Shown one piece after another: positions 1 through 64,000 of a DNA stretch of 64,000 nucleotides. Below the pieces are notes generated by a model, which made no database searches, was not told the DNA's origin, and worked only from the letters and a program-made list of their open reading frames with translations. The DNA is from Dyella amyloliquefaciens (GTDB lineage Bacteria > Pseudomonadota > Gammaproteobacteria > Xanthomonadales > Rhodanobacteraceae), in NCBI RefSeq assembly GCF_004296575.1, contig NZ_SAYT01000001.1:124001-188000 (forward strand), read 5' to 3'. Position 1 is the stretch's first letter, and each line of letters opens with the position of its first letter. The position numbers were made by a program, and so were the translations under genes.

Positions 1-319
1 GCGACCATGCCATGCCCGACAGCAGCGAGCCGATGACGAACAGCACGGCACCGAGCACCAGCGAACGCTTGCGCCCGAGATGGCCCGACAGCCAGCTGGC
101 CGCCAGGGCGCCTACGGCGGCGCCCAACGTCATGGAACTCACGATCCACTCGATGGTGTGGTCGCTGACCTTGTATTCGGCCTGGATGAACTGGGTGGCC
201 CCCGAGATCACGCCGACGTCGAGGCCGAACATGAGGCCCGCCAACGCTGCCAATACGCAGACGAAGACGACGGTGGCCTTGGATTGCGTCGAAGATGACG
301 CGATGGCTTGGGCATTCAT
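1..319 (-). CDS. MFS sugar:proton symporter, N-terminal part (gene runs off the window)
   Basis: Only the first 106 codons are inside the window. The protein starts MNAQAIASS at 319, preceded by a GGGGGAG ribosome site. Helix 1 contains AGLMFGLDVGVISGA, the hallmark start of the sugar porter family of the major facilitator superfamily (GalP/XylE/AraE type). Helix 2 and the GHLGRKRSL loop between helices 2 and 3 (family signature A, G-x-L-x-D/G-R-R/K-x-x) follow. These proteins import hexoses or pentoses with protons across the inner membrane. It is the last visible gene of the galactonate-pathway operon, 60 bases after the lactonase, so galactose or a related sugar is the likely substrate. 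That specificity is inferred from context only. Confidence 0.88.
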   Translation of the reverse strand, partial: MNAQAIASSSTQSKATVVFVCVLAALAGLMFGLDVGVISGATQFIQAEYKVSDHTIEWIVSSMTLGAAVGALAASWLSGHLGRKRSLVLGAVLFVIGSLLSGMAWS

Positions 320-378
320 GGGTAAAGCTCCCCCGCTGGCGAGTGTTGCCTCTGTGGGCATTGGGTGGGCCGCGATCC

Positions 379-1287
379 CTACGCGGCGGCGATGACGTGT
401 GGCGGCGGCCCGGGGAAACGCGGTTCGGGCAATCCACCGATATCCGAATGCACGGCGAACAAGGCGCCCGCATACGGTTGACTGGCGAGCGCGGCGTCGT
501 CCAGACCGTCGCGCGCGCTGGTGATGTAAATCGTCGACAGCCCGGTGCCACCGAAGGCGACACGCGTGGGCTGCGATGCGGCGACGTCGATACAGCGATC
601 CATCTTGCCCTCGCTGGTGTAGCGCACCACGCGGCCCAGTCCCCACTGGGCGTTCCACAGGCCACCATCGCTGTCGACCGACGACCCGTCCGGTTCCCCA
701 TGCGGACCGTCGAGTTCGACGAACACGCGAGGCGAACCGATGAGGTCGCCGTAGTCGCAACACTGGATCCTGCGCGTGAGCGAGTCGCAGAAATACATGG
801 TGTCGCCATCAGGGCTGAAGGCGACGCTGTTGCTGATCGCCACGCCCGGCAGCGGCAGGCGCTCCAGCGAGAGATCGTGGTTCAGTCGATAGAACCCGCC
901 GACCGGCTGCTTCGGCCCGCCACCGGGCGGCTCGTGCAGCGTGCCGAACACGAAGCGGCCCTGGCGGTCACATGCACCGTCGTTGAGGCGCGTGGGCAGC
1001 TCGGCCTCCACGTCCATGATCGGTGACAGGTGCCCGCTGGCCGGCTGGAAGAACGCCAGTTGCGAGGCCAGTCCGAGCAACAGCCAGCCGTCCGCTTCGC
1101 ACAATGCGAATGAAGCCAGCCGCTCTGGCATGTCCCACTGGTGCAGTGCGCCGTCATGCGGACGGTAGCGCCACAGCGTGCTGGCGTGGATGTCGGTCCA
1201 GTACAGCACCTGGCCACGATCGCACCACAGCACACCCTCGCCCAGCGTGTTGTGCACCTGCATGGCGACGGTGGCGCGCGCGTTCAT
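379..1287 (-). CDS. SMP-30/gluconolactonase family sugar lactonase
   Basis: A 302-residue cytoplasmic beta-propeller protein of the SMP-30/gluconolactonase/LRE family. It has the N-terminal GEGVLWCDRGQVLYWTDI strand with the metal-ligand Glu, the mid-protein LNDGACDRQGRFVFGT segment and the NSVAFSPDGDTMYFCDS segment carrying the Asn and Asp metal ligands. Family members hydrolyse sugar-1,5- or 1,4-lactones with a divalent metal. The ATG at 1287 is chosen because it overlaps the stop of the upstream dehydrogenase (ATGA); a longer reading of this frame would run far into that gene. In the operon it would open the galactonolactone made by the dehydrogenase to galactonate. Substrate is inferred from neighbours. 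Confidence 0.88.
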   Translation of the reverse strand: MNARATVAMQVHNTLGEGVLWCDRGQVLYWTDIHASTLWRYRPHDGALHQWDMPERLASFALCEADGWLLLGLASQLAFFQPASGHLSPIMDVEAELPTRLNDGACDRQGRFVFGTLHEPPGGGPKQPVGGFYRLNHDLSLERLPLPGVAISNSVAFSPDGDTMYFCDSLTRRIQCCDYGDLIGSPRVFVELDGPHGEPDGSSVDSDGGLWNAQWGLGRVVRYTSEGKMDRCIDVAASQPTRVAFGGTGLSTIYITSARDGLDDAALASQPYAGALFAVHSDIGGLPEPRFPGPPPHVIAAA

Positions 1288-2048
1288 ACCCAGCCACCAT
1301 CCACGATGAAATCCTGGCCGGTGCACATGCGGCTGTCGTCGGCTGCGAGGAACAGCGCGGCACGCGCGAGATCGTCGGCCATCAGGTAACCGGACAGGCA
1401 CTGCACACGGGCGATTTCCGCCTCGCCGTCGGCATCCAGCCACAGGCGGCGCTGCTTCTCGGTGATTACCCAGCCGGGCACCAGCGCATTGATGCGGATG
1501 CGGTCATGGCCGAGCTCACGCGCAAGTCCGTTCACCAATCCGTGCACCGCGGCCTTGGCCATCGCGTACATCGGGTAACCGGCGTTCTTCTTCATCCAGC
1601 CGGTGGAGCCCAGGCAGATTACCGAGCCACCGCCCAGTGCGCGCATGTCCTCGCGCACGGCCTGCGTGGCGAAGTACTGGTGGCGAAGATTGATGGCGAT
1701 GTTGCGGTCGAACTCTTCGGGCGTCGTCTGGCCGAAGGTGTGGCGCACATCATTGGCGGCATTGTTGACCAGTGCGCCGATGGGACCATGCACCTTGCGC
1801 GCCTCGTCGATGGCCGACTGCAGAGAGCTGAGATCCGTGACGTCGCACGTGCTGAACAAGGGGCGATGGCGAGCGTCGCCGAGACTCTCCACCAGGGCTT
1901 CCGCACTGGCGCGGTCGATGTCGACGAAAGAGACGCGGCTTCCCTGGCGCGCGAAGTGCTCCACGAACGCGGCGCCGATACCGGTGGCTCCGCCGGTAAT
2001 GAAGACGTGGCGATCGGCGAGACTGGGATAGGTAGCAAACGCGGACAT
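1284..2048 (-). CDS. SDR-family sugar 1-dehydrogenase (probable galactose dehydrogenase)
   Basis: A 254-residue classical short-chain dehydrogenase. The cofactor motif TGGATGIG is at residues 18-25, NNAAN at 95-99, and the catalytic Ser148, Tyr161 and Lys165 are in place. An acidic residue after strand 2 (FVDIDR) favours NAD over NADP. Members of this branch oxidise the C1 hydroxyl of L-fucose, L-arabinose or D-galactose to the lactone. Its position between dgoD (2-base gap upstream) and the lactonase (ATGA overlap downstream) makes D-galactose the most economical substrate, giving galactono-lactone, the first step of the De Ley-Doudoroff route. The sequence alone does not fix the substrate; an L-fucose or L-arabinose enzyme is possible. 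Confidence 0.85.
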   Translation of the reverse strand: MSAFATYPSLADRHVFITGGATGIGAAFVEHFARQGSRVSFVDIDRASAEALVESLGDARHRPLFSTCDVTDLSSLQSAIDEARKVHGPIGALVNNAANDVRHTFGQTTPEEFDRNIAINLRHQYFATQAVREDMRALGGGSVICLGSTGWMKKNAGYPMYAMAKAAVHGLVNGLARELGHDRIRINALVPGWVITEKQRRLWLDADGEAEIARVQCLSGYLMADDLARAALFLAADDSRMCTGQDFIVDGGWV

Positions 2049-2050
2049 GC

Positions 2051-3199
2051 TTACCACTCCGCCACGCTGCCATCGCGATGGCGCCACACCGGATTGCGCC
2101 AGCGGTGACCCACGACTGCGCGCTCGGCGACGTAGTCCTCGTTGACCGAAATACCCAGGCCCGGACCTTCGGGAATCGTCACGAAGCCATCCTGGTAGGC
2201 GAATACGCTGCGATCGTTGACGTAGTCGAGCAGATCGTTGGAAGCGTTGTAGTGGATACCCAGGCTCTGCTCCTGGATGAAGGCGTTATGGCACACCGCA
2301 TCCAGCTGCAGGTTCGCGGCCAGTGCGATCGGGCCCAGCGGGCAGTGCAGCGCAATGGCGACGTCGTAGGCTTCGGCCATGGCGGCGATCTTGCGCGTCT
2401 CGGTGATGCCGCCCGAATGCGACGGGTCGGGCTGCAGGATATCCACGCCACCCATGCTGAGCACGCGCTTGAAGTCGTAGCGCGAGTACAGGCGCTCGCC
2501 CAGCGCGATCGGCGCGGGCGACAGCGCGGCGAGTTCCGGCAGCGCTTCGAGATGGTCGGACAGCACCGGTTCCTCGATGAACATCAGCTTGAACGGCGCC
2601 AGCTCGCGCATCAGCACCTTGGCCATCGGCTTGTGCACGCGGCCGTGGAAGTCCAGGCCGATGCCGATGTGCGGTCCCACCGCATCGCGGATCGCCTGCA
2701 CGTTGGCCAGCACCTGCTCGACCTTGTCGTAGGTATCGACGTACTGCATCTCTTCGGTGGCATTCATCTTCACCGCGGTGAACCCGCGCGCCACGGCTTC
2801 CTGCCCGGCACGCGCGGTATCGGCCGGACGATCGCCGCCGATCCACGAATACACGCGGATGCTGTCGCGCACGCGGCCACCCAGCAGTTCATGCACCGGC
2901 ACGCCCAGGTGCTTGCCCTTGATATCCCACAGCGCCTGGTCGATACCGGCGATCGCGCTCATCAGCACAGGGCCGCCACGATAGAAGCCGGAGCGGTACA
3001 TCACGTTCCACAGGTCTTCGATGCGGCGCGGATCCTTGCCGATCAGGTAGTCGGACAGTTCCTCCACCGCGGCGGCCACGGTATGCGCGCGGCCTTCAAC
3101 GATCGGCTCGCCCCAACCGCAGATGCCGGCATCGGTTTCGATGCGCAGGAACAGCCAGCGCGGCGGCACGAGGAAGGTGGAGAGGCGGGTGATCTTCAT
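2051..3199 (-). CDS. dgoD: D-galactonate dehydratase
   Basis: 382 residues, the same length as the Escherichia coli enzyme, and collinear with it to the C-terminal RDGSVAEW. It is an enolase-superfamily (mandelate racemase subgroup) enzyme: Asp183, Glu209 and Glu235 bind magnesium, and His185 (DFHGR) and His285 (HCPLGP) are the catalytic bases, at identical numbering to E. coli DgoD. It removes water from D-galactonate to give 2-dehydro-3-deoxy-D-galactonate. The ATG at 3199 overlaps the stop of the aldolase gene (ATGA), so translation is coupled. This is the gene that most firmly identifies the operon's pathway. Confidence 0.96.
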
Positions 3200-3834
3200 G
3201 CAGCAGTTCCTTTCGAAGCGAGATGTGCCTGCCAGGCACTGGCGAAGGCGCGCGCACGCGCGGCGACGTCGCTGGCCGGTCGGCCGGGAGCGTAGAGCGA
3301 GGAGCCGATGCCGAAGCCGCCGGCGCCAGCGGCAAGCCATGGGCCCATGTTGTCCGGTGCAATGCCGCCGACGGGCATCACCGCCGTACCGGCGGGCAGC
3401 ACGGCACGCCATGCCTTGAGCACGGCAGGGCTGGCCTGTTCGGCCGGGAACAGTTTCAGTGCGTCCGCGCCTGCACCGAGCGCGGCGAAGGCTTCGGTCG
3501 GCGTGGCGACGCCAGGCACGCAATAGAGGCCGGCCTGCTTCGCTGCGCGGATCACTTCCACGTCGGCGTGCGGCATCACGATCAGCTTGCCGCCGGCGGC
3601 CGCCACTTCGTGGACGCGCGCAGGCGACAGCACGGTGCCGGCGCCGATCAGCGCGCGGTCGCCGAAGGCGTCCACCAGGCGACGGATGCTTTCACAGGGC
3701 TCGGGCGAATTGAGCGGAACCTCGAGCACGCGGAAGCCGGCATCGAGCAGGGCATGGCCCACGTCCAGCGACTCTTCGGGGCGCAGCCCGCGCAGGATGG
3801 CAATCAGCGGAAACGAAGCAAGCCAGGCGTCCAT
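3196..3834 (-). CDS. dgoA: 2-dehydro-3-deoxy-6-phosphogalactonate aldolase
   Basis: A 212-residue class I aldolase of the KDPG/KDPGal (Eda/DgoA) family. Glu38 lies in the VLEVPLNSP strand (general base) and Lys127 in ADALKLFP forms the Schiff base; E. coli DgoA has these at 37 and 126. GAGTVL and MPHAD flank the active site. It splits 2-keto-3-deoxy-6-phosphogalactonate into pyruvate and D-glyceraldehyde 3-phosphate. The start [17 protein letters not shown] is the first ATG after the kinase stop, 5 bases away. The coupled kinase, aldolase and dehydratase order supports KDPGal rather than KDPG as substrate. Confidence 0.94.
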
Positions 3835-3839
3835 GGGAA

Positions 3840-4760
3840 TCAGGTCGTTGTGGGGTGGGAAACAAGGGCGGCTTCGCGTGCGATACGCCACAGCCCGCGT
3901 GCGGTGGTGTCCTGGGGGGCGGTGCCCAGCGCGAGGCCGAATACTTCGGCAGCGCGCAGGTAGCGGGCGCACAGGGCGTCCTCGCCAACCATCTGCACCA
4001 TGTCGCCCAGCTTGACCCAGCCGGCGGCGAGGGCCATGCGCAGCTCTTCGCCGATCAGCAGACCCGAGAGGTAATCAGCCACCGAGGACGGGGCGAGCGC
4101 ACCGTTGAGTACCAGCGTGCGGGCGGAAAACACCCGCGAAAGCATGCCGGCGCCGCCGCTTTCGCGTGCGGCGACCACGCCGCGGTGGAACGCCTGCGGG
4201 TCGTCAGCCTGCTCGGACTGCGACGTGCTGAGCGCCGAATCGTCGCGCAGCAGGCCGTACAACTCGCCCGTCATGACGGTGGCGAAACTGGTGACGGCGC
4301 CATCGCGCACGCTCACCCACTTGCTGTGGGTGCCGGGCAGCAACAGGCGGCTTTCGCGCGCGGATGCCGGGCTCTGCGCCAGTACGCCGGCGACCTGGGT
4401 TTCCTCGCCGCGCATTACGTCCGGACGCGATGCGTCGCGCAGGCCGGGCACGATATGGATGATGTGTCCGCCGGCAACCAGCGGCGTAAGTGCGGCGGCC
4501 AGACGGTCCACCGCCACCGGCGTGTCGAGATACGGCACTTCCAGCCAGCCGTTGCGGCTGCCGACCATGCCGCAGGCGATCACCGGCAAGGATGGCCAGC
4601 CATCGACCGCCAACGCGAACGCTTTCAGGAAGCCGCCCTCGGGAAGCCGACGTACGCCATGCGGCAGTGTTCGCGACTCGACTACCTGGCCCTGCTCATC
4701 GAAGCGGTACGCGCGAAGCCGCGTACTGCCCCAGTCCAGACCGATCAAAGCTGAGGTCAC
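3840..4760 (-). CDS. dgoK: 2-dehydro-3-deoxygalactonokinase
   Basis: A 306-residue DgoK-family kinase (E. coli DgoK is 292). The N-terminal GLDWGSTRLRAYRFDEQG segment is the family's phosphate-binding start. LLPGTHSKWV and FATVMTGELYGLL in the middle are other strongly conserved blocks. It phosphorylates 2-keto-3-deoxygalactonate at O6 with ATP. The start codon is GTG at 4760, overlapping the TGA of the regulator gene as GTGA; no ATG near it fits the conserved N terminus. It therefore appears translationally coupled to dgoR. Confidence 0.94.
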   Translation of the reverse strand: MTSALIGLDWGSTRLRAYRFDEQGQVVESRTLPHGVRRLPEGGFLKAFALAVDGWPSLPVIACGMVGSRNGWLEVPYLDTPVAVDRLAAALTPLVAGGHIIHIVPGLRDASRPDVMRGEETQVAGVLAQSPASARESRLLLPGTHSKWVSVRDGAVTSFATVMTGELYGLLRDDSALSTSQSEQADDPQAFHRGVVAARESGGAGMLSRVFSARTLVLNGALAPSSVADYLSGLLIGEELRMALAAGWVKLGDMVQMVGEDALCARYLRAAEVFGLALGTAPQDTTARGLWRIAREAALVSHPTTT

Positions 4761-5482
4761 GCGCCGGCCTTCTTTCGTGCGCGCTTGCGGCTGCGCTGCA
4801 GGTTGGCCTGCGAATCAACAATCATCGCCTGCATTGCCTTGCGGGCGACCTCCGGCTGTTTGCGCCGGATCGCTTCCAGCACCTTCTGGTGATGCGGCAG
4901 CGAATACTTGAAGTTGGTGGCGTTGCGCGCGGACAGGGTAAAGAAGGTGCCGAGCGCGGTTTCCACCACGGAGAACAGCGACTGCAGCAGTTCGTTGCAG
5001 GTGGCATGCAGCACCGCGTCGTGGAACTGCAGGTCGGCCTCGGTCCACTCGTCCAGCGTCTGGGCCGCATCCATCGCCTCGTACGCCTTCTCGATGGCGG
5101 CCAGTTGCTCCGGAGTGCGCCGGCGCGCAGCAGCGGCTGCGGCGGCCGGCTCGATCACTTCGCGCATCTCCACCAGCTTGTCGACGAAGTCGTCGGTGGG
5201 CATGGAGGCACAACGCCAGGCAAGCACGTCGGCGTCGAGCTGGTTCCAATAGCGCTCCTCGAGCACGCGGGCGCCTACGCCCGTGCGCGACTCGATCAGG
5301 CCCTTGGCGGACAGCACCTTCAGCGCTTCGCGCAAGGCGGTGCGGCTCACTTCCAGGCTCTCGGCCAAGGTTTCTTCGCGCGGCAGCACTTCGCCTGGCT
5401 TGACCTTGCCGCTGACGATGCGCTGCCCGAGTTCGTGCATGACATGCCCGTACAGGCTGCGAACTGCGATCGGCTTCCTCAT
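4757..5482 (-). CDS. dgoR: GntR-family (FadR/FCD subfamily) regulator of the galactonate operon
   Basis: 241 residues. An N-terminal winged helix (about 10-75, containing LPREETLAESLEVSRTALRE) is followed by an all-helical FCD ligand domain (about 90-220). The FCD metal/ligand-site residues are visible: Asp/His in ADLQFHDAVLHATCN and a later His in SLPHHQKVLEAI. It heads the operon, as dgoR does in E. coli, where galactonate releases repression. The C terminus is unusually basic (RSRKRARKK). A perfect inverted repeat lies at the predicted start of its own transcript, so autorepression is likely. The gene symbol is assigned from operon context. Confidence 0.88.
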   Translation of the reverse strand: MRKPIAVRSLYGHVMHELGQRIVSGKVKPGEVLPREETLAESLEVSRTALREALKVLSAKGLIESRTGVGARVLEERYWNQLDADVLAWRCASMPTDDFVDKLVEMREVIEPAAAAAAARRRTPEQLAAIEKAYEAMDAAQTLDEWTEADLQFHDAVLHATCNELLQSLFSVVETALGTFFTLSARNATNFKYSLPHHQKVLEAIRRKQPEVARKAMQAMIVDSQANLQRSRKRARKKAGA

Positions 5483-5547
5483 GAAATCCTCTGGCCCCCG
5501 CCCTCTTTGATCGACGCGTCCGCGCGAGTGTCCCTCGTTTCGCGCGG

Positions 5548-5593
5548 TTTGTCATACAAACTGACTATAAGCACTTTGTCCGCGTCCTGCCAA
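5548..5593 (-). promoter_or_regulatory. Promoter and operator-like palindrome of the dgo operon
   Basis: Read on the minus strand, TTGGCA (5588-5593) is followed after 18 bases by TATAGT (5564-5569), each one mismatch from sigma-70 consensus. Directly downstream, at the expected transcription start, is a perfect inverted repeat TTTGT-CAT-ACAAA (5548-5560). Size, symmetry and placement fit a GntR/FCD operator in a repressing position. The stretch 5594-5813 holds nothing else I can recognise. Confidence 0.6.
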
Positions 5594-5821
5594 GGTAGTT
5601 CGTGCCGATATTTGGCATCAGGCGGCCAAGGTCTGCCTTGCGCAGATAGGTAATCGATGACGCGTTGCAGAATTCTGACGCGATTTCTGCACAAGCCGTC
5701 ACCGCCGGGATGGGTCGGCAGCTGCGGCATGGCAGCAGGACGGCGACCGCGAGCGGCCGCCTGGATGCTCCATGTTGCTGCGCACAAAGGAGTTTTTCGG
5801 GGCCGGTGGGTGGTTGCACGA

Positions 5822-5832
5822 TAATCATACAA
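5822..5832 (+). promoter_or_regulatory. Second TCATACAA box in front of the aldose epimerase
   Basis: TAATCATACAA matches 9 of 11 positions of the core TTGTCATACAA found in the dgo promoter. It lies about 50 bases before the epimerase start and abuts a GATAAT -10-like hexamer (5820-5825). It suggests that the same regulator controls both divergent units. No convincing -35 element was found. Confidence 0.4.
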
Positions 5833-5879
5833 TGTGCTTGCATGCCCTCATCCCGCGATACGCAAAGGGGGCAGGGAAC

Positions 5880-7031
5880 ATGCAGCGTGCAGGATGGATG
5901 GGCTCGATTCTTGGGCTGGCAACACTCTCGATGGCCGCGCATGCCTCGACGGAGGCGAAGCGCGAAACGTTCGGCAACATGCCCGACGGAACGCACGTCG
6001 AGGCCGTGGTGCTCGACAACGGTCATGGCATGACGGCGCGCATTCTTGCGCTGGGGGCCAGCCTGCAGTCGCTGACGGTGCCCGACCGCAACGGCAAGGG
6101 CGCGAACATCGTGCTTGGCTATGGCTCGCTCGATGGTTACCTGAAAAAGCCGCAGTACTTCGGCGCCACGGTCGGGCGCTACGCCAACCGTATCGCCAAG
6201 GGCCACTTCACGCTGGATGGCCATGCGTACACCGTGCCGGTGAACGACGGCGTCAACTCGCTGCATGGCGGTACGCGCGGCTTCGACAAGGAGCTGTGGA
6301 CCATCGGCGACATCAAGCACGATGCCGACAAGGCCAGCGTCACGCTCAGCTACGTCAGCCCCGATGGCGACATGGGCTATCCGGGCAAGCTCACTGCCAC
6401 GGTGACCTATACGCTGGACAGCGGCAACCGCCTGTCCATCGATTACGGCGCCACCACCGACAAGACGACCATCGTCAACCTCAGCAACCACGCCTACTGG
6501 AACCTGTCGGGCGAAGGCGCGGGCAGCGTGATGGACCAGCGCCTCACCATCGCCGGCGATGCCTATCTCCCGGTCGACGCAGGTTCCATTCCCACCGGCG
6601 AAGTGCGCAAGGTGGACGGCACGCCGTTCGATTTCCGCCAGGGCAAGCCGATCGGCCGTGACATCCGCACGAATGACACGCAGCTGCTGAACGGCCGCGG
6701 CTACGACCACAACTGGGTGATCAGTCGCACCGAGGCTGCCGCGCCGCGCGTCGTCGCGCGCGTGGAAGATCCGGCTTCGGGTCGCGTGATGACGCTGAAG
6801 TCGGCCCAGCCCGGCCTGCAGTTCTATTCCGGCAATTTCCTCGATGGCACGACGGTGGGTACGGGCGGTCATGTTTACCGTCAGGGTGATGCCTTCGCGC
6901 TCGAACCGCAGCTCTACCCGGATACGCCGAACCAGCCTTCCTTCGGCTCGGCCAGGCTGGAGCCCGGCCATGCCTATCGCAACCTGATCGTTTACGAGTT
7001 CACCACCGCGCCGTCGCACGGCACGCGCTGA
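5880..7031 (+). CDS. Exported aldose 1-epimerase (galactose mutarotase)
   Basis: A 383-residue GalM-family enzyme that interconverts alpha and beta anomers. Visible landmarks are GRYANRI (98-104), the substrate His129 in NSLHGG, the catalytic acid His204 in NLSNHAYWNL, Asp276 in GYDHN and the catalytic base Glu342 in LEPQLYPD. ATG 5880 is preferred over the longer reading (TTG/ATG at 5772) because it has a GGGGGCAGGGA ribosome site and starts a typical signal peptide (hydrophobic 6-20, AHA-S cleavage). The enzyme is thus likely periplasmic and would present the right galactose anomer to the porter or dehydrogenase. It diverges from the dgo operon and shares a regulator-like box with it. Confidence 0.92.
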   Translation: MQRAGWMGSILGLATLSMAAHASTEAKRETFGNMPDGTHVEAVVLDNGHGMTARILALGASLQSLTVPDRNGKGANIVLGYGSLDGYLKKPQYFGATVGRYANRIAKGHFTLDGHAYTVPVNDGVNSLHGGTRGFDKELWTIGDIKHDADKASVTLSYVSPDGDMGYPGKLTATVTYTLDSGNRLSIDYGATTDKTTIVNLSNHAYWNLSGEGAGSVMDQRLTIAGDAYLPVDAGSIPTGEVRKVDGTPFDFRQGKPIGRDIRTNDTQLLNGRGYDHNWVISRTEAAAPRVVARVEDPASGRVMTLKSAQPGLQFYSGNFLDGTTVGTGGHVYRQGDAFALEPQLYPDTPNQPSFGSARLEPGHAYRNLIVYEFTTAPSHGTR

Positions 7032-7094
7032 CCCGACACGTTGTCGCCGCAAGGGCGTCGCGAGGCGCCCCCAGGGGCCGTTTGTCTGGTGAGC

Positions 7095-7132
7095 GCGCAG
7101 GGCACGCCAGTCTTCGACGGCTGGCCCTGCGC
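7095..7132. terminator. Hairpin between convergent genes
   Basis: GCGCAGGGC pairs perfectly with GCCCTGCGC around an inner CCAG/CTGG stem. It lies in the 111-base gap between the epimerase and hydrolase stop codons. There is no T run, so it is a bidirectional hairpin of uncertain strength. Confidence 0.4.
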
Positions 7133-7142
7133 ATCGGCCGGA

Positions 7143-8189
7143 TCACCTGGTTGCGGCGGCGTCGAGCCGCTGCATCAGTTCGATGCTGCGCGGCGCCGCC
7201 AGTCCACCAAAGCGCGCGTCGATGGCTTGCAGCCGGATGCGCGCCTGTTCGCTATCACCGTGGCTCAGCAAGGCATCGACGGCATCCAGTCGTTGGTTGA
7301 GGTCTGTGTCGATGTCCGTGCGACATGAGTCCAGTGCAGCAGTGTCGCCAGCAGCATGGCGCTCGAGCGAAGCGAGCGCGCGGTCAAGCGCCGATGGATC
7401 GGCCAGTTCGTGCCCGGTCCAGGGGATCGTCCGCGTGTCTATGTCAGTGATGCACCAGTGCCTCAGCGACTGGCGGCTCTCCCGGTCGGCCACCTGGCGC
7501 GCCGAATCGGTCGCACCCGTGAGGTAAACCACGCGAGTCGTCATCTGGAACTGATCGAGCAGTTCGCGCGGTGGCAGCGGAAGCTGTTCGCCGAGCATGT
7601 CGCTGCCGGCATCGAGCAGCACGCCGTGGAACAGGTCCGCATAGCCAAGCGCGATGCGTAGCGCCACGCGCGAGCCACCGGAAAATCCTCCGATGAACAC
7701 CCGTCGCGGATTGATGTGATAGCGCGACATCGCATTGCCCGCGGCCAGCAGCGCGAGCGGCTCGCGCCGGTCGAGCACGTCCATGTCATTGCCTGAGCGT
7801 GCGGCGGTGACGAGCAGGATGCCGCGTCGCTCCAGCACGGGAATCCAGGTCAGCGGCACCTGTGCTTCATCCCAGGGCGGCACGAACACCAGCAGGGCAT
7901 AGCCTTCGGCTGGCGCGTGGGTGGGCACGTAGAGCGTGAAGCGTTCCTGCGAGAGATCGAGCGGCTGCTCGCGGATGGTGATGCCGGTCGCGCTCGCCTG
8001 TTGGCGTATGCGCTGGGCGTTCAAGGGGCTCAGCAGCCGATGGATCAGCTGCGAGCTGGTGGCGGCATCGGTGTACTGGTCGAAGACCACATCCTGCTGC
8101 AGGCCGGTCTTGCTGTCCGGCGCATCGCCGGCGATGGCCACGAAGGAGGCCAGTGCGAGGATGGGCGAGAGCAGCGCACGCCAGGTCAT
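7143..8189 (-). CDS. Exported alpha/beta-hydrolase (esterase-like)
   Basis: 348 residues with a signal peptide (1-20, cleavage after AIA). The fold is alpha/beta hydrolase of the PHB-depolymerase/feruloyl-esterase style: strand VFVPPWDE about 101-108, nucleophile elbow GGFSGGSR with Ser170, and a late GHEL providing the likely catalytic His near 265. The C-terminal 80 residues are helical and contain no further recognisable domain. Substrate unknown. It converges on the epimerase gene and is divergent from the alkaline phosphatase, so it is probably a single-gene unit. Confidence 0.75.
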   Translation of the reverse strand: MTWRALLSPILALASFVAIAGDAPDSKTGLQQDVVFDQYTDAATSSQLIHRLLSPLNAQRIRQQASATGITIREQPLDLSQERFTLYVPTHAPAEGYALLVFVPPWDEAQVPLTWIPVLERRGILLVTAARSGNDMDVLDRREPLALLAAGNAMSRYHINPRRVFIGGFSGGSRVALRIALGYADLFHGVLLDAGSDMLGEQLPLPPRELLDQFQMTTRVVYLTGATDSARQVADRESRQSLRHWCITDIDTRTIPWTGHELADPSALDRALASLERHAAGDTAALDSCRTDIDTDLNQRLDAVDALLSHGDSEQARIRLQAIDARFGGLAAPRSIELMQRLDAAATR

Positions 8190-8288
8190 GCCGCGAGGCT
8201 AGCATCGAAGAGCTCGCCGAAAGTGTCACAGCAAGTTCTTGCGACGTAGCTATGATGACCGATTCGTCTTTCATCCAAGGGATTGCTG

Positions 8289-10025
8289 ATGTCGTTTCCG
8301 TCGCCGCGCACGCTGTTGCTGGCCCTGTTGCCGTTGCTTGGCGCCTGCAGCAGCCAGGCCGATTCGTCCGCCGCGAAGACGGCATCGATCGACGTGCCTG
8401 CCATCCAGCGACCGGAGGGCGAGACGCCGCAATGGTGGTTCCGCAACGGCGCGGCTGCGGCGGCGCAGCTGTCCGTGCAGGCCAACACCGGCAAGCAGCG
8501 CGCGAAGAACGTGATCGTGTTCCTGGGTGACGGCATGAGCCTTCCCACCATCGCGGCGGCGCATGTGCGCGCCGGCCAGCTGAAGGGCGTGGATGGCGAA
8601 AGCTATCGCCTCAGCTTCGAGCGCTTTCCGTTCAGTGCCTTGAGCCGCACCTACGAAACCGATCAGCAGACGCCCGACTCCGCCGGCACCATGACCGCCA
8701 TCATGAGTGGCGTGAAGACGCGCGCGGGTTTCATCGGCGTATCGCAGGTGCCGCGTCGCCAGGACTGCGCCGCCACGCGCGGCCAGGAGCTGGTCAGCAC
8801 GCTGGAACTGGCCTCCGCCGCCGGCATGGGCACGGGCGCGATCACCACCACCCGCATCACTCACGCCACGCCCGCGGCCACCTACGGCCATCTGCCGGAG
8901 CGCAACTGGGAAGTGGATGCCGACCTCACCGCCGATGCCAGGGCGCAGGGTTGCAAGGATTTCGCCGCACAGCTGATCGACTTTCCTGCTGCCGGTGGCC
9001 TCACCGTCGCGATGGGTGGCGGGCGCACCGAGTTCATGCGCGCCGGTGAGGACGATCCGGTCCAGCGCGGCATGGTCGGCCAGCGACTGGACGGGCGCGA
9101 CCTGATCGCCGAGTGGAAACAGCGGAACCCGGGTGGCGCCTATGTATGGGGCCGCGAGCAACTCGAGGCACTGGACCCGGCGAAGACGCCGCGCCTGCTG
9201 GGCCTGTTCAATCCCTCACACCTCAGCTACGAGCATGAGCGCGTCACCGGCAAGCTGGACGAACCCAGCCTCGCCGAGATGACCACGCGCGCCATCGACG
9301 TACTGAAGCAGAACCCGAACGGTTTCTTCCTGATGGTGGAAGGTGGCCGCATCGATCATGCGCTGCACGGTGGCAACGCCTACCGCGCACTGGATGAAAC
9401 CATCGCCATGAGCGAAGCGGTGGAGGCCGCGCTGCAGCACACCGATCCAAACGACACGCTGATCGTGGTCACCGCCGACCACAGCCACACCATGACTTTT
9501 GCCGGCTATCCCAAGCGCGGCAATGACATCCTGGGCCTGGTGCAGGGCCATACCGACAGCTACGATGAGGAAGGTGGCGCCGGGCTCGCCCGCGATGCGG
9601 GTGGCAAGCCGTACACCACGCTGGGTTTCGCCAACGGCCCGGGCTACACCGGTGCCAGCGACGTGCAGCCGGAAGGCGCCAAGCGCTTCCCCCACAACCC
9701 GCACGACTACTCGTACAGCACCAAGGGCCGGCCCGACCTCGCCCAGGTGAAGACCAACGATCCCGACTACATGCAGGAAGCCATCTTGCCTATGAAGGGT
9801 GAGACGCACGGCGGCGAGGACGTGGCGATCTTCGCCAACGGACCCGGTGCGGCGGCGTTCCATGGCGAGCTGGAACAGAACGCCATCTTCCACGTGATCG
9901 TGCAGCACACGCCGCGCATCCGCGAGGAGCTGTGCAAGCTGGGTAGCTGCAATGCGGCCGGCATGCCGGTGGATCGCCCGACTTACGAGGCGTGGCTGAA
10001 GCAGGTGAGTGCGGGCAAGCGCTGA
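8289..10025 (+). CDS. Alkaline phosphatase, lipoprotein
   Basis: 578 residues. The signal peptide ends in a lipobox LLGAC with Cys20 as lipid anchor. The core is a PhoA-type metal-dependent phosphomonoesterase: VIVFLGDGMS with zinc ligand Asp81, nucleophile Ser131 in TPDSAGTMTA, ITHATPAATYGH, EGGRIDHALHGG, VVTADHSHTM and the terminal GETHGGEDVAIFANGP His ligand. It releases phosphate from esters in the periplasm. ATG 8289 is chosen over the TTG six bases upstream because AAGGGA sits 7 bases before it. I looked for a PhoB box upstream and found only one weak half, so phosphate control is not shown. Confidence 0.93.
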   Translation: MSFPSPRTLLLALLPLLGACSSQADSSAAKTASIDVPAIQRPEGETPQWWFRNGAAAAAQLSVQANTGKQRAKNVIVFLGDGMSLPTIAAAHVRAGQLKGVDGESYRLSFERFPFSALSRTYETDQQTPDSAGTMTAIMSGVKTRAGFIGVSQVPRRQDCAATRGQELVSTLELASAAGMGTGAITTTRITHATPAATYGHLPERNWEVDADLTADARAQGCKDFAAQLIDFPAAGGLTVAMGGGRTEFMRAGEDDPVQRGMVGQRLDGRDLIAEWKQRNPGGAYVWGREQLEALDPAKTPRLLGLFNPSHLSYEHERVTGKLDEPSLAEMTTRAIDVLKQNPNGFFLMVEGGRIDHALHGGNAYRALDETIAMSEAVEAALQHTDPNDTLIVVTADHSHTMTFAGYPKRGNDILGLVQGHTDSYDEEGGAGLARDAGGKPYTTLGFANGPGYTGASDVQPEGAKRFPHNPHDYSYSTKGRPDLAQVKTNDPDYMQEAILPMKGETHGGEDVAIFANGPGAAAFHGELEQNAIFHVIVQHTPRIREELCKLGSCNAAGMPVDRPTYEAWLKQVSAGKR

Positions 10026-10052
10026 AGCGGAGGGTGAAGTGCCCCGCTACCT

Positions 10053-10173
10053 TGTGGGAGCGCACCCTGTGCGCGACCGCAGCGCTTGATCACAACTCAG
10101 TCGACAGATTCCTACGGGCTCAATCCGCGCCAGCCTGAGGGGCGGCGCGTCGCGCACAGGGTGCGCTCCCACA
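10053..10173. repeat. REP inverted pair (REPIN), G subtype
   Basis: A 25-nt REP at 10053-10077 (TGTGGGAG, stem GCGCAC/GTGCGC, ending GCGAC) and its inverted copy at 10149-10173. Loop is CCT. It lies in the alkaline phosphatase/hydrolase convergent gap. Confidence 0.85.
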
Positions 10174-10199
10174 GAATCTCTTCGACGCTGCCCCGCTGT

Positions 10200-10327
10200 T
10201 GTAGGAGCGCACCCAGTGCGCGATCGCATGGTTACGGTCGCGCCTGGTCATTCGCACGCTCTACATCGCCGCTTTCAAATCGTGCGTAATCCGGAACACT
10301 GGATCGCGCACTGGGTGCGCTCCTACA
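10200..10327. repeat. REP inverted pair (REPIN), A subtype
   Basis: REP at 10200-10224 (TGTAGGAG, loop CCA, ending GCGAT) and inverted copy at 10303-10327. The inner copy overlaps the last codons of the neighbouring gene and supplies its TAG stop at 10323-10325. Confidence 0.85.
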
Positions 10328-11636
10328 GGGAAGGTTGGGAAGGGCGCATGGGCAGGACGATGCGGCTCTCGCCATACGGCGTATGCAGCGCGCCCTTCGC
10401 GTAATCGATGGCCATGCGCATGTAGCCTTCCGAATAACGCGTGGAGACACGCTCACCTTTCGCGTCCGTCTCGAACTCCGTCATGCCGTGCTCGGCCTTC
10501 GGAAATACCGCGGTGGTGATGGGCAGCCCGTCGGCCTGCAGCGAAGTCAGCCGGCGCAACGTTTCACCGCTCGGCGCGTCGATGTCCAGGCCACCGAGCA
10601 TCCACAGCTGCGGCGTATGCAGCTTGCTCAGCACCGCCATCGAGTCGTAGTGCCACGGCGTGTGGAACATGTACGCCTTGCCCTTCTCGCGGATATCCGC
10701 ATCGCTCATCGGCAGCACGAGGTAGCTGAAGTCGCCGCGCACGTCCTTGTACCAGGGCTCCTTGCTGTACTTGGCGCGTGCGGCATCGAGCTGGTCGAAG
10801 CCCTGGGTGAGGCCGCTGGAGAGGATCAGGCCGATGGCGTCGGACAATTCCCAGGCCTTGTCGATCACCGACTGGTCATAGCCTTTGAGCTTCAGCTGGA
10901 ACGCCACCGCTTCGCGATCCTCCTCCAGCGGCGAGATGGCGAGGCCGTAGCCGATGATCGCGAAGTCGGCTTTGGTGCGCTCCGCCGCCAGCGGTGCCAC
11001 CCAGCCGCCCTGAGATCCGCCGCGGAAACCCACGCGGACCGCGCGTGCGCCGGCCAATTTGCGGGCCTCGTCCATGGCGGCCACCGCATCGTTCGCCAGC
11101 ACGCTGTAGTCCTGCGTGTACTCGCCGGCCGAGTCGCCGGTGCCGCGCTTGTCGTAGACGAACGCACCCACGCCCTCGGCGGGCAGCTGGCGCTGCATGG
11201 CGTCCCAGATGCGTGCCGAATTGTGTTCCGAGCCATGCACCAGCACCACGATGGGGACCTTGCCCGAACCCGGCGGAAGAATCAGTCGTCCCACCAGTCG
11301 CGTGCCGCCCTCGCCGGTGAAGACCGTATCGTGTACTTCCAGTGGAATGCGCCTGGCGGCCATGCCGCCGAAAGTGAGCTCGCCCTTGGCGCAATTACTG
11401 AACACCACATCCTTGCCGTCTGGACGGTCGGTCCAGCCGAACGTGCTTTTCCACGCATCGTCGTGATCGCGATGCAGCTGGCCGCTGGCGCCATCGATGC
11501 GACGCCAGCGCAGCGTACCCTCGTCGCTGGGGGCGATATCCAGCGACTGGCCATCGGCGAGACGGTAGGCCCCGATGTGGCAGTCAGCGGCGGCAGGGGC
11601 GCTGGCGAGCAGGGCGGCAAACAAGAGGGAGAACAT
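10323..11636 (-). CDS. Exported alpha/beta-hydrolase with prolyl-oligopeptidase-like esterase fold
   Basis: 437 residues with a signal peptide (1-17) and a small N-terminal beta domain (18-110). The alpha/beta hydrolase core has oxyanion VLVHGSEHNS, YDKRGTGDS (161-169), nucleophile FRGGSQGG with Ser208, Asp in MLGGLDIDAPSG and His in KAEHGM. It resembles the peptidase/acyl-hydrolase family typified by YhaB/BAAT-like dienelactone hydrolases. Substrate is unknown. ATG 11636 is chosen for the signal peptide; the frame is open for 55 codons upstream but without signal features. The TAG stop is part of a REP sequence, so the C terminus has probably been reset by repeat insertion. Confidence 0.78.
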   Translation of the reverse strand: MFSLLFAALLASAPAAADCHIGAYRLADGQSLDIAPSDEGTLRWRRIDGASGQLHRDHDDAWKSTFGWTDRPDGKDVVFSNCAKGELTFGGMAARRIPLEVHDTVFTGEGGTRLVGRLILPPGSGKVPIVVLVHGSEHNSARIWDAMQRQLPAEGVGAFVYDKRGTGDSAGEYTQDYSVLANDAVAAMDEARKLAGARAVRVGFRGGSQGGWVAPLAAERTKADFAIIGYGLAISPLEEDREAVAFQLKLKGYDQSVIDKAWELSDAIGLILSSGLTQGFDQLDAARAKYSKEPWYKDVRGDFSYLVLPMSDADIREKGKAYMFHTPWHYDSMAVLSKLHTPQLWMLGGLDIDAPSGETLRRLTSLQADGLPITTAVFPKAEHGMTEFETDAKGERVSTRYSEGYMRMAIDYAKGALHTPYGESRIVLPMRPSQPSL

Positions 11637-11795
11637 GGAATCCGGGTCCTTGCGAAGTGCCATCAAACTAGCAAGCGGGGCGATTCGCGCCATTGGCCGC
11701 AAGTCACGCCCCTGCCGGCAGTCATGCCTGATCATGCATGAGCCCGGCGTCAGGCTCACGTAGGTGGATGTCAAGGAATCGACATGCGGCCCGGT

Positions 11796-11815
11796 CACCA
11801 TGAACGTTCATGGTG
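11796..11815. promoter_or_regulatory. Perfect 20-bp palindrome upstream of the glycerophosphodiesterase
   Basis: CACCATGAAC followed directly by its reverse complement GTTCATGGTG, with no spacer, ending 25 bases before the start codon at 11841. Size and symmetry suit an operator for a dimeric repressor (LacI or TetR type). The binding protein is unknown. Confidence 0.5.
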
Positions 11816-11840
11816 CCGATGCATCACAAGGGAGCAGGGA

Positions 11841-12938
11841 ATGCCCGTGGTTCGTTTAAGCTGGGCCGTCTTCGCGGCTGGTGTGCTGTCCATGGGCAAC
11901 CTGCAGGCCAACGAGGCGCCGCTGGCGCCGAAGGTGCTGGTGATCGGGCATCGAGGCGCCAGCGCGCTGCGACCGGAGCACACGCTCGCCTCCTATGGCA
12001 AGGCGATCGCCGACGGCGCCGACTTCATCGAACCCGACCTGGTGATGACGCGCGATGGCGTACCGGTGGCGCGCCATGAGAACGAGATCAGCGGCACCAC
12101 CGACGTGGCGCAGCATCCCGAGTTCGCCTCGCGCAAGACCACCAAGACCATCGATGGCCAGCCGGTGAGCGGCTGGTTCACCGAGGATTTCACCCTCGAC
12201 GAACTCAAGACCCTGCGTGCACGCGAACGCCTGCCGGAGTTTCGCAGCACCGCGTACGACGGGCAGTTCCAGATTCCCACGCTGGACGAGATCATCGATT
12301 TCGTCGCCACCGAATCGGCGACGCAGGGCCGCGTGATCGGCATCATTCCCGAGATCAAGCACGGCACCTATTTCCAGAAGGCTGGTTTGCCGATGGAAGA
12401 CCGTGTGCTCGCCATCCTCGCCGCGCATGCCTATACGCGGACGGCGCCGGTGGAAATCCAGTCGTTCGAGATCGCCAACCTGCGCTATCTGCGTGGCAAG
12501 CTCGGCAAGGCGCATCCGAACATCCATCTGCTGCAGTTGCTGGACGGCGTGGACGAGCATCCGTACGACGTGGTCGCTGCCGGCGGCAAGCTGAGCTACG
12601 GCGACATGATGACGCCCAAGGGCCTGCGCGATATCGCCGGCTACGCCGACGCGATCGGTCCGAACATCCGCGCCATCATCCCGCTGGCAGCGGATGGCAC
12701 GCTGGGCAAGCCGACTTCGCTGGTGCATGACGCGCATGCGGTGAAACTCGAGCTGCATCCCTATACGTTCCGCCCCGAAAACCATTTCCAGGCGAAGAAT
12801 TTCTGGCAGGGCAGCGACCCGAAGACGTTCAACGAAGCCGGTTCGGTGGCCGAGATACGCGCCTATCTCGCCGCGGGCATCGATGCGTTCTTCACCGACG
12901 ATCCGGCCCTTGGCCGCAAGGCCGTGGACGGGCGCTGA
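11841..12938 (+). CDS. glpQ: Periplasmic glycerophosphodiester phosphodiesterase
   Basis: 365 residues with a signal peptide (about 1-23). It is a GDPD-type TIM barrel: HRGASALRPEHT with catalytic His37 and Arg38, metal ligands Glu64 and Asp66 in EPDLVMT, second catalytic His79 in ARHEN, and the Glu of IPEIKHG in the middle. It hydrolyses deacylated phospholipids to glycerol 3-phosphate and an alcohol. The length and the insertion after residue 80 match E. coli GlpQ rather than cytoplasmic UgpQ. ATG 11841 has the strong site GGAGCAGGGA. It stands between phosphatases and a phosphodiesterase, fitting phospholipid head-group scavenging, and has a 20-bp palindrome in its leader. Confidence 0.93.
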   Translation: MPVVRLSWAVFAAGVLSMGNLQANEAPLAPKVLVIGHRGASALRPEHTLASYGKAIADGADFIEPDLVMTRDGVPVARHENEISGTTDVAQHPEFASRKTTKTIDGQPVSGWFTEDFTLDELKTLRARERLPEFRSTAYDGQFQIPTLDEIIDFVATESATQGRVIGIIPEIKHGTYFQKAGLPMEDRVLAILAAHAYTRTAPVEIQSFEIANLRYLRGKLGKAHPNIHLLQLLDGVDEHPYDVVAAGGKLSYGDMMTPKGLRDIAGYADAIGPNIRAIIPLAADGTLGKPTSLVHDAHAVKLELHPYTFRPENHFQAKNFWQGSDPKTFNEAGSVAEIRAYLAAGIDAFFTDDPALGRKAVDGR

Positions 12939-12947
12939 CCTCGTTCG

Positions 12948-12970
12948 GCCCCGCCTTTCGTGCGCGGGGC
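12948..12970 (+). terminator. GC hairpin after glpQ
   Basis: GCCCCGC (12948-12954) pairs with GCGGGGC (12964-12970), 9-nt loop. Only a short mixed T stretch follows, so termination may be partial and the next gene may be co-transcribed. Confidence 0.4.
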
Positions 12971-13002
12971 GTTACCGCGTTTCCCCCTGAAGTGAGTGTC
13001 CC

Positions 13003-14331
13003 ATGCGTCGACTGACCTGTCGTTTGCTCGCCAGCGTGCTGGCGTGCGCGGTGGTGCCGGTGGTTTCGGCATCGCCCGTGCTGATGATTTCCATCGATGG
13101 CCTGCGTCCCGCCGACGTGCTGCATGCACAGGAGCGGGGCCTGGCGTTGCCGAACCTGCAGGCGTTCCTCAAGCAGGGCAGTTACGCCGAGGCCGTGCGT
13201 GGCGTGCTGCCCACGCTGACCTATCCCAGCCATACCACCTTGATCACCGGCGTCACGCCGGAGGTTCACGGCATCGGCGGCAATCTCACCTTCGATCCCA
13301 CCAACAAGAACCAGCAGGGCTGGGCCTGGTACGCCAGCGACATCAAGGTGCCGACGCTGTGGGATGCGGCGCATGCAGCTGGCCTGCGCACCGCCAACGT
13401 GCATTGGCCGGTGAGTGTGGGCGCCACGGTGGACTGGAACCTGCCGCAGATCTGGCGCACCGGCATGGCCGACGATCGCAAGCTGCTGGCCGCGCTCGCC
13501 ACGCCCGGCCTGCTGCCGTCGCTGGAGCAACAACTGGGACCGTATGCCGACGGCATCGACGAAAGCCTGGCGGGTGACCAGACGCGCACGCGTTTCGCCG
13601 TGGCCTTGCTGGAATCGCGCAAGCCCGACTTCATGACGGCGTATCTCACCGCGCTCGATCACGAGCAGCACGCCAGTGGCCCGGATACGCCGGAGGCGCG
13701 CGCCGTGCTGCAGCACATCGATGCACTGGTGGGCGATCTGGTGAAGGCGGCGCGCACCGTCCATCCCGATGGCGTGGTGGCGATCGTGTCCGATCATGGA
13801 TTTCTGCCGGTACAGAACGACGTGAACCTGTATGCGCCTTTCATCCAGGCCGGCCTGATCACGCTCAAGGGCGCCGATGTCGCCGACTGGCAGGCGATGC
13901 CGTGGAACGACGGCGGCTCCGCGGCCATCGTGCTGCGCGATCCGGCAAACGCCGGCGTGCACGCCAAGGTGGCGGCGCTGCTCGCGCAGCTGCAGAAGAA
14001 TCCGGCGTTCGGCATCGAGCGCGTGCTCGATCATGCGGAAGTCGCGAAGGATGGCGGCACGTCGAAGGCGGACTGGTTCGTGCTGTTCAAGCCGGGCTAC
14101 GAGATGGCCATTCGCCCCGATGCACCGCTGCCGTCGCCCAGCCACTATCGCGGCATGCATGGCTACGATCCATCGCTGGCGCAGATGCGTTCCACCTTCC
14201 TTATCGCCGGCAAGGGCGTGCCTGCAGGCGATGACCTGGGCGAGATCGACATGCGCGACATCGCACCGACGATCGCGCACGTGCTCGGTGTCAGTCTGCC
14301 GCAAGCGCAGGGCAAGCCACTGCTCCATTGA
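13003..14331 (+). CDS. Exported nucleotide pyrophosphatase/phosphodiesterase (NPP) family enzyme
   Basis: 442 residues with a signal peptide (1-23). It is an alkaline-phosphatase-superfamily NPP: metal ligand Asp32 in MISIDGLRP, nucleophile Thr73 in LPTLTYPSHTT, ALDHEQHASGP with Asp and His ligands, VSDHGF, and a C-terminal GMHGYDP His. The Thr nucleophile within P-T-x-T-x-P-x-H marks NPP-type phosphodiesterases (nucleotide pyrophosphates or lysophospholipid head groups) rather than phosphatases. It follows glpQ by 64 bases and precedes a TonB receptor, so it may act on glycerophospho- or nucleotide diesters in the periplasm. Exact substrate unknown. Confidence 0.88.
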   Translation: MRRLTCRLLASVLACAVVPVVSASPVLMISIDGLRPADVLHAQERGLALPNLQAFLKQGSYAEAVRGVLPTLTYPSHTTLITGVTPEVHGIGGNLTFDPTNKNQQGWAWYASDIKVPTLWDAAHAAGLRTANVHWPVSVGATVDWNLPQIWRTGMADDRKLLAALATPGLLPSLEQQLGPYADGIDESLAGDQTRTRFAVALLESRKPDFMTAYLTALDHEQHASGPDTPEARAVLQHIDALVGDLVKAARTVHPDGVVAIVSDHGFLPVQNDVNLYAPFIQAGLITLKGADVADWQAMPWNDGGSAAIVLRDPANAGVHAKVAALLAQLQKNPAFGIERVLDHAEVAKDGGTSKADWFVLFKPGYEMAIRPDAPLPSPSHYRGMHGYDPSLAQMRSTFLIAGKGVPAGDDLGEIDMRDIAPTIAHVLGVSLPQAQGKPLLH

Positions 14332-14345
14332 GCGTAAGTGCTAAC

Positions 14346-14375
14346 GCGAAAACGCGGTTTTTACCGCGTTTTCGC
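14346..14375 (+). terminator. Hairpin terminator after the phosphodiesterase
   Basis: A perfect 13-bp stem (14346-14358 with 14363-14375) around TTTT. The arms are built of GCGAAAA and CGCGGT. It separates the enzyme from the TonB receptor transcript. Confidence 0.6.
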
Positions 14376-14526
14376 AGATGTTTTAAATATGCGTGTCATC
14401 GCGGATACACACGCAAACTTCACGCTTTCCTGATGCCATCCGAGTGGTTCGGACGGCTATTTCCCCTCTGTATACCCATCACTTGATCGTGCGGATTCAG
14501 GGTGAATCCGCGCGCGAGGATTCGTC

Positions 14527-16812
14527 ATGCCCAAGCTTTCCCTTCGCAGGACCGCGATCGCGCTGGCAACCCTGGCCGCCCTCCACGCTGGCGTCGCCTT
14601 CGCAGACGATGCCGTGCCCGCTGCCGTCGACGGTGCGGCCAGCGTCGACAAGGCCAAGACCATGGACGCGGTGTCGGTGGTGGCCTCCGGCGAAACCCGC
14701 CAGGTGCAGAAGATCACCAGCGAGGACATCCAGGCGCTGGCGCCGGGCACCAGCCCACTCAAGGCTCTCGACAAGCTGCCCGGCGTGAACTTCCAGTCGG
14801 CCGATCCGTGGGGCGCGTACGAGTGGTCCACGCAGATCACGCTGCACGGCTTCGACCAGAGTCGACTCGGCTTCACGCTGGACAATATCCCGCTCGGCAA
14901 CATGACCTACGGCACCACCACCGGACTGCAGGTGACGCGTGCGATCAGCAGCGACAACATCAGCACAGTGGAACTGGCGCAGGGCGCCGGTGCACTGGGC
15001 ACGCCGGCGAACACCAACCTGGGCGGCACCATCCAGTTCTTCTCGGCCGACCCGGACGCGGTGGCCGGCGCGCGAATCAACCAGGTGCTGGGCTCGGATT
15101 CCACCACGCGCACCTTCGTGCGCCTGGATACGGGTGACTACCACGGCTTCTCGATGTACGTGTCCTACGATCACGCTTCCACCGACAAGTGGAAGGGCTA
15201 CGGCGACCAGCGCTCCAACCAGATCAACCTGAAGTCCGTGTACCAGTGGGACGGCGGTAGCGTGAGCCTGTTCTACGACGAGTCGCGCCGCAAGGAATAC
15301 GACTACATGGACCTTTCCCTCACGAGCCAGAAGGCGCTGGGCTGGAAGTGGGACTACCTGCAGCCGGACTGGAACACGGCGGTGCAGATCGCCAACGCAT
15401 ACAACGGCAAGGGCAGCTATCCCGCTGTGCTGTCGCCGCTGCCGGCCGGCTATGACCTGGTGGATTCCACCTATTACGCGGGTGGCGGCATTCGTCGCGA
15501 CACGCTGACGGGCCTGAGCGGCACCTTCAACCTGGCCGAACACACCACGCTCAACCTCGGCACCTACTACCACGACAATCGCGGCGAAGGTCAGTGGGCC
15601 ACGCCGTATGTCGCTTCCTCGCCGACGGTGCCGCTGGCGATGCGCACCACCGACTACGGCCTCGATCGCTTCGGTGGCACCGGCTCGCTGCAGTTCACGC
15701 TGGGCGGCAACGAGATCGAAGTGGGCTTCTGGGCGGAAGACGCCACCACCAACCAGGAGCGCAACTACTTCTATCTGACGGGTGCGTACAACTACCTCAG
15801 CAACTTCTATGAGAACGAAGAGCCGTTCCTGCGTGGCTTCCTCCAGCACTACGACAGCAAGACGCGCATGGCTTATGCGTCGGACACGATCCGCTTCATG
15901 GACGATCGCCTGACGGTGAACTTCGGCGCGAAGGCGCTGGGAGTAACCAACAGTGCCGAGTCGCTGGTACCGAGCAGCGCGCTGGCACAGGGCCGCATCC
16001 GCGCCAGCGACGGCTTCCTGCCGCAGGTGGGCGTCAACTACAAGCTCGACGCCAACCAGGAGGTGTACGCCTCCTACAGCAAGAATCTCGCGGCCTACGG
16101 CTTCCTGCCCTTCAGCCAGTCGCAGGCGGCCTTCGATGCGAGCAAGAGCTCGTTGAGTCCGGAGCAGTCGCAGACCTTCGAGCTGGGTTATCGCGTGCAT
16201 GGCGACACGTTCGAAGCATCGGCCGATGCGTACTACACGCGCTTCACCAATCGCCTGTTGGCGGTATCGCCGTGCAGCGCGGTGCAGACCTGTTCCGCCA
16301 TCCTCAACAACGTCGGTTCGGTGAAGAGCACCGGTATGGACCTGGCGGTGATCTGGCGCCCGATCGAGCAAGTGCGCTGGCTCAACTCGCTCTCGTACAA
16401 CAACTCCAAGTACCAGGACGACTACCTCAACAACGGCGTGGTGGCGACCGACGGCAAGTACGTGGTCGGCATCCCGAGCTGGATGTTCAGCAGTGACCTC
16501 AGCTACTCCTGGGGCGGCTGGCGCGCGAGCATCGATGGCAAGTACACCGGTCGTCGCTACATCACCTACCTCAACGATTCCGAGGTGCCCTCGTACTGGC
16601 TGTTCGACCTGGGCGTGAGCTATGACATCGGCACGGTGTCGGTGCTGAAGGACCTGAGCCTGGGTCTCAACGTCACCAACCTGCTCGACAAGAAATACTT
16701 CGCCACCACCGGCACCAACGGCTACGTGGCCTCCGACCCGCAGGGCTGGAACCAGACGCTGATGGCCGGCGCGCCGCGGCAGGTGTTCTTCAGCATCAAC
16801 GCGAAGTTCTGA
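14527..16812 (+). CDS. TonB-dependent outer-membrane receptor
   Basis: 761 residues with a signal peptide (1-26, cleavage AFA-D). The plug domain spans about 45-170 and includes ALDKLPGVNFQSADPWG, ITLHGFDQSRLGFTLD and VELAQGAGALGTPANTNLGG. The 22-strand barrel ends in the C-terminal aromatic signature VFFSINAKF. LGLNVTNLLDKKY is the typical penultimate-strand motif. Such receptors import metal chelates, vitamins, sugars or phosphate compounds using TonB energy. The flanking phosphodiesterases suggest an organophosphate ligand, but this is only positional. It has its own 150-base leader after a terminator. Confidence 0.93.
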   Translation: MPKLSLRRTAIALATLAALHAGVAFADDAVPAAVDGAASVDKAKTMDAVSVVASGETRQVQKITSEDIQALAPGTSPLKALDKLPGVNFQSADPWGAYEWSTQITLHGFDQSRLGFTLDNIPLGNMTYGTTTGLQVTRAISSDNISTVELAQGAGALGTPANTNLGGTIQFFSADPDAVAGARINQVLGSDSTTRTFVRLDTGDYHGFSMYVSYDHASTDKWKGYGDQRSNQINLKSVYQWDGGSVSLFYDESRRKEYDYMDLSLTSQKALGWKWDYLQPDWNTAVQIANAYNGKGSYPAVLSPLPAGYDLVDSTYYAGGGIRRDTLTGLSGTFNLAEHTTLNLGTYYHDNRGEGQWATPYVASSPTVPLAMRTTDYGLDRFGGTGSLQFTLGGNEIEVGFWAEDATTNQERNYFYLTGAYNYLSNFYENEEPFLRGFLQHYDSKTRMAYASDTIRFMDDRLTVNFGAKALGVTNSAESLVPSSALAQGRIRASDGFLPQVGVNYKLDANQEVYASYSKNLAAYGFLPFSQSQAAFDASKSSLSPEQSQTFELGYRVHGDTFEASADAYYTRFTNRLLAVSPCSAVQTCSAILNNVGSVKSTGMDLAVIWRPIEQVRWLNSLSYNNSKYQDDYLNNGVVATDGKYVVGIPSWMFSSDLSYSWGGWRASIDGKYTGRRYITYLNDSEVPSYWLFDLGVSYDIGTVSVLKDLSLGLNVTNLLDKKYFATTGTNGYVASDPQGWNQTLMAGAPRQVFFSINAKF

Positions 16813-16822
16813 GATCGATGAA

Positions 16823-16863
16823 AGCCGGGCCGGGCGTCCTTCCTCCGGGAGGGGCACCCGGCT
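16823..16863 (+). terminator. Hairpin after the TonB receptor
   Basis: AGCCGGG (16823-16829) pairs with CCCGGCT (16857-16863), with an inner CTCC/GGAG helix. There is no strong T run. Confidence 0.35.
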
Positions 16864-16939
16864 GCTGTGGCGCGGCGAGCGAAAGGCGCTGGACAGGCAC
16901 TAAGATCAGGATTCGACCAGGGGTTGGGGGAATCCAGGC

Positions 16940-17659
16940 ATGTCTGTTTCAAACGCCGCCATGGCGCCTTCTGTGCTGCGCGGAATCGATGTTGCGGTCG
17001 TGTTGGCCGCGGTGGCCGCGATCATCGGCGGCACCTTTGGCGCGCCCGGCATGGCCGATAGCTGGCACGTATTGCATTGGGTCACGAAACCGCTGGCCAC
17101 GCTGCTGATCCTGTGGACCGCCTGGCGCGCGCAGCCGCCGGTTTCGATGGGTTATCGGCGCTGGATCGCCATCGGCATGCTGTTCTCACTGGCCGGTGAC
17201 ATCTTCCTGATGTTGCCTGTGGACGCCTTCGTGGCCGGCCTCGTGGCCTTCCTGCTGGGCCATCTGTGCTTCATCCGGGCCCTGGTCGGCGACACCCGTT
17301 TCGCGGCCCGGCCCCTCGCCCTGCTGGGTTGCCTGGCATACGGGCTGCTCAATCTATGGGCGCTATGGCCCACGCTGCCGGGTGCACTTCATGTGCCCGT
17401 CGTGGTCTATGTGGTGGTGCTGACCACCATGGGCGGGCAGGCCGTGGCACGGGCCTGGGCGCACGGTGGCGACCGGCTCGCAGGGCCGGCGCAGTGGGCG
17501 GCGGCGGGCGCGCTGCTGTTCATGCTCAGCGATACACTGCTGGCCTGGAACCGCTTCCGCCTCGCCATTCCGCTGTCGTCGCTGTGGGTGCTGGCGACCT
17601 ACTACGCGGCGCTCTGGTGCCTGGCGCGTTCGGTTCGGCAGACGGGTGATTTCACGTGA
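16940..17659 (+). CDS. YhhN/TMEM86-family membrane protein (lysoplasmalogenase-like)
   Basis: 239 residues, about eight hydrophobic segments. Family signatures are present in order: KPLATLLIL, FSLAGDIFLML, FLLGHLCFI, ALLFMLSDTLLAWNRF and ATYYAALWCLARS. Conserved acidic residues in SLAGD and MLSD are the proposed active-site residues of the family. The human member TMEM86B and bacterial lysoplasmalogenases cleave the vinyl-ether bond of lysoplasmalogens to an aldehyde plus glycerophospho-base. The gene ends inside the start of the next gene (GTGA), so the two proteins are probably made together. Activity is inferred from family; some YhhN proteins are uncharacterised. Confidence 0.85.
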   Translation: MSVSNAAMAPSVLRGIDVAVVLAAVAAIIGGTFGAPGMADSWHVLHWVTKPLATLLILWTAWRAQPPVSMGYRRWIAIGMLFSLAGDIFLMLPVDAFVAGLVAFLLGHLCFIRALVGDTRFAARPLALLGCLAYGLLNLWALWPTLPGALHVPVVVYVVVLTTMGGQAVARAWAHGGDRLAGPAQWAAAGALLFMLSDTLLAWNRFRLAIPLSSLWVLATYYAALWCLARSVRQTGDFT

Positions 17660-18924
17660 ATGTGCAAGCCATCATCATGACGTGGGCCACACCGGTGTTC
17701 TTCGTCCTGATCGGACTGGAACTGCTGGTGGGCAAGCTGCGCAAGCGCCGCGTGTACCACTCCAGCGATGCCATCAACAGCCTCGGGCTCGGCGTGATCT
17801 CGCAGGTTGTGGGTGTCTTCAGCAAAGTGCTGACGCTGGGCATCTATGCATGGTGCGTGGAGCACGTGGCGATCTTCTCGCTGTCGCCTACCAGCCTCTG
17901 GGTGTGGGTCAGCGCGCTGCTGTTCTACGACTTCTGCTACTACTGGCTGCACCGGGCGGGCCACAAGGTCAACATCTTCTGGGCCGCGCACGTCGTGCAC
18001 CACCAGAGCGAGGACTACAACCTTTCCACCGCGCTGCGCCAGACCGGCAGCGGCGTGTTGCTGGGCTGGCTGTTCTATCTGCCGATGGCGATCGCCGGCT
18101 ACCCGCTGGAAGTGTTCGCGGTGGTGGCGCTGATCGACCTGCTGTACCAGTTCTGGGTGCACACCGAACTGGTCGGCAAGCTGGGCTGGTTCGACCGCGT
18201 GTTCTGCTCGCCCTCCAACCATCGCGCGCATCACGCGGTGAACGATCGCTACCTCGACAGGAACTACGGCGGCGTCCTGATTCTGTGGGATCGCCTGTTC
18301 GGCACCTTCGTCGAGGAAGACGACAAGGATCCGCCGATCTACGGCACGCGCTCACCGCTGCGCAGCTGGAACCCGCTGTGGGCGAACGCCGAGGTGTATT
18401 GGGCCGCGTTGAAGGATGCATGGCATGCGCGGCGCTGGCGCGACAAGCTGCTGGTGTGGATCAAGCCGCCGGGCTGGCGGCCTGGCGATGTGGCCGAGCG
18501 CTTTCCCAAATCCGACTTCGACATCCAGCGTCCGCGTTACCAGCCGGTGCTGTCGCGCGGCCTCGTGATCTATAGCCTGGTGCAGTTCACGCTGCTGCTG
18601 GTGATGGCGGTGCAGTTCCTCGACCTGGCCAAGCATCTGCCGGCGGCTGCGCTGGCCGCCTATGCGGTGTTCCTCGTGCTCAGTCTCACCGCGCTGGGCG
18701 TGCTTACCGAGGGCAGGCGCAGTGGCGTGGTGATGGAGCTGGCGCGCCTGCTGATCACTGCGGGCATTCCGCTGGTCACCGGCGGCTGGTTCGGTGTCGC
18801 GGGGCTGGATACCGGCATCGTCGCCGCGCTGGTCGCTGTGCCCGCAGCGAGCGCCCTGGTACTTGGGTGGCTGGCCATCCATACGCCCGCGCAGGCGGAC
18901 TCCGGACGCGCCATACCCGGCTGA
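17656..18924 (+). CDS. Fatty acid hydroxylase superfamily protein, alkylglycerol-monooxygenase-like
   Basis: 422 residues starting at GTG 17656, which overlaps the previous stop by 4 bases. Several membrane helices flank a di-iron histidine set: HRAGH at 99-103, HVVHH at 112-116, and later an HTEL and an HRAHHAVN block. The NHRAHHAVNDRYLDRNYGG segment is characteristic of sterol desaturase/TMEM195 (AGMO)-like proteins. AGMO cleaves alkyl-glycerol ethers with O2. After residue 300 there is an additional hydrophobic tail domain. Coupling with a lysoplasmalogenase suggests a joint role in ether-lipid breakdown. A sterol or carotenoid hydroxylase role cannot be excluded. Confidence 0.82.
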   Translation: MNVQAIIMTWATPVFFVLIGLELLVGKLRKRRVYHSSDAINSLGLGVISQVVGVFSKVLTLGIYAWCVEHVAIFSLSPTSLWVWVSALLFYDFCYYWLHRAGHKVNIFWAAHVVHHQSEDYNLSTALRQTGSGVLLGWLFYLPMAIAGYPLEVFAVVALIDLLYQFWVHTELVGKLGWFDRVFCSPSNHRAHHAVNDRYLDRNYGGVLILWDRLFGTFVEEDDKDPPIYGTRSPLRSWNPLWANAEVYWAALKDAWHARRWRDKLLVWIKPPGWRPGDVAERFPKSDFDIQRPRYQPVLSRGLVIYSLVQFTLLLVMAVQFLDLAKHLPAAALAAYAVFLVLSLTALGVLTEGRRSGVVMELARLLITAGIPLVTGGWFGVAGLDTGIVAALVAVPAASALVLGWLAIHTPAQADSGRAIPG

Positions 18925-19005
18925 GCCCCTGCCTTCGCGCAGCTGCAGCGTGGCAGGGCGGGGCGCATTCGTTATGATCGCCGCTCACTTTGCGGGGATG
19001 AGCGG

Positions 19006-20439
19006 ATGGGTTTCCTGAACAAGCTGGTGCGGCACAAGCCGGTGGAGATGCTGCAGGCCGAGGCCGGCAAGCGTGGCGATTTCCGTCGTGTGCTGGGTCT
19101 CTGGCAGCTCACTGCGATCGGCATCGGCGGCATCATCGGCGTCGGCGTGTTCGTGCTGGCCGGCCAGCAGGCGGCGCTCAATGCGGGCCCGGCCGTGGTC
19201 CTCTCCTTCCTGATCGCCGGCATCGCCAGCGCCGCCGCGGCCCTGTGCTACGCGGAGTTCGCGGGCCTCATCCCGGTCACCGGCAGCGCCTATACCTATG
19301 GCTACGCAGTGCTCGGCGAGCTCGCAGCCTGGCTGATCGGCTGGGACCTGTTGCTGGAATACGCGCTGATCGTGGCGGTGGTGGCGATCGGCTGGTCCGG
19401 CTACGTGCAATCGGCGCTCACCAGCATGGGTATTCATTTGCCGGTGTGGGCGCAGGGCGCCATGGGCACCGGCGAAGGCCATGTGTTCAACGTGATCGCC
19501 GCGGCGGTGACCTTGGGCGTGTCGGCGCTGCTCACGTTCCGCACCGAGTGGGGTGCACGTTTCAATACGCTGGTGGTGACGATCAAGGTTGCCGCGGTGG
19601 CGCTGGTGATCGGCGTGGGCGTGTTCTACGTCAATCCGGCGAACTGGGTGCCGTTCATTCCGGAGCGCATCACCGGCGCCGATGGCGTGTCGCACTTTGG
19701 TTTCTCCGGCGTCGCCACGGCGGCGGCGGTGGTGTTCTTTGCGGTGTTCGGCTACGACACGCTCACCACGGCGGCGGAGGAATCGAAGAATCCGCAGCGC
19801 GACCTGCCGCGCGCGGTGCTGCTGTCGCTCGGCATCTCGATGGCGATGTATCTCGCGGTGTCGCTGGTGCTGACCGGCATTGCGCACTACGACACGCTCA
19901 ATACCGACGCCCCGGTGTCCGATGCCTTCAAGGGCCTGGGCCTGCATTGGGTGGCGTTGACCGTGTCGGTATCGGCGGTGTTCGGCCTGATCAGCGTGCT
20001 GTTTGCCTTCATGCTCGGCGCCTCGCGCATCTGGTATGCGTTGGCACGCGATGGCCTGATCCCAGGCTGGTTCGCCCACGTGCATCCGCGCTATGGCACG
20101 CCGCATCGCCCGACCATCGCGCTTGGCGTGTTCACCGCGCTGGTGGCGGGCTCGACGCCGATCCAGAAGGTCGCCGAGCTGGTCAACATTGGCGTGCTGT
20201 CGGCCTTCATCGTGATCTGCAGCTCGGTCATGATCCTGCGCAAGCGCAAGCCGGACCTGCCGCGTGCGTTCCGCACCCCGCTGGTGCCGCTGGTGCCGCT
20301 GATCGGTATTGGCTTCTCGATCTGGTTGCTGTCCGAGCTGCCGGCGATCACCTGGAAGGTGTTCCTGATCTGGGTGAGCCTGGGCATGGTGATCTACCTT
20401 GGCTACGGCATGCGGAACAGCAAGCTGGAGAAGCTGTAA
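19006..20439 (+). CDS. APC-family amino acid permease (cationic amino acid transporter type)
   Basis: 477 residues, about 12 membrane helices. Helix 1 has the substrate-binding break TAIGIGGIIGVGVFVLAG. Helix 3 carries YAEFAGLIPVTGSAYTYGY, and helix 6 the FFAVFGYDTLTTAAEE segment, typical of the YfnA/CAT branch (TC 2.A.3.3). It imports amino acids at the inner membrane. The start ATG 19006 follows a GGGGATGAGCGG leader; a TATGAT -10-like hexamer lies at 18973-18978 in the 81-base gap. It ends at a REP pair and a bidirectional terminator. Confidence 0.9.
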   Translation: MGFLNKLVRHKPVEMLQAEAGKRGDFRRVLGLWQLTAIGIGGIIGVGVFVLAGQQAALNAGPAVVLSFLIAGIASAAAALCYAEFAGLIPVTGSAYTYGYAVLGELAAWLIGWDLLLEYALIVAVVAIGWSGYVQSALTSMGIHLPVWAQGAMGTGEGHVFNVIAAAVTLGVSALLTFRTEWGARFNTLVVTIKVAAVALVIGVGVFYVNPANWVPFIPERITGADGVSHFGFSGVATAAAVVFFAVFGYDTLTTAAEESKNPQRDLPRAVLLSLGISMAMYLAVSLVLTGIAHYDTLNTDAPVSDAFKGLGLHWVALTVSVSAVFGLISVLFAFMLGASRIWYALARDGLIPGWFAHVHPRYGTPHRPTIALGVFTALVAGSTPIQKVAELVNIGVLSAFIVICSSVMILRKRKPDLPRAFRTPLVPLVPLIGIGFSIWLLSELPAITWKVFLIWVSLGMVIYLGYGMRNSKLEKL

Positions 20440-20459
20440 GGCGACATGCGCGCCGTCCC

Positions 20460-20582
20460 TGTGGGAGCGCACCCTGTGCGCGACCGCAGAGATTGGATGT
20501 ATCGATGCATGCGGTCTTCGGTGCAAACAAGGAATCCGCATCACTGCTTCGTAGGTCGTCGCGCACAGGGTGCGCTCCCACA
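20460..20582. repeat. REP inverted pair (REPIN), G subtype
   Basis: REP 20460-20484 and inverted copy 20558-20582, both TGTGGG/CCT-loop/GCGAC subtype, 73 bases apart. It lies directly after the permease stop and before the terminator. Confidence 0.85.
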
Positions 20583-20602
20583 AAAATCGCTTCCAAAGAA
20601 AA

Positions 20603-20628
20603 ACGGCCGCTTGCGCGGCCGTTTTTTT
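20603..20628. terminator. Bidirectional intrinsic terminator
   Basis: ACGGCCGC (20603-20610), loop TTGC, GCGGCCGT (20615-20622) and then seven T; A-rich sequence on the other side. It serves both the permease (plus) and the outer-membrane protein gene (minus). Confidence 0.85.
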
Positions 20629-20647
20629 GTTTCACCTACCGCAATGC

Positions 20648-21232
20648 TTAGAAGCGGTATTCCACCGAAGCCGAGTAGGCCGCGATGTTGGTGTTGAGCT
20701 GCGACTCGCTGGAGCCAGCGCGGCCGTACTTCACGTGGTAGTTGTCGTAGTTCAGCGCCAGGCTGACGTTCTTGGTGACGTCGTAGCCCACGCCTGCACC
20801 GGCGTACCAGCCGTTGTTCCAGCTCTTCTGCGAGACGGACGCGTCGCCCACAGTGACGCCAGCGGTGGTGCGCGAACGCAGGTAGCCGCCGTGACCGGTG
20901 ACGTACCAGTTGTTGTAGAAGTTGTACTTGGCGGTCACGCCAAGCTGTGCGACGCGCGGCTTGGCCCAGGTGCTGACGAAGTCAGCATCGTTCTTGGCCT
21001 TGCCAAGGTCGGCGTAGCCGAGTTCGGCGCCGACGATGCCGTTCCAGCGCCAACCGAAGCGCACGTTGTAGAACGCGTCGCTCTTGTCGGAGATGCCGCC
21101 GATGCGGTAGTTGCTCTGGCCGAGGTTGCCGGCGACGAAGAAGTTGTCGAGCTGGTTGCTCTCGTCGGCCTTGGCGGCAAACGGCGAAACGGCAGCGACG
21201 GCCAAGACGGCCGCAAACAAAGTCTTGTTCAT
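20648..21232 (-). CDS. Outer-membrane beta-barrel protein (OmpA/OmpW-like porin family)
   Basis: 194 residues with a signal peptide (cleavage near AKA-D). The mature protein alternates aromatic and polar residues in about eight predicted strands, e.g. FYNVRFGWRWNGIVGAELGY and GYDVTKNVSLALNYDNYHV, and ends with YSASVEYRF, the terminal Phe signature recognised by the BAM machinery. It belongs to the small 8-stranded outer-membrane barrel class (Pfam beta-barrel family 13 style). ATG 21232 is preferred over the ATG five codons upstream because GGAG lies 6-7 bases before it. Function unknown; such proteins are often adhesive or stress-related. Confidence 0.85.
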   Translation of the reverse strand: MNKTLFAAVLAVAAVSPFAAKADESNQLDNFFVAGNLGQSNYRIGGISDKSDAFYNVRFGWRWNGIVGAELGYADLGKAKNDADFVSTWAKPRVAQLGVTAKYNFYNNWYVTGHGGYLRSRTTAGVTVGDASVSQKSWNNGWYAGAGVGYDVTKNVSLALNYDNYHVKYGRAGSSESQLNTNIAAYSASVEYRF

Positions 21233-21494
21233 GGAGTGCTCCATCATTTTCTTGTGGTTCCAATGCGGCGCCTAAGGGGGAAGGTCGCATTGGTCCGCGT
21301 GGGGATCGCGGTGACGAAAGGATACGGGCATTTAACGCGCACATAGCGGGTGCGACATTCTGTGGGACGGGCGAGGTTCAGACACCGCCATGACCAATGG
21401 CAGGGGGTGTGGTGTGCGTTGTCGCACTAGCATCAGAGGTTCATGTTCCGTGCAGCTTCGCATTTTGTTGCACGGATTTTCACAGGAGAACCTC

Positions 21495-23393
21495 TTGAAA
21501 GCCTCGCGTCTCGCTTCCGCCATCCTCGCTTCAGCCTTTGGCCTGGGCAGCTTCGCCGCACTCGCCGACGTGCCCGCGCCGCAAGACATTCCGTTCGACG
21601 GCGTGTTGAAGATCAATGTCGATGCCACCGATCTCGCGCATCGCGTGTTCCGCGTGCACGAGGTGGTGCCGGCGAAGGCCGGCCCGCTCACCCTGCTGTA
21701 CCCGCAGTGGCTGCCGGGCAACCACTCGCCGACCGGCTCGATCGACAAGCTGGCTGGCCTGGTGGTGAAGGCGAACGGCAAGGTGATCCCGTGGAAGCGC
21801 GATCCGCTCAACGTGTTCGCGTTCCACGTGGATGTGCCGGAAGGCGCGAGCAACGTGGAAGTGGAGTTCCAGTTCCTCTCCGCGCAGGACACCCGCCAGG
21901 GTCGCGTGGTGATGACGCCGGAAATGCTCAACGTGCAGTGGAATTCGGTGTCGCTGTACCCGGCCGGCTACTTCGCCAGCCGCATCAAGGCCGAGACCAG
22001 CGTGACCTTCCCGGCCGGCTGGCAGTACGGCAGCGCGCTGGAGATGGCCTCGCGCAGCGGCGACACGGTGAACTTCAAGCCGATCGACTACGACGACCTC
22101 GTCGACTCGCCGATCTATGCGGGCAAGTACTTCAAGCGCGTGGACCTGGACCCGGGCGCACAGACGCCGGTCTTCCTCAACATCGTGGCGGATGATCCGA
22201 AGTTCCTCGAGATCAAGCCCGAGCAGCTGAAGGTGCACCAGAACCTGGTGCAGCAGATGTACAAGCTGTATGGCGCGCACCACTACAACCACTACGACTT
22301 CCTGTTCTCGCTGAGCGACAAGATGTCGGGCAATGGCCTGGAGCACCACCGTTCGAGCGAGAACGGCGTGGGCACCGGCTACTTCACCGAGTGGGACAAG
22401 AGCGTGGTCATGCGCGACCTGCTCTCGCACGAGTTCAACCACTCGTGGGACGGCAAGTACCGTCGCGGCGCCGACCTCACCACGCCGAACTTCAACGTGC
22501 CCATGCAGGACAGCCTGCTGTGGGTGTACGAAGGCCAGACCCAGTTCTGGGGCTACGTGATGGCCGCGCGCTCGGGCTTGTGGAAGCAGGAAGATGCGCT
22601 GGACATGCTGGCCAATGTCGCCGCCACCTACGACAAGGGCCGCCCGGGCCTGCAGCAGTGGCGCAACATCCAGGACACCACCAACGACCCGATCATCGCG
22701 ATGCGCCGCCCGCTGCCGTATCGCAACTACCAGATGAGCGAGGACTACTATTCCGGTGGCCAGATGATCTGGATGGACGTCGACGGCAAGCTGCGTGACC
22801 TCACCGGCAACAAGCGCTCCATCGACGACTTCGCCAAGGCCTTCTTCGGCATGAAGAACGGCGAGTGGGACGTCAATACCTATACGTTCGAAGACGTGGT
22901 GAAGACGCTCAACGACATCACCCCGTACGACTGGACCACCTACCTGCGCGAGCGTCTGGACGGCCACGGCCCGCTGATCGGCGGCTTCGAGGCCAACGGC
23001 TGGAAGCTGGTCTACAACGACAAGCCCTCGGCCGTGTCCAAGGCCGTCGAAGCGCGCATGGGCGGCGCCAACCTCACCTATTCGCTGGGCGTTTCGGTGG
23101 GCAAGGGCGGCGACATCGCCGACGTGCTGTGGGACGGCCCCGCCTTCAAGGCCGGCCTGTCGCCGGGCATGAAGCTGGTTGCGGTGAACGGCAAGGAATA
23201 CTCCAGCGACGCCATCAAGGACGCGGTGACTGCCGCGGCGAAGGACAAGAACCAGCCGGTGGAACTGCTGGTAAAGAACTTCGACGAGTACAAGACGATC
23301 CGCATCGATTACCACGATGGCCTGAAGTATCCGCACCTGGAGCGCATCGCAGGCAAGCCGGATCGTCTGGCGGATCTGTTGAAGGCGCGTTGA
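21495..23393 (+). CDS. M61-family metallopeptidase (glycyl-aminopeptidase-like) with PDZ domain
   Basis: 632 residues. I choose TTG 21495 as start: it has AGGAGA 7 bases upstream and opens a clean signal peptide ending ALA-D; an upstream ATG (21390) would put 35 non-signal residues in front. Zinc site HEFNH is at 312-316 with third ligand Glu346 in WVYEGQTQFWG. The N-terminal beta domain (25-230) is typical of M61. A PDZ domain (about 535-610; SLGVSVGKGGDIADVLWDGPAF onward) completes the architecture. These exported aminopeptidases favour N-terminal glycine or alanine. Single gene with its own terminator. Confidence 0.9.
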   Translation: MKASRLASAILASAFGLGSFAALADVPAPQDIPFDGVLKINVDATDLAHRVFRVHEVVPAKAGPLTLLYPQWLPGNHSPTGSIDKLAGLVVKANGKVIPWKRDPLNVFAFHVDVPEGASNVEVEFQFLSAQDTRQGRVVMTPEMLNVQWNSVSLYPAGYFASRIKAETSVTFPAGWQYGSALEMASRSGDTVNFKPIDYDDLVDSPIYAGKYFKRVDLDPGAQTPVFLNIVADDPKFLEIKPEQLKVHQNLVQQMYKLYGAHHYNHYDFLFSLSDKMSGNGLEHHRSSENGVGTGYFTEWDKSVVMRDLLSHEFNHSWDGKYRRGADLTTPNFNVPMQDSLLWVYEGQTQFWGYVMAARSGLWKQEDALDMLANVAATYDKGRPGLQQWRNIQDTTNDPIIAMRRPLPYRNYQMSEDYYSGGQMIWMDVDGKLRDLTGNKRSIDDFAKAFFGMKNGEWDVNTYTFEDVVKTLNDITPYDWTTYLRERLDGHGPLIGGFEANGWKLVYNDKPSAVSKAVEARMGGANLTYSLGVSVGKGGDIADVLWDGPAFKAGLSPGMKLVAVNGKEYSSDAIKDAVTAAAKDKNQPVELLVKNFDEYKTIRIDYHDGLKYPHLERIAGKPDRLADLLKAR

Positions 23394-23433
23394 TGAGGGG
23401 TTTGTCTCTCCTCTGAGAGACAGGTCCGTGGAG

Positions 23434-23473
23434 CGGGGCTCGCGATGATGTCGCGGGCCCCGTTTCGTTTTTG
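23434..23473 (+). terminator. Intrinsic terminator of the M61 peptidase gene
   Basis: A GC stem formed by CGGGGCTCGCG and CGCGGGCCCCG around ATGATGT, then TTTCGTTTTT. A second small hairpin GTCTCTC/GAGAGAC lies at 23404-23421. Confidence 0.75.
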
Positions 23474-23477
23474 CTCT

Positions 23478-23502
23478 TGTAGGAGCGCACCCAGTGCGCG
23501 AT
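23478..23502 (+). repeat. Single REP, A subtype
   Basis: TGTAGGAG, stem GCGCAC/GTGCGC with CCA loop, ending GCGAT. No inverted partner nearby; instead it runs straight into the composite element at 23503. Confidence 0.8.
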
Positions 23503-23990
23503 GGCCTTTCGCCTCGGTCCTTCCGATCCGTCACTCCCGCGAAGGCAGGACAAGCGCGAAGCGCGCAGAACGCCCGTAGGGGCGAGCTTCGCGAGTAGTC
23601 CAGTGATTGTCGTTTCTGTTCTTGCGTGGCGCCAGCTGGCTCGCCTGCGGCGGGCTTCCGCCCTCCTGCCGGCGACGCGAAGCTAGTCCCCGTGGGAAGG
23701 CCGGGTCACTTTTCTTTGCTTGCTCACGCACGCGCAGGAGCGCGTGCGAACGGCGAAGCCGGCCCGAAGGGCGGAGGGCAGGATGCCCGGAGTAAAGAAA
23801 AGTAACCACCGTAAAGGTGGCAATGCCAAAAGAAAGAGCACCCCGCGTGGCGCTGGCCGGGCCTACGGCCCAGCCAGTCCGTGAGGGGCGGCCGGGCTTT
23901 TCGACCGGGCTCCTGCCCGGACGAAAAGTGCCCGACGTCCTTGCCGGGCACCCCTGCGGGGCCTGATCGTCCACCCCTCACCGCCACACA
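23503..23990. repeat. Composite non-coding repeat element with nested palindromes
   Basis: About 490 bases without a credible gene. It opens with GGCCTTTCGCCTCGGTC (23503-23519), also found after a REP at 52608. Its core is an inverted repeat ACTTTTCTTT (23708-23717) and AAAGAAAAGT (23794-23803) enclosing GCACGCGC/GCGCGTGC. Downstream are further GC hairpins (GGCCGGGC/GCCCGG types, 23850-23960). Small reading frames here lack start sites and are repeat-like. The remainder of the gene-free stretch up to 24223 holds a REP pair remnant (24062-24137) and a CCTCCCC/GGGGAGAGGG hairpin near 24185-24215. Likely a dispersed repeat of this lineage; could be transcribed as a structured RNA. Confidence 0.6.
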
Positions 23991-24061
23991 GGGGATGTTT
24001 GAAGGCTCGTGCCGCTGCGCGTCACATCGCGTTGCAGAGATGGTTGGGGGGCATCGTTCGT

Positions 24062-24137
24062 TGTGGGAGCGCACCCTGTGCGCGACCGCAGAGGTGATGC
24101 ATGGCACCGCGGTTGTGCACTGGGTAGTGCTCCTACA
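24062..24137. repeat. REP (G subtype) with a decayed A-subtype-like partner
   Basis: Intact REP 24062-24086. The inverted partner 24112-24137 reads TTGTGCACTGGGTAGTGCTC, keeping the A-subtype ends but with several changes in the stem. Confidence 0.65.
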
Positions 24138-24223
24138 GCGGCGTGCCATAGATGGTGTTATCGCGAGCATCCACCCCTCCCCCAACCCTCCCCCCGGAGG
24201 GGAGAGGGGGCGAAGCGGGAGCC

Positions 24224-25579
24224 TTACATCGTAGCCTTGCCGTCCTGCTTGTAGACCACGCCATCCTTCATCACGAAGCTGACCTTCTGCATCAGCGTGA
24301 TGTCATCCAGCGGGTTGCCCGGCACCGCGACTACATCCGCGCGACGGCCCACGGCGATCTGGCCCAGGTCGTCCTGTTTGTGCAGCAGTTCGGCCGCATG
24401 GGTGGTGGCAGCCTGCAGCACGAACATCGGTGGCATGCCGGCCTGCACCATGTATTCGAATTCCTTGGCGTTCTGGCCGTGCGGGTAAACCGCCGCATCC
24501 GTGCCGAAAGCGATCTTCACGCCGGCCTTGTAGGCCCTGCCGGCGGTGGCCTGGATGAGCGGACCAACCTTCATGGCCTTGGCGGCGACCTGCGGCGGGT
24601 AGTAGCCCGGCTTGGCGGCCATTTCCTGCACGTATTTGCCGGCGATGATGGTGGGCACGAACCAGGTGCCGTGTTCCTTCATCAGCTTCATGTCCTCGTC
24701 GTTCATGAAGGTGCCGTGTTCAATGGAGTCCACACCGGCGAGCGTCGCGCGGCGGATTGCTTCGGCGCCATGCGCATGAGCCGCCACGGTGAAGCCGTAA
24801 TCGTGCGCGGCGGTGACCACCGCCTTGATCTCATCGATGGTCATCTGCGCGTTATCCGCGCTGGCGCTCTCATCGAGCACGCCGCCGGAGGGCATGATCT
24901 TGATGACGTCCACGCCGTCCTTGTAGTGCTGGCGCACGGCCTTGTAGGCGTCATCGGCGCTGTTGATGACGCCTTCCTTCGCGTCCGGGTCGCCGGCCAG
25001 GTCAGAGCGATAGCCATCCGTCGGGTCCGCGTGGCCGCCGGTGGTGCCGATCGGCCGACCTGCAGTGAAGATGCGCGGGCCCGGCACGATGCCGGCGTTG
25101 ATGGCGTTGCGCAGGGCGATCGTTTCGTTGTTGCCGTCACCGAGGTTGCGCACGCTGGTGAAGCCGGCGAGCAGGGTGCGGCGGGCGAAGACGGTGGAGC
25201 GCACCGCGTAGTCGGCCACGTTCCAGCGGAACTGGTCGGAGTAGCTGCTCGGGCTCGTCTCGAAGGACAGGTGCGTGTGCGAGTCGATCAGGCCGGGCAT
25301 GCAGGTCGCATTGGCGAGTTCCACGGCGGCGAAACGGCCGCCCGCGGCGCTGGCGCCATCGCGGTACGGTGCATCGTCGGCACGGCCGCTCTTGATCTCC
25401 TTGACCCGGTTGCCCTCGATCACCAGCGTGCTCTCGCCCAGCAGCTTGCCGGCCGCGGGATCGACCAGTCGTGCGCAGTGCAGCACGGTGACGTCGTGGT
25501 TGGCGGTGGGCGCCTCGGCCGCGATGGCGGCGGGTAGCGCGAGCGCGGCAGCGATCGCGAAGGCAACGCGTGTGGTCAT
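24224..25579 (-). CDS. Exported metal-dependent amidohydrolase (imidazolonepropionase/Xaa-Pro dipeptidase-like)
   Basis: 451 residues with a signal peptide (1-21). It is an amidohydrolase-superfamily barrel: His101 and His103 in GLIDSHTHL, a lysine in VIKIMPSGG that is normally carbamylated, HAHG, EHGTF and AFGTDAAVYPHG for the remaining metal ligands. The closest subgroup contains secreted Xaa-Pro/Xaa-Arg dipeptidases from Xanthomonas and Caulobacter relatives. The C terminus returns to the small beta domain (GQIAVGRRADVVAVPGNP). It probably hydrolyses dipeptides or cyclic amides in the periplasm. Single gene; exact substrate not determinable from sequence. Confidence 0.88.
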   Translation of the reverse strand: MTTRVAFAIAAALALPAAIAAEAPTANHDVTVLHCARLVDPAAGKLLGESTLVIEGNRVKEIKSGRADDAPYRDGASAAGGRFAAVELANATCMPGLIDSHTHLSFETSPSSYSDQFRWNVADYAVRSTVFARRTLLAGFTSVRNLGDGNNETIALRNAINAGIVPGPRIFTAGRPIGTTGGHADPTDGYRSDLAGDPDAKEGVINSADDAYKAVRQHYKDGVDVIKIMPSGGVLDESASADNAQMTIDEIKAVVTAAHDYGFTVAAHAHGAEAIRRATLAGVDSIEHGTFMNDEDMKLMKEHGTWFVPTIIAGKYVQEMAAKPGYYPPQVAAKAMKVGPLIQATAGRAYKAGVKIAFGTDAAVYPHGQNAKEFEYMVQAGMPPMFVLQAATTHAAELLHKQDDLGQIAVGRRADVVAVPGNPLDDITLMQKVSFVMKDGVVYKQDGKATM

Positions 25580-25630
25580 GGTGTGCTCCCCGGGTGGAAG
25601 CAGCCATCTTAGGGGAGCGGCCGATACGAA

Positions 25631-25654
25631 GAGGGGTGACTTTAGTCACCCCTC
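25631..25654 (-). terminator. Perfect hairpin after plsB
   Basis: GAGGGGTGAC, loop TTTA, GTCACCCCTC, starting 8 bases beyond the plsB stop. On the minus strand only TTCG follows, so termination may need help. Confidence 0.55.
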
Positions 25655-25661
25655 TGGATCG

Positions 25662-28316
25662 TCACTGCTTGCCGGCGATGTCGCCCGGCGTTGCTTCTTC
25701 CGTCGCCGGGACGGTCTCCACCGGGGTGACCTCCTCGGGCGCGTGGGCATGATGCTCCGCCGCCACGTGCCGCTCGTGCAGCGCTTCGCTGGACGCATCC
25801 GCCGGCACCGGCTTGCCGTCCGCATCCTTGTCGTTGTCGCCGCCCGGGGTGATCTTGAGGATCGAATGGCGCACCTCGCGCGCCAGGATCACGCGCGCAT
25901 CGCGCACCATGTCCTCCAGCGCGTGGTCGTAGTCCAGCTTGCCGGCGTCGTCGGTCCACACGATGCGGCTCTCGCGCAGCTTCTGGATGAAGCCGCGGAA
26001 CAGCGCCTTGTCGAAGAACTCCGGCGCCGACAGTTCGTTGAGCAGGCTGAGGCGCTGCGCGGTGAGCGTGCAGGCGTTCTCCAGCTCGGCGCCCGTCATG
26101 GTGTGCGGGCCGTTCTTCACCAGCGCGGCGATGGTGATGTAGTAGCGCTCGAAGGCCTGGATCAGGCTGCGCGCGATGATGCGCAGCTGGAAGGCACCAT
26201 CGTCCTGGCCAGGGCCACGCTCCAGCACGCGGCCATCGCCGGTCGCTTCGAGCAGGCCGCGGCGAACGAAGAAGTCGATGGTTGCCTGCAGCTGGTTGCA
26301 GAAGCCTTCCGCGTCCCACGGCAGGAACAGCTCGCCCTGGATGAACGGATAGATGATGCGGCCCAGGCGCAACACCGAGGCGCGCGACATGCGGCGGTTG
26401 TTGAGGAAGCAGCACGCCACCCACGCAGCGGTCGCCGTCAGGTGCAACACGTTGTTGCGGAAGTAGCTGAGCAGTACCGCCTGCTCATCCTCGGTGACCA
26501 GCACGTCGCCCAGCGAGTGGCGCACGCGGCGGATCCAGCCCATCTGCTCGCCGTAGGCGATGATGCCGGCCGGATCCATCGAGGTCAGCGTCACGCGGTC
26601 CGAGAAGGGTTGTTCTTCCAGCAGCGCCTTGGTCAGTTCCAGCTGCGCCAGCAGGTCGTTCTCCGCCATCGCATGCTTGGGCGTGGCCAGCAGGGCCAGC
26701 GCCAGCAGGTTGATCGGGTTCACGTCCGCCGCGCGGTTGATATTGATCTGGATACGTTCGGCCAGGTCATCCACCACGCGGCCCAGCCACTCGGGCTTGG
26801 CATCGGGATCGGCGGCAATGGCGGCGCGCCAGTCGGGGCTGGCGGCATCGAGCATCGGATTGAGCTCGATCGGTTCGCCGAAGTTGAGCGCGACATGGCC
26901 GTAGCGCTGGCGCAGCACCTTCAGGCCACGCAGCAGGCCGAGCAGCGATTCCTTCTCCTTGGGCTTGCCGGAGAGTTCGCCGATGTAGCTCTTGCCTTCC
27001 ATCAGCTTCTCGTAGCCGATGTACACGGGCTGGAATATCACCGGGCGGCGCGGCGCGCGCAGGAAGGCGCGCACGGTCATCACCAGCATGCCGGCGCGCG
27101 GCGCCAGCAGTCGTCCGGTACGCGAACGGCCGCCTTCGATGAAGTACTCGATCGGCACGCCGCGATCGATCAGCTGTGCCAGGTATTCGTTGAACACTAC
27201 CGAGTACAGCGCGTTGCCCTTGAAGCTGCGGCGCAGGAAGAACGCACCGCCGCGACGCAGGATCGGGCCGATGCCCGGCAGGTTGAGGTTCACGCCAGCC
27301 GCGATGTGCGGCACGACCACGCCCGACATGTGCAGCTGGTAGGACAGCAGCAGGTAGTCGGCATGGCTGCGATGGCAGGGCACGTACACCACTTCATGGC
27401 CCGGCGCGGCAGCGCGGGCCTTCTCGAAGTGGTGCATGGCGATGCCGTCGTACAGCTTGTTCCAGAAGTTGGAGAGCAGGAACGACACCGAGCGCACCAC
27501 CGGGTGCGAATAGTCGGCGGCGATCTCCATCACCATGTCGTGCGCGCGGCGCCAGGCCTTGGCGTGGCTGATGTTTTCCTTCGCGGCGACGGCAGCGATG
27601 GCGGTGCGCACCGGCTCGGCGTTGAGCACCGCGTCGACCACGGTACGGCGGTGCGACAGGTCGGGGCCGATCACCGCCGCACGGATGCGGCGGAAGTGCG
27701 TGCGCAGCACGCGGGCGATCTTGCGGGTGAGGCGTTCGGGGCGGACCTCGGCGGCTTCGTTCACCACCGTGCGCAGCGACACCGGCGTGGAGAAGTGCAC
27801 CACGGTGTCGCGGCCGTTGAGCAGCAGCGCCAGCATGCGGCGGAAGCGGCCCACCACCACCCAGTTTTCGGAGAACAGCACGCTGAACCAGCCCGACTCG
27901 CGGGTAGGCGCGCGCCCGACATAGATGGACACCGGCACGATCTGGATGTCGCGCTCGGGGTCGCCCTCGAGCGAGCGCACCAGCTGGCCCAGCGGCTCGT
28001 TCGGCGAGCGCTGGCGGCTGCGCCCGAACAGCCAGCCGTCACGGCGGGCCAGGGCGAACACCGAGCGCCTGCGGCGGGTACCCGTCAGCGGCTGCATCGG
28101 CGAGGGCAGGCCGGCCTCGCGGCAGGCGCGCTCGAGGATCAGCCCATCGGAAAAGCCATCGCGCTCGATCACATAGCAAACGGGCACGCCCGCCTGCAGC
28201 AAGGCAGCGGGTTCGGCAGGTTCGCGGCGGATGCGCACCCAGGGTTCGAGCAGTTGCCCGGCCAGGTTGAACCACCAGGGCGCGCGGCTACGGGCGGGAG
28301 TGTCCGTGGTCGACAT
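25662..28316 (-). CDS. plsB: Glycerol-3-phosphate 1-O-acyltransferase
   Basis: 884 residues, full length for PlsB. The acyltransferase blocks are visible: HRSHAD (block I, near residue 310), GAFFLRRSF, FIEGGRSRTGR and VIFQPVYIGYEKL. It puts the first acyl chain on glycerol 3-phosphate at the inner membrane. ATG 28316 is used because AGGGGA precedes it at good spacing; the ATG three codons upstream directly abuts that site. The last 50 residues are a low-complexity His/Ala/Glu/Pro tail (HERHVAAEHHAHAPEE) not present in E. coli PlsB. GpsA, which makes its substrate, is encoded 20 kb away. Confidence 0.95.
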   Translation of the reverse strand: MSTTDTPARSRAPWWFNLAGQLLEPWVRIRREPAEPAALLQAGVPVCYVIERDGFSDGLILERACREAGLPSPMQPLTGTRRRRSVFALARRDGWLFGRSRQRSPNEPLGQLVRSLEGDPERDIQIVPVSIYVGRAPTRESGWFSVLFSENWVVVGRFRRMLALLLNGRDTVVHFSTPVSLRTVVNEAAEVRPERLTRKIARVLRTHFRRIRAAVIGPDLSHRRTVVDAVLNAEPVRTAIAAVAAKENISHAKAWRRAHDMVMEIAADYSHPVVRSVSFLLSNFWNKLYDGIAMHHFEKARAAAPGHEVVYVPCHRSHADYLLLSYQLHMSGVVVPHIAAGVNLNLPGIGPILRRGGAFFLRRSFKGNALYSVVFNEYLAQLIDRGVPIEYFIEGGRSRTGRLLAPRAGMLVMTVRAFLRAPRRPVIFQPVYIGYEKLMEGKSYIGELSGKPKEKESLLGLLRGLKVLRQRYGHVALNFGEPIELNPMLDAASPDWRAAIAADPDAKPEWLGRVVDDLAERIQININRAADVNPINLLALALLATPKHAMAENDLLAQLELTKALLEEQPFSDRVTLTSMDPAGIIAYGEQMGWIRRVRHSLGDVLVTEDEQAVLLSYFRNNVLHLTATAAWVACCFLNNRRMSRASVLRLGRIIYPFIQGELFLPWDAEGFCNQLQATIDFFVRRGLLEATGDGRVLERGPGQDDGAFQLRIIARSLIQAFERYYITIAALVKNGPHTMTGAELENACTLTAQRLSLLNELSAPEFFDKALFRGFIQKLRESRIVWTDDAGKLDYDHALEDMVRDARVILAREVRHSILKITPGGDNDKDADGKPVPADASSEALHERHVAAEHHAHAPEEVTPVETVPATEEATPGDIAGKQ

Positions 28317-28368
28317 ATTCAGCATCCCCTGATTGTAACCGGTGAGGCGGAGAAACCTGTTCGACGGA

Positions 28369-29385
28369 TCAATGCTTGTTGGTGGAAGCCTGCGCGGGCG
28401 CTACCGGCGCTGGCTTGACCTGGAGCGCCGAGGTGGTTGCGGGTGCCGGTTCCGGCGCGCTGCTGCCCGACGCGGGCGCGGCCAGCAGGCGGTCATGTGA
28501 TTCGCGCACGTTCTGCAGCATGTCGGCGCTGTACCAGCGGCCGTCCTGCTGGACCAGATCCGACTCGGTGGACAGCGGCTTGCCCAGCAGCACGTAGTCG
28601 AGGCGCACGTGGGCGTGGCCGTTGCGGTTCTCCAGCGTGGTCACCTTCACCGAATCGAGCACGTCGTCGATCGACAGGCCATAGATGGCCAGGGCCTGCT
28701 TGATGCCGAGGAAGCCGGCGCTGTACTTCTGCATGGCGGTGTCGAAGTCCATCGTGCGCAGCTGCTCGGGTGTCTTGATGTCCAGCTTGCGCGCCGTCGC
28801 CACTGCCACCGAGATGGTCTGCTTCGCGCGCGCCTGGTCGAACCACGGCACCTGCTGCGCCCACGGCGCCAGCACGTTGATGACCTCGGTGGCCTGCTGC
28901 TTCTGCGGGTTGGTGAGTTCCTTGCTCTGCGCTACGCCGGTGGCGGCAATGGCCTGGGCGATGCCGATCATCACCGGCACCTGGTCGCTGTACTGCGCCT
29001 TCAGCTGGGCGAGCTTGGGCCGGGCGAGGGCATACAGCTTGGTCTCCGCGTCCGGCTCCGTGAGCATCTGCATGTTCTTGATGAAGTCCTCGCGGTCTTC
29101 CGGCGTGATCGGGTGATCGTCGGGGCGCGGGCGGGTCCAGTCGGTGCGCAGCGTGTCGTAGTCCGCCGGCGGCAGGGCGTGCTTCCAGAAGCCGGCGAAG
29201 TCACCCGTCTTGATCAGGGCCACGGACTGCTGCACGGACGCTTCGGGCGTGTCGCCACCGACCACCACGGGCACGGGCCCGGTGCCGGCGGGCTTGTGCG
29301 CGGTGAAGAACAGCGCGGCAACGGTGGCCAGCACCAGCAGGGCGACGAACGCGCCAACGGCATAGAAAACGGATGAGCGACGCAT
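28369..29385 (-). CDS. Membrane-anchored protein of unknown function
   Basis: 338 residues. One N-terminal helix (about 6-27, YAVGAFVALLVLATVAALFF) with a short basic start suggests an inner-membrane anchor with a periplasmic body. The body is mostly helical, begins with a segment about phosphate-ester-free repeats (ASVQQSVALIKTGDFAGFW) of the type seen in DUF4878/lumazine-like lipid-transport domains, and ends in a Pro/Ala-rich tail. I do not recognise a named family. It lies just upstream of plsB in the same direction with 52 bases between, so co-transcription is possible. A candidate structured RNA precedes it. Confidence 0.6.
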   Translation of the reverse strand: MRRSSVFYAVGAFVALLVLATVAALFFTAHKPAGTGPVPVVVGGDTPEASVQQSVALIKTGDFAGFWKHALPPADYDTLRTDWTRPRPDDHPITPEDREDFIKNMQMLTEPDAETKLYALARPKLAQLKAQYSDQVPVMIGIAQAIAATGVAQSKELTNPQKQQATEVINVLAPWAQQVPWFDQARAKQTISVAVATARKLDIKTPEQLRTMDFDTAMQKYSAGFLGIKQALAIYGLSIDDVLDSVKVTTLENRNGHAHVRLDYVLLGKPLSTESDLVQQDGRWYSADMLQNVRESHDRLLAAPASGSSAPEPAPATTSALQVKPAPVAPAQASTNKH

Positions 29386-29521
29386 GGTGTCTCGGCGTAT
29401 GTGGTGCCCGTCGACCTGCACGAGGCTCGGGGCTGTCGGCGGAGGGTAAGGGCGGGGGCTTCGCCCGAACAAGAGCCGGAGCGCGGGTCTGAGAGCTCGT
29501 TCAAGAGCTTTTCAGGCGCCC

Positions 29522-29624
29522 AAAAAGAAAACCCCGCGGGCGTTGGGCCTCACGGGGTAATCCGGCAGAGCCGGAAGGGAAATGGCCTTGCCTGCGGAAT
29601 TATCAAGGTCAGCAGGTGTTGGCG
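29522..29624 (-). ncRNA. Candidate structured RNA or leader with terminator
   Basis: Read on the minus strand: two competing stems CCTGC/GCAGG (29612-29616 with 29591-29595) and CCTTG/CAAGG (29604-29608 with 29586-29590), then a hairpin CCGGC/GCCGG, then an intrinsic terminator (CCCCG/CGGGG, 29532-29557, followed by TTTTCTTTTT). The first two stems interleave and are probably mutually exclusive. A promoter-like pair lies just upstream. It could be a small RNA of about 100 nt, or an attenuator for the gene at 29385. No riboswitch class was matched. Confidence 0.45.
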
Positions 29625-29630
29625 GGGGAG

Positions 29631-29659
29631 ATATTACTTCCCCGTTAAAGTTAAAGCAA
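29631..29659 (-). promoter_or_regulatory. Promoter-like elements for the candidate RNA
   Basis: Minus-strand TTGCTT (29654-29659), 17-base spacer, TAATAT (29631-29636), within the most AT-rich stretch of the window (about 29630-29705). Predicted start near 29624. The rest of 29386-29521 holds nothing recognised. Confidence 0.4.
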
Positions 29660-29706
29660 TACTTTAGATTATGCTGCGTAACTTGATGATTTTATTTGAT
29701 TGATGG

Positions 29707-30609
29707 TCAATCGAAACGCAGCGACTGGATCTTCTGGCGGCGGCGCTCGTCGCGCGGTGCCGTCCAGTCATTATTAAACAAAGAAGGCTCCCAGGCGCCA
29801 TAGGTCGGATTGGGCAGGGTGAACCAGCGGGTGCCGATCCAGTCCATGTACGGCGCCATGGCTTTCTGGCGGCCCTCGGCGTTGTTGGCCAAAACGGTCA
29901 CAAAATCGCCGATCTGGTCGCCAAACTGCATCAATACGCGGTATTTGCGACTGACCAGCTGGCGGCGGCAACCCTTCTCGGTACCCACCTGCTCGCAGTC
30001 TTCGACGAAGGTGCCCAGGCCCAGGAACGCTTCGGGGCCCGAGACCGGCAGGCCTTCCTTGCGCAGGTTGGCCAGGGTGTCCTGGTCCAGATCCTTGGCG
30101 CGATTGGAAATGTAGATCACCGCGACGCCGTGCTTGGCGGCGAACTGGGTGAACTCGACCACGCCCGGCAGCGCGCGGGCGTGCTGTTCCTTGCACCAGG
30201 CCGCCCATTCGGCCTCGTTGTATTCGCCGCCGCTCTTCACCAGGCGTGCCTGGTACGGCGAGTTGTCCAGCACGGTCTCGTCGATGTCGAGCACCACGGC
30301 CGGTTGCAGGCCCTTGGCCGGCGCGGCGCGATCGCCCTTGGGCAGCGCGTCCCAGTTCGGGTCGGCCTTGGCGATGAGCAGGCGTGCCTGGGCGTCGCGG
30401 TAGGTCTGCAGGTAGATCAGGTCGTGTTCGATCGCCGTCTGGCTCCAGGCCACCGCATTGAGATTGTCATCGGCGGGCGTGGTCGGAGCAGCGGGCGCTG
30501 CGGGTGCTGGCGCTACAGGCGCGACCGGGGCGGGCGCCTTGTTTGGGGTGCTGGAGCAACCGGCAAGCAGGATCAAGGCGGCAAACGCCGCCGGCAAACG
30601 AACGGACAT
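29707..30609 (-). CDS. Class C (lipoprotein e(P4)-like) acid phosphatase
   Basis: 300 residues. Lipobox LLAGC gives lipid anchor Cys18, then a long Ala/Pro linker (24-46). The HAD-type catalytic motif VVLDIDETVLDN has nucleophile Asp108 and Asp110. IYISNRAKD supplies motif II and FGDQIGDF the acidic motif IV. Class C enzymes are outer-membrane lipoproteins that remove phosphate from nucleotides (5'-nucleotidase) and other esters. The phosphatase fits with the alkaline phosphatase and diesterases elsewhere in the window. It is divergent from the AI-2E-family gene. Confidence 0.92.
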   Translation of the reverse strand: MSVRLPAAFAALILLAGCSSTPNKAPAPVAPVAPAPAAPAAPTTPADDNLNAVAWSQTAIEHDLIYLQTYRDAQARLLIAKADPNWDALPKGDRAAPAKGLQPAVVLDIDETVLDNSPYQARLVKSGGEYNEAEWAAWCKEQHARALPGVVEFTQFAAKHGVAVIYISNRAKDLDQDTLANLRKEGLPVSGPEAFLGLGTFVEDCEQVGTEKGCRRQLVSRKYRVLMQFGDQIGDFVTVLANNAEGRQKAMAPYMDWIGTRWFTLPNPTYGAWEPSLFNNDWTAPRDERRRQKIQSLRFD

Positions 30610-30742
30610 GAAGGGATTCCCTGTGAGACTGAACGATCAGGATCGGGCAAGTTTACGACAGCCACATGTCGCCACCTTCAGGGCTGGCGGTCGCAACGTC
30701 CGACTGACAGACTCGGGGCTCCCCACCTTCGCATGAACTTGC

Positions 30743-31774
30743 ATGGAAACCGCCCCGTCCCTCGTGCGCCCTCCTTCGACGGCGATCCGCACGGCCAGCT
30801 ACGTACTGGCCGCTGCCGCCCTGGTGCTGGTGCTCGGGTTGCGCCTGTTGCCGGCCCTGTTCGCCGGCCTGCTGGTCTACGAGCTGGTGCAGTCCACCGC
30901 GCCGCTGCTGGGCAAGCGGATCCCGGGTGACCGCGCGCGCGTGCTGGTGGTGGCCCTGCTGGGCACCATCGTGGTCGGCCTGCTGGTGCTGCTGATCCTC
31001 AGCGCGGTGAGCTTCCTGCGCAACGAGATCGGCAACCCCGAAGTGCTGTGGCAGCAGCAGCTGATGCCGCTGGTGGAGAAGGCGCGAGAGCAGCTGCCGG
31101 CGACCATCGTGGGCTGGCTGCCTGATAGCGTGGACGACCTGCGCGTGATGGCGCTGGAGCTCACCCGCAAGCACTCGGTGAGCCTGCAGACGGTGGGCAA
31201 GGAAGCGGCGCGCGTATTCGTGCACATCCTCATCGGCATGGTGCTGGGTGCCATCGTCGCGTTGAGCCGCACGCGGCCTGCGCACCAGGTCGGCCCGCTC
31301 GCCGCGGCACTGGGCCTGCGCTGCCAGCGCCTGGCCGAGGCGTTCCACAACATCGTGTTCGCGCAGATCAAGATCTCGCTGATCAACACGGTGTTCACCG
31401 CGATCTTCCTGCTCGGCGTCTTGCCGCTGCTGGACATCCACGTGCCGTTGGCCAAGACGCTGGTGGTGGTCACCTTCATCGTTGGCCTGCTGCCGGTGAT
31501 CGGCAACCTCATTTCCAACACCGCCATCACCATCGCCGGCCTGTCCATCTCGCTCGGCGTCGGCGTTGCCGCGCTGGGTTTCCTGATACTCATCCACAAG
31601 CTCGAGTACTTCCTCAACGCGCGCATCGTGGGCGGCCAGATCCGTGCCCGCGCGTGGGAGCTGCTGGTGGCGATGCTGCTGATGGAGGCAGCGTTCGGCC
31701 TGCCGGGGCTGATCGCCGGGCCGATCTATTACGCCTATCTCAAGAGCGAGCTGGAAGCCGAGCGACTGATCTGA
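30743..31774 (+). CDS. AI-2E/PerM-family membrane protein
   Basis: 343 residues. N-terminal helices (about 18-55 and 70-95), an amphipathic periplasmic stretch (100-155), then five or more helices. VTFIVGLLPVIGNLISNTAI and LEYFLNARIVGGQI are the family's diagnostic conserved blocks (Pfam AI-2E_transport). Members are proposed exporters of small molecules or Na+/H+ antiporters; evidence for AI-2 transport is limited to a few. Start ATG 30743 lies in a 133-base divergent promoter region shared with the acid phosphatase. It converges on bluB with 15 bases between stops. Confidence 0.88.
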   Translation: METAPSLVRPPSTAIRTASYVLAAAALVLVLGLRLLPALFAGLLVYELVQSTAPLLGKRIPGDRARVLVVALLGTIVVGLLVLLILSAVSFLRNEIGNPEVLWQQQLMPLVEKAREQLPATIVGWLPDSVDDLRVMALELTRKHSVSLQTVGKEAARVFVHILIGMVLGAIVALSRTRPAHQVGPLAAALGLRCQRLAEAFHNIVFAQIKISLINTVFTAIFLLGVLPLLDIHVPLAKTLVVVTFIVGLLPVIGNLISNTAITIAGLSISLGVGVAALGFLILIHKLEYFLNARIVGGQIRARAWELLVAMLLMEAAFGLPGLIAGPIYYAYLKSELEAERLI

Positions 31775-31789
31775 GCGCTGGCGGCGAAT

Positions 31790-32503
31790 TCAGGCCGGCT
31801 TCCCGTTGGCGCCGTCGATCACGGCATCCACGAGTGGGGCATCGTCCACCGGGTCGCCCCAGCGATTGCCGTGCAGCAGGTTCTCCAGCGGGAGGCGTGA
31901 GCGCCAGCCGGCCGTCTCCAGTTCGGGGCGTGCCAGGAATTCGCTGACATAACCCAGGCACAGGTACGCCACCGGCACGACGTGTTCCGGCAGGCCCAGC
32001 AAGGTGGCCAGCTCCGCGGGATCGACGATGCTCACCCAGCCCACGCCGATACCTTCCGTGCGGGCTGCAAGCCACAGGTTCTGCACCGCCAGGCAGGTGC
32101 TGAACAGGTCGGCATCCAGCATGGTGTTGCGGCCCAGCACATGCGGACCGCCACGCGTGCGGTCGCAGGTGATGCACAGGTTGATCGGGCTGTCGACGAT
32201 GCCTTCGAGTTTCAGGCGTCGATACAGCGCGGCACGGTCGCCGTCGAAACGTCCAGCGGCATCGGCATTGGCGCGCTCGTACAGCGCCTTCATCGCCTGC
32301 TTGGTGGCGGGACTGTCGATGACGATGAAATCCCACGGCTGCATGAAGCCCACCGAAGGTGCGTGATGGGCGGCACGCAGCAGGCGGGCCAGCACCTCCG
32401 GTGCAATGGGGTCAGGCAGGAACTGCGAGCGAACGTCGCGACGCTCGTGGATGGCGCGGTACAGGCCGGCCCGCTGTTCTTCGGAAAACGCGTGTTCGCT
32501 CAT
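31790..32503 (-). CDS. bluB: 5,6-dimethylbenzimidazole synthase
   Basis: 237 residues, nitroreductase-like FMN fold with BluB features: RRDVRSQFLPDPI at the N terminus, FMQPWDFIVI, LGRNTMLDADLFSTCLA and RTEGIGVGWVSI. It breaks down FMN with O2 to make the lower ligand of cobalamin. It lies 9 bases after the helicase gene on the same strand, probably in one transcript. No other cobalamin gene and no cobalamin riboswitch is in the window, so it may serve ligand remodelling of imported corrinoids or belong to a dispersed pathway. Confidence 0.9.
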   Translation of the reverse strand: MSEHAFSEEQRAGLYRAIHERRDVRSQFLPDPIAPEVLARLLRAAHHAPSVGFMQPWDFIVIDSPATKQAMKALYERANADAAGRFDGDRAALYRRLKLEGIVDSPINLCITCDRTRGGPHVLGRNTMLDADLFSTCLAVQNLWLAARTEGIGVGWVSIVDPAELATLLGLPEHVVPVAYLCLGYVSEFLARPELETAGWRSRLPLENLLHGNRWGDPVDDAPLVDAVIDGANGKPA

Positions 32504-32512
32504 GCTGCTTGA

Positions 32513-34492
32513 TCAGCCCGCCAGCATCGCGGCGATCTTCGCCATGTGCGATTCGGCCGTCTCGCGCACCACTTCCTTGTCCGCTTCCGGATCCTTGCCC
32601 TGCCAATGCAGGTCGTCCTGCGGCAGCTCGTGCAGGAAGCGGCTGGGCTGGTTGCTGTTGATTTCGCCATAGCGCTTGGTCTTGGACGACCACGACAGCG
32701 TGAGCATTTCCTTGGCGCGGGTGATGCCCACGTACATGAGGCGGCGCTCCTCGTCGATGCGCCCCTCGTCGATGGCGCCATCGTGCGGCAGCGTGCCTTC
32801 CTCGCAGCCGACGATGAAGACGAAGCGGAACTCCAGGCCCTTTGCCGCATGCAGGGTCATCATGCGCACCGCGTTGCCGGGTTCGTCGCGATCGGCGTGG
32901 CTGAGCAGGGCGAGCTGCGCGGCAAGGTCGCCGGCGGTGTTGTTGCCGCGCTGCATGGCGCGGAACCAGTCCGCCAGTTCGCGCAGGTTGCCCAGGCGCC
33001 TTTCGCGCAAAGCCGGATCGGTGGTGCTGGCGGCGATCTGTTCGGCGTAGCCGGTGCGCTTGAGCACCATCTCGACGAGGTCCGCGGCGCTGTTGTGCAG
33101 TGAAGCGCTGCGCAATTCGTCCATGAGGTTGGTGAACGAGGCGAGCGCGGCGGCCGGGCGCGGCGTGAGCTGGCGCAGCACGGCATCGCTGCGTGCGGCA
33201 TCGAGCAGCGAGGCGTGGCGCGTCTGCGCGATCTGGCCGAGCTTCTCCAGCGTGGTCGAGCCGATCTCGCGCTTGGGCACGTTCACCACGCGCAGGAAGG
33301 CGGCGTCGTCGCTGGGGTTGGTGAGCAGGCGCAGGTAGCAGAGCAGGTCCTTCACTTCCGCGCGATCGAGGAAGCTCAGTGCGCCGGTAAGGTGGTACGG
33401 CACGCGCGCGAGGCGCAGTGCTTTTTCCAGCGGACGCGCCTGGAAGTTGCCGCGGTACAGGATGGCGATGTCGTGCCAGCGCGCCTTGTGCTTTTCCGCC
33501 AGCGTCACGGCGATCGCGGCGACGCGTTCGGCTTCGTGCTCGTTTTCCTTGCACTCAAGCACGCGGATCTGTGCACCTTCGGGGTGCTCGCTCCACAGCT
33601 TCTTTTCGTGCAGGTGGGGGTTGTTCGCAATCAGCTTATTGGCGGCGCGCAGGATGCGCTTGCCGCAACGGTAGTTCTGCTCGAGCTTGATCACGCGCAG
33701 CGCCGGCCAGTCCTTGCCGAGCTGGTCGATGTTCTCGGGGTTGGCGCCACGCCACGCGTAGATCGACTGGTCGTCGTCGCCCACGCAGGTGAAGCGGCCG
33801 CGCTCGCCGGCCAATGCCTTGAGCAGGCGGTACTGCGCGTCGTTGGTGTCCTGGTATTCGTCGACCAGCAGGTAGCGCAGGCGCTCGCGCCAGGCCATGC
33901 GGCATTCCTCGTCGGATTCGAGGATGCGCAGCGGCAGGCGGATCAGGTCGTCGAAATCCACCGCGTTGAACGCGGAGAGTCGCTGCTGGTAGAGATCGTA
34001 GATCGTGGCTGCATCCAGCTCACGCGGACTGCGTGCAGCCGCCAGCGCTTCTTCAGGCGACAAGCCTGCATTCTTCGCGCGGCTCACCAGGTTGCGGATG
34101 CCGAACAGCACATCGGGCTTGATGCCCTTGGGTGCGAGTTCCTTGATGATGCCTTCGCTGTCGTCCGCATCGAGCACCGAAAAGCCTTTGCGCAGGCCCG
34201 CGCGCTGGTGCTCCATCTGCAGGAACTTCAGGCCCAGCGCGTGGAAGGTACACACGGTGAGCGCGGCGGCATCTTCGCTGGTGATCAGCTTGGCCACGCG
34301 CTCGCGCATTTCCTTCGCCGCCTTGTTGGTGAAGGTGATCGCGGCGATCTTGGACGGGGCGAGCTTCTTGCGGGCGATCAGGTACGCGATCTTCTGCGTG
34401 ATCACGCTGGTCTTGCCCGAGCCCGCGCCGGCCAATACCAGCAGCGGACCGTCGCAGTGTTCGACGGCGGCCAATTGTTGCGGGTTGAGCAT
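32513..34492 (-). CDS. rep: UvrD/Rep-family 3'-5' DNA helicase
   Basis: 659 residues, length and organisation of Rep (E. coli 673). Motif I is LAGAGSGKT, Ia AITFTNKAAKEM, II LLVDEYQDTN, III VGDDDQSIYAWRGA, IV LEQNYRC, V MTLHAAKGLEF and VI RRLMYVGITRAKE. It starts at ATG 34492 with MLNPQQLAAVEHCDGP, the usual Rep N terminus; the frame remains open upstream only by chance. Rep moves along single-stranded DNA and helps forks pass bound proteins. Probably co-transcribed with bluB. Confidence 0.92.
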   Translation of the reverse strand: MLNPQQLAAVEHCDGPLLVLAGAGSGKTSVITQKIAYLIARKKLAPSKIAAITFTNKAAKEMRERVAKLITSEDAAALTVCTFHALGLKFLQMEHQRAGLRKGFSVLDADDSEGIIKELAPKGIKPDVLFGIRNLVSRAKNAGLSPEEALAAARSPRELDAATIYDLYQQRLSAFNAVDFDDLIRLPLRILESDEECRMAWRERLRYLLVDEYQDTNDAQYRLLKALAGERGRFTCVGDDDQSIYAWRGANPENIDQLGKDWPALRVIKLEQNYRCGKRILRAANKLIANNPHLHEKKLWSEHPEGAQIRVLECKENEHEAERVAAIAVTLAEKHKARWHDIAILYRGNFQARPLEKALRLARVPYHLTGALSFLDRAEVKDLLCYLRLLTNPSDDAAFLRVVNVPKREIGSTTLEKLGQIAQTRHASLLDAARSDAVLRQLTPRPAAALASFTNLMDELRSASLHNSAADLVEMVLKRTGYAEQIAASTTDPALRERRLGNLRELADWFRAMQRGNNTAGDLAAQLALLSHADRDEPGNAVRMMTLHAAKGLEFRFVFIVGCEEGTLPHDGAIDEGRIDEERRLMYVGITRAKEMLTLSWSSKTKRYGEINSNQPSRFLHELPQDDLHWQGKDPEADKEVVRETAESHMAKIAAMLAG

Positions 34493-34632
34493 GGTGTGTG
34501 CGCAGGCTGGAGCGGCGGACGATGGTAACAGAGGCCGTCCACCTGGCCGACACGCCGGGGCGTAGTATGGTCGGCGGGTCGGGCCAGAGATGCCGGCGAC
34601 ACCGGCGACCGTCCGCCTCACAGGAGCGTGAG

Positions 34633-34812
34633 ATGCGCAGGTTCGCGAAGCATTCGATGTTGCCCGTGGCCGCTGTCTGCAGTGGCGCCGACTGGGCGCG
34701 ACAAGCGGCCTCCTCAAGGAGCGACTTCAAGCACAATGGCGCCGTGCTGGCCGATATGGCCGCCAGCTGCTTCGTCGACGCGCTCCCTCAAGCAGCAACC
34801 CACGGGGGATGA
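34633..34812 (+). CDS. Possible small protein coupled to the Sel1-repeat gene
   Basis: 59 codons from ATG 34633, preceded by AGGAG at 7 bases (34622-34626), an unusually good ribosome site. The stop TGA overlaps the start ATG of the next gene (ATGA at 34809-34812). The peptide (MRRFAKHSMLPVAAVCSGAD...) has no recognised domain and only a weakly hydrophobic N terminus. It may be a translated leader that couples translation of the next gene, or chance. The upstream part 34493-34632 holds no other feature apart from a possible TAGTATGG -10 region. Confidence 0.4.
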   Translation: MRRFAKHSMLPVAAVCSGADWARQAASSRSDFKHNGAVLADMAASCFVDALPQAATHGG

Positions 34813-35615
34813 GCGTCGTGGCCGGAAAGCCGATGGTGGTGATCCTGGGTGTGTTGCTTGGCGCAAGTTCAGCCGTGCCTGCCCAGGAGGCCGGGCCCGA
34901 ACAGTCGCCCGTGCCCGATGGTGTGACCACCGACCCCAAGGCGATGAAGGAACTGCAGTCGTTTGAATCGATGCTGGCCATCCCGAGCGTGGTCAACCAG
35001 CACCCGGATCTGCGCTACCGGGACCTGGCGATGGCTGCCTACAAGAACGGCGACAAGGAACGAGCCCTCCGAATGTTCATGCGCGCCAGCAGCTATGCGG
35101 ACAAACCTTCGCAGGCCGCGGTGGCCAACATGTACTGGGAGGGCGTGGGTACGCCCGTCGATCGCCCACGTGCCTATGCCTGGATGGATCTTGCCGCCAG
35201 TCGGGGCTACAACCGCTTCATTGCGCAGCGCGAGTATTTCTGGGGCCAGCTGACCGAAGCCGAGCGCGCGCAGGCATTGCGTGTTGGCCAGGACATCTAT
35301 GCCGAGTACGACGACAAGGTGTCGCTCCATCGCCTGCAGATGGAACTTGAATTTGTGCGGAGGAACGTCACCGGGAGCCGCGTGGGTTTCGTCGGCCCTG
35401 GCAAGGTCTATGGCGCCGGCGTGACCAGCGCGTACAACCCGAACGCCACCTCCTGGATGGACTTGACCGAGCTCTATCGCCCTTCGGTCTGGAATGTCGA
35501 CAACTACGCGAAGATGAAGGACCTGCAGTGGAAGGTCCAGGTCGAGTCCAGGCCGACGGTGGAAGTGGGTGGCCTGCAGAATGTGAAGCCATCGGAACCA
35601 TCCTCGGGCAAATAG
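34809..35615 (+). CDS. Exported Sel1/TPR-repeat protein
   Basis: 268 residues. Hydrophobic signal segment (about 9-24, [16 protein letters not shown], cleavage near AQ). Two Sel1-like helical repeats are recognisable at about 70-130: [17 protein letters not shown] and [20 protein letters not shown]. Sel1 repeats mediate protein contacts. It shares this layout with the gene at 53075, so the two may be distant paralogs. The start is not certain: ATG 34809 overlaps the preceding small frame, while ATG 34833 has GGAAAG just upstream. Function unknown. Confidence 0.72.
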
Positions 35616-35673
35616 CCAAGGGCCATGGGGACGGGTGCCGCAGTACTATGTGCGCTCGTTTCCGGGACCATCC

Positions 35674-36306
35674 ATGGCCAAGCTTTACTTCTATTACTCG
35701 GCAATGAATGCCGGCAAGACCACCACCCTGCTGCAGAGCGCTTACAACTACCACGAGCGCGGCATGCGCACGCTCATCCTTACCCCGGCGCTGGACAATC
35801 GCTTCGGCGAAGGCGTGGTGGCCTCACGCATCGGCCTGAAGGCCAATGCCCGCCGCTTTGGGCCGGATGAGAACCTGCTGGCCCTGGTGCAGGCGGACAT
35901 CGCCGAGCGCGGTGCGCTGCACTGCGTGTTCGTGGACGAGGCGCAGTTCCTCAACAAGACGCAGGTGTGGCAGCTCAGCGACGTGGTGGACAAGTTGAAC
36001 ATCCCGGTGCTTGCCTATGGCCTGCGCACGGATTTTCGCGGCGAGCTGTTCGAGGGCAGCCGTTACCTGCTGGCCTGGGCGGACAACCTGGAAGAGATCA
36101 AGACCATCTGCCACACCGGCCGCAAGGCCACCATGGTGGTGCGCGTGGACGGGCAGGGGCGTGCGGTCACCGAAGGCCCGCAGGTTGAGATCGGCGGCAA
36201 CGACCGCTATGTCTCGGTGAGTCGCGCCGAGTTCAAGAACATTACGGAAGGACACGGCAGGATAGAGTTGCAGCAGACGGTGCTGCCGCTGGGCGAGGGG
36301 CATTGA
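35674..36306 (+). CDS. tdk: Thymidine kinase (type II) lacking most zinc ligands
   Basis: 210 residues, collinear with E. coli Tdk. P-loop SAMNAGKT at 9-16, catalytic Glu89 in [21 protein letters not shown] lid region. It phosphorylates thymidine with ATP. Where E. coli has C-F-C and C-R-K-H zinc ligands, this protein has Cys146-His-Thr148 and Ser183-Arg-Ala-Glu186, so three of four ligands are missing. The rest of the lasso region ([26 protein letters not shown]) is conserved, arguing for a functional zinc-free enzyme. ATG 35674 starts at the conserved [15 protein letters not shown]; the upstream ATG adds residues with no counterpart. Confidence 0.93.
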
Positions 36307-36333
36307 GCCTCCCGCATCCATCTAAGGAACGGT

Positions 36334-37098
36334 ATGTCCAAGATCCAGTTTCCCGCCTGGCAACGCCCCCACTGGCAGCCCAGTGACGAGGAAGTCCTGC
36401 TGCAGTTCTTCGTGTTCGGCAAGTTCCAGGCCGGCCGTGCACCGTCCGTCGAATACGGCAGCGAAGGCCTCCCCGAGAGCGTGGAGCTGACCAGCCATCA
36501 CCACACGGCGCTGCGCCAGTGGGAGGGCTATCCGCTCAGGGGCTCCGTGGGCCGCATGTTCAAGGAGGACGCCCCCGAGGCGTACAAACTCGCGCTGGAC
36601 GCTCCGGAAGTGCTGGTCGTGCGCGGCCGTCTCCCGGATGCAGGCGACACGGGCTATATGCGCGACACCCTGGGCGTGCTGGCGGCCCTGCTGGACGTGG
36701 GTGGCACAGCCATCCTCGATCCGCAGATCCTCACCTTGTTCGATGCGAACAGCTGGCGCCAGCGCTTCCTGGTGCGCGACGGCGCGCCGATCCGCAATCA
36801 CCTGCTGATCCTGTGCGATGGCGAGGAGCAGGAGGGCCGCCATTGGGTGCATACGCGCGGCATGCGCAAGTTCGGTCGCCCCGACATCAGCATCCGCAAC
36901 GTGCCCGAGCGCGACATCGATCGCGCGGGCGTGCTGTGCGAGCGGCTGGTGGAACTGGAAGCGCTGGGTGCGCACTTCACCGAAGGTCAGTCGCTCGATG
37001 CCGAAGGACTGCATGGTGGCCTCGTGGCGCACCTTGGTGGTGGTGAAGAAGACCCGGATTTCAACAACACCTTCGTGGAATTCCGCTGGCCGGATTGA
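36334..37098 (+). CDS. Conserved protein of unknown function
   Basis: 254 residues, soluble, no signal peptide or membrane helix. It starts at ATG 36334, 27 bases after thymidine kinase, preceded by AAGGA, so the two are likely co-transcribed. Sequence features are a Trp-rich start (FPAWQRPHWQPSDEE), a DAPEVLVVRGRLPDAGDTGYMRDTLGVLAALLD core, and an ILDPQILTLFDANSWRQRF segment. The mix suggests an alpha/beta domain. I do not recognise the family; it is not obviously a nucleoside enzyme. Confidence 0.7.
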   Translation: MSKIQFPAWQRPHWQPSDEEVLLQFFVFGKFQAGRAPSVEYGSEGLPESVELTSHHHTALRQWEGYPLRGSVGRMFKEDAPEAYKLALDAPEVLVVRGRLPDAGDTGYMRDTLGVLAALLDVGGTAILDPQILTLFDANSWRQRFLVRDGAPIRNHLLILCDGEEQEGRHWVHTRGMRKFGRPDISIRNVPERDIDRAGVLCERLVELEALGAHFTEGQSLDAEGLHGGLVAHLGGGEEDPDFNNTFVEFRWPD

Positions 37099-37160
37099 GT
37101 CGGAAGCGTCATCCCTCCCTGCCGGAATCCAGTGCGCGCCAATCTTGGCCGCGCTTTTTG

Positions 37161-37271
37161 CTCGTCATCCCCGCGAAAGCGGGGATCCAGCGACCCAGCA
37201 CTTTTCGCTGGCGGCAGAATCAGGCTAAGAGCAGAAGGTCACTGGATCCCCGCTTTCGCGGGGATGACGAG
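37161..37271. repeat. 30-bp perfect inverted repeat pair
   Basis: Left arm 37161-37190 (CTCGTCATCCCCGCGAAAGC and on) and right arm 37242-37271 are exact reverse complements, 51 bases apart. Each arm also folds on itself (CCCCGC-GAAA-GCGGGG). It sits in the convergent gap before mutM. Related single arms occur near 46732 and 46961. Confidence 0.75.
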
Positions 37272-37287
37272 CGCAGAGCGGAGCACC

Positions 37288-38115
37288 TCACCGTTGGCAG
37301 CGCGGACACCAGAACGTCGAGCGCTGTCCCAGCACGACCTGTCGTATCGGCGTCCCGCATGTCAGGCAGGGTTCGCCTTCGCGCCCGTATGCCTGCAGTT
37401 CGCGGAAGAAGTATCCGGGCGCACCGTCCGGGTTGATGAAATCGCGCAACGTGGTGCCGCCGCGCTCGATCGCCCACGCGAGGATGCGTTTCACCTCTGC
37501 CGCAAGACGCGCGTAACGCACCCGCGACACCGTGCCGGCCGGCTTGCGCGGATCGATGCCCGCCGCGAACAGCGCCTCGCTCGCATAGATGTTGCCCACG
37601 CCGACCACGATGGCGTTGTCCATCAAGAACAACTTCACCGCCGCGCTGCGTCCACGCGAGAGGCGCCAGAGCAGGTCGCCATCGAAGTCATCGGTGAGCG
37701 GCTCCGGCCCAAGTGCGGAGAGCAAGTCATGTGTTTCGCCCGCGGGCTGCCACAGCAGGCAGCCGAAGCGGCGCGCGTCGGTGAAACGCAGAATGCGCGG
37801 GCCTTCGGTGCGGGTGGCCTCGAGTGCGATATCCACGTGGTCGTGCTTGCCGACCAGGGCATCCGGCGGCAACACGCGCAGCACGCCGGTCATGCCCAGG
37901 TGCAGCAGGGCGCTGCCTACCTTGGTGTGCAGCAACAGGTATTTCGCACGACGCTCCACGTCGAGTATGCGCTGGCCAGGCAGGAGGTCCGTGATCTCCG
38001 GCGGAATCGGCCAGCGCAAATCGGGACGCCGCAGCGTCACGCCGGTGACGTGGCGTCCGATCAGGTGCGGGGCGATGCCGCGACGGGTGGTTTCGACTTC
38101 GGGAAGTTCGGGCAC
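37288..38115 (-). CDS. mutM: Formamidopyrimidine-DNA glycosylase
   Basis: 275 residues. N-terminal [12 protein letters not shown] gives the catalytic Pro2 and Glu3. ERRAKYLLL includes the conserved Lys. [12 protein letters not shown] is the helix-two-turn-helix DNA-binding motif, and the C-terminal CLTCG/CPRC zinc finger ends with the lesion-binding region [12 protein letters not shown]. It removes 8-oxoguanine and formamidopyrimidines and cuts the abasic site. A REP pair separates it from gnd upstream. Confidence 0.96.
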
Positions 38116-38140
38116 GGGGTGTCTCGGTTTAGCGAATCAC

Positions 38141-38222
38141 TGTGGGAGCGCACCCTGTGCGCGACAACCTTACGAAGCGGCGACGCCATGCGCCGCAGTC
38201 GCGCACAGGGTGCGCTCCCACA
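38141..38222. repeat. REP inverted pair (REPIN), G subtype
   Basis: REP 38141-38165 and inverted copy 38198-38222 with only 32 bases between. It lies between the gnd stop (38240) and the mutM start (38115), which read in the same direction. Confidence 0.85.
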
Positions 38223-38239
38223 GATAGACTGCCGGCGTA

Positions 38240-39649
38240 TCAGCTCCAGTCGTTATGGAAACTACCGGGCTTGTCCACACGCTCGAACGTATGCGCACCA
38301 AAGTAATCGCGCTGCGCCTGAAGCAGGTTCGCGGGCAGATGTTCGGCGCGATAGCCGTCGTAGTAGGCGATGGCGGAAGAGAAGCACGGCACCGGCACGC
38401 CGGCATTCACCGCAGCGGCCACCACCTCGCGCAACGCGCTCTGGTATTGCGCGGCGATGTCGCGGAAGTACGGATCGAGCAACAGGTTCTTCAGCTGCGC
38501 ATCGCGCTCGTAGGCATCGGTGATCTTCTGCAGGAAGCGCGCGCGGATGATGCAGCCCGCACGGAAGATGCTCGCGATGGTGCCGTAGGGCAGATCCCAT
38601 TGGTATTCATCGGAGGCCGAGCGCAACTGCGCGAAGCCCTGCGCGTAGGAAACGATCTTGCTGAAGTACAGTGCGCGCCGCACCGCTTCGATAAACGCCT
38701 TGCGGTCACCGCTGAAGTTCACCGGGCCCGGGCCGGGCAGCACCTTGCTGGCGGCCACGCGTTCGTCTTTCAGTGCAGACAGCAGACGGGCGAACACCGA
38801 CTCGGTGATGAGCGGCAGCGGCACGCCAAGATCCAGCGCGCTCTGGCTGGTCCACTTGCCCGTGCCCTTCTGCGCGGCGCGGTCGAGGATGATGTCGACC
38901 ATCGCCTTGCGCGTTTCCGGATCTTTCTTGGTGAAGATGTCGGCAGTGATGCTGATGAGGTAGCTGTCCAGCTCGCCCTTGTTCCAGTTGGCGTAGACCT
39001 CGGCCAGTTCGTCATTGGTGAGGCCGAGCACATGGTGCAGCACCGCGTAGCTCTCGGCGATCAGCTGCATGTCGCCGTACTCGATGCCGTTGTGCACCAT
39101 CTTCACGTAATGGCCGGCGCCGTTCGGGCCCATGTAGGCTACGCAAGGATCGCCATCGGGCGCGCGTGCCGCGATCTCGGTGAGGATGGGCGCGACCAGG
39201 TCATACGCATCGCGCGGGCCACCCGGCATGATCGAGGGGCCGTGCAGGGCGCCTTCCTCGCCACCGGAAACACCGGTGCCGATGAAATGCAAACCGGCCG
39301 CATGCATCTCGCTCTCGCGGCGCATGGTGTCCTTGAAGAAGGTGTTGCCGCCGTCGATGACCACGTCGCCCTTGTCGAGCAACGGCTTGAGCTGCGCCAG
39401 CGTGTCATCGGTGGGCTCGCCGGCCTTCACCATCAGCAGGATGCGGCGCGGCTTTTCCAGCGAGTCGACGAACTCCTGCAGGGTGTAGGTGGGAACGAGC
39501 CGCTTGCCCGGGTTCTGGGCCACCACCTCGTCGGTACGGTCGCGGTGGCGGTTGAAGATGGACACCGCATGCCCACGGCTCTCGATATTGAGCGCCAGGT
39601 TGCTGCCCATCACGGCCATGCCCACTACGCCGATCGCCTGCTTCGTCAT
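38240..39649 (-). CDS. gnd: 6-phosphogluconate dehydrogenase (decarboxylating)
   Basis: 469 residues, full-length decarboxylating form. NADP-binding [12 protein letters not shown] (motif 10-21) followed by [22 protein letters not shown] and [12 protein letters not shown] precede the [19 protein letters not shown] active-site block. The catalytic Lys is in [14 protein letters not shown]. The C terminus includes FHNDWS, as usual. It converts 6-phosphogluconate to ribulose 5-phosphate, CO2 and NADPH. It would link periplasmic gluconate oxidation and glucokinase products to the pentose phosphate route. Confidence 0.96.
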
Positions 39650-39765
39650 GTCATCGCTCCACACTGGGGATGCGCCTTGATATGGGGAAGGCCACGCCTG
39701 GTGCAAGTGGCTCCCATCGGCACAAACCTCGATCCTGACCTGCGCGATGCGATGTCGGCGTGAGG

Positions 39766-40257
39766 CTAACGGGCCTTGGTGGCGTCCTGCGTGGCCGGTC
39801 GCGGCGTATAGCGCACGGAAATCAGCGCGACACGCTCGCCCACGCGCACATAGCGCTGCGGGCCGGTGACCGAGGTTTCGCCAAACTCCAGGCGTTGCCC
39901 GTCGAGGGTCAGCACGGCCACCGGTGGTGCGAGGCCGATGCGCGCGGGATCGAAATCGCTGAGTGGTCGCCAGCTGAGTACGTTCGCGGCAGCGGTATCA
40001 GCCAGCTCGGCCAGCCGGCCATCATCAGTCCGCACGGCCGTGCCGTCGGTGCGCCACCAATGGCCATCGCGACGCGCAAAGTGTTCTTCAGGGCCGCTGC
40101 CGATCTGCAGGGCTATCTGCGTCACGGTTTCGGGGGCCGCACCCAGCAACGTGCCTGGGGCCTCGTCGCTGTCGCGTTTCCACTGCCAGGTGGCGAGCGC
40201 GACCAGCACGACCGCGATCGCCAGCATCACCAGTCGCTGTCGCGCGGCTCGCTTCAT
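39766..40257 (-). CDS. DUF4340-like membrane-anchored protein of the Gld-type ABC cluster
   Basis: 163 residues: one N-terminal helix (about 9-23, [15 protein letters not shown]) and a periplasmic beta-rich domain. Pattern [20 protein letters not shown] followed by GHWWRTDG resembles the repeat of DUF4340 proteins that accompany GldG-like ABC components. It is short for that family, suggesting one domain copy. The start overlaps the stop of the GldG-like gene (ATGA), so it is the last gene of the four-gene operon 43146-39766. Role unknown. Confidence 0.65.
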
Positions 40258-41609
40258 GCGCGGCGACGGCGCCAGGCGATCCAGCCGCCCAGGGCGAGCA
40301 GCAGCAGCGGCAGCACCACGAGGAAGCCCAGCGTCGCCGTGCTGAGCTGGGCCTGCGAAATCTGCAGGATGCGATCGGGTGCGCCGCGCGGCGGCAGCTG
40401 CACCAGTGCATCGTCACCGAGCAACCAGTCGAAGATGCGTTCGCCCAGCGCGCGATTGCCGCCGTTGCCGAGGAAGGTATTGGAGAGGAAGTCGCCGTCG
40501 CCGATCACCACCACGCGCTGCTCGGCCTTGTCGGGGCTGGGCGACAGGCGGCTCAGCGAGAAGCCGAAGTCGAGCGGTCCCTTCAGTTCGCCCGCGCTCG
40601 CGTCGTAGGCGATGGTGGAGGCCTGCTCGTTGTCGATCGGCTTGAACTCGGTCCAGCTCTGCGCGCTGGAGCGCAGGAACGGTGCCACCTGCCAGTCGGT
40701 GCGCGCGGCAAGCGCCAGTGCGGAGGCCTGCGGGAACAGCGTGGTGAGCGTGAAGTTGCGGGTGATCGCATGCTTGGGATAGTCGCCAAGGGCGAGCATG
40801 CGCGGATCCTTCAGGCCCAGCGCGGCGCCCTGGCCGTCCACCAGTACGCCCGGCAGGATGCGGATGCCGAGTGCATTGGCCAGCGGTTCCAGGTGCAGGT
40901 CATCGTTGGTCGGATCGCTCAGCCACAGCAGGTTGCCGCCGTTGGCGAGGTAATCGGTCAGCGCCTTCACCGCACCTTCGGGCAGCGCCAGTTCGGGGCT
41001 CGCCAGCACCACCAGGTCGGTGTGCTGCGGCACGGCGGTGACCTGCGCGAAGTTGAGCGGCACTGCGCGCATGCCGCGGCCTTCGAGTTGCGCCACGAAC
41101 ATGCCGAGGTCGGCGTTGCCCTTTTCGTTGGGACGACGCTCGCCGTCGCCCGACACGAACGCGACGATGCGCTCGCCGCCACGCGCGAGTCGCTCCAGTG
41201 CGTTGGTGAGGCTGCGTTCGGACAACTCGTCCAGGCGCTGCTCGCGGCCCTGGTAATGCAGGATCAGCGCGCCGTCCACGGTGATGCCCAGCTCGCGCAT
41301 CGCGGCCGGATCCTGCTGTGGGTCAACGAAGCGCAGGGTGAGATCGGGCTTCACACGCTGGTAGCGCTGCATGAAGTTGGCGACGGTGTTGCGCAGGTCG
41401 CCCTGCGGGTTGGCGTAGCTGACGATCTCCACCGGGCCTTTCAGCGTTGCCAGCACGGCACGGCTTTCCGCCGAGAGACTGGCGCGACCGCCGTAGGTCC
41501 AGTCGGCCACGTGGTCGTAGCGCGTGGTGAGGTAGCCGGCGGCGCCTGCCGCCAGCAACAGCGCCAGCGCCAACAGCCATCCATTCAGATGCCGGAAGAA
41601 GCGCGTCAT
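40254..41609 (-). CDS. GldG-like ABC-type uncharacterised transport protein
   Basis: 451 residues: N-terminal helix (12-27), a large extracytoplasmic alpha/beta domain and a C-terminal helix (about 428-446) before a basic RRRRA tail. LSAESRAVLATLKGPVEIVSY and DLVVLASPELALPEGAVKAL match the ABC_transp_aux domain of GldG/mucin-like families, and ANGGNLLWLSDP is the conserved late motif. VVVIGDGDFLSNTFLGNGGN closes the domain. It starts at ATG 41609, sharing one base with the permease stop (TGATG). GldG proteins work with GldA/GldF in Bacteroidetes gliding; here the same trio is in a proteobacterium and its cargo is unknown. Confidence 0.82.
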   Translation of the reverse strand: MTRFFRHLNGWLLALALLLAAGAAGYLTTRYDHVADWTYGGRASLSAESRAVLATLKGPVEIVSYANPQGDLRNTVANFMQRYQRVKPDLTLRFVDPQQDPAAMRELGITVDGALILHYQGREQRLDELSERSLTNALERLARGGERIVAFVSGDGERRPNEKGNADLGMFVAQLEGRGMRAVPLNFAQVTAVPQHTDLVVLASPELALPEGAVKALTDYLANGGNLLWLSDPTNDDLHLEPLANALGIRILPGVLVDGQGAALGLKDPRMLALGDYPKHAITRNFTLTTLFPQASALALAARTDWQVAPFLRSSAQSWTEFKPIDNEQASTIAYDASAGELKGPLDFGFSLSRLSPSPDKAEQRVVVIGDGDFLSNTFLGNGGNRALGERIFDWLLGDDALVQLPPRGAPDRILQISQAQLSTATLGFLVVLPLLLLALGGWIAWRRRRA

Positions 41610-42394
41610 CAGCCACGCTCCTTTTCGGCGGCGAGCCGCTGCGTGGCGAGCGCGAGCGCCACCACGATCACGATCAGGAACCAGGCGACGTCGGCGGTGG
41701 ATACCAGACCGCGCAGCATGGATTCGAGATGGCTGCTCAGCGCGACCCAGTTGAACACACCGTTGGTGGCGCCGGCCTTCTGCGCTGCGAGGTTCACGCC
41801 CGCCATGGCCAGGCCGAGGGTGAGCGCCACGCTGGCCGCGATGGACGCATGCGAGGCATAGGCCGAGCACGCCACGCCGATCGCGGCGAGCGCGGCCAGG
41901 GTCAGCAGCAGACCCAGCGAAGCGGAGGCGAGCTTGCCCCAGTCCAGCGTGACGCCGTGCGCCAGGCTCAGCGGCATGGCCAGCGCGAGTGCCAGCCACA
42001 GCACCAGCCACAGCATCAGCGCGAGGTACTTGCCCAGCACGATGCGCGAAGCGGGCAGGCCGGCGGCGAACCACAACGGCAACGTGCCGTTGCTGCGTTC
42101 ACCGGCAATCACCGACATGGTGAGCAGCGGCACAATCACCAGTGCGAGTTCCGCCACGCCGAACGGCAGCACACCGCCGGTGAGGATGCTGCTGAGCATC
42201 GGCACGCCGACCAGGTCCGTGTAGCCGGGGCCACCCGGCAGCGCGGCCAGCTTGATCTGTCCCGCGAGGAAACCGCCCAGCAGTAGCGTGAAGCGCCAGG
42301 CGAGCTGACCCAGTGTCAGTGCGGCGAGTACCCAGGCCAGCGGGCGGACGAACAGGCGGCGCAGCTCCAGCCGCGTCACGGCGATCACGCTCAT
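41609..42394 (-). CDS. ABC-2 family permease (GldF-like)
   Basis: 261 residues with about six membrane helices. The N terminus MSVIAVTRLELRRLFVRPLAW and the TMSVIAGERSNGTLPLWFAAGLP segment (conserved G-E-R motif) are diagnostic of ABC-2/GldF export permeases. ATG 42394 overlaps the ATPase stop (ATGA); the frame upstream is open but is a shadow of the ATPase gene. It pairs with the ATPase and GldG-like subunits to form an exporter. Confidence 0.87.
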   Translation of the reverse strand: MSVIAVTRLELRRLFVRPLAWVLAALTLGQLAWRFTLLLGGFLAGQIKLAALPGGPGYTDLVGVPMLSSILTGGVLPFGVAELALVIVPLLTMSVIAGERSNGTLPLWFAAGLPASRIVLGKYLALMLWLVLWLALALAMPLSLAHGVTLDWGKLASASLGLLLTLAALAAIGVACSAYASHASIAASVALTLGLAMAGVNLAAQKAGATNGVFNWVALSSHLESMLRGLVSTADVAWFLIVIVVALALATQRLAAEKERG

Positions 42395-43146
42395 GCAGCC
42401 TGCATCCTGTCGTTGCTCCCGTTGCCGCGCATGGCGATGTCGAAAAAGGTCTGCTCGAGCGCCTTGTGGTCGGCGCCATCCAGCGCGCCGTCGTAGCGCA
42501 GCTGGCCTTCGTGCAGGATCGCCACGCGATCGCATGCGGCGGTGACTTCGGCCAGCAGATGGGTGGAAAGAATGATGGCGGTGCCCGCGGCAGCCTGCTC
42601 TCGGATCACCTCGCGCAGCGCCGCCACCTGCACCGGATCGAGCGCGTTGGCGGGCTCGTCCAGCACCAGCAGTTGTGGAGAGTGCAGCAAGGCGCAGGCG
42701 AGTCCGAGACGCTGGCGCTGTCCCTGCGACAGCACGCCGGCCAGGCGGCGCGACAGCGAACCGAGTTCCAACCGTTCGACAATCCGTCGGTGCGCCTGGG
42801 CGAGCCCGGTGCCACGGAGGCCGCGCAGGCGACCATGCGCATCCAGATGTTCGCTGACGGTCAGTTCTGGCCACAGAGGGGCACGTTCGGGCAGCCACCC
42901 AATGACGCTGCGCGCCAGTTCCGGGTGCTCCATGAAGTCCTTGCCGTTCAGCCGGATAGCACCGCTGTCGGGTGCCAGGGCCCCGGCAACCATGGCCAGC
43001 GTAGTGGACTTGCCGGCGCCGTTGACGCCGAGCAAACCCAGTACCTGTCCGGAGTCCAGGCGTAGCGTGAGACCGGAAACAGCCGGTCGGCCCGCACGAT
43101 GACGGGTGATGTGATCCAGTTCCAATACGGCAGTAGGCGCGCTCAT
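42391..43146 (-). CDS. ABC transporter ATP-binding protein (GldA-like)
   Basis: 251 residues. Walker A GVNGAGKST (about 40-48), signature LSQGQRQRLGLA, Walker B LLVLDEPANALDP, switch His in ILSTHLL. The GVLSQGQR and LDEPANALDPVQ forms are typical of drug/GldA-type exporters. It is the first gene of the four-gene operon, reading away from the desaturase gene; the 178-base divergent gap (43147-43324) must hold both promoters. No clear -35/-10 pair was found there for this gene. Confidence 0.92.
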   Translation of the reverse strand: MSAPTAVLELDHITRHRAGRPAVSGLTLRLDSGQVLGLLGVNGAGKSTTLAMVAGALAPDSGAIRLNGKDFMEHPELARSVIGWLPERAPLWPELTVSEHLDAHGRLRGLRGTGLAQAHRRIVERLELGSLSRRLAGVLSQGQRQRLGLACALLHSPQLLVLDEPANALDPVQVAALREVIREQAAAGTAIILSTHLLAEVTAACDRVAILHEGQLRYDGALDGADHKALEQTFFDIAMRGNGSNDRMQAA

Positions 43147-43324
43147 TGCATGATTGTCATGGCGCCCCCACCTTCACACAACGGGGTGAGGCCGTCATTT
43201 GCGTGACACAGCACATTAACTTCGTCGCTTCCTTGAGGTGCGACAATATTTTGCGCTGTCCATGCTGGCGGGTACGGAAACCCCTCGTTTAGACTGAAAT
43301 TTCATATACCTGGGTGCTTTTCCC

Positions 43325-44518
43325 ATGCTCGACGCAGTCCTCAATTTCCTGTCCAACGGCCTGACGCACGCCGGTTGGCTCAGCATGACGATCTACATGC
43401 TGATCATGACCCAGCTCACCATCTTCACGGTGACGCTGTACCTGCACCGCTGCCAGACCCATCGCGGCGTGGATCTGCACCCGGTGGTGTCGCACTTCTT
43501 CCGCTTCTGGGGCTGGCTCACCACGGGCATGGTCACCAAGGAGTGGGTGGCGGTGCATCGCAAGCACCACGCCAAGGTCGAGACCGAGGAAGATCCGCAT
43601 AGCCCGCAGATCTACGGCATCAAGAAGGTGTTCTGGGACGGCGTGTCGCTGTACCGCGACGCCAGCGAAGTGAAGGAAGACCTCGAGAAGTACGGCCGCG
43701 GCACGCCGGACGACTGGCTCGAGCGCAACCTCTATGGCGCCCATCCGTATTGGGGCCCGACCCTGATGCTGATCATCAGCCTCGCGCTGTTCGGCGTGAT
43801 CGGTGCTGCCCTGTGGGCCCTGCAGATGATCTGGATCCCGTTCTGGGCCGCCGGTTTCGTCAATGGTGTCGGCCACTGGTGGGGCTACCGCAACTTCGAG
43901 AGCGCCGACACCGCGACCAACCTCATTCCGTGGGGTTTCTGGATCGGTGGCGAAGAGCTGCACAACAACCACCACGCCTTCCCGAGCTCGGCCAAGTTCG
44001 CCCTGCGCAAGTGGGAGTTCGACATCGGCTGGGCTGCCATCTGCGCGCTGCGCGCCGTTGGCCTGGCCAAGGTGCTGCGCGTGGCGCCGACGCTCGACGT
44101 CCGCCCGAACGTGCACCTGCCCGATGCCGAGACGCTCAAGGGCGTGCTGACGCACCGCTTCGCCGCGATGACGGACTTCTACCGCAACGTGATCATGCCG
44201 ACCCTGCGCGATGAAGCGCAGCACGCCGGCGAGAACATCAAGGCGGTACCGCGTCGCATGCGTCGCGCGCTGGCCGACGGTGGTCGCTGGCTGGACAGCG
44301 AAGGTCGCGATCGCATGCAGGCGGTGCTGGCCAAGCGTCCGACGCTCAACACCGTGTGCGATTTCCGCGCCCGCCTCGCCGCCCTGATGGAGCAGCGTGG
44401 TGCCGACCAGGCTCTCAAGGGCCTGCAGCAGTGGATCGCCGAGGCCGAGCAGAGCGGTATCCGTGCCTTGCAGGAATTCGCTGGCCGCCTGAAGAGTTAT
44501 TCAGTCGCCAACGCCTGA
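43325..44518 (+). CDS. Acyl-CoA (delta-9) fatty acid desaturase
   Basis: 397 residues, membrane di-iron desaturase. The three histidine boxes are HRCQTHRG (HxxxxH type), HRKHH and ELHNNHHAFP. Helices flank them at about 15-35, 55-70 and 140-180. The last 130 residues form a soluble helical tail seen in Pseudomonas DesB/DesC-like and Xanthomonas desaturases. It makes monounsaturated acyl chains from saturated acyl-CoA with O2. A short palindrome TGAAATTTCA (43295-43304) lies 20 bases before the start. Confidence 0.9.
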   Translation: MLDAVLNFLSNGLTHAGWLSMTIYMLIMTQLTIFTVTLYLHRCQTHRGVDLHPVVSHFFRFWGWLTTGMVTKEWVAVHRKHHAKVETEEDPHSPQIYGIKKVFWDGVSLYRDASEVKEDLEKYGRGTPDDWLERNLYGAHPYWGPTLMLIISLALFGVIGAALWALQMIWIPFWAAGFVNGVGHWWGYRNFESADTATNLIPWGFWIGGEELHNNHHAFPSSAKFALRKWEFDIGWAAICALRAVGLAKVLRVAPTLDVRPNVHLPDAETLKGVLTHRFAAMTDFYRNVIMPTLRDEAQHAGENIKAVPRRMRRALADGGRWLDSEGRDRMQAVLAKRPTLNTVCDFRARLAALMEQRGADQALKGLQQWIAEAEQSGIRALQEFAGRLKSYSVANA

Positions 44519-44540
44519 TCGACGCGATGCGTTGCATCGA

Positions 44541-44567
44541 AAAGCCCGCCGCAAGGCGGGCTTTTTT
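44541..44567 (+). terminator. Intrinsic terminator of the desaturase gene
   Basis: AAGCCCGCC, loop GCAA, GGCGGGCTT, then a T6 run. Placed 22 bases after the stop. Confidence 0.88.
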
Positions 44568-44640
44568 GTGCGCGGCATTTCCATGTGGCCCCCGGCTCGG
44601 TTTTAATCGGGAGTGAGTCGGCGACGGGAAGGGTGCGCGG

Positions 44641-45753
44641 ATGGGCTTGCGGGTGGTGGTGATCGGTGCAACCGGCGTATTCGGGTCGCGCATCGCGCGG
44701 CGGCTCGCGCACGATGCCCGCTTCGAACTGATCCTGGCGGCGCGGCGCGCAGAGTCGCTGGAAGCGCTGTATGCATCCATCGGCGATTCGCGGCTGCAGG
44801 TGGCCACGCTCGATGCCGGGCATCCGAACTTCCGCCACGCGCTGGCGGCACTGCGCCCGCAGCTGGTGATCCACACCGCCGGCCCGTTCCAGGGGCAGGA
44901 CTATGGCGTCGCCGAAGCGTGCATGGCATGTGGCAGCCACTACATCGATCTCGCGGACGGGCGCGGTTTCGTCAGTGGTTTTGATCGGCTCGACAAGCAG
45001 GCGTGGCGTGCGGGCTGCCTGCTGGTGAGTGGTGCTTCCAGCGTGCCAGCGCTCAGTGCCGCGGTGGTCGACGCCTTGCTGCCGCGCTTCGCCAAGCTCG
45101 AAGCGATCGAGCACGCCATCAATCCGGGCAACCGCACACCGCGCGGCGATGCGACCGTGGCTTCGATCCTCGGTTATTGCGGTCGTCCGATCCGCGTGTG
45201 GCGCAACGGTGGTTGGGATGAAGCGCATGGCTGGATGGACAGCCGGCGCCAGGTGTTCCCTTTCGGCCAGCGACGCGTGGGCGTGTGTGATGTCCCCGAT
45301 CTGGAACTGTTCCCCGCGCGCTACCCGCAGGTGCGCACCGTGTTGTTCCGTGCCGGCCTGGAGTTGCCGCTGCTGCAATGGGCGACCTGGAGCATGGCAG
45401 TGCTGGTGCGGATGGGTGTGGTTCGCGATCTCTCGCGCCACGCGCCGACGTTGCGTCGCCTGAGCGAGCGTTTCGTGACTTTCGGCTCGGATGTGGGCGG
45501 CATGGCCGTGGAGTTGCGCGGCCAGGATCGGGCAGGTGAGCCGCTGCATCTTCGCTGGTGGCTCGATGCCGACGCCGGCGATGGTCCGCAGGTGCCGGTA
45601 ACGCCCGCGATCGTGCTGGCGCGCCGCCTGGCCGATGGATTGATCGATAAGAAAGGCGCGATGCCCTGCATGGGCCTGCTGACGCTGGAGCAGATCGTCG
45701 AGGGCTTCGACGGGTTCGCGTTGCGGACGGGGCTGGAGACGGTCAGTCGATGA
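44641..45753 (+). CDS. Saccharopine-dehydrogenase-like NAD(P)-binding protein
   Basis: 370 residues. N-terminal Rossmann start VVVIGATGVFGSRIARRLA (glycines 9, 12, 15), a short-range RRAESL nucleotide site, and VIHTAGPFQGQDYGVAEAC, which is the conserved active-site region of saccharopine-dehydrogenase/trans-acting enoyl reductase-like proteins. DLADGRGFVSGFDRLDKQA continues the pattern. The C-terminal half (about 220-340) is a distinct oligomerisation domain. Substrate unknown. It converges, with an 11-base 3' overlap, on the DCC protein gene, and these three genes probably belong to one function. Confidence 0.82.
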   Translation: MGLRVVVIGATGVFGSRIARRLAHDARFELILAARRAESLEALYASIGDSRLQVATLDAGHPNFRHALAALRPQLVIHTAGPFQGQDYGVAEACMACGSHYIDLADGRGFVSGFDRLDKQAWRAGCLLVSGASSVPALSAAVVDALLPRFAKLEAIEHAINPGNRTPRGDATVASILGYCGRPIRVWRNGGWDEAHGWMDSRRQVFPFGQRRVGVCDVPDLELFPARYPQVRTVLFRAGLELPLLQWATWSMAVLVRMGVVRDLSRHAPTLRRLSERFVTFGSDVGGMAVELRGQDRAGEPLHLRWWLDADAGDGPQVPVTPAIVLARRLADGLIDKKGAMPCMGLLTLEQIVEGFDGFALRTGLETVSR

Positions 45754-46156
45754 AACGCCAGGCCTCGTCCGGTGCTGGCAACCGGCACTGGTCGCGCTTG
45801 CCGAACAGGCGATAGCGGTGGCGTGCGACCCACCGGTAGAGCGGATCGCGCAGCGCCGTGGGCACGGTGCGCATCAGCGAGCCGGCGACGTGCCAGCGGC
45901 CGCCGAGTTGCCGCAGCACGCGGGCGATCGCGTCGGTATTGCTGTAACCGATGCCGTCCTGAACCAGCAGGAACGATGACGGATCATCCGGCGACAGGCC
46001 GTGCGCCATCAGCAGCGCGCGTCCTTCCACGCCTTGCATCGCGGCCAGCCGGAAACGGCCTTCGCGATCGTGGCGCAGGATGAAATCGACCCAGCGGCTG
46101 CACAGCATGCAGACGCCATCAAACACGATGACGGGATGACTGAGGTCAGCGGACAT
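45743..46156 (-). CDS. DCC-family thiol-disulfide oxidoreductase-like protein
   Basis: 137 residues. The family signature DGVCMLCS, with Cys16 and Cys19, lies after a first beta strand; LRHDREGRFRLAAMQG and a C-terminal WVARHRYRLFGKRDQC complete the DCC (DUF393) pattern. These are thioredoxin-like proteins of unproven redox role. ATG 46156 overlaps the upstream gene's stop by 11 bases, indicating coupling. The 3' end overlaps the convergent gene by 11 bases. Confidence 0.88.
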   Translation of the reverse strand: MSADLSHPVIVFDGVCMLCSRWVDFILRHDREGRFRLAAMQGVEGRALLMAHGLSPDDPSSFLLVQDGIGYSNTDAIARVLRQLGGRWHVAGSLMRTVPTALRDPLYRWVARHRYRLFGKRDQCRLPAPDEAWRFID

Positions 46157-46688
46157 GGTCGATCTCCAGCCAGCCACGATAGGCGATCAGTCGACCGATG
46201 CCCGGCAGGCGGGTGTCGATGTCGAAGGCATAGCGACCTTCGTGCGCACCGCTGCGTGACAGCACATGGCCGCAAAGTGCGCGTGGCAAAGGCAGGCCCA
46301 GCATGCTGACGCGCCGCAGCTGCCAGTCGATGGCGTGGCCGTCGCGATGCAGGGAGAAGTGCAGCGATACCGGTCCCAGTCGCTCGCGCAGCGCGGTCCC
46401 GTCGCCGGGCTGCAAGGTGGAGCGCATCTGTCCGCGCGCAAAGCGACGGGTCCAGGTTTCCCGCTGCCCGTTGCGCTCGATGGTGAGGGCGATGGCCTGG
46501 TCGGCGCCGGGTTCGGGCAAGCTCAGGATCCGGCGCAGCAGGCGCGCCAGCAGATGCGTGTCGCCGTCGACCTGCGCGGTGCCGCTGGCCTCCAGCACTT
46601 CGCCTTCGCCGTGCATGCGTTGCACCGTCGGCGCGAGCTTCGACCAGTCCGTGGCGTCCAGCAGGGAGGGAAACAGGGCAGGTGCCAT
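46146..46688 (-). CDS. DUF4166-like domain protein
   Basis: 180 residues, soluble. The pattern MAPALFPSLLDATDWSKLAP, followed by QRMHGEGEVLEASGTAQVD and WTRRFARGQMRSTLQPGDG, is like the DUF4166 domain, often found C-terminal to saccharopine-dehydrogenase-like proteins. Here it stands as a separate gene, followed by the DCC gene and facing the dehydrogenase-like gene. The family assignment is from memory of its pattern and not certain. No catalytic residues are known. Confidence 0.6.
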   Translation of the reverse strand: MAPALFPSLLDATDWSKLAPTVQRMHGEGEVLEASGTAQVDGDTHLLARLLRRILSLPEPGADQAIALTIERNGQRETWTRRFARGQMRSTLQPGDGTALRERLGPVSLHFSLHRDGHAIDWQLRRVSMLGLPLPRALCGHVLSRSGAHEGRYAFDIDTRLPGIGRLIAYRGWLEIDHVR

Positions 46689-46731
46689 GTCGCCATCATG
46701 CGGTGGGCTCGCGATGTCCGGCAAGCGCCAG

Positions 46732-46893
46732 CTCGTCATTCCGGTGCAGGCCGGAATCCAGTGCGACGGTGGCCGGATTTCGCGATACGACAGCCGGCGA
46801 CTGGCGTTGTCGCCAAGAGCACGTTGTGGCGGTAACTGGATGACCAGCCTCCGGCTGTTATCAGGGCGTCGCCGGTCTGCGCCGGAATGACGG
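46732..46893. repeat. Decayed pair of the CTCGTCAT...ATCCAG repeat family
   Basis: Arm 46732-46761 (CTCGTCATTCC ... GGAATCCAG) resembles the exact 30-mer at 37161. The opposite end, GCCGGAATGACGG near 46880-46893, is a partner remnant. In the 335-base gap 46689-47023 only these repeats, a terminator and a long hairpin are seen. Confidence 0.5.
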
Positions 46894-46910
46894 GGTGCAG
46901 AACATGGGCA

Positions 46911-46942
46911 ACAAAAAACCCGCCTTGCGGCGGGCTTTTTGT
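46911..46942. terminator. Intrinsic terminator of the rpmB-rpmG operon
   Basis: CCCGCC/GGCGGG stem with TTGC loop, A6 on one side and T5 on the other. On the minus strand a T6 tract follows the stem, about 80 bases after the rpmG stop. Confidence 0.8.
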
Positions 46943-46964
46943 TGGTAAGGCACAAGTCGCTGGA

Positions 46965-47027
46965 CCCCTGCGTTCGCAGGGGTGAACAACGGTAAGCCAC
47001 GCGCTAGGCGCGTGGACCGTTGTTCAC
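46965..47027. repeat. Two tandem hairpins, one overlapping the rpmG stop codon
   Basis: First hairpin: CCCCTGCG-TT-CGCAGGGG (46965-46982). Second: GTGAACAACGGT...ACCGTTGTTCAC plus inner CCACGCGC/GCGCGTGG around TAG (46982-47027), a 20-bp stem with one AAG bulge. The last bases are the rpmG stop region. Confidence 0.65.
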
Positions 47028-47191
47028 TTGATCTTGCCTTCCTTGTAGATCACGTGCTTGCGAACCACCGGATCGTACTTCTTGAACTCGAACTTTTCCG
47101 GGGTGTTCTTCTTGTTCTTCTGCGTGGTGTAGAAGTGGCCGGTGCCGGCCGAAGAGATCAGGCGGATCTTGTCTTGCTTGCTGTTAGCCAT
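47024..47191 (-). CDS. rpmG: 50S ribosomal protein L33 (zinc-free form)
   Basis: 55 residues, too short for most ORF lists. It starts [20 protein letters not shown] and continues [17 protein letters not shown]-like L33 sequence to KEGKIK. It has no cysteines, so it is the zinc-independent type. It lies 10 bases after rpmB on the same strand, the usual rpmB-rpmG order. The stop TGA is inside a long inverted repeat. Confidence 0.95.
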
Positions 47192-47201
47192 GGCTCAATC
47201 C

Positions 47202-47438
47202 TCAGATCTTTTCGCCGCGGGCACGCAGGTCGGCGAGGACGGACTCGATGCCGTTCTTGTCGATCGTGCGCAGGGCGTGGTTGGAAACGCGCAGCTTCAC
47301 CCAGCGGTTTTCGCTCGGGACCCAGAAGCGGCGCTCGTGCAGGTTCGGCAACCAGCGGCGGCGGGTCTTGTTGTTAGCGTGCGAGACGTTGTTACCAGTC
47401 TGCACACCCTTTCCGGTGACTTGGCAAATACGGGCCAT
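47202..47438 (-). CDS. rpmB: 50S ribosomal protein L28
   Basis: 78 residues, complete: [20 protein letters not shown], then [18 protein letters not shown] and a C-terminal [16 protein letters not shown]. The [19 protein letters not shown] block is the family signature. Strong ribosome site AGGAGGT six bases before the start. First gene of the rpmB-rpmG operon. Confidence 0.97.
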
Positions 47439-47614
47439 GATGACCTCCTGTAGGGCGCCCTGGGGCGCGTTTGCCCCCCGTTAGCCAGGGCGGCATCGGC
47501 CCAGCGGCGCAAGCGCCACGCGATGCTGGAGATGGAGCTTTTCGCGTCTGCCGTAAGGCCCGCATCGCGTTGCGGGGGTGCCCGAAGAGTCGGGTCGGCA
47601 TGGTCGAGCCGCGT

Positions 47615-47644
47615 ATTCTCCCCCAGAAACAGCGCTGTGCGCAA
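47615..47644 (-). promoter_or_regulatory. Probable promoter of rpmB-rpmG
   Basis: Minus-strand TTGCGC (47639-47644), 18-base spacer, GAGAAT (47615-47620). It leaves a leader of about 170 bases containing GC hairpins (CCCGCA/TGCGGG and GGGGC/GCCCC). The remaining part of 47439-47752 holds the secB leader, in which GTGAAA/TTTTCAC (47693-47723) forms an imperfect inverted repeat. Confidence 0.45.
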
Positions 47645-47752
47645 GTTTTGCTCAATCGGGCACCTGTCCGCATGGCGGCCCGCGGGGATGTGTGAAAGAA
47701 TCAAACTCTTTGCGTTTTCACGTACAGCACACTTTTCGAAGAGGAATACCCC

Positions 47753-48244
47753 ATGGCAGACGTCGCCGCCAACGGCCAGGCCAACGCGCCGCAGCTCGTG
47801 CTGCAGAAGATCTATGTGAAGGACGTCTCCTTCGAGGCACCCAACGCGCCGCAGATCTTCCAGGAGGTGGGCGAGACCGAGCAGCAGCCGCAGGTGCAGC
47901 TGAACCTCGGCCAGAAGTCGGTGGACCTGGGCAACGACATGTATGAAGTCGTGCTCAGCCTGACCCTGACCTGCACCCTGGGCGAGCGCACGGCTTATCT
48001 GGCCGAAGTGCACCAGGCCGGCGTATTCGGCATCGCCGGTTTCGCCGAGGAAGACCTGGCCGGCATCCTCAGCAGCTACTGCCCGAACCTGCTGTTCCCG
48101 TATGCGCGCCAGATGCTGTCGTCGCTGGTGCTCGAGGGCGGCTTCCCGCCGTTCCTGCTGCAGCCGATCAATTTCGATGCGCTGTATGCCGAACAGCAGC
48201 GCCGCATCCTCAGCGGCAGCGCCGCCCCGACGCTCAACAGCTGA
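47753..48244 (+). CDS. secB: Protein-export chaperone SecB
   Basis: 163 residues. IYVKDVSFEAPNAPQIF opens the fold; LSLTLTCTLGERTAYLAEVHQAGVF and the ILSSYCPNLLFPYARQ segment are typical, and GGFPPFLLQPINFDALY is the SecA-binding region. SecB keeps preproteins unfolded and hands them to SecA, which fits the many exported proteins encoded here. Start ATG has GAGG 9 bases upstream. gpsA follows by 18 bases, the normal proteobacterial secB-gpsA pairing. Confidence 0.96.
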   Translation: MADVAANGQANAPQLVLQKIYVKDVSFEAPNAPQIFQEVGETEQQPQVQLNLGQKSVDLGNDMYEVVLSLTLTCTLGERTAYLAEVHQAGVFGIAGFAEEDLAGILSSYCPNLLFPYARQMLSSLVLEGGFPPFLLQPINFDALYAEQQRRILSGSAAPTLNS

Positions 48245-48262
48245 TCCGCAAGGGCCAAGCTC

Positions 48263-49291
48263 ATGGTTGAGCGTCCGACCCTTGCCGTCCTGGGTGCCGG
48301 CTCGTGGGGCACCGCGCTGGCGGCCTTGGCCGCCCGCAATCAAGTACCGACCCGGCTGTGGGGGCGTGATGCCCCTGCGCTGGCAGCGATGGCGCAAACC
48401 CGTCGCAACCAGCGCTACCTGCCCGACGTCGAGCTGCCTTCCGAGCTGACTTACGAGCCTGACCTCGCCGCCGCACTGCGTGGCGCCGAGGTCGTGTTGA
48501 TCGTGGTGCCCAGCCATGCGTTCGCCTCCATCCTGGAGGAGATCGCCCCGTGGCTGGAGTCCAATGCGCGCATCGCCTGGGCCACCAAGGGCTTCGAGCC
48601 GGGCACCGGCCGTTTCCTGCACGAACTGGTGGCCGAACGCTTCCCGGGTCGTGCGGCGGCGGTGGTCACCGGTCCGTCGTTCGCCAAGGAAGTGGCCTCC
48701 GGCATGCCGAGCGCCGTCACCGTGCATTCGGACGACGCTGCCTTCGCCCATGAGATGGCCCTGTTGCTGCACGCGCCGAACTTCCGCGCGTATTCCGGCA
48801 GCGATGTGCTGGGTGCCGAGCTTGGTGGCGCGATGAAGAACGTGCTGGCGGTCGCCACTGGCGTCGCTGACGGCATGGACCTGGGCCTCAATGCCCGTGC
48901 CGGCCTGATCACCCGCGGCATGAACGAGATGCTGCGCCTGGGCGTGGCCCTCGGCGCCCGACCGGAGACCCTGATGGGCCTCGCCGGCCTGGGCGACCTG
49001 GTGCTGACCTGTACCGGTGACCTGTCGCGCAACCGTCGCCTGGGTCTCGCACTGGGTCGCGGCAAGGCCATCGATGAGGCAGTGCGCGAGATCGGCCAGG
49101 TGGTCGAAAGCGTGCTCACCGCCGATGAAGTGATGCGCCTGGCCACCAAGCACGGCCTGGACCTGCCCATCAGCAGTGGCGTGCGCGCCGTGCTGCATGG
49201 CGAGGTCACCCCGGGCGAAGGCCTCAAGATGCTCATGAGCCGCGAGCAGAAGCCGGAATACCCCAAGGGCCTGTTCACGCCCGCCGCGTAA
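48263..49291 (+). CDS. gpsA: Glycerol-3-phosphate dehydrogenase [NAD(P)+]
   Basis: 342 residues. [10 protein letters not shown] at 11-20 binds the cofactor. [30 protein letters not shown] and the [16 protein letters not shown] catalytic lysine region are all present, and the substrate-loop [13 protein letters not shown] follows. It reduces dihydroxyacetone phosphate to sn-glycerol 3-phosphate, the substrate of PlsB. Co-transcribed with secB. Confidence 0.97.
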
Positions 49292-49323
49292 GTTCGGTCC
49301 CAACGTGTTGCCCTTCGACTCTG

Positions 49324-49351
49324 AACGCCCGGTATGAAAAAACCGGGCGTT
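49324..49351 (+). terminator. Hairpin after gpsA
   Basis: AACGCCCGGT (49324-49333) pairs with ACCGGGCGTT (49342-49351), loop TGAAAAAA-like. No T run beyond. Confidence 0.5.
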
Positions 49352-49415
49352 GAGACGCGCACACGTGCAATAGCCTTGCTAAGCTGAATCTTTTGGTCGC
49401 CCTAGCGGACCGCGC

Positions 49416-52400
49416 ATGCAGTCACCGGACGATAAACGGCACGATCGTCAGACCCAGTCACGCAGCGACAGCGGCGATGCGGCGCTGCCCGGTGTCTGGC
49501 GGAAGCTGCTCGCCTCGCAGGCAGGCGCGGCGCCGCAGGAACGCGGCGTGCTCGGCTTCTTCCTCGAGGTGGTGCCGGAGGAGGGGGCGTCCTACGCACA
49601 CGTGGATGTCGCGCCCGTACTGCTGACCGTGGCCGAACAGGGGCGCTTCGTGCGTCCGTCGCCGCTGGACAGCAAGCACCTCGGCCAGCAGCAGCTGGAA
49701 CCCCACGAGCAGCGCCTGGCCGCCACCGTACTCGGCCTGCCGCAGAGCCTGCGCAAGAGCCGCAGCTATGCGCGGCTCGCCGGCCATGTCGGCGATGCGC
49801 TGCTGGCGGAAATCCTCGATACCTCGCCCTGCTTCCTTGGTGGCCTGGCCGGCCTGCGCCTGTCGCGCGGCAAGGGGCACCAGCTCAACTGGCAGTGGCA
49901 CCTGGAGAATGACGGCAGCCAGCGCCTGCAGCCGTGCCTGCCGACCAACCATCGCGTGCTGCGCATCGATGCCCTGTGGTACCTGGACGCCGAGCGCGCC
50001 GAGATGGGTCATCTGGAAGCGCCGCTGGAAGAGACCCAGTGGCTGGACCTGCCGCCGCTGAAGCACGAATACAGCCAGACCCTGCGCACCGCGCTGCCGC
50101 AGAGTCGCCTCTCGCACCGCCTGCCGCTGCCGCAGGTGCTCGGCGAGATGCGGCGCGCCGAACTGTCGCCCAAACCCGTGCTCACCCTGCATGCGCTGAC
50201 CCGTCACGCGCGCCTCGCCGCTGGTACGCCGCCGCTGGCCTATGCGCGCCTCGCCTTCGACTACGCGGGCGAGCGTCTGCCCGGTCGTGGTGGCGAGCCG
50301 CTGGTGCGGCGTGTGCGCAATGGCCAGCTGGTGGAGATCACCCGTCGCCGCGCCGAAGAGCTGTCCACCATGGAGCAGCTCGAGCGCGCCGGCCTCACGC
50401 CGGGCGTGGATACCGAAGGCCTGCCCTGGGATCTCGCCGACACGCTGCCCGACGACGCCTGGCTGTTTCCGGGCAAGGGCTATGCGGGTGCGCTCGAAGT
50501 GAACACGCCGGCGCGCTGGCTCGCGCTGCGTCCGAAGCTCGAGGGCGAAGGCTTCCTGCTCGAATACGCGCCCAGCTTCCCGTTCGAAGTGCTGGAAGGC
50601 CCGGTGCGCTGGTACGGCAACGCGGTGGAAGACACCGACGACCATGCCTTCGACCTGGAAATCGGCATCGAACTGGAAGGCAAGCGCCACAACCTGCTGC
50701 CCGCCGTGGCGCAGGCGCTGGCCGATCACCAGTTGAACCTGAGCCCGGTGCCGAACGAGCCCGAGGATGCCGTGTGGTACGCCCCGGTGGACGAGCGCCG
50801 CCGCGTGCCCGTGCGCCTGAAGGAGCTGCGCGGCCTGCTGGCGCCGCTGGCCGAATACCTCGAACGCCCGCGCCACAAGCTGCACCTGCCGCGCGTGCAG
50901 GCCGGCCGACTGGAAGAACTGGTCGAAGCACTGCCCAGCGGTGGCGAACTGGTCGCACCGGAAGCACTGCGTGGTTTCACCGCGCGTCTTCGCGATGCGG
51001 CCGAACGCGCCAGCGATGCCGTACCCGAAGGCCTCACTGTCGAATTGCGCCCGTACCAGCGTGAAGGCCTGCGCTGGTTGAATGCGCTCGCGGAGGCCGG
51101 TGTCGGCGGCGTGCTGGCCGACGACATGGGCCTGGGCAAGACGCTGCAGCTCATCACGCACCTGCTGGCGCTGAAGGAGCGCGGTGCGCTCACCGAGCCG
51201 GCGCTGGTCGTGGTGCCCACCAGCCTGATTCCGAACTGGCAGGCGGAAATCGCACGCTTCGCGCCGTCGCTGCGTGTGCTCGCGCTGCACGGCCCGCAGC
51301 GCGGCGGCGATTTCTCCCAGCTGGGCGCACAGGACATTGTGCTCACCAGCTATGCGCTGCTGCCGCGCGACGTGGTGACGCTGCGCAAGCAGCCGTTCGC
51401 GCTGATCGTGCTGGACGAAGCGCAGCAGGTGAAGAACCCGCGCACGCAGGCACGTCGTGCCGTGCTGAGCCTGCGCGCACCGCGCTGCGTCTGCCTCACC
51501 GGCACGCCGCTGGAAAACCATCTGGGTGAGCTGTGGTCGCAGGTCGACCTCGCCGTGCCCGGGCTGCTCGGTGACGAAGGCGCGTTCCGCCGCCACTACC
51601 GCATTCCGATCGAGCGTCATCGCGACACCGATTGCCAGGATCGCCTCAACCGTCGCCTCGCACCGTTCATCCTGCGTCGCACGAAGTCGCAGGTGGCGAA
51701 CGAGCTGCCGCCCAAGACCGAGATCACGCGCCGCGTGGTGCTGGAAGGTCGCCAACGCGAACTCTACGAAAGCCTGCGCCTGTCGCTGGCGGACGAACTG
51801 CGCGAGGTGATCGCGCAGCGCGGCATCGCGCACAGCGGCATCGTGGTGCTCGACGCGCTGCTGAAGCTGCGCCAGGTCTGCTGCGATCCGCGCCTGGTGA
51901 AACTGGAAGCGGCCCGTGGCGTGCGCGATTCGGCCAAGTTCGAATTGCTGATGGACATGTTGCCCGCGCTGCTCGCCGAAGGCCGCAAGGTGCTGCTGTT
52001 CTCGCAGTTCACCGAAATGCTCAAGCTCATCTCGCACGAGCTGGATCGCCGCCGCATCCGCTACGTCACGCTCACCGGTGAAACGCGCGACCGCGCCGAG
52101 CCGGTGCGCCAGTTCCAGGAAGGCGAAGCGCCGCTGTTCCTGCTGTCACTGAAGGCCGGCGGCGTGGGCCTCAACCTCACCGCCGCCGACACCGTCATCC
52201 ACTACGACCCATGGTGGAACCCCGCCGCCGAAGCGCAGGCTTCCGATCGCGCGCACCGCATCGGCCAGGACAAGCCGGTGTTCGTGTTCCGCCTGATCAC
52301 CGGCGGCACGGTGGAGGAGCGCATCGAGGAGCTGAAGGCGCGCAAGGCGGAGCTGGCGGAGGCGGTGTTGGAGGGTGGTGGCACGCGGGAGAGGTTGAGC

Positions 52401-52442
52401 TTTGATCAGGCTGACCTGGATGCGTTGTTGGCGCCGGGTTGA
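49416..52442 (+). CDS. SNF2-family DEAD/H-box helicase-like ATPase (DEAQ)
   Basis: 1008 residues. The C-terminal half is a SNF2/Swi2 ATPase: RPYQREGLRWL, motif I DDMGLGKT (about 570), VVPTSLIPNWQ, motif II DEAQ (about 667) instead of DEAH, LTGTPLENHLGELW, FILRRTK, then helicase C with KVLLFSQFTEMLKLI, SLKAGGVGLNLT and DRAHRIGQ. The N-terminal 500 residues are unique beta-rich sequence; I see no CxC SWIM zinc finger, which many bacterial relatives carry. Such ATPases translocate on double-stranded DNA and may act with RNA polymerase or in repair; function is unknown. Monocistronic. Confidence 0.9.
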   Translation: MQSPDDKRHDRQTQSRSDSGDAALPGVWRKLLASQAGAAPQERGVLGFFLEVVPEEGASYAHVDVAPVLLTVAEQGRFVRPSPLDSKHLGQQQLEPHEQRLAATVLGLPQSLRKSRSYARLAGHVGDALLAEILDTSPCFLGGLAGLRLSRGKGHQLNWQWHLENDGSQRLQPCLPTNHRVLRIDALWYLDAERAEMGHLEAPLEETQWLDLPPLKHEYSQTLRTALPQSRLSHRLPLPQVLGEMRRAELSPKPVLTLHALTRHARLAAGTPPLAYARLAFDYAGERLPGRGGEPLVRRVRNGQLVEITRRRAEELSTMEQLERAGLTPGVDTEGLPWDLADTLPDDAWLFPGKGYAGALEVNTPARWLALRPKLEGEGFLLEYAPSFPFEVLEGPVRWYGNAVEDTDDHAFDLEIGIELEGKRHNLLPAVAQALADHQLNLSPVPNEPEDAVWYAPVDERRRVPVRLKELRGLLAPLAEYLERPRHKLHLPRVQAGRLEELVEALPSGGELVAPEALRGFTARLRDAAERASDAVPEGLTVELRPYQREGLRWLNALAEAGVGGVLADDMGLGKTLQLITHLLALKERGALTEPALVVVPTSLIPNWQAEIARFAPSLRVLALHGPQRGGDFSQLGAQDIVLTSYALLPRDVVTLRKQPFALIVLDEAQQVKNPRTQARRAVLSLRAPRCVCLTGTPLENHLGELWSQVDLAVPGLLGDEGAFRRHYRIPIERHRDTDCQDRLNRRLAPFILRRTKSQVANELPPKTEITRRVVLEGRQRELYESLRLSLADELREVIAQRGIAHSGIVVLDALLKLRQVCCDPRLVKLEAARGVRDSAKFELLMDMLPALLAEGRKVLLFSQFTEMLKLISHELDRRRIRYVTLTGETRDRAEPVRQFQEGEAPLFLLSLKAGGVGLNLTAADTVIHYDPWWNPAAEAQASDRAHRIGQDKPVFVFRLITGGTVEERIEELKARKAELAEAVLEGGGTRERLSFDQADLDALLAPG

Positions 52443-52519
52443 GTCCTGCTTCTCTTCGCCCTTCGGTTCGAGGGACGTTTGGATAAACGTTGCCGCCGCT
52501 CCTAAGCCGAACCTACCCC

Positions 52520-52607
52520 TGTAGGAGCGCACCCAGTGCGCGATAACCCCGCACCTCAGTTTTCATACGTCCACCGCGTTTTTGTGGGAGCGCACCCTGT
52601 GCGCGAC
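52520..52607 (+). repeat. Two direct REPs of different subtypes
   Basis: A-subtype 52520-52544 and G-subtype 52583-52607, same orientation, with no inverted partners. They differ from the homotypic inverted pairs elsewhere. The G copy runs into a composite element. Confidence 0.8.
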
Positions 52608-52790
52608 GGCCTTTCGCCTCGGTCTTGAGGCTCGGTGTTACCGCGAATTGGGGCCTCGGCCTTCGGTTGACGCGCTACCGCCAGGGTGCCGCCTACGCGG
52701 CGGGCGTTTCGATCTCCTGCCGGAGCTCGAGTCACTTTTCTTTTGCTGGCCCAAAAGAAAAGTAACCCAAAGAAAATGGCCTTGAGAGCC
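52608..52790. repeat. Shorter copy of the composite repeat element
   Basis: Begins GGCCTTTCGCCTCGGTC (52608-52624), identical to 23503-23519, right after a REP as there. Further on, ACTTTTCTTTTG (52734-52745) and CAAAAGAAAAGT (52752-52763) form a perfect 12-bp hairpin with CTGGCC loop, the counterpart of 23708/23794. The middle differs and is about 110 bases instead of 190. Confidence 0.6.
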
Positions 52791-52954
52791 AGGGCTCATA
52801 GCGGTATGTGGGATAGAAGCGTAGGGTGACTGCGGCAAGCCGAATCAGGAACGTGCTACCTCGAAGGGAGCTGCTACACCGCAACGCGCCGTCGCGGAGA
52901 GGGCTTAAGACAGTTCGATCGAACACTTGGATATCGCGTCACCACCACACTTCT

Positions 52955-52977
52955 CCCTCTCCCCCTTGGGGAGAGGG
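52955..52977. repeat. CCCTCTCCCC/GGGGAGAGGG hairpin
   Basis: Perfect 10-bp arms around CTT, followed by CTGGGGTGAGGGG. This is a very common intergenic sequence in proteobacteria. A related sequence occurs near 24185. The 632-base gene-free stretch 52443-53074 holds only this, the REPs and the composite element; 52791-52950 shows nothing recognised. Confidence 0.6.
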
Positions 52978-53074
52978 CTGGGGTGAGGGGTCAATCTAGC
53001 GATCCGCTCGCATCACTGCCTCACTCAAATCGCTGCCCCGATCGCCAGCGCAATCTCAGACCCGGCTCACCAAC

Positions 53075-53779
53075 TCAGTTGTGTTCGTCGCCAGCAGGCA
53101 GTCCGGCCGTCGGCGTCAGTTCGCCCACCATCACCGTGCCATGCAGCCCCTGGAAGTAGTCGTCGGCTTGCTCATGCAATTGCCTGGAAAGCGTGAGGGC
53201 CGCCTGGGGCATGGGAGCAAATCCGCTGATATAGGCACTGCCGCCGTGGTTGGTGGCGACGTCGATCTGCTCAACCTCACGGTCAAAGCGCCGCATGGCG
53301 CGCTTGCCGGCCACGTGGTCGCCGTACTTGGCGAGCAGTTGCACGTACAGCTCGTTGGCCCGGGCTATCTCGTCCTCGCTGCATTTGGCACGTGCGCGGG
53401 TGTAGTCGAGCATGAAGCCCCGGCTTTTGCGCTCGGCGGCCAGTGCCAGCCAGGCGAGGCCCAAGGGCTTGTCGATCGGTGTGCCCTGGAGGTCACCCTG
53501 GCTGTAAGCCAGGCCCAGGGAGTGCTGCGCGTCCTTGTTGGCCCAGTAGGAGGCGTGCTCCAGCATGCTGATCGCCTGTTGCGGGTTATTGCGCTGCAGG
53601 TGGTAGCGCGCGCGGCAGGCGTAGTAGTCGCCTGGCAGCAGGCGCTCCAGCCCGTCAGGGCAGTAAATGGGCGGTCCCTGGTCGGCGTCCGCCGCCGAGG
53701 CGGTGCGGATGCTGGCGAGGCCAGCGGTCGACAGCAGGATCAGCGACAACAGCGCCCAGGCATTCCGATTGCGCATCAT
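53075..53779 (-). CDS. Exported Sel1-repeat-like protein
   Basis: 234 residues with a signal peptide (cleavage near ASA-A at about 29). Helical repeat pattern at about 60-130: YHLQRNNPQQAISMLEHASY, AQHSLGLAYSQGDLQGTPIDKP, LAWLALAAERKSRGFM; Gly-Asp and Asn-containing turns fit Sel1/TPR units. A mature-protein cysteine pair (CPDGLERLLPGDYYAC) may form a disulfide. The layout parallels the gene at 34809 (signal peptide, Sel1 pair, extended polar C terminus), so the two may be distant paralogs. Function unknown. Confidence 0.75.
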   Translation of the reverse strand: MMRNRNAWALLSLILLSTAGLASIRTASAADADQGPPIYCPDGLERLLPGDYYACRARYHLQRNNPQQAISMLEHASYWANKDAQHSLGLAYSQGDLQGTPIDKPLGLAWLALAAERKSRGFMLDYTRARAKCSEDEIARANELYVQLLAKYGDHVAGKRAMRRFDREVEQIDVATNHGGSAYISGFAPMPQAALTLSRQLHEQADDYFQGLHGTVMVGELTPTAGLPAGDEHN

Positions 53780-53874
53780 CAGGCTACCCCCGTAGTGACA
53801 GGGCCAACATAAATGACGCGCAAGCCTGGCGCAAGAAATTGCTGGCGGTGGCTGCTATTGCCCGGGCAGGGGTC

Positions 53875-54207
53875 TTACATCGCCGGTCGCGTGCGCAGCA
53901 GTGAATCCACTGCCTGCTGCCATTGCGGTGATCCCGGCGGCGACTGCGGAGCTTCCTGCCCCAGCTTGCGCTGCACGGCATGGTTCCATTCGGCGGAACC
54001 GCGATCCGGCCCGTGACCGTCGTCGTCGGACACATGCAGGCGCTGATCCACCCATGCGTACCATTGGATGGATCCCAACGTGGCGTTGCCAGGTGCGCTG
54101 CTGCTTTCCGCGGACTGCGGCTTGGGCGGGTTCTGATCGGGCGGCGGCGATGCCGGCGAGCATGCCGCGAGCAACGCGAGAGGAAGCAGGGCGAGGTATC
54201 GACGCAT
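53875..54207 (-). CDS. Small lipoprotein of unknown function
   Basis: 110 residues. Signal peptide MRRYLALLPLALLAAC has a clear lipobox with Cys16. The mature part is Pro/Ser-rich (17-40) and then polar with Trp residues (QWYAWVDQRLHVSDDDGHG; EWNHAVQRKLGQE; SPQWQQAVDSLL). I do not recognise the family. It lies downstream of the HAD phosphatase gene on the same strand after 128 bases, and upstream of the Sel1-like gene, so it may be a single unit. Confidence 0.65.
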   Translation of the reverse strand: MRRYLALLPLALLAACSPASPPPDQNPPKPQSAESSSAPGNATLGSIQWYAWVDQRLHVSDDDGHGPDRGSAEWNHAVQRKLGQEAPQSPPGSPQWQQAVDSLLRTRPAM

Positions 54208-54335
54208 GTCGGCCTCCTGATTGCAGAATCAGTCTCGAGACTAACAACAACCACGTGCGTGGCGATGAATCGCGCCTGACATGCGTGTCACTTTCGTGAA
54301 TGAAGACGCTGCATCGCTCGCGTTTTTACTTCGCG

Positions 54336-55019
54336 CTAACGTCGCGCAGCCACTTCGTCGATGTGCTTGAGCAGATCGGCGGGATCTTCGTACACACGGA
54401 ATGCGCCGGCATCTTCCAGTTCTTCCTGGCCGTAGCCGCCGGACAACAGGCCCACGCCGAGTGCGCGTGCACGCTGTGCCGCGAGCATGTCCCAGATGCT
54501 GTCGCCCACCACCAGGCTGTGGTGGATGTCCGCGCCAAGTCGCTGTGCGGCGGTGATGAACAGATCGGGATCGGGCTTGGCATAACGCACCTGGTCGCGC
54601 GTCACCACGGGCACCTTCGATGGATCGACACCAAGCGCTTCGAGGTTGTGCGCGGCGGTCTGCATGCGACCGCTGGTGGCGATCGCCCAGGGGATTTCTT
54701 CCTCGGTGAGGAACGCCAGCAATTCGCGCGCACCGGGCAGCGGACGCACCGAGCCCTGCGTGGCCTGCCGGTTGTATGCCTCGGCGTGCCAGGTGCGCAG
54801 GCGCATCAAGCGGTCTTCGGTGATCTCCATGCCGGTTTCGCGCAGCAGCATGTTGGCGAACAGGCCGCCGCTCATGCCTATCTTGCGGTGGATCCGCCAC
54901 ACCGACAGTTCCACGCCTTCGCGATCCAGCGCTTCCTTCCACGCCAGCACGTGCTGGTAGACGCTGTCGACCAGCGTGCCGTCGAGGTCGAACAGGAAGG
55001 CGGTATCACTGCGCGGCAT
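54336..55019 (-). CDS. HAD-superfamily sugar-phosphate phosphatase (beta-phosphoglucomutase-like)
   Basis: 227 residues. Motif I FLFDLDGTLVDS with Asp11 nucleophile and Asp13; helical cap (about 20-85); motif II IATSG; motif III Lys in AKPDPD; motif IV VVGDSIWDMLAA. This is subfamily IA3, which includes phosphoglycolate phosphatase and sugar phosphatases. Start ATG 55019 gives MPRSDTAFLF at once; the open frame upstream has no family match. Substrate unknown. Confidence 0.88.
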   Translation of the reverse strand: MPRSDTAFLFDLDGTLVDSVYQHVLAWKEALDREGVELSVWRIHRKIGMSGGLFANMLLRETGMEITEDRLMRLRTWHAEAYNRQATQGSVRPLPGARELLAFLTEEEIPWAIATSGRMQTAAHNLEALGVDPSKVPVVTRDQVRYAKPDPDLFITAAQRLGADIHHSLVVGDSIWDMLAAQRARALGVGLLSGGYGQEELEDAGAFRVYEDPADLLKHIDEVAARR

Positions 55020-55256
55020 GGCGAATGGGCCCGGTCGAAAAGGGCCCACAGAGTAGCACCCGCGCAGGCACTTCCCCGTCAATGTGATTCGCAGCACATC
55101 GCGCTGTAGGCGCATGGTCGAGCTGACAGACAGCGTGATGCGCAAGGCGCACGCTGCATGCGTCGACCGAGCTCATTCGCCGGAAACGACGCATCGCTGA
55201 CCGCGAACTCGACGAATGGCACGCGCGACACACGATCATTCAGTCGGAGAAAGATC

Positions 55257-55556
55257 ATGGCACGCAAACGTGTATTGGCTTTCGTGGCATTGGCCGCCTG
55301 CATCGGCACGGCGGGAGCACAAGGTGCGAGTGGCCGGCTGACGTTCGAGGGCCGCATCGTGCAATCGACCTGCAACGTCGAGCAGCCGCAGCTCGGCAGG
55401 GAGCGAGGTGTTGGTTGCGGTCAGGAAGGCGTGCGTTCGATCGACATGGAGCGCATGCTGCCGGCAGCGCAGGCCGCCGACAGCGCCATGCTCGATTACT
55501 TCCTCGAGCGCAGCCAAGGTGATGCGAAGTTCGCGCTGACGCGCCAGTACCGGTGA
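55257..55556 (+). CDS. Small exported protein resembling the start of a type-1 fimbrial subunit
   Basis: 99 residues from ATG 55257 (AGGAGAAAG-like site GGAGAAAG 7 bases before). Signal peptide about 1-21 (cleavage AGA-Q). The mature protein opens GRLTFEGRIVQSTCNVEQP, the pattern of the first strand of chaperone-usher pilins (F-x-G-x-I and a Cys), with a second Cys 19 residues later, but is far too short for a pilin (usually about 150 mature residues). It may be a truncated fimbrial gene or a small protein of its own. No chaperone or usher gene is nearby. Confidence 0.6.
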   Translation: MARKRVLAFVALAACIGTAGAQGASGRLTFEGRIVQSTCNVEQPQLGRERGVGCGQEGVRSIDMERMLPAAQAADSAMLDYFLERSQGDAKFALTRQYR

Positions 55557-55581
55557 CTGGCGCCAGCGGCTGGCGGTGGCG

Positions 55582-56601
55582 TCAGCCGCCCGGGACCAGC
55601 GGCTTGCCGGCGTCGAGCACCGCGAGTGCGGCGGCGCCGAGCAGGCCGGGTTCCGGATGCATCATCGCCACCGTGGGCACCTGTTCCATGGTTTCGCGGA
55701 AACGGCCCTTGGCCTCGAAACGCTCGCGGAAACCGCCACGCTTGATCCACGGCAACAGGATGGGCAGCACGCCGCCGGTGAGGTACACGCCGTCCCAGCC
55801 ACCCAGGCTGAGCACCAGATCACCGGCGACGCTGCCGAAGATGCCGGCCAGCGTTTCCACCGTGCGCACGCACAGCGGATCGGTGCCCGCCTCGGCGCGC
55901 GCCGTGATGTCCTCGGGCGAGTATTCCTCGGCCACCTGGCCGGCGATATCGGCGAGCGCGAGGTAGAGGTTCACCAGGCCGTTGCCGCAGATCATGCGTT
56001 CGTTGGAGACGCGGCCGAAGCGATCGTTGAGGCGATGCAGGATCTCCACGTCTTCCGCCGTATGCGCGGCGAAGCCGGCGTGACCGCCCTCGGTCTCGAG
56101 CACGATCCAGTTGCCTTCGCGGCGCAGCAGGCCCGCCACGCCCAGGCCGGTGCCCGGGCCCATCACCACGAAGGTCTGCGGCTCGCGCTGGCCCAGCGTG
56201 GGCATCGCCTGCCCACCCACCGAGGAAAGCTGGTCGTGCGTAAGCAGCGGCACCGCCATCGCCTGCGCGGCGAAATCGTTGACGAGGTGCACCGACTCCA
56301 TGCCCAGCTCTGCCTGCAGCGAATGCGCCGCGACCAGCCAGGGATTGTTGGTGACCTTGACCGTCTCGCCTTCGCTTACACGGCCAGCGGCCGCGATGAC
56401 GGCGCGCGACACGGTGTGGCCGGTGTCTTCGAAATACTGGCGGATGGCTTCGGCCAGCGAGGAATGGTCCTTCACGCGGTAACGGCGCACGCTGTCGTCC
56501 ATCAGCGGCGCGGCGCGACCCGGATCGGCCAGGGCGAATCGCACGTTGGTGCCGCCAAGATCAGCGAGCAGCGTGGCGGCGGCACGGGAAGGCGTTCTCA
56601 T
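55582..56601 (-). CDS. glk: Glucokinase
   Basis: 339 residues, Glk (bacterial, ASKHA-fold) family: LLADLGGTNVRFAL phosphate-1 at 11-24, TNNPWLVAAHSLQAELG sugar site, VVMGPGTGLGVAGLL, catalytic VNDFAAQAMAVPLL aspartate and ETEGGHAGFAA His/Glu glucose-binding block. It makes glucose 6-phosphate with ATP in the cytoplasm. Downstream of the dehydrogenase operon on the same strand after 219 bases; it has an inverted repeat upstream and probably its own promoter. Confidence 0.94.
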   Translation of the reverse strand: MRTPSRAAATLLADLGGTNVRFALADPGRAAPLMDDSVRRYRVKDHSSLAEAIRQYFEDTGHTVSRAVIAAAGRVSEGETVKVTNNPWLVAAHSLQAELGMESVHLVNDFAAQAMAVPLLTHDQLSSVGGQAMPTLGQREPQTFVVMGPGTGLGVAGLLRREGNWIVLETEGGHAGFAAHTAEDVEILHRLNDRFGRVSNERMICGNGLVNLYLALADIAGQVAEEYSPEDITARAEAGTDPLCVRTVETLAGIFGSVAGDLVLSLGGWDGVYLTGGVLPILLPWIKRGGFRERFEAKGRFRETMEQVPTVAMMHPEPGLLGAAALAVLDAGKPLVPGG

Positions 56602-56689
56602 GGACGATCCTGAAGCGGGGGAGACAGTAAGGGTGACTCCCTTGGGCGGATTCGTCCAGTGGTGCGGTGCAGCGCGCGCCGCTTTTTAA

Positions 56690-56707
56690 CCATTCGATAC
56701 CGAATGG
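56690..56707. promoter_or_regulatory. Inverted repeat upstream of glk
   Basis: CCATTCG-ATAC-CGAATGG, perfect 7-bp arms, 89 bases before the glk start and after the cytochrome gene. No T run follows, so it is more like an operator than a terminator. Function not shown. Confidence 0.35.
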
Positions 56708-56820
56708 CACACGGGGCCCATGCATCCACGCCGCCGCTTGGCCGTCTATCAGGCCGCGCAGGCAGCGATCGCCATCGTCACGCAAGGCACCGGCAGCGAC
56801 GTGCGCCGATGCCCGTTGGG

Positions 56821-58215
56821 TTATGGCTTGGCAGCGGGCATCGCGGCGCGTGGATCGTAGCCGGTCATCAGCGGATGGCCCGTGGGTGGCAGGTCGCGCA
56901 GCCGCGACACATCCGGTGCCCGCACCTCGTCGCCGCGATTGCCCCAGCTGGCGCGCACGAAGGTGAGGATTTCGGCGATCTGCTGATCGCTCAGGCGGTC
57001 GCGGAACGCCGGCATGCTGAACTGCGCGGGCGCGTCACGCCCCACCGGCATGGTGCCGCCGTGCAAGACGAGGCGGATGGCCGAATCCGCACTAGGGCCA
57101 TTGAGCACGGGATTGCCGGCCAGTGCGGGGAATACCTCGCCGTAGCCGTGTCCATCGGTGCGATGGCAGGTGGCGCAGTTGTCGACGTACAGCTGCGCGC
57201 CCGTCGCACCGACATTGCCACTCGTCAGCGCCTTGCGGGTGGCCTCGTCATAGGTGATGGCGTTCTCCTGCCGCGCGGGCGGCAGGGTCTTGAGGAAGTG
57301 CGCGATGGCGGCGAGATCCTCGTCGCTCATGTGGCGGGTGCTGTGCTCGATCACTTCGCCCATGCCGCCGAATACCGCGCTGCGCTCGCTGCGGCCGTTC
57401 TTCAGCAGCGCCACGATGTCTTCCTCGTTGACGCTGCCCAGGCCGCTGGCCAGTTCGCCGCGCAGGCTGGGTGCGACCCAGTTGTCGTTGGCACCGCCGC
57501 TGAGATAGTCGGTGCCGTCGGTGGGCGTGAGCGCCTTCTCCTGCAGGGTGAAGGCACGCGGCGTATGGCAGGCACCGCAATGGCCCAGGCCTTCCACCAG
57601 GTATTGCCCCCGGGCCAGCGCCGCATCACCGGTCGCTGCGGTTTCCACGGTGGACACCTTTGGGGCAAACAACCAGCGCCAATAGGTGAGCGGCCAGCGC
57701 ATCGACAGCGGCCACGGGATGCCTTCGGCGTGATTGACCTGCTCCACCGGCGCCACCTTGTGCATCAGGTAGGCGTACAGCGCCTGGATATCCTGGTCAC
57801 TCGCCTTCGCGTACGAGGGGTAGGGCATCGCCGGATACAGCGTGTGGCCCTCCGCATCGATGCCACGGCGCACGGCGCGCTCGAACTGGCCGTAGGTGTA
57901 GTGGCCGATGCCCGTGGTGGGATCGGGCGTGATGTTCGTGCTGTAGATGGTGCCGACCGGCGAGGCGATCGGCAGGCCGCCGGCGAACGGCTTGCCGCCG
58001 GGTGCGGTGTGGCAGGCCGCGCAATCGCCGAGGCGGGCGACGTATTCGCCCTGCTTGATCAGGTCGTCATTGGGTGCCGGTGCGCTGGCGGAGGCATTGC
58101 CGCCACCGCCGCGAAACACCAGCGTGGCCAGCCACGCCAGTGCGATCAGCACGACGATCACCACGACGGCACGTATCAGGCCGCCACCCTTGCGACGACG
58201 CGAGCGGGCGTTCAT
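56821..58215 (-). CDS. Triheme cytochrome c subunit of a membrane sugar/gluconate dehydrogenase
   Basis: 464 residues. One N-terminal helix (about 14-35, VVVIVVLIALAWLATLVF) anchors it. Three heme sites are CAACH, CGACH and CATCH. Sequence between them (SPVGTIYSTNITPDPTTGIG, RRGIDAEGHTLYPAMPYPSY) matches the cytochrome subunit of FAD-dependent gluconate/alcohol/sorbitol dehydrogenases. It carries electrons from the flavoprotein to the quinone pool. Its ATG overlaps the GMC gene stop (ATGA). Third gene of the operon. Confidence 0.93.
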   Translation of the reverse strand: MNARSRRRKGGGLIRAVVVIVVLIALAWLATLVFRGGGGNASASAPAPNDDLIKQGEYVARLGDCAACHTAPGGKPFAGGLPIASPVGTIYSTNITPDPTTGIGHYTYGQFERAVRRGIDAEGHTLYPAMPYPSYAKASDQDIQALYAYLMHKVAPVEQVNHAEGIPWPLSMRWPLTYWRWLFAPKVSTVETAATGDAALARGQYLVEGLGHCGACHTPRAFTLQEKALTPTDGTDYLSGGANDNWVAPSLRGELASGLGSVNEEDIVALLKNGRSERSAVFGGMGEVIEHSTRHMSDEDLAAIAHFLKTLPPARQENAITYDEATRKALTSGNVGATGAQLYVDNCATCHRTDGHGYGEVFPALAGNPVLNGPSADSAIRLVLHGGTMPVGRDAPAQFSMPAFRDRLSDQQIAEILTFVRASWGNRGDEVRAPDVSRLRDLPPTGHPLMTGYDPRAAMPAAKP

Positions 58216-59987
58216 GCCTGCACCAGGGGGCCGGGATTCTTGAGGTAGGTCTCACGAATGGCCTTGGTCGACATGTACGTCAGGCCGCCGATGAGCCCGG
58301 TGGGGTTGTAGCCGAGGTTCTGCGGAAACGCGGACGCGCCGGTGACAAACACGTTGTGCACGTTCCAGCTCTGCTGGAAGCGGTTGAGTGCGCTGGTCTC
58401 GGGCGAAGCGCCCTGGATCACGCCGCCGGTGGTGTGCGTGGTCTGGTACTGGCGCACGTCGTAGTGATCGCCAGCCTTGCGGATGGTCTGCGAGGTCTGG
58501 CGCGGCTTCATCGCATCGGCGATCTCCTGCGCGCGATCGGTGAGGAAGCGCGTCATCTTGTATTCGTTGTCGTGCCAGTCGAAGGTGAGGCGCAACAGCG
58601 GCAGGCCGAAGCTGTCCTTGTAGGTCGGGTCGAGATCGAGATAGCGATCGCGATACGCCATGACCGAGCCGTGCGACTGCACGCCTGTGGTGTGCAGGTA
58701 GCTGTCCTTCGCCGCACGCTTCCACTTCTCGCCCCAGCCCGGCGTGCCCGGTGGCAGCAGCAATTGCTGGATCGGACGGCCGCCGGTCTGTCCGCCAAGG
58801 ATGTAGCCACCGCCGATAAAGCCGTGCGGCCCGTGGTCGAAATGATCGGAATTGAACTCGTCGATGATCTGGTTGCCGCCCGAGCCCGCGCCGATGAAGG
58901 GATTGATCGCCACGTCCTTGTCGTAGAAGACGGTGACGTTGCTCATCATCTGGTACGCGTAGTTCTTGCCGATCACGCCCTTGCCGGTGTTCGGGTCATA
59001 GGGCGTGCCGATGCCCGACAGCAGCATCAGGCGCACGTTGTGCATCTGGAACGCGGCGACGATCACCAGGTCCGCCGGCTGCTCCACTTGCTGTCCCTGC
59101 GCGTCGATATAGGTGACGCCGGTGGCGCGCTTGCCGGTGTTGTCGAGATTGATCCGGGTGACATGGCTCTGCGTGCGCAGCGTGAAGTTCGGCTTGCGCA
59201 TCAGCACCGGCAGGATCGTGGTCTGTGGCGAAGCCTTCGAGTACATGAAGCAGCCGAAGCGCTCGCAGTAGCCACACAGGTTGCACGGCCCGAGGCGTAC
59301 GCCGTGCGGGTTGGTGTACGGCCGCGATGCGTTCGACGAGGGCTGCGGAAACGGCTTGTAGCCGCGCGAGCGCGCCGCATCGGCGAACAGCTTGGCGCCG
59401 TAGTTGTCGGCCACCGGCGGGTTCGGATACTCGCGCTTGCGCGCGCCTTCGAACGGATTGCCGCCTTCCTTGATCTCGCCATTGAGATTGCCCGCGCGGC
59501 CGGAGGTGCCGCACAGGTATTCGAACTGGTCGAGGAAGGGTTCCAGTTCGTCGTAGGTGACGCCGTAGTCCTGGATCTGCATGTCGTCCGGCATGAACTT
59601 CGAGCCATAGCGCTGCCGGTTGTGGCTCTCGAACACCAGGTCTTCCGGCGAGGGACGATAGTGCTGGCCGTTCCAATGGATGCCTGCGCCGCCCACGTTG
59701 TTGCCGAGCAGGAACGAGCCGTACTGCCGGTAAGGCACGGCCGTTTCGGTGAGCGCGTGGCGGATGGTGATGGTTTCCTTCGCCAGCGGCTGGAACAGGT
59801 CACCGCGAATGCCATAGGCCAGTTCGTCCGCATTGTGCGGATAGGTGAAATCGGGCGAGGTGTCGCGATAGGTGCCGCGCTCCAGCGCAAGCACATTGAG
59901 GCCGGCTTCGGTGAGTTCCATGCCCATGATCGCGCCGGTCCAGCCGAAGCCGACGATCACCACGTCGACCGGTTTCATGCGGATCAT
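58212..59987 (-). CDS. GMC-family flavoprotein, large subunit of membrane-bound gluconate-type dehydrogenase
   Basis: 591 residues. N-terminal FAD-binding VVIVGFGWTGAIMGMELTEAG. GGAGIHWNGQHYRP (FAD-attachment and active-site region), LGPCNLCGYCERFGC with several cysteines typical of these subunits, and C-terminal QNLGYNPTGLIGGLTY. Cys cluster and length match the FAD subunit of gluconate 2-dehydrogenase and related fructose/sorbitol dehydrogenases. Start ATG 59987 overlaps the small-subunit stop (ATGA) and has GGAGAC upstream. It would be carried out by the TAT-exported partner. Exact sugar unknown. Confidence 0.92.
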   Translation of the reverse strand: MIRMKPVDVVIVGFGWTGAIMGMELTEAGLNVLALERGTYRDTSPDFTYPHNADELAYGIRGDLFQPLAKETITIRHALTETAVPYRQYGSFLLGNNVGGAGIHWNGQHYRPSPEDLVFESHNRQRYGSKFMPDDMQIQDYGVTYDELEPFLDQFEYLCGTSGRAGNLNGEIKEGGNPFEGARKREYPNPPVADNYGAKLFADAARSRGYKPFPQPSSNASRPYTNPHGVRLGPCNLCGYCERFGCFMYSKASPQTTILPVLMRKPNFTLRTQSHVTRINLDNTGKRATGVTYIDAQGQQVEQPADLVIVAAFQMHNVRLMLLSGIGTPYDPNTGKGVIGKNYAYQMMSNVTVFYDKDVAINPFIGAGSGGNQIIDEFNSDHFDHGPHGFIGGGYILGGQTGGRPIQQLLLPPGTPGWGEKWKRAAKDSYLHTTGVQSHGSVMAYRDRYLDLDPTYKDSFGLPLLRLTFDWHDNEYKMTRFLTDRAQEIADAMKPRQTSQTIRKAGDHYDVRQYQTTHTTGGVIQGASPETSALNRFQQSWNVHNVFVTGASAFPQNLGYNPTGLIGGLTYMSTKAIRETYLKNPGPLVQA

Positions 59988-60697
59988 GTCTTGTCTCCCT
60001 GGATGGACACGGGGCCAAACGGGTAGACCTTGCCCGGCTGCACGATCCAGTCGGCATAGTCGGCACGCGCACCGGGAAAGCCGATCATCTTCCACGCGCC
60101 CATATGCTTGTTGCCGCCGTACATCGGGTCGGCGAAATAGCCTTCCTTGGTATTGGTCAGCAGCTGCGTGAAGAACGCGTTCGCGGGCACTTGGTCCAGC
60201 TTGATCTCACCCTTCTCCAGCTGGTGCAGCACGCCGTCGCGTTCTTCCGCCGACAGCGCGGCGAACTTCTTGTTGTGCTGCTTCTGGCACCAGTCGTCGA
60301 CGGCGGCAATGGCGGTGCGGTAGAGGTCGCGAGGCGTGAAGCGCAGCTGGTAGCCGAGCGTCGGCGCTGCATCGGGCACGAACGGACCCTGCATGTACCA
60401 GTAGCCGCCGTGGCCGTAGCTGTCTTCCATCTGGCGGTCGATGAATTCGGGCACGCCTGCTTCCACTGCACCGGGGCCGTCCTCGTTCGGAGGGATCAGC
60501 CGGTCCACCGCAGCCTGCAGGAATTCCCACTCCGCCGCATTGAAATACTTTGGCGAGTAGGCCGCGCCTGCAGCTGGTGCCGCACTGCCTTGTGACTGCG
60601 CCAGGGCCGAGCCGCCCAGCAAGCTGACGGCTGGCACCGCTACCATCGATTGCCGCAGGAAGTCGCGACGCGACGGCGAGCTAGGCTTGTTCGACAT
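59984..60697 (-). CDS. Gluconate 2-dehydrogenase subunit 3 (TAT-exported small subunit)
   Basis: 237 residues. Twin-arginine motif SRRDFLRQS at 9-17 precedes a hydrophobic stretch and AQS cleavage site. The mature protein has the subunit-3 pattern: FLQAAVDRLIPPNEDGPGAVEAGVPEFIDRQM and later ADPMYGGNKHMGAWKMIGFPGARADY. It is needed for export and assembly of the flavoprotein. First gene of a three-gene coupled operon; ATG 60697 has GGGGAAC before it. Divergent from the CDF transporter gene. Confidence 0.94.
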   Translation of the reverse strand: MSNKPSSPSRRDFLRQSMVAVPAVSLLGGSALAQSQGSAAPAAGAAYSPKYFNAAEWEFLQAAVDRLIPPNEDGPGAVEAGVPEFIDRQMEDSYGHGGYWYMQGPFVPDAAPTLGYQLRFTPRDLYRTAIAAVDDWCQKQHNKKFAALSAEERDGVLHQLEKGEIKLDQVPANAFFTQLLTNTKEGYFADPMYGGNKHMGAWKMIGFPGARADYADWIVQPGKVYPFGPVSIQGDKT

Positions 60698-60912
60698 GGC
60701 GTTCCCCAGGGCAATCGCGTGGAAGCAAAAGTCATGCTGGCGCGCACCATGGGAGCAAAACGTGAAAAGGGAGCATGGGTCGATGCGTCCACGCATTCAC
60801 GAAGCATCGACTGCACATCGCCACATATAATCCTCAGGAAAGTCGTCGGGCCATGAGCCACTGTCACGTGGCGCGCCCGCCGCACCGGGGAACCTCCAGG
60901 GGCTGGCACTGC

Positions 60913-61815
60913 ATGGACACCACACGCGAACAACGCCAGCTCCGCCTGTCCATCGTCGTCACCTTCGTGGTCGGTGTGGCCTGCGTCGCCGTCGGCCTGC
61001 TGATGCGTTCGCAGGCGATTGCGTTCGATGGCTTCTACTCGCTGGTTGACGTGGTGCTGACGGGCGGTTCGTTGCTGGTGTCGCGACTGGTGGCCAGCGA
61101 AGGCAGCCGGCGCTTCCAGTTCGGCTACTGGCACCTGGAACCGCTGATGGTGGTGTTCAACGCCACCGTGCTCACCGCCATCTGCAGCTATGCCGCCTTC
61201 ACCGCGCTGCACGATCTGCTCACCGGCGGCCATGAACTCGCCTTCGGCCTCGGTGCTGCATGGGCGGCCGTCATGGGCGTGGTGAGCATGGGCATGGCGT
61301 ACCAGATGAATCGCCAGTCGAAGCTGCTGGGTTCGGTGCTGGTGCAGCTCGATGCGCGCGGTTGGTTGATCGGTGGTTGCATCAGCATCGCGGTGTTGAT
61401 CGGCTTTGCGCTGGCCGCAGTGATCAAGGGCGGCCCGCTCGATCATTGGACCCGCTACATCGACTCCTCGATCCTGTTGTTGCTGGTGATCGTGCTGTTG
61501 CCGTTGCCCTTGAGCAGCCTGTGGCAAGCCCTGCTCGAAGTGTTGCAACTCGCGCCCGACGCATTGGACCAGCGCGTACGCGCAGTAATGCAGGCGATGG
61601 TGCACGAACGCGGCTACCTCGATTTCTCCAGCTACGTCGCCAAGATGGGCCGCATGCGTTTCATCGACATCCACATCCTGGTCGACCCGACGCGCCCGCT
61701 GGGTACCATGGATGCGATTGACGAAGTGCGCAGCGAGATCGCGCATCGCCTCGGTAGTGATATCCGTGTGGAGTGGCTTACCATCGTGTTCACCGGTAAG
61801 CGGGAGTGGTTGTAG
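60913..61815 (+). CDS. Cation diffusion facilitator family transporter
   Basis: 300 residues, six helices. Helix 2 begins the metal site FDGFYSLVDVVLTGGS (Asp residues four apart, as in CDF proteins), helix 5 carries YIDSSI, and the C-terminal cytoplasmic domain (about 215-300) ends RVEWLTIVFTGK. The usual HxxxD in helix 5 is replaced by DSS, so the metal preference is uncertain. The start ATG 60913 is chosen for a full first helix; an ATG 20 codons upstream (60853) is an alternative. It exports divalent metals. Divergent from the dehydrogenase operon. Confidence 0.82.
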   Translation: MDTTREQRQLRLSIVVTFVVGVACVAVGLLMRSQAIAFDGFYSLVDVVLTGGSLLVSRLVASEGSRRFQFGYWHLEPLMVVFNATVLTAICSYAAFTALHDLLTGGHELAFGLGAAWAAVMGVVSMGMAYQMNRQSKLLGSVLVQLDARGWLIGGCISIAVLIGFALAAVIKGGPLDHWTRYIDSSILLLLVIVLLPLPLSSLWQALLEVLQLAPDALDQRVRAVMQAMVHERGYLDFSSYVAKMGRMRFIDIHILVDPTRPLGTMDAIDEVRSEIAHRLGSDIRVEWLTIVFTGKREWL

Positions 61816-61834
61816 GGCCCTTCCTCAATCTCCT

Positions 61835-61917
61835 TGTAGGAGCGCACCCAGTGCGCGATCGCGGCGCCTCGTCGTTACCACTCCGTAGGCTTTTCGCGCA
61901 CTGGGTGCGCTCCTACA
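61835..61917. repeat. REP inverted pair (REPIN), A subtype, first of three
   Basis: REP 61835-61859 and inverted copy 61893-61917. The spacer reads GCCTCGTCGTTACCACTCCG, almost the same as in the next two pairs. Part of the 352-base gap 61816-62167, which holds only these repeats. Confidence 0.85.
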
Positions 61918-61937
61918 GGGAAAGACAGTGCTGCTCT

Positions 61938-62020
61938 TGTGGGAGCCCACCCTGTGGGCGACTGCGGGGCCTCGTCGTCACCGCGCCGTAGGTTTGTCGC
62001 GCACAGGGTGCGCTCCCACA
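61938..62020. repeat. REP inverted pair (REPIN), G subtype, with a compensated stem variant
   Basis: REP 61938-61962 has GCCCAC/GTGGGC in the stem instead of GCGCAC/GTGCGC; both strands changed, so pairing is kept. Inverted copy 61996-62020 is standard. Spacer resembles its neighbours. Confidence 0.85.
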
Positions 62021-62062
62021 ACGGCGGAAGACTTCCGGCTCCACTAGGGGCTGCCCCGCTCT

Positions 62063-62145
62063 TGTAGGAGCGCACCCAGTGCGCGATCGCAGAGCCTCGT
62101 CGTCACCGCTCCGTAGGCTTTTCGCGCACTGGGTGCGCTCCTACA
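62063..62145. repeat. REP inverted pair (REPIN), A subtype, third of three
   Basis: REP 62063-62087 and inverted copy 62121-62145, spacer GCCTCGTCGTCACCGCTCCG. It ends 22 bases before the lipase stop. Confidence 0.85.
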
Positions 62146-62167
62146 ACAGGCAGAGGGATGAGGGGCC

Positions 62168-63016
62168 TTACGCCCGCTTCTGCAACCAGTCGCCCATCTG
62201 CTTCAACACCTGGCTTCTTGCCGGCTCCGCCTCGTTGAACAGCTCGTGGTACAGCGAGTCGAAGTAGCGGGTGGTGAGGTGGTTGCCGGCCCAGGCGGCG
62301 GCGGAGAAATCGCGGCTGCCCGACGGATCCACCAGCTTGTCCGAACCCGCCACCAGCAGCAGGGTGGGCACGGCCAGCCGGGGTGCGTCGCCGATGGTGG
62401 TGTCGCCGGTGCGGAAGATGAAATCGGCCAGCCTAGGCGTGATCCAGCCGTGGCGCAGCGGGTCGGCGCGATAGGTCGGTTCCACTTGCGTGTCGTGCGA
62501 GAGCTTGTCGAACGGCAGCCCGTTCGGCAGCGGCAGGTTCGGCGTCACCTTGGCCAGTACCCCGGCCAGGCGCTGCATGAACTTCGATTCCCAGGTCCGC
62601 AAGGCCGGCGAAGACAGCACCATCGCCGACGGGCGGATGCGTCGGTCCAGCACGGCTCGCGCGGCCACCAGACCGCCCATGCTGTGGCCGAGCAGCAGCG
62701 GCGGGCGGGGAAGGGAGGCGGCGTAGCCGTTGTAGACCGTGGCCAGGTCTTCCAGCAGGTCGTCCGGATGGCTCAGGCTGCCGCGGGTGCCGGGCGTCTT
62801 GCCATGGCCGCGCTGGTCGTAGCAGCGCACCGAGTAACCGCGGGTATGGAACCACTGGGCCAGCCGCTCGTAGCGGCCGCTGTGCTCGCCCAGCCCGTGG
62901 ACGATCAGCACCGCGTCATGCGCCCGCGTGTGCGGCCAGTCGCGCACGAACAGCGTCTGGCCATCGGGCATGGTGAGCAGCTGCCCATCGTCGCGGTGGT
63001 CGCCCGGGTGGTTCAC
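62168..63016 (-). CDS. Monoacylglycerol lipase/lysophospholipase-like alpha/beta-hydrolase
   Basis: 282 residues, cytoplasmic. VLIVHGLGEHSGRYERLA (oxyanion HG at 40-41), CYDQRGHGKTPG, nucleophile LLGHSMGG with Ser112, Asp in VAGSDKLVD, His in LYHELFNE. This is the Hydrolase_4 (serine aminopeptidase S33-like, PldB/MGL) pattern. It hydrolyses monoacylglycerols or lysophospholipids, consistent with the lipid genes nearby. Its 3' end abuts the triple REP array. Start ATG 63016 MNHPGDHRDD; no clear ribosome site upstream. Confidence 0.88.
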   Translation of the reverse strand: MNHPGDHRDDGQLLTMPDGQTLFVRDWPHTRAHDAVLIVHGLGEHSGRYERLAQWFHTRGYSVRCYDQRGHGKTPGTRGSLSHPDDLLEDLATVYNGYAASLPRPPLLLGHSMGGLVAARAVLDRRIRPSAMVLSSPALRTWESKFMQRLAGVLAKVTPNLPLPNGLPFDKLSHDTQVEPTYRADPLRHGWITPRLADFIFRTGDTTIGDAPRLAVPTLLLVAGSDKLVDPSGSRDFSAAAWAGNHLTTRYFDSLYHELFNEAEPARSQVLKQMGDWLQKRA

Positions 63017-63081
63017 ACGATGGCCTTATCGGGAAAGATCAGGATTCTGCATCAAGCCGGTGCGCCGTGGAGCATGCGGCG

Positions 63082-63112
63082 CAAAAAAGAAGGGAGCGGC
63101 CAGGCCGCTCCC
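63082..63112 (-). terminator. Intrinsic terminator of the TonB receptor gene
   Basis: On the minus strand GGGAGCGGCC, short loop, GGCCGCTCCC, then TTCTTTTTT, 28 bases after the stop. Confidence 0.85.
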
Positions 63113-63140
63113 CTCCAGGGATCCTCGTCGCCGGTGCCGC

Positions 63141-64000
63141 TTAGAAGTCGGCCCGGAACTCCACGCCCAGGATGCGCGGGTCGTTGACGAAGGCGGTGCG
63201 GTTGTTGAAGTCGATCGCACCCGTGATGTAGGTCTTGTTGGTGATGTTGCGGCCGTACAGGGCGATTTCGCGCTTGCCGAAATCCCAGTTGTAGCCCACG
63301 CGCACGCCACCCTCGAGCATCGGCTTGCCGCGGAACTCTTCCGACTGGTACAGGAAGAAGTTCACCTCGCTGCGGTAGCTCCAGTCGGTGTAGAAGAAGA
63401 ACTCGCCGCTCTCGCCGTACGGGATGCCGTAGCGCGCCGTCATGTTGCCGATCCACTTGGGCGCGTTGGGCAGCGGGTTGCCGTCCACCAGCGCGTTGCC
63501 TTGCGCATTGAGCGGGTCGAGCACCGTGCAGCCGGCGCCGCACACGGCCACGGCCAGGTTCGGGTCCTTCAGCTCGGTGTGGTTGTAGCTGCCGCCGGCG
63601 GTGAGCACGAAGTTCGGCGTGACATAGGCTTCGAGGTCGAACTCGGCGCCGTAGCCTTCCGTCTTCTTCGCGTTGATAAGGCGCGTGACATTGATGTCGC
63701 CACCCACCGCAGTGAGCTGCTGGTTGTGCATGGTGTAGTCATACACGTCCGCGTTGAAGCGCAGGCGGTTATCCATGCCCGTGGTCTTCACGCCCAGCTC
63801 GTACGAGGTGATCGTCTCGGGCTTGGCCTGCGAGATGAAGTCGGCAAACAGCACGCGGCCCTGCACGCTGGGTGCGCGGAAGCCATTGGCGATGCGGCCA
63901 TACACGTTGACGTTCGGGTTGAGCGTCCACGTACCGGTGAGGTCGCCGCTCCAGCGCGCATCGTGCGGATCGGCGCCCAGCGACAGCGGGCCCGCGCCGA
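63141..64000 (-). CDS. TonB-dependent receptor, C-terminal part (gene runs off the window)
   Basis: The last 286 codons. The frame is open to the window edge; 63905 is not its start. Barrel strands are evident, e.g. NPNVNVYGRIANGFRAPSVQ, NRLRFNADVYDYTMHNQQL and EFFFYTDWSYRSEVNFF, with the family's final motif LYGRNITNKTY and the C-terminal VEFRADF ending in Phe. SYELGVKTTGMDNRL is the usual segment before the last third. Cys-Gly-Ala-Gly-Cys (VCGAGC) in an extracellular loop probably forms a disulfide. Ligand unknown; no export partner genes are in view. Confidence 0.9.
   Translation of the reverse strand, partial: GAGPLSLGADPHDARWSGDLTGTWTLNPNVNVYGRIANGFRAPSVQGRVLFADFISQAKPETITSYELGVKTTGMDNRLRFNADVYDYTMHNQQLTAVGGDINVTRLINAKKTEGYGAEFDLEAYVTPNFVLTAGGSYNHTELKDPNLAVAVCGAGCTVLDPLNAQGNALVDGNPLPNAPKWIGNMTARYGIPYGESGEFFFYTDWSYRSEVNFFLYQSEEFRGKPMLEGGVRVGYNWDFGKREIALYGRNITNKTYITGAIDFNNRTAFVNDPRILGVEFRADF

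Follow-up and report, generated by a model that had tools for sequence, protein, structure and literature searches.

A conserved YhhN and AGMO-like hydroxylase gene pair in Dyella amyloliquefaciens with a proposed role in lyso-ether-lipid cleavage

A YhhN/TMEM86-family gene encoding a predicted lysoplasmalogenase (16940..17659, plus strand, 239 aa) and a gene for an alkylglycerol monooxygenase (AGMO)-like di-iron hydroxylase (17656..18924, plus strand, 422 aa, GTG start) overlap in Dyella amyloliquefaciens and recur together in other bacteria as neighbors, as a single fused protein, and as unlinked genes of one genome. We propose that the pair is a bacterial lyso-ether-lipid cleavage unit that would convert sn-1 alkyl and vinyl ethers to fatty aldehyde and a glycerophospho-headgroup, a reading to which we give a probability of about 0.6. 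Homology, residues, linkage, fusion, and co-occurrence are observed, and the location, substrates, products, pterin cofactor, and scavenging role proposed below are inferred. The locus lies in a 64,000-nucleotide stretch of DNA, analyzed whole and referred to here as the window. A previous sequence-only reading of this DNA had suggested searching genomes for a conserved pair, and adjacency, fusion, and unlinked co-occurrence were all observed. Taken as a whole, its interpretation is partly supported, in that the family assignments and the conserved linkage hold.

Why lysoplasmalogenases occur in microorganisms without plasmalogen synthesis is posed as an open question in the accessible part of PMC9052158. 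Little is likewise known of what bacterial AGMO-like oxygenases do in nature, one being described, in the portion of the literature available, as a prodigiosin cyclase. With a conserved operon and a natural fusion at hand, both questions can be addressed directly in harmless soil bacteria, and if our reading is true, bacteria and animals share a two-enzyme chemistry for opening the sn-1 ether bond. The literature searches listed no account of a YhhN-AGMO pair or fusion.

Family membership and conserved residues

The window YhhN protein matches PF07947 with E 3.5e-44 (151.1 bits; cut-off 25.6), bearing out the earlier family assignment. Its residues K50, G86, D87, H108, G190, S197, D198, and Y221 correspond to the eight positions mutated in human TMEM86A/B, as listed in the available text of PMC11994398, and among 28 aligned rows seven of these sites are kept in 28/28 and the histidine in 27/28. 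The AF2 model (pLDDT 94.0) shows eight long helices, matching the predicted eight-transmembrane-helix trait, and VIA-align relates it to GPCR/rhodopsin folds (Z 8–11), a similarity that does not imply function but agrees with a statement on the YhhN fold in the published text at hand. The protein therefore resembles human TMEM86A/B and bacterial YhhN proteins in domain, in catalytically important residues, and in modeled helices. Lysoplasmalogenase activity has been published, according to partial sources, for the human protein and for YhhN from two other bacteria, and one bacterial YhhN is described there as requiring a free sn-2 hydroxyl. Unlike the window gene, the published bacterial YhhN proteins are presented, in the portions available, with no mention of coupling or fusion to an AGMO-like hydroxylase.

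The second protein had been read as a di-iron hydroxylase with AGMO-like histidines, and it matches PF04116 (FA_hydroxylase) with E 7.8e-31 (107.7 bits, cut-off 31). The residues essential in AGMO are, in human numbering, nine histidines together with Q162, D233, N235, Y236, W243, and D244 (PMC7911779, accessible in part). All 15 are kept in the window hydroxylase and are invariant across an alignment of 17 family sequences; in a wider alignment of 43 rows, chosen by hand for diversity, 13 are invariant and the remaining two have one exception each. The full set is present in 23/23 fused loci and 55/57 other named loci, versus 4/18 short paralogues. As a control, the histidines, D233, N235, and D244 are kept in 18/18 short paralogues, so that only Q162, Y236, and W243 discriminate. 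Besides the FA_hydroxylase domain and the nine histidines plus six further essential residues, animal AGMO (TMEM195, EC 1.14.16.5) and the window protein have the same residue spacing, apart from a single residue inserted after Q129 and before H169. By analogy with AGMO, tetrahydropterin use and ether cleavage are candidate properties of the window hydroxylase.

Animal AGMO also carries a C-terminal domain, PF24858, which is recognized in part of the bacterial relatives. In the window hydroxylase, the match (E 6.9e-5, 23.3 bits; 27.2 bits in a genome-wide search) lies under the Pfam gathering score of 28.3, whereas a relative from Pseudomonas alkylphenolica scores above it with 31.1 bits. The domain was found at E<=1e-3 in 20 of the 43 hydroxylase relatives, and at E<=0.01 in none of six fused proteins scanned and in neither of two further loci (L068 and L174). 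We considered homology between this domain and YhhN, which would explain the fusion, and rejected it at a profile comparison probability of 0.9%. The window hydroxylase further differs from animal AGMO in being bacterial, with relatives that are paired with or fused to YhhN. Its AF2 model has a pLDDT of 92.3, and its core aligns with Scs7p (4zr1_A) over 171 residues in VIA-align (Z 5.4, rmsd 5.7). Foldseek returned no match at E<=1e-3 for the AF2 model of either the hydroxylase or YhhN, and a sequence search of both proteins against solved structures gave nothing at E<=1.

Linkage, fusion, and co-occurrence of the two genes

The coupling of the YhhN and hydroxylase genes is not chance. A search of 117 Rhodanobacteraceae genomes found the two genes adjacent on one strand in 38 of the 47 genomes that carry both, with YhhN preceding the hydroxylase in 38/38 pairs spread over 10 genera. 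The 4-base start/stop overlap (GTGA) noted in the sequence-only reading is present at 17656..17659 on the plus strand, and overlaps of this length occur in 26 of the 38 adjacent pairs, the others ranging from a 1-base overlap to 50 bases apart, as read by a script that picked the start codons nearest to the window proteins' starts. Among 80 named loci, 23 encode a single fused YhhN/hydroxylase protein with the order reversed, mostly in Comamonadaceae, and other arrangements of the pair appear in further lineages. Twenty of the 80 named loci were removed as near-duplicates for the tree. A further candidate fusion, in which YhhN lies within a 676-aa frame (genome G668), was discarded because the search showed no hydroxylase next to that YhhN, and none of 57 matching plasmid records covers at least 80% of the fused query.

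Co-occurrence extends beyond physical linkage. Both genes are found in 16/369 genomes of a class sample versus 1.1 expected (a weak 386-aa match in genome G355 being excluded from the "long" hydroxylases), and in 14 of these 16 they are not adjacent. A phylum sample, in which "long" denotes E<1e-120 with no length measured, gave 95/397 genomes versus 40 expected. Restricting the comparison to genomes of at least 2.8 Mb, a hand count placed YhhN in 15/17 hydroxylase carriers versus 2/19 non-carriers (p 3e-6); the 19 AGMO-negative genomes are those with a listed size, two of them included because they carry YhhN. As the genomes are related, Fisher p-values here and below are descriptive only. 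Some counts run against the ether-lipid reading: 14/61 AGMO genomes of the family lack YhhN, 0/31 Pseudomonas named loci have YhhN in the flank examined (up to 5 kb), and in the phylum sample a hydroxylase match is missing from 31/126 genomes with YhhN. No more than four candidates per genome were scored in the profile searches for the hydroxylase, and absences may therefore be misses.

Neighboring genes

Directly upstream of the pair, with a 127-bp gap to YhhN, lies a gene for a TonB-dependent receptor (14527..16812; PF00593, E 1.3e-44). Farther upstream are genes for a GlpQ-type glycerophosphodiester phosphodiesterase (GDPD; 11784..12938; PF03009, E 8.1e-40) and an NPP-type phosphodiesterase (13003..14331; PF01663, E 1.6e-46), and downstream is an APC-family amino acid permease (19006..20439; PF13520, E 6.8e-53), all on the plus strand. 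The sequence-only reading had placed GlpQ and NPP just upstream of the pair; both genes are real, but a terminator-like hairpin (14346..14375, plus strand) and the receptor gene, which it did not mention, intervene. The scan gave eight terminator-like sites, close to the shuffled mean of 6.2, but the hairpin has 13 pairs and the longest other stem has seven. The hairpin probably sets GDPD-NPP apart from the genes that follow, and on this ground we do not claim a single GDPD-NPP-TonB-YhhN-AGMO-APC operon, despite the common strand. Within the window, an Rfam scan of 11000–21500 gave no match and a tRNA scan found none.

The nearest solved structures of GlpQ are glycerophosphodiester phosphodiesterases, including a periplasmic one, and it is the sole PF03009 match in its own genome. 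Of 12 loci from close relatives, 11 have the gene 2.3–5.0 kb upstream of that for the hydroxylase and the twelfth has no upstream sequence; the 11 relatives were chosen by hydroxylase identity with GlpQ presence not known at selection. Among 16 genomes already known to carry a GDPD nearby, 14 have no other PF03009 gene, and in one genome GlpQ overlaps the AGMO gene directly (ATGA), occupying YhhN's place. GlpQ is nearby in only 3/80 named loci (L087, L090, and L091) and in 4/43 family loci with short flanks, and is absent from the flank examined in five Rhodanobacteraceae-like loci (L088, L089, L092, L093, and L094). The proposed GlpQ link thus stands for close relatives and for a small number of further family genomes, and fails in the other lineages examined; we claim GlpQ as a linked gene only inside the host family, where it is likely a consumer of the pair's products.

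Of the remaining neighbors, the NPP-type gene is present in 9/12 close relatives' loci, a relative of the TonB receptor (46–96% identity) in 10/12, and the APC permease, whose cluster was observed only in loci from the host family and near relatives, in 12/12. We clustered neighboring ORFs around 123 loci (43 family, 80 named), keeping clusters of six or more loci, and among the 45 largest, all but the hydroxylase and YhhN belong to one lineage only or look scattered. We therefore do not include NPP, the TonB receptor, or the permease in the mechanism, and the permease is probably unrelated to the pair.

A proposed route for ether-lipid cleavage and its alternatives

In the proposed route, both enzymes would sit in the inner membrane. 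The AGMO-like enzyme would act on lyso-alkyl-glycerophospholipids or alkylglycerols, hydroxylating their sn-1 O-alkyl chain at C1', and the resulting hemiacetal would break down; YhhN would act on lysoplasmalogens by hydrating their sn-1 vinyl ether. Both enzymes would require a free sn-2 position and cut the same sn-1 bond, and the common products would be fatty aldehyde, which could pass to beta-oxidation, and glycerol or glycerophospho-ethanolamine/choline; where linked, GlpQ may split the resulting glycerophosphodiester. The available part of PMC7911779 gives alkylglycerols and lyso-alkyl-phospholipids as the only substrates of animal AGMO.

The lipids would most likely come from other organisms, being scavenged or detoxified. 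We know of no ether lipids in the host family, and the plasmalogen desaturase family PF10520 matched in 0/42 genomes but likewise in no control, so that the result carries no weight on endogenous plasmalogen synthesis. Pterin use is compatible with the PCD and PhhA homologues of the host genome, which are unspecific. The evidence from co-occurrence is weak: PCD occurs in 14/15 AGMO carriers versus 29/37 controls (p 0.19), and PhhA in 10/15 versus 9/37 (p 0.006), three of the 10 PhhA positives being weak, split matches.

It is possible, if on balance unlikely, that the hydroxylase is AGMO-like by family only and oxidizes another hydrophobic chain, such as a secondary metabolite, an ester lysolipid, an ornithine lipid, or a sterol-like chain, with YhhN acting on its product or in parallel lysolipid clean-up. 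The AGMO-like oxygenase PRUB680 of Pseudoalteromonas rubra, which we compare by description only, cyclizes prodigiosin (de Rond et al. 2017, as cited in other papers), a different substrate, and family membership alone thus does not fix that of the window hydroxylase. Those plasmid-record relatives that carry an annotation, among 25 listed, are assigned to the sterol desaturase family, and the family genomes with a hydroxylase and no YhhN also fit such an activity. Against it, the NCBIfam model for the ornithine-lipid hydroxylase OlsE (NF052566), a member of the same hydroxylase superfamily, aligns over residues 85–225 only and scores 63.4 bits against an equivalog cut-off of 475. Recognition of the AGMO C-terminal domain in nearly half of the 43 relatives at E<=1e-3 likewise counts against it, and recurrent pairing with a tested lysoplasmalogenase family is unexpected for a pigment or sterol enzyme.

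An improbable alternative grants the pair the same chemistry as our reading and differs in purpose alone, namely membrane protection, without a part in nutrition, through the clearing of toxic alkyl and alkenyl lysolipids that hosts, prey, or competitors release. The carriers are mostly aerobic bacteria in which, to our knowledge, plasmalogen synthesis has not been described. YhhN is also reported, in the published excerpts available, to protect a plasmalogen-free bacterium from lysoplasmalogen toxicity. The GlpQ link in close relatives and the adjoining TonB receptor, however, fit uptake and use equally well or better. That two patchy accessory membrane enzymes sit side by side and co-occur only through both being retained by large-genome aerobes is most improbable, for although the genomes are not independent and YhhN occurs with no hydroxylase match in part of its genomes, the fusions, the several gene orders, the size-controlled association, and the co-occurrence of non-adjacent genes all speak against it.

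Returning to lyso-ether-lipid cleavage, alkyl-ether hydroxylation and vinyl-ether hydration meet at one C1'-hydroxy ether, and the two active sites could on this basis be halves of one cycle, in which YhhN takes AGMO's hemiacetal and expels the aldehyde, an idea that we regard as speculative and rather doubtful. If true, fusion would yield true ether lyases with channeling of a reactive intermediate, and YhhN would, in bacteria without plasmalogens, work mainly on AGMO products and not on lysoplasmalogens, which would help explain why so many plasmalogen-free bacteria retain YhhN. The purification of AGMO is called unreproduced in the accessible portion of a review (PMC7911779), and the fused proteins would, if our main reading is true, offer fresh starting material for this enzyme.

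Conservation and co-occurrence of YhhN and the hydroxylase

The YhhN gene (window 16940–17659, + strand; 239 aa; PF07947, E 3.5e-44), a predicted lysoplasmalogenase gene of the YhhN/TMEM86 family, is followed by a gene for a di-iron hydroxylase resembling animal alkylglycerol monooxygenase (AGMO, or TMEM195) (17656–18924, + strand; 422 aa; PF04116, E 7.8e-31). The coordinates and 4-base overlap given for them in the sequence-only reading are correct; the two genes have GTGA at 17656–17659 in common. The genome is 4.83 Mb in size. Among the best 80 loci, records of Dyella and Rhodanobacter carry the nearest named relatives of the hydroxylase, pointing to Rhodanobacteraceae as the probable family of the host. 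Elsewhere the same genome encodes a further FA_hydroxylase-type paralogue, a short one of 283 aa (locus L077, G000:C1:840500-847500, ORF 2697–3548, − strand).

The same reading had proposed looking across genomes for a conserved pairing of YhhN with a fatty-acid hydroxylase, and we found one in the host family. Among 117 host-family genomes, counting YhhN above cut-off and the long form of the hydroxylase, the hydroxylase is present in 61, YhhN in 50 and both in 47. The two genes adjoin on the same strand in 38 of these 47 genomes, representing 10 genera, with YhhN first in every case and a 4-base overlap in 26 of the 38. In four genomes of a single genus the two genes share a strand but are separated by some 8 kb, and in five they are unlinked; the hydroxylase occurs alone in 14 genomes and YhhN alone in three, and one genome pairs YhhN with a short paralogue, paralogue first.

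Co-occurrence extends beyond the family. In a class sample of 369 genomes, the hydroxylase (E ≤ 1e-60) was detected in 23 and YhhN in 18; 16 genomes have both, where 1.1 would be expected (Fisher 9e-21); adjacency does not explain this, because the genes are far apart or on separate contigs in 14 of the 16. When just the long hydroxylases are counted, 15 class genomes remain, 11 of them with YhhN, and a size control limited to genomes of at least 2.8 Mb gave YhhN in 15/17 hydroxylase carriers versus 2/19 non-carriers (counted by hand). In a phylum sample of 397 genomes, 127 carry the hydroxylase (E ≤ 1e-50), 126 YhhN and 95 both, versus 40 expected; YhhN is present in 31 of the 40 genomes with a hydroxylase at E < 1e-120 and in 64 of the other 87, which have weaker, mostly short forms only. 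A hydroxylase was found in 19 of 20 YhhN-bearing families of this sample. Counting against the association, searches of 31 of the 126 YhhN genomes gave no hit to the hydroxylase; family f183 accounts for 11 of these genomes and f2 for 5.

Active-site residues of the two proteins

Nine histidines and six other residues are listed as essential for animal AGMO in a review (PMC7911779). The window hydroxylase has all 15, at equal spacing save one inserted residue between Q129 and H169; they are invariant among 17 host-family sequences, and in a wider 43-row alignment 13 are invariant and each of the other two deviates in a single row. Short paralogues of the same superfamily (about 270–390 aa) served as a control: all 18 keep the nine histidines but only 4 keep the full 15, which indicates that the histidines, D233, N235 and D244 are superfamily-wide and that Q162, Y236 and W243 discriminate. 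PF24858, the Pfam AGMO C-terminal domain, matches the window hydroxylase at E 6.9e-5, under the domain's cut-off; it reaches E ≤ 1e-3 in 20/43 relatives, and a Pseudomonas alkylphenolica relative exceeds the cut-off. The hydroxylase scores far under the cut-off of the OlsE ornithine-lipid model, and plasmid records, among the 25 matches listed, give "sterol desaturase family" as the name of the annotated relatives. An AGMO-like hydroxylase of 412–426 aa is encoded in three gammaproteobacterial genomes that measure only 0.9–1.3 Mb (G292, G147 and G399; loci L174, L176 and L177), and profile searches of these genomes found no YhhN match.

For the YhhN/TMEM86 family, eight residues mutated in human TMEM86A/B have been proposed as catalytic, according to PMC11994398. 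Their equivalents in the window protein are K50, G86, D87, H108, G190, S197, D198 and Y221; seven are invariant in a 28-row alignment and the histidine is kept in 27/28. Eight long helices make up the AF2 model of this protein (pLDDT 94.0). Lysoplasmalogenase activity is reported for the YhhN proteins of two other bacteria, and plasmalogen synthesis is said to be absent from many YhhN-bearing microorganisms (PMC9052158).

Fusions and alternative gene orders

We scanned 84,980 species genomes and based the following figures on the best 80 named loci, with flanks up to 5 kb. YhhN lies inside the flank in 30 of the 80. Of these, 23 have the two domains in a single open frame that begins with the hydroxylase, and 19 of those 23 records are titled Comamonadaceae or its genera (Hydrogenophaga, Variovorax, Acidovorax, Delftia, Rhodoferax). 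Pfam recognises both domains in six fused proteins scanned, none of which matched PF24858 at E ≤ 0.01. The hydroxylase active site is intact in 23/23 fused proteins, with all 15 AGMO residues kept there and in 55/57 other named loci, and that of YhhN in 22/23. Four genomes of our genome samples (G340, G637, G788 and G844) also carry a single-frame fusion, and in one fused protein of 498 aa (L161, 4995–6488) YhhN directly follows the hydroxylase core, the usual C-terminal region being absent, so that YhhN may stand in its place. None of the 31 named Pseudomonas loci among the best 80 has YhhN in its flank (up to 5 kb).

In the fusions the two parts stand in the opposite order to the Rhodanobacteraceae operon, which rules out an origin from that operon by stop-codon loss. 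Quisquiliibacterium has the hydroxylase and then YhhN, overlapping by ATGA, and YhhN comes first in Undibacterium sp. TS12 and in G759, a genome of another family. A quick tree of 98 hydroxylases requires two changes for the fused group, one forced by starred branches, and eight for the YhhN-first group, four of them forced. In two genomes from two genera of family f140 (L268, 4709–6363; L269, 4771–6459), YhhN and another gene, which encodes about 335 aa, are convergent with an AGMO-like hydroxylase; this other gene, AraC-like by eye only, is possibly a regulator of the pair.

Among the open-licence papers listed, no title or abstract opening describes a YhhN–hydroxylase pair or fusion, and none came up on YhhN together with sterol desaturase. 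On this basis the operon and fusion of two known enzyme families apparently were not previously described.

Proposed shared chemistry and the GlpQ neighbour

The pair would cleave the sn-1 alkyl and vinyl ethers of lyso-lipids. The only substrates of animal AGMO are alkylglycerols and lyso-alkyl-glycerophospholipids, which it converts to a hemiacetal that gives a fatty aldehyde (PMC7911779); a bacterial YhhN requires a free sn-2 hydroxyl and releases aldehyde and GPE/GPC (PMC9052158). From these published substrates and products, the two enzymes have backbone, bond and products in common, the C1'–C2' bond being the sole difference, and by analogy this would be the best reason for operon and fusion. 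In textbook chemistry, vinyl-ether hydration goes through the same hemiacetal as AGMO hydroxylation; in a less probable variant built on this shared step, YhhN would handle AGMO's hemiacetal intermediate.

Against the ether-lipid reading counts PRUB680, a bacterial AGMO-like enzyme that cyclises prodigiosin (PMC6667630, PMC7484904 and PMC7911779). PCD occurs in 14/15 long-hydroxylase genomes versus 29/37 controls and PhhA in 10/15 versus 9/37, weak support for a pterin cofactor. Nor are ether lipids known to us from the host.

Upstream on the same strand lie a GDPD/GlpQ gene (11784–12938), an NPP-type phosphodiesterase gene (13003–14331) and a TonB receptor gene (14527–16812); an APC permease gene follows (19006–20439). 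A terminator-like hairpin of 13 pairs (14346–14375), between the NPP and receptor genes, probably makes two transcription units of what looks like a run of six genes. The NPP protein belongs to the ENPP superfamily; it would suit the pathway as a lysophospholipase C/D, but its nearest solved relatives are of mixed function.

GlpQ hydrolyses glycerophosphodiesters, a class to which, by analogy, the compounds freed from lyso-ether phospholipids by lysoplasmalogenase and AGMO would belong. Across 12 close-relative loci from four genera, extended upstream, we found the permease in 12, GDPD in 11, YhhN in 11, the receptor in 10 and NPP in 9, GDPD lying 2.3–5.0 kb from the hydroxylase; the contig piece of the twelfth locus ends too early upstream to show GDPD. 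It was seen in 4/43 other host-family loci, with shorter flanks, and near only 3 of the best 80 named loci, all close relatives, so the link marks part of the lineage to which the host belongs. In 16 genomes already known to have GDPD linked, it is the sole PF03009 gene in 14 and no more than about 5 kb from the hydroxylase in all 16. In genome G011, where a profile search of host-family genomes found no YhhN, the stop codon of GDPD/GlpQ overlaps the start codon of the hydroxylase in an ATGA (locus L065, 4253–4256), in the place that YhhN occupies in relatives.
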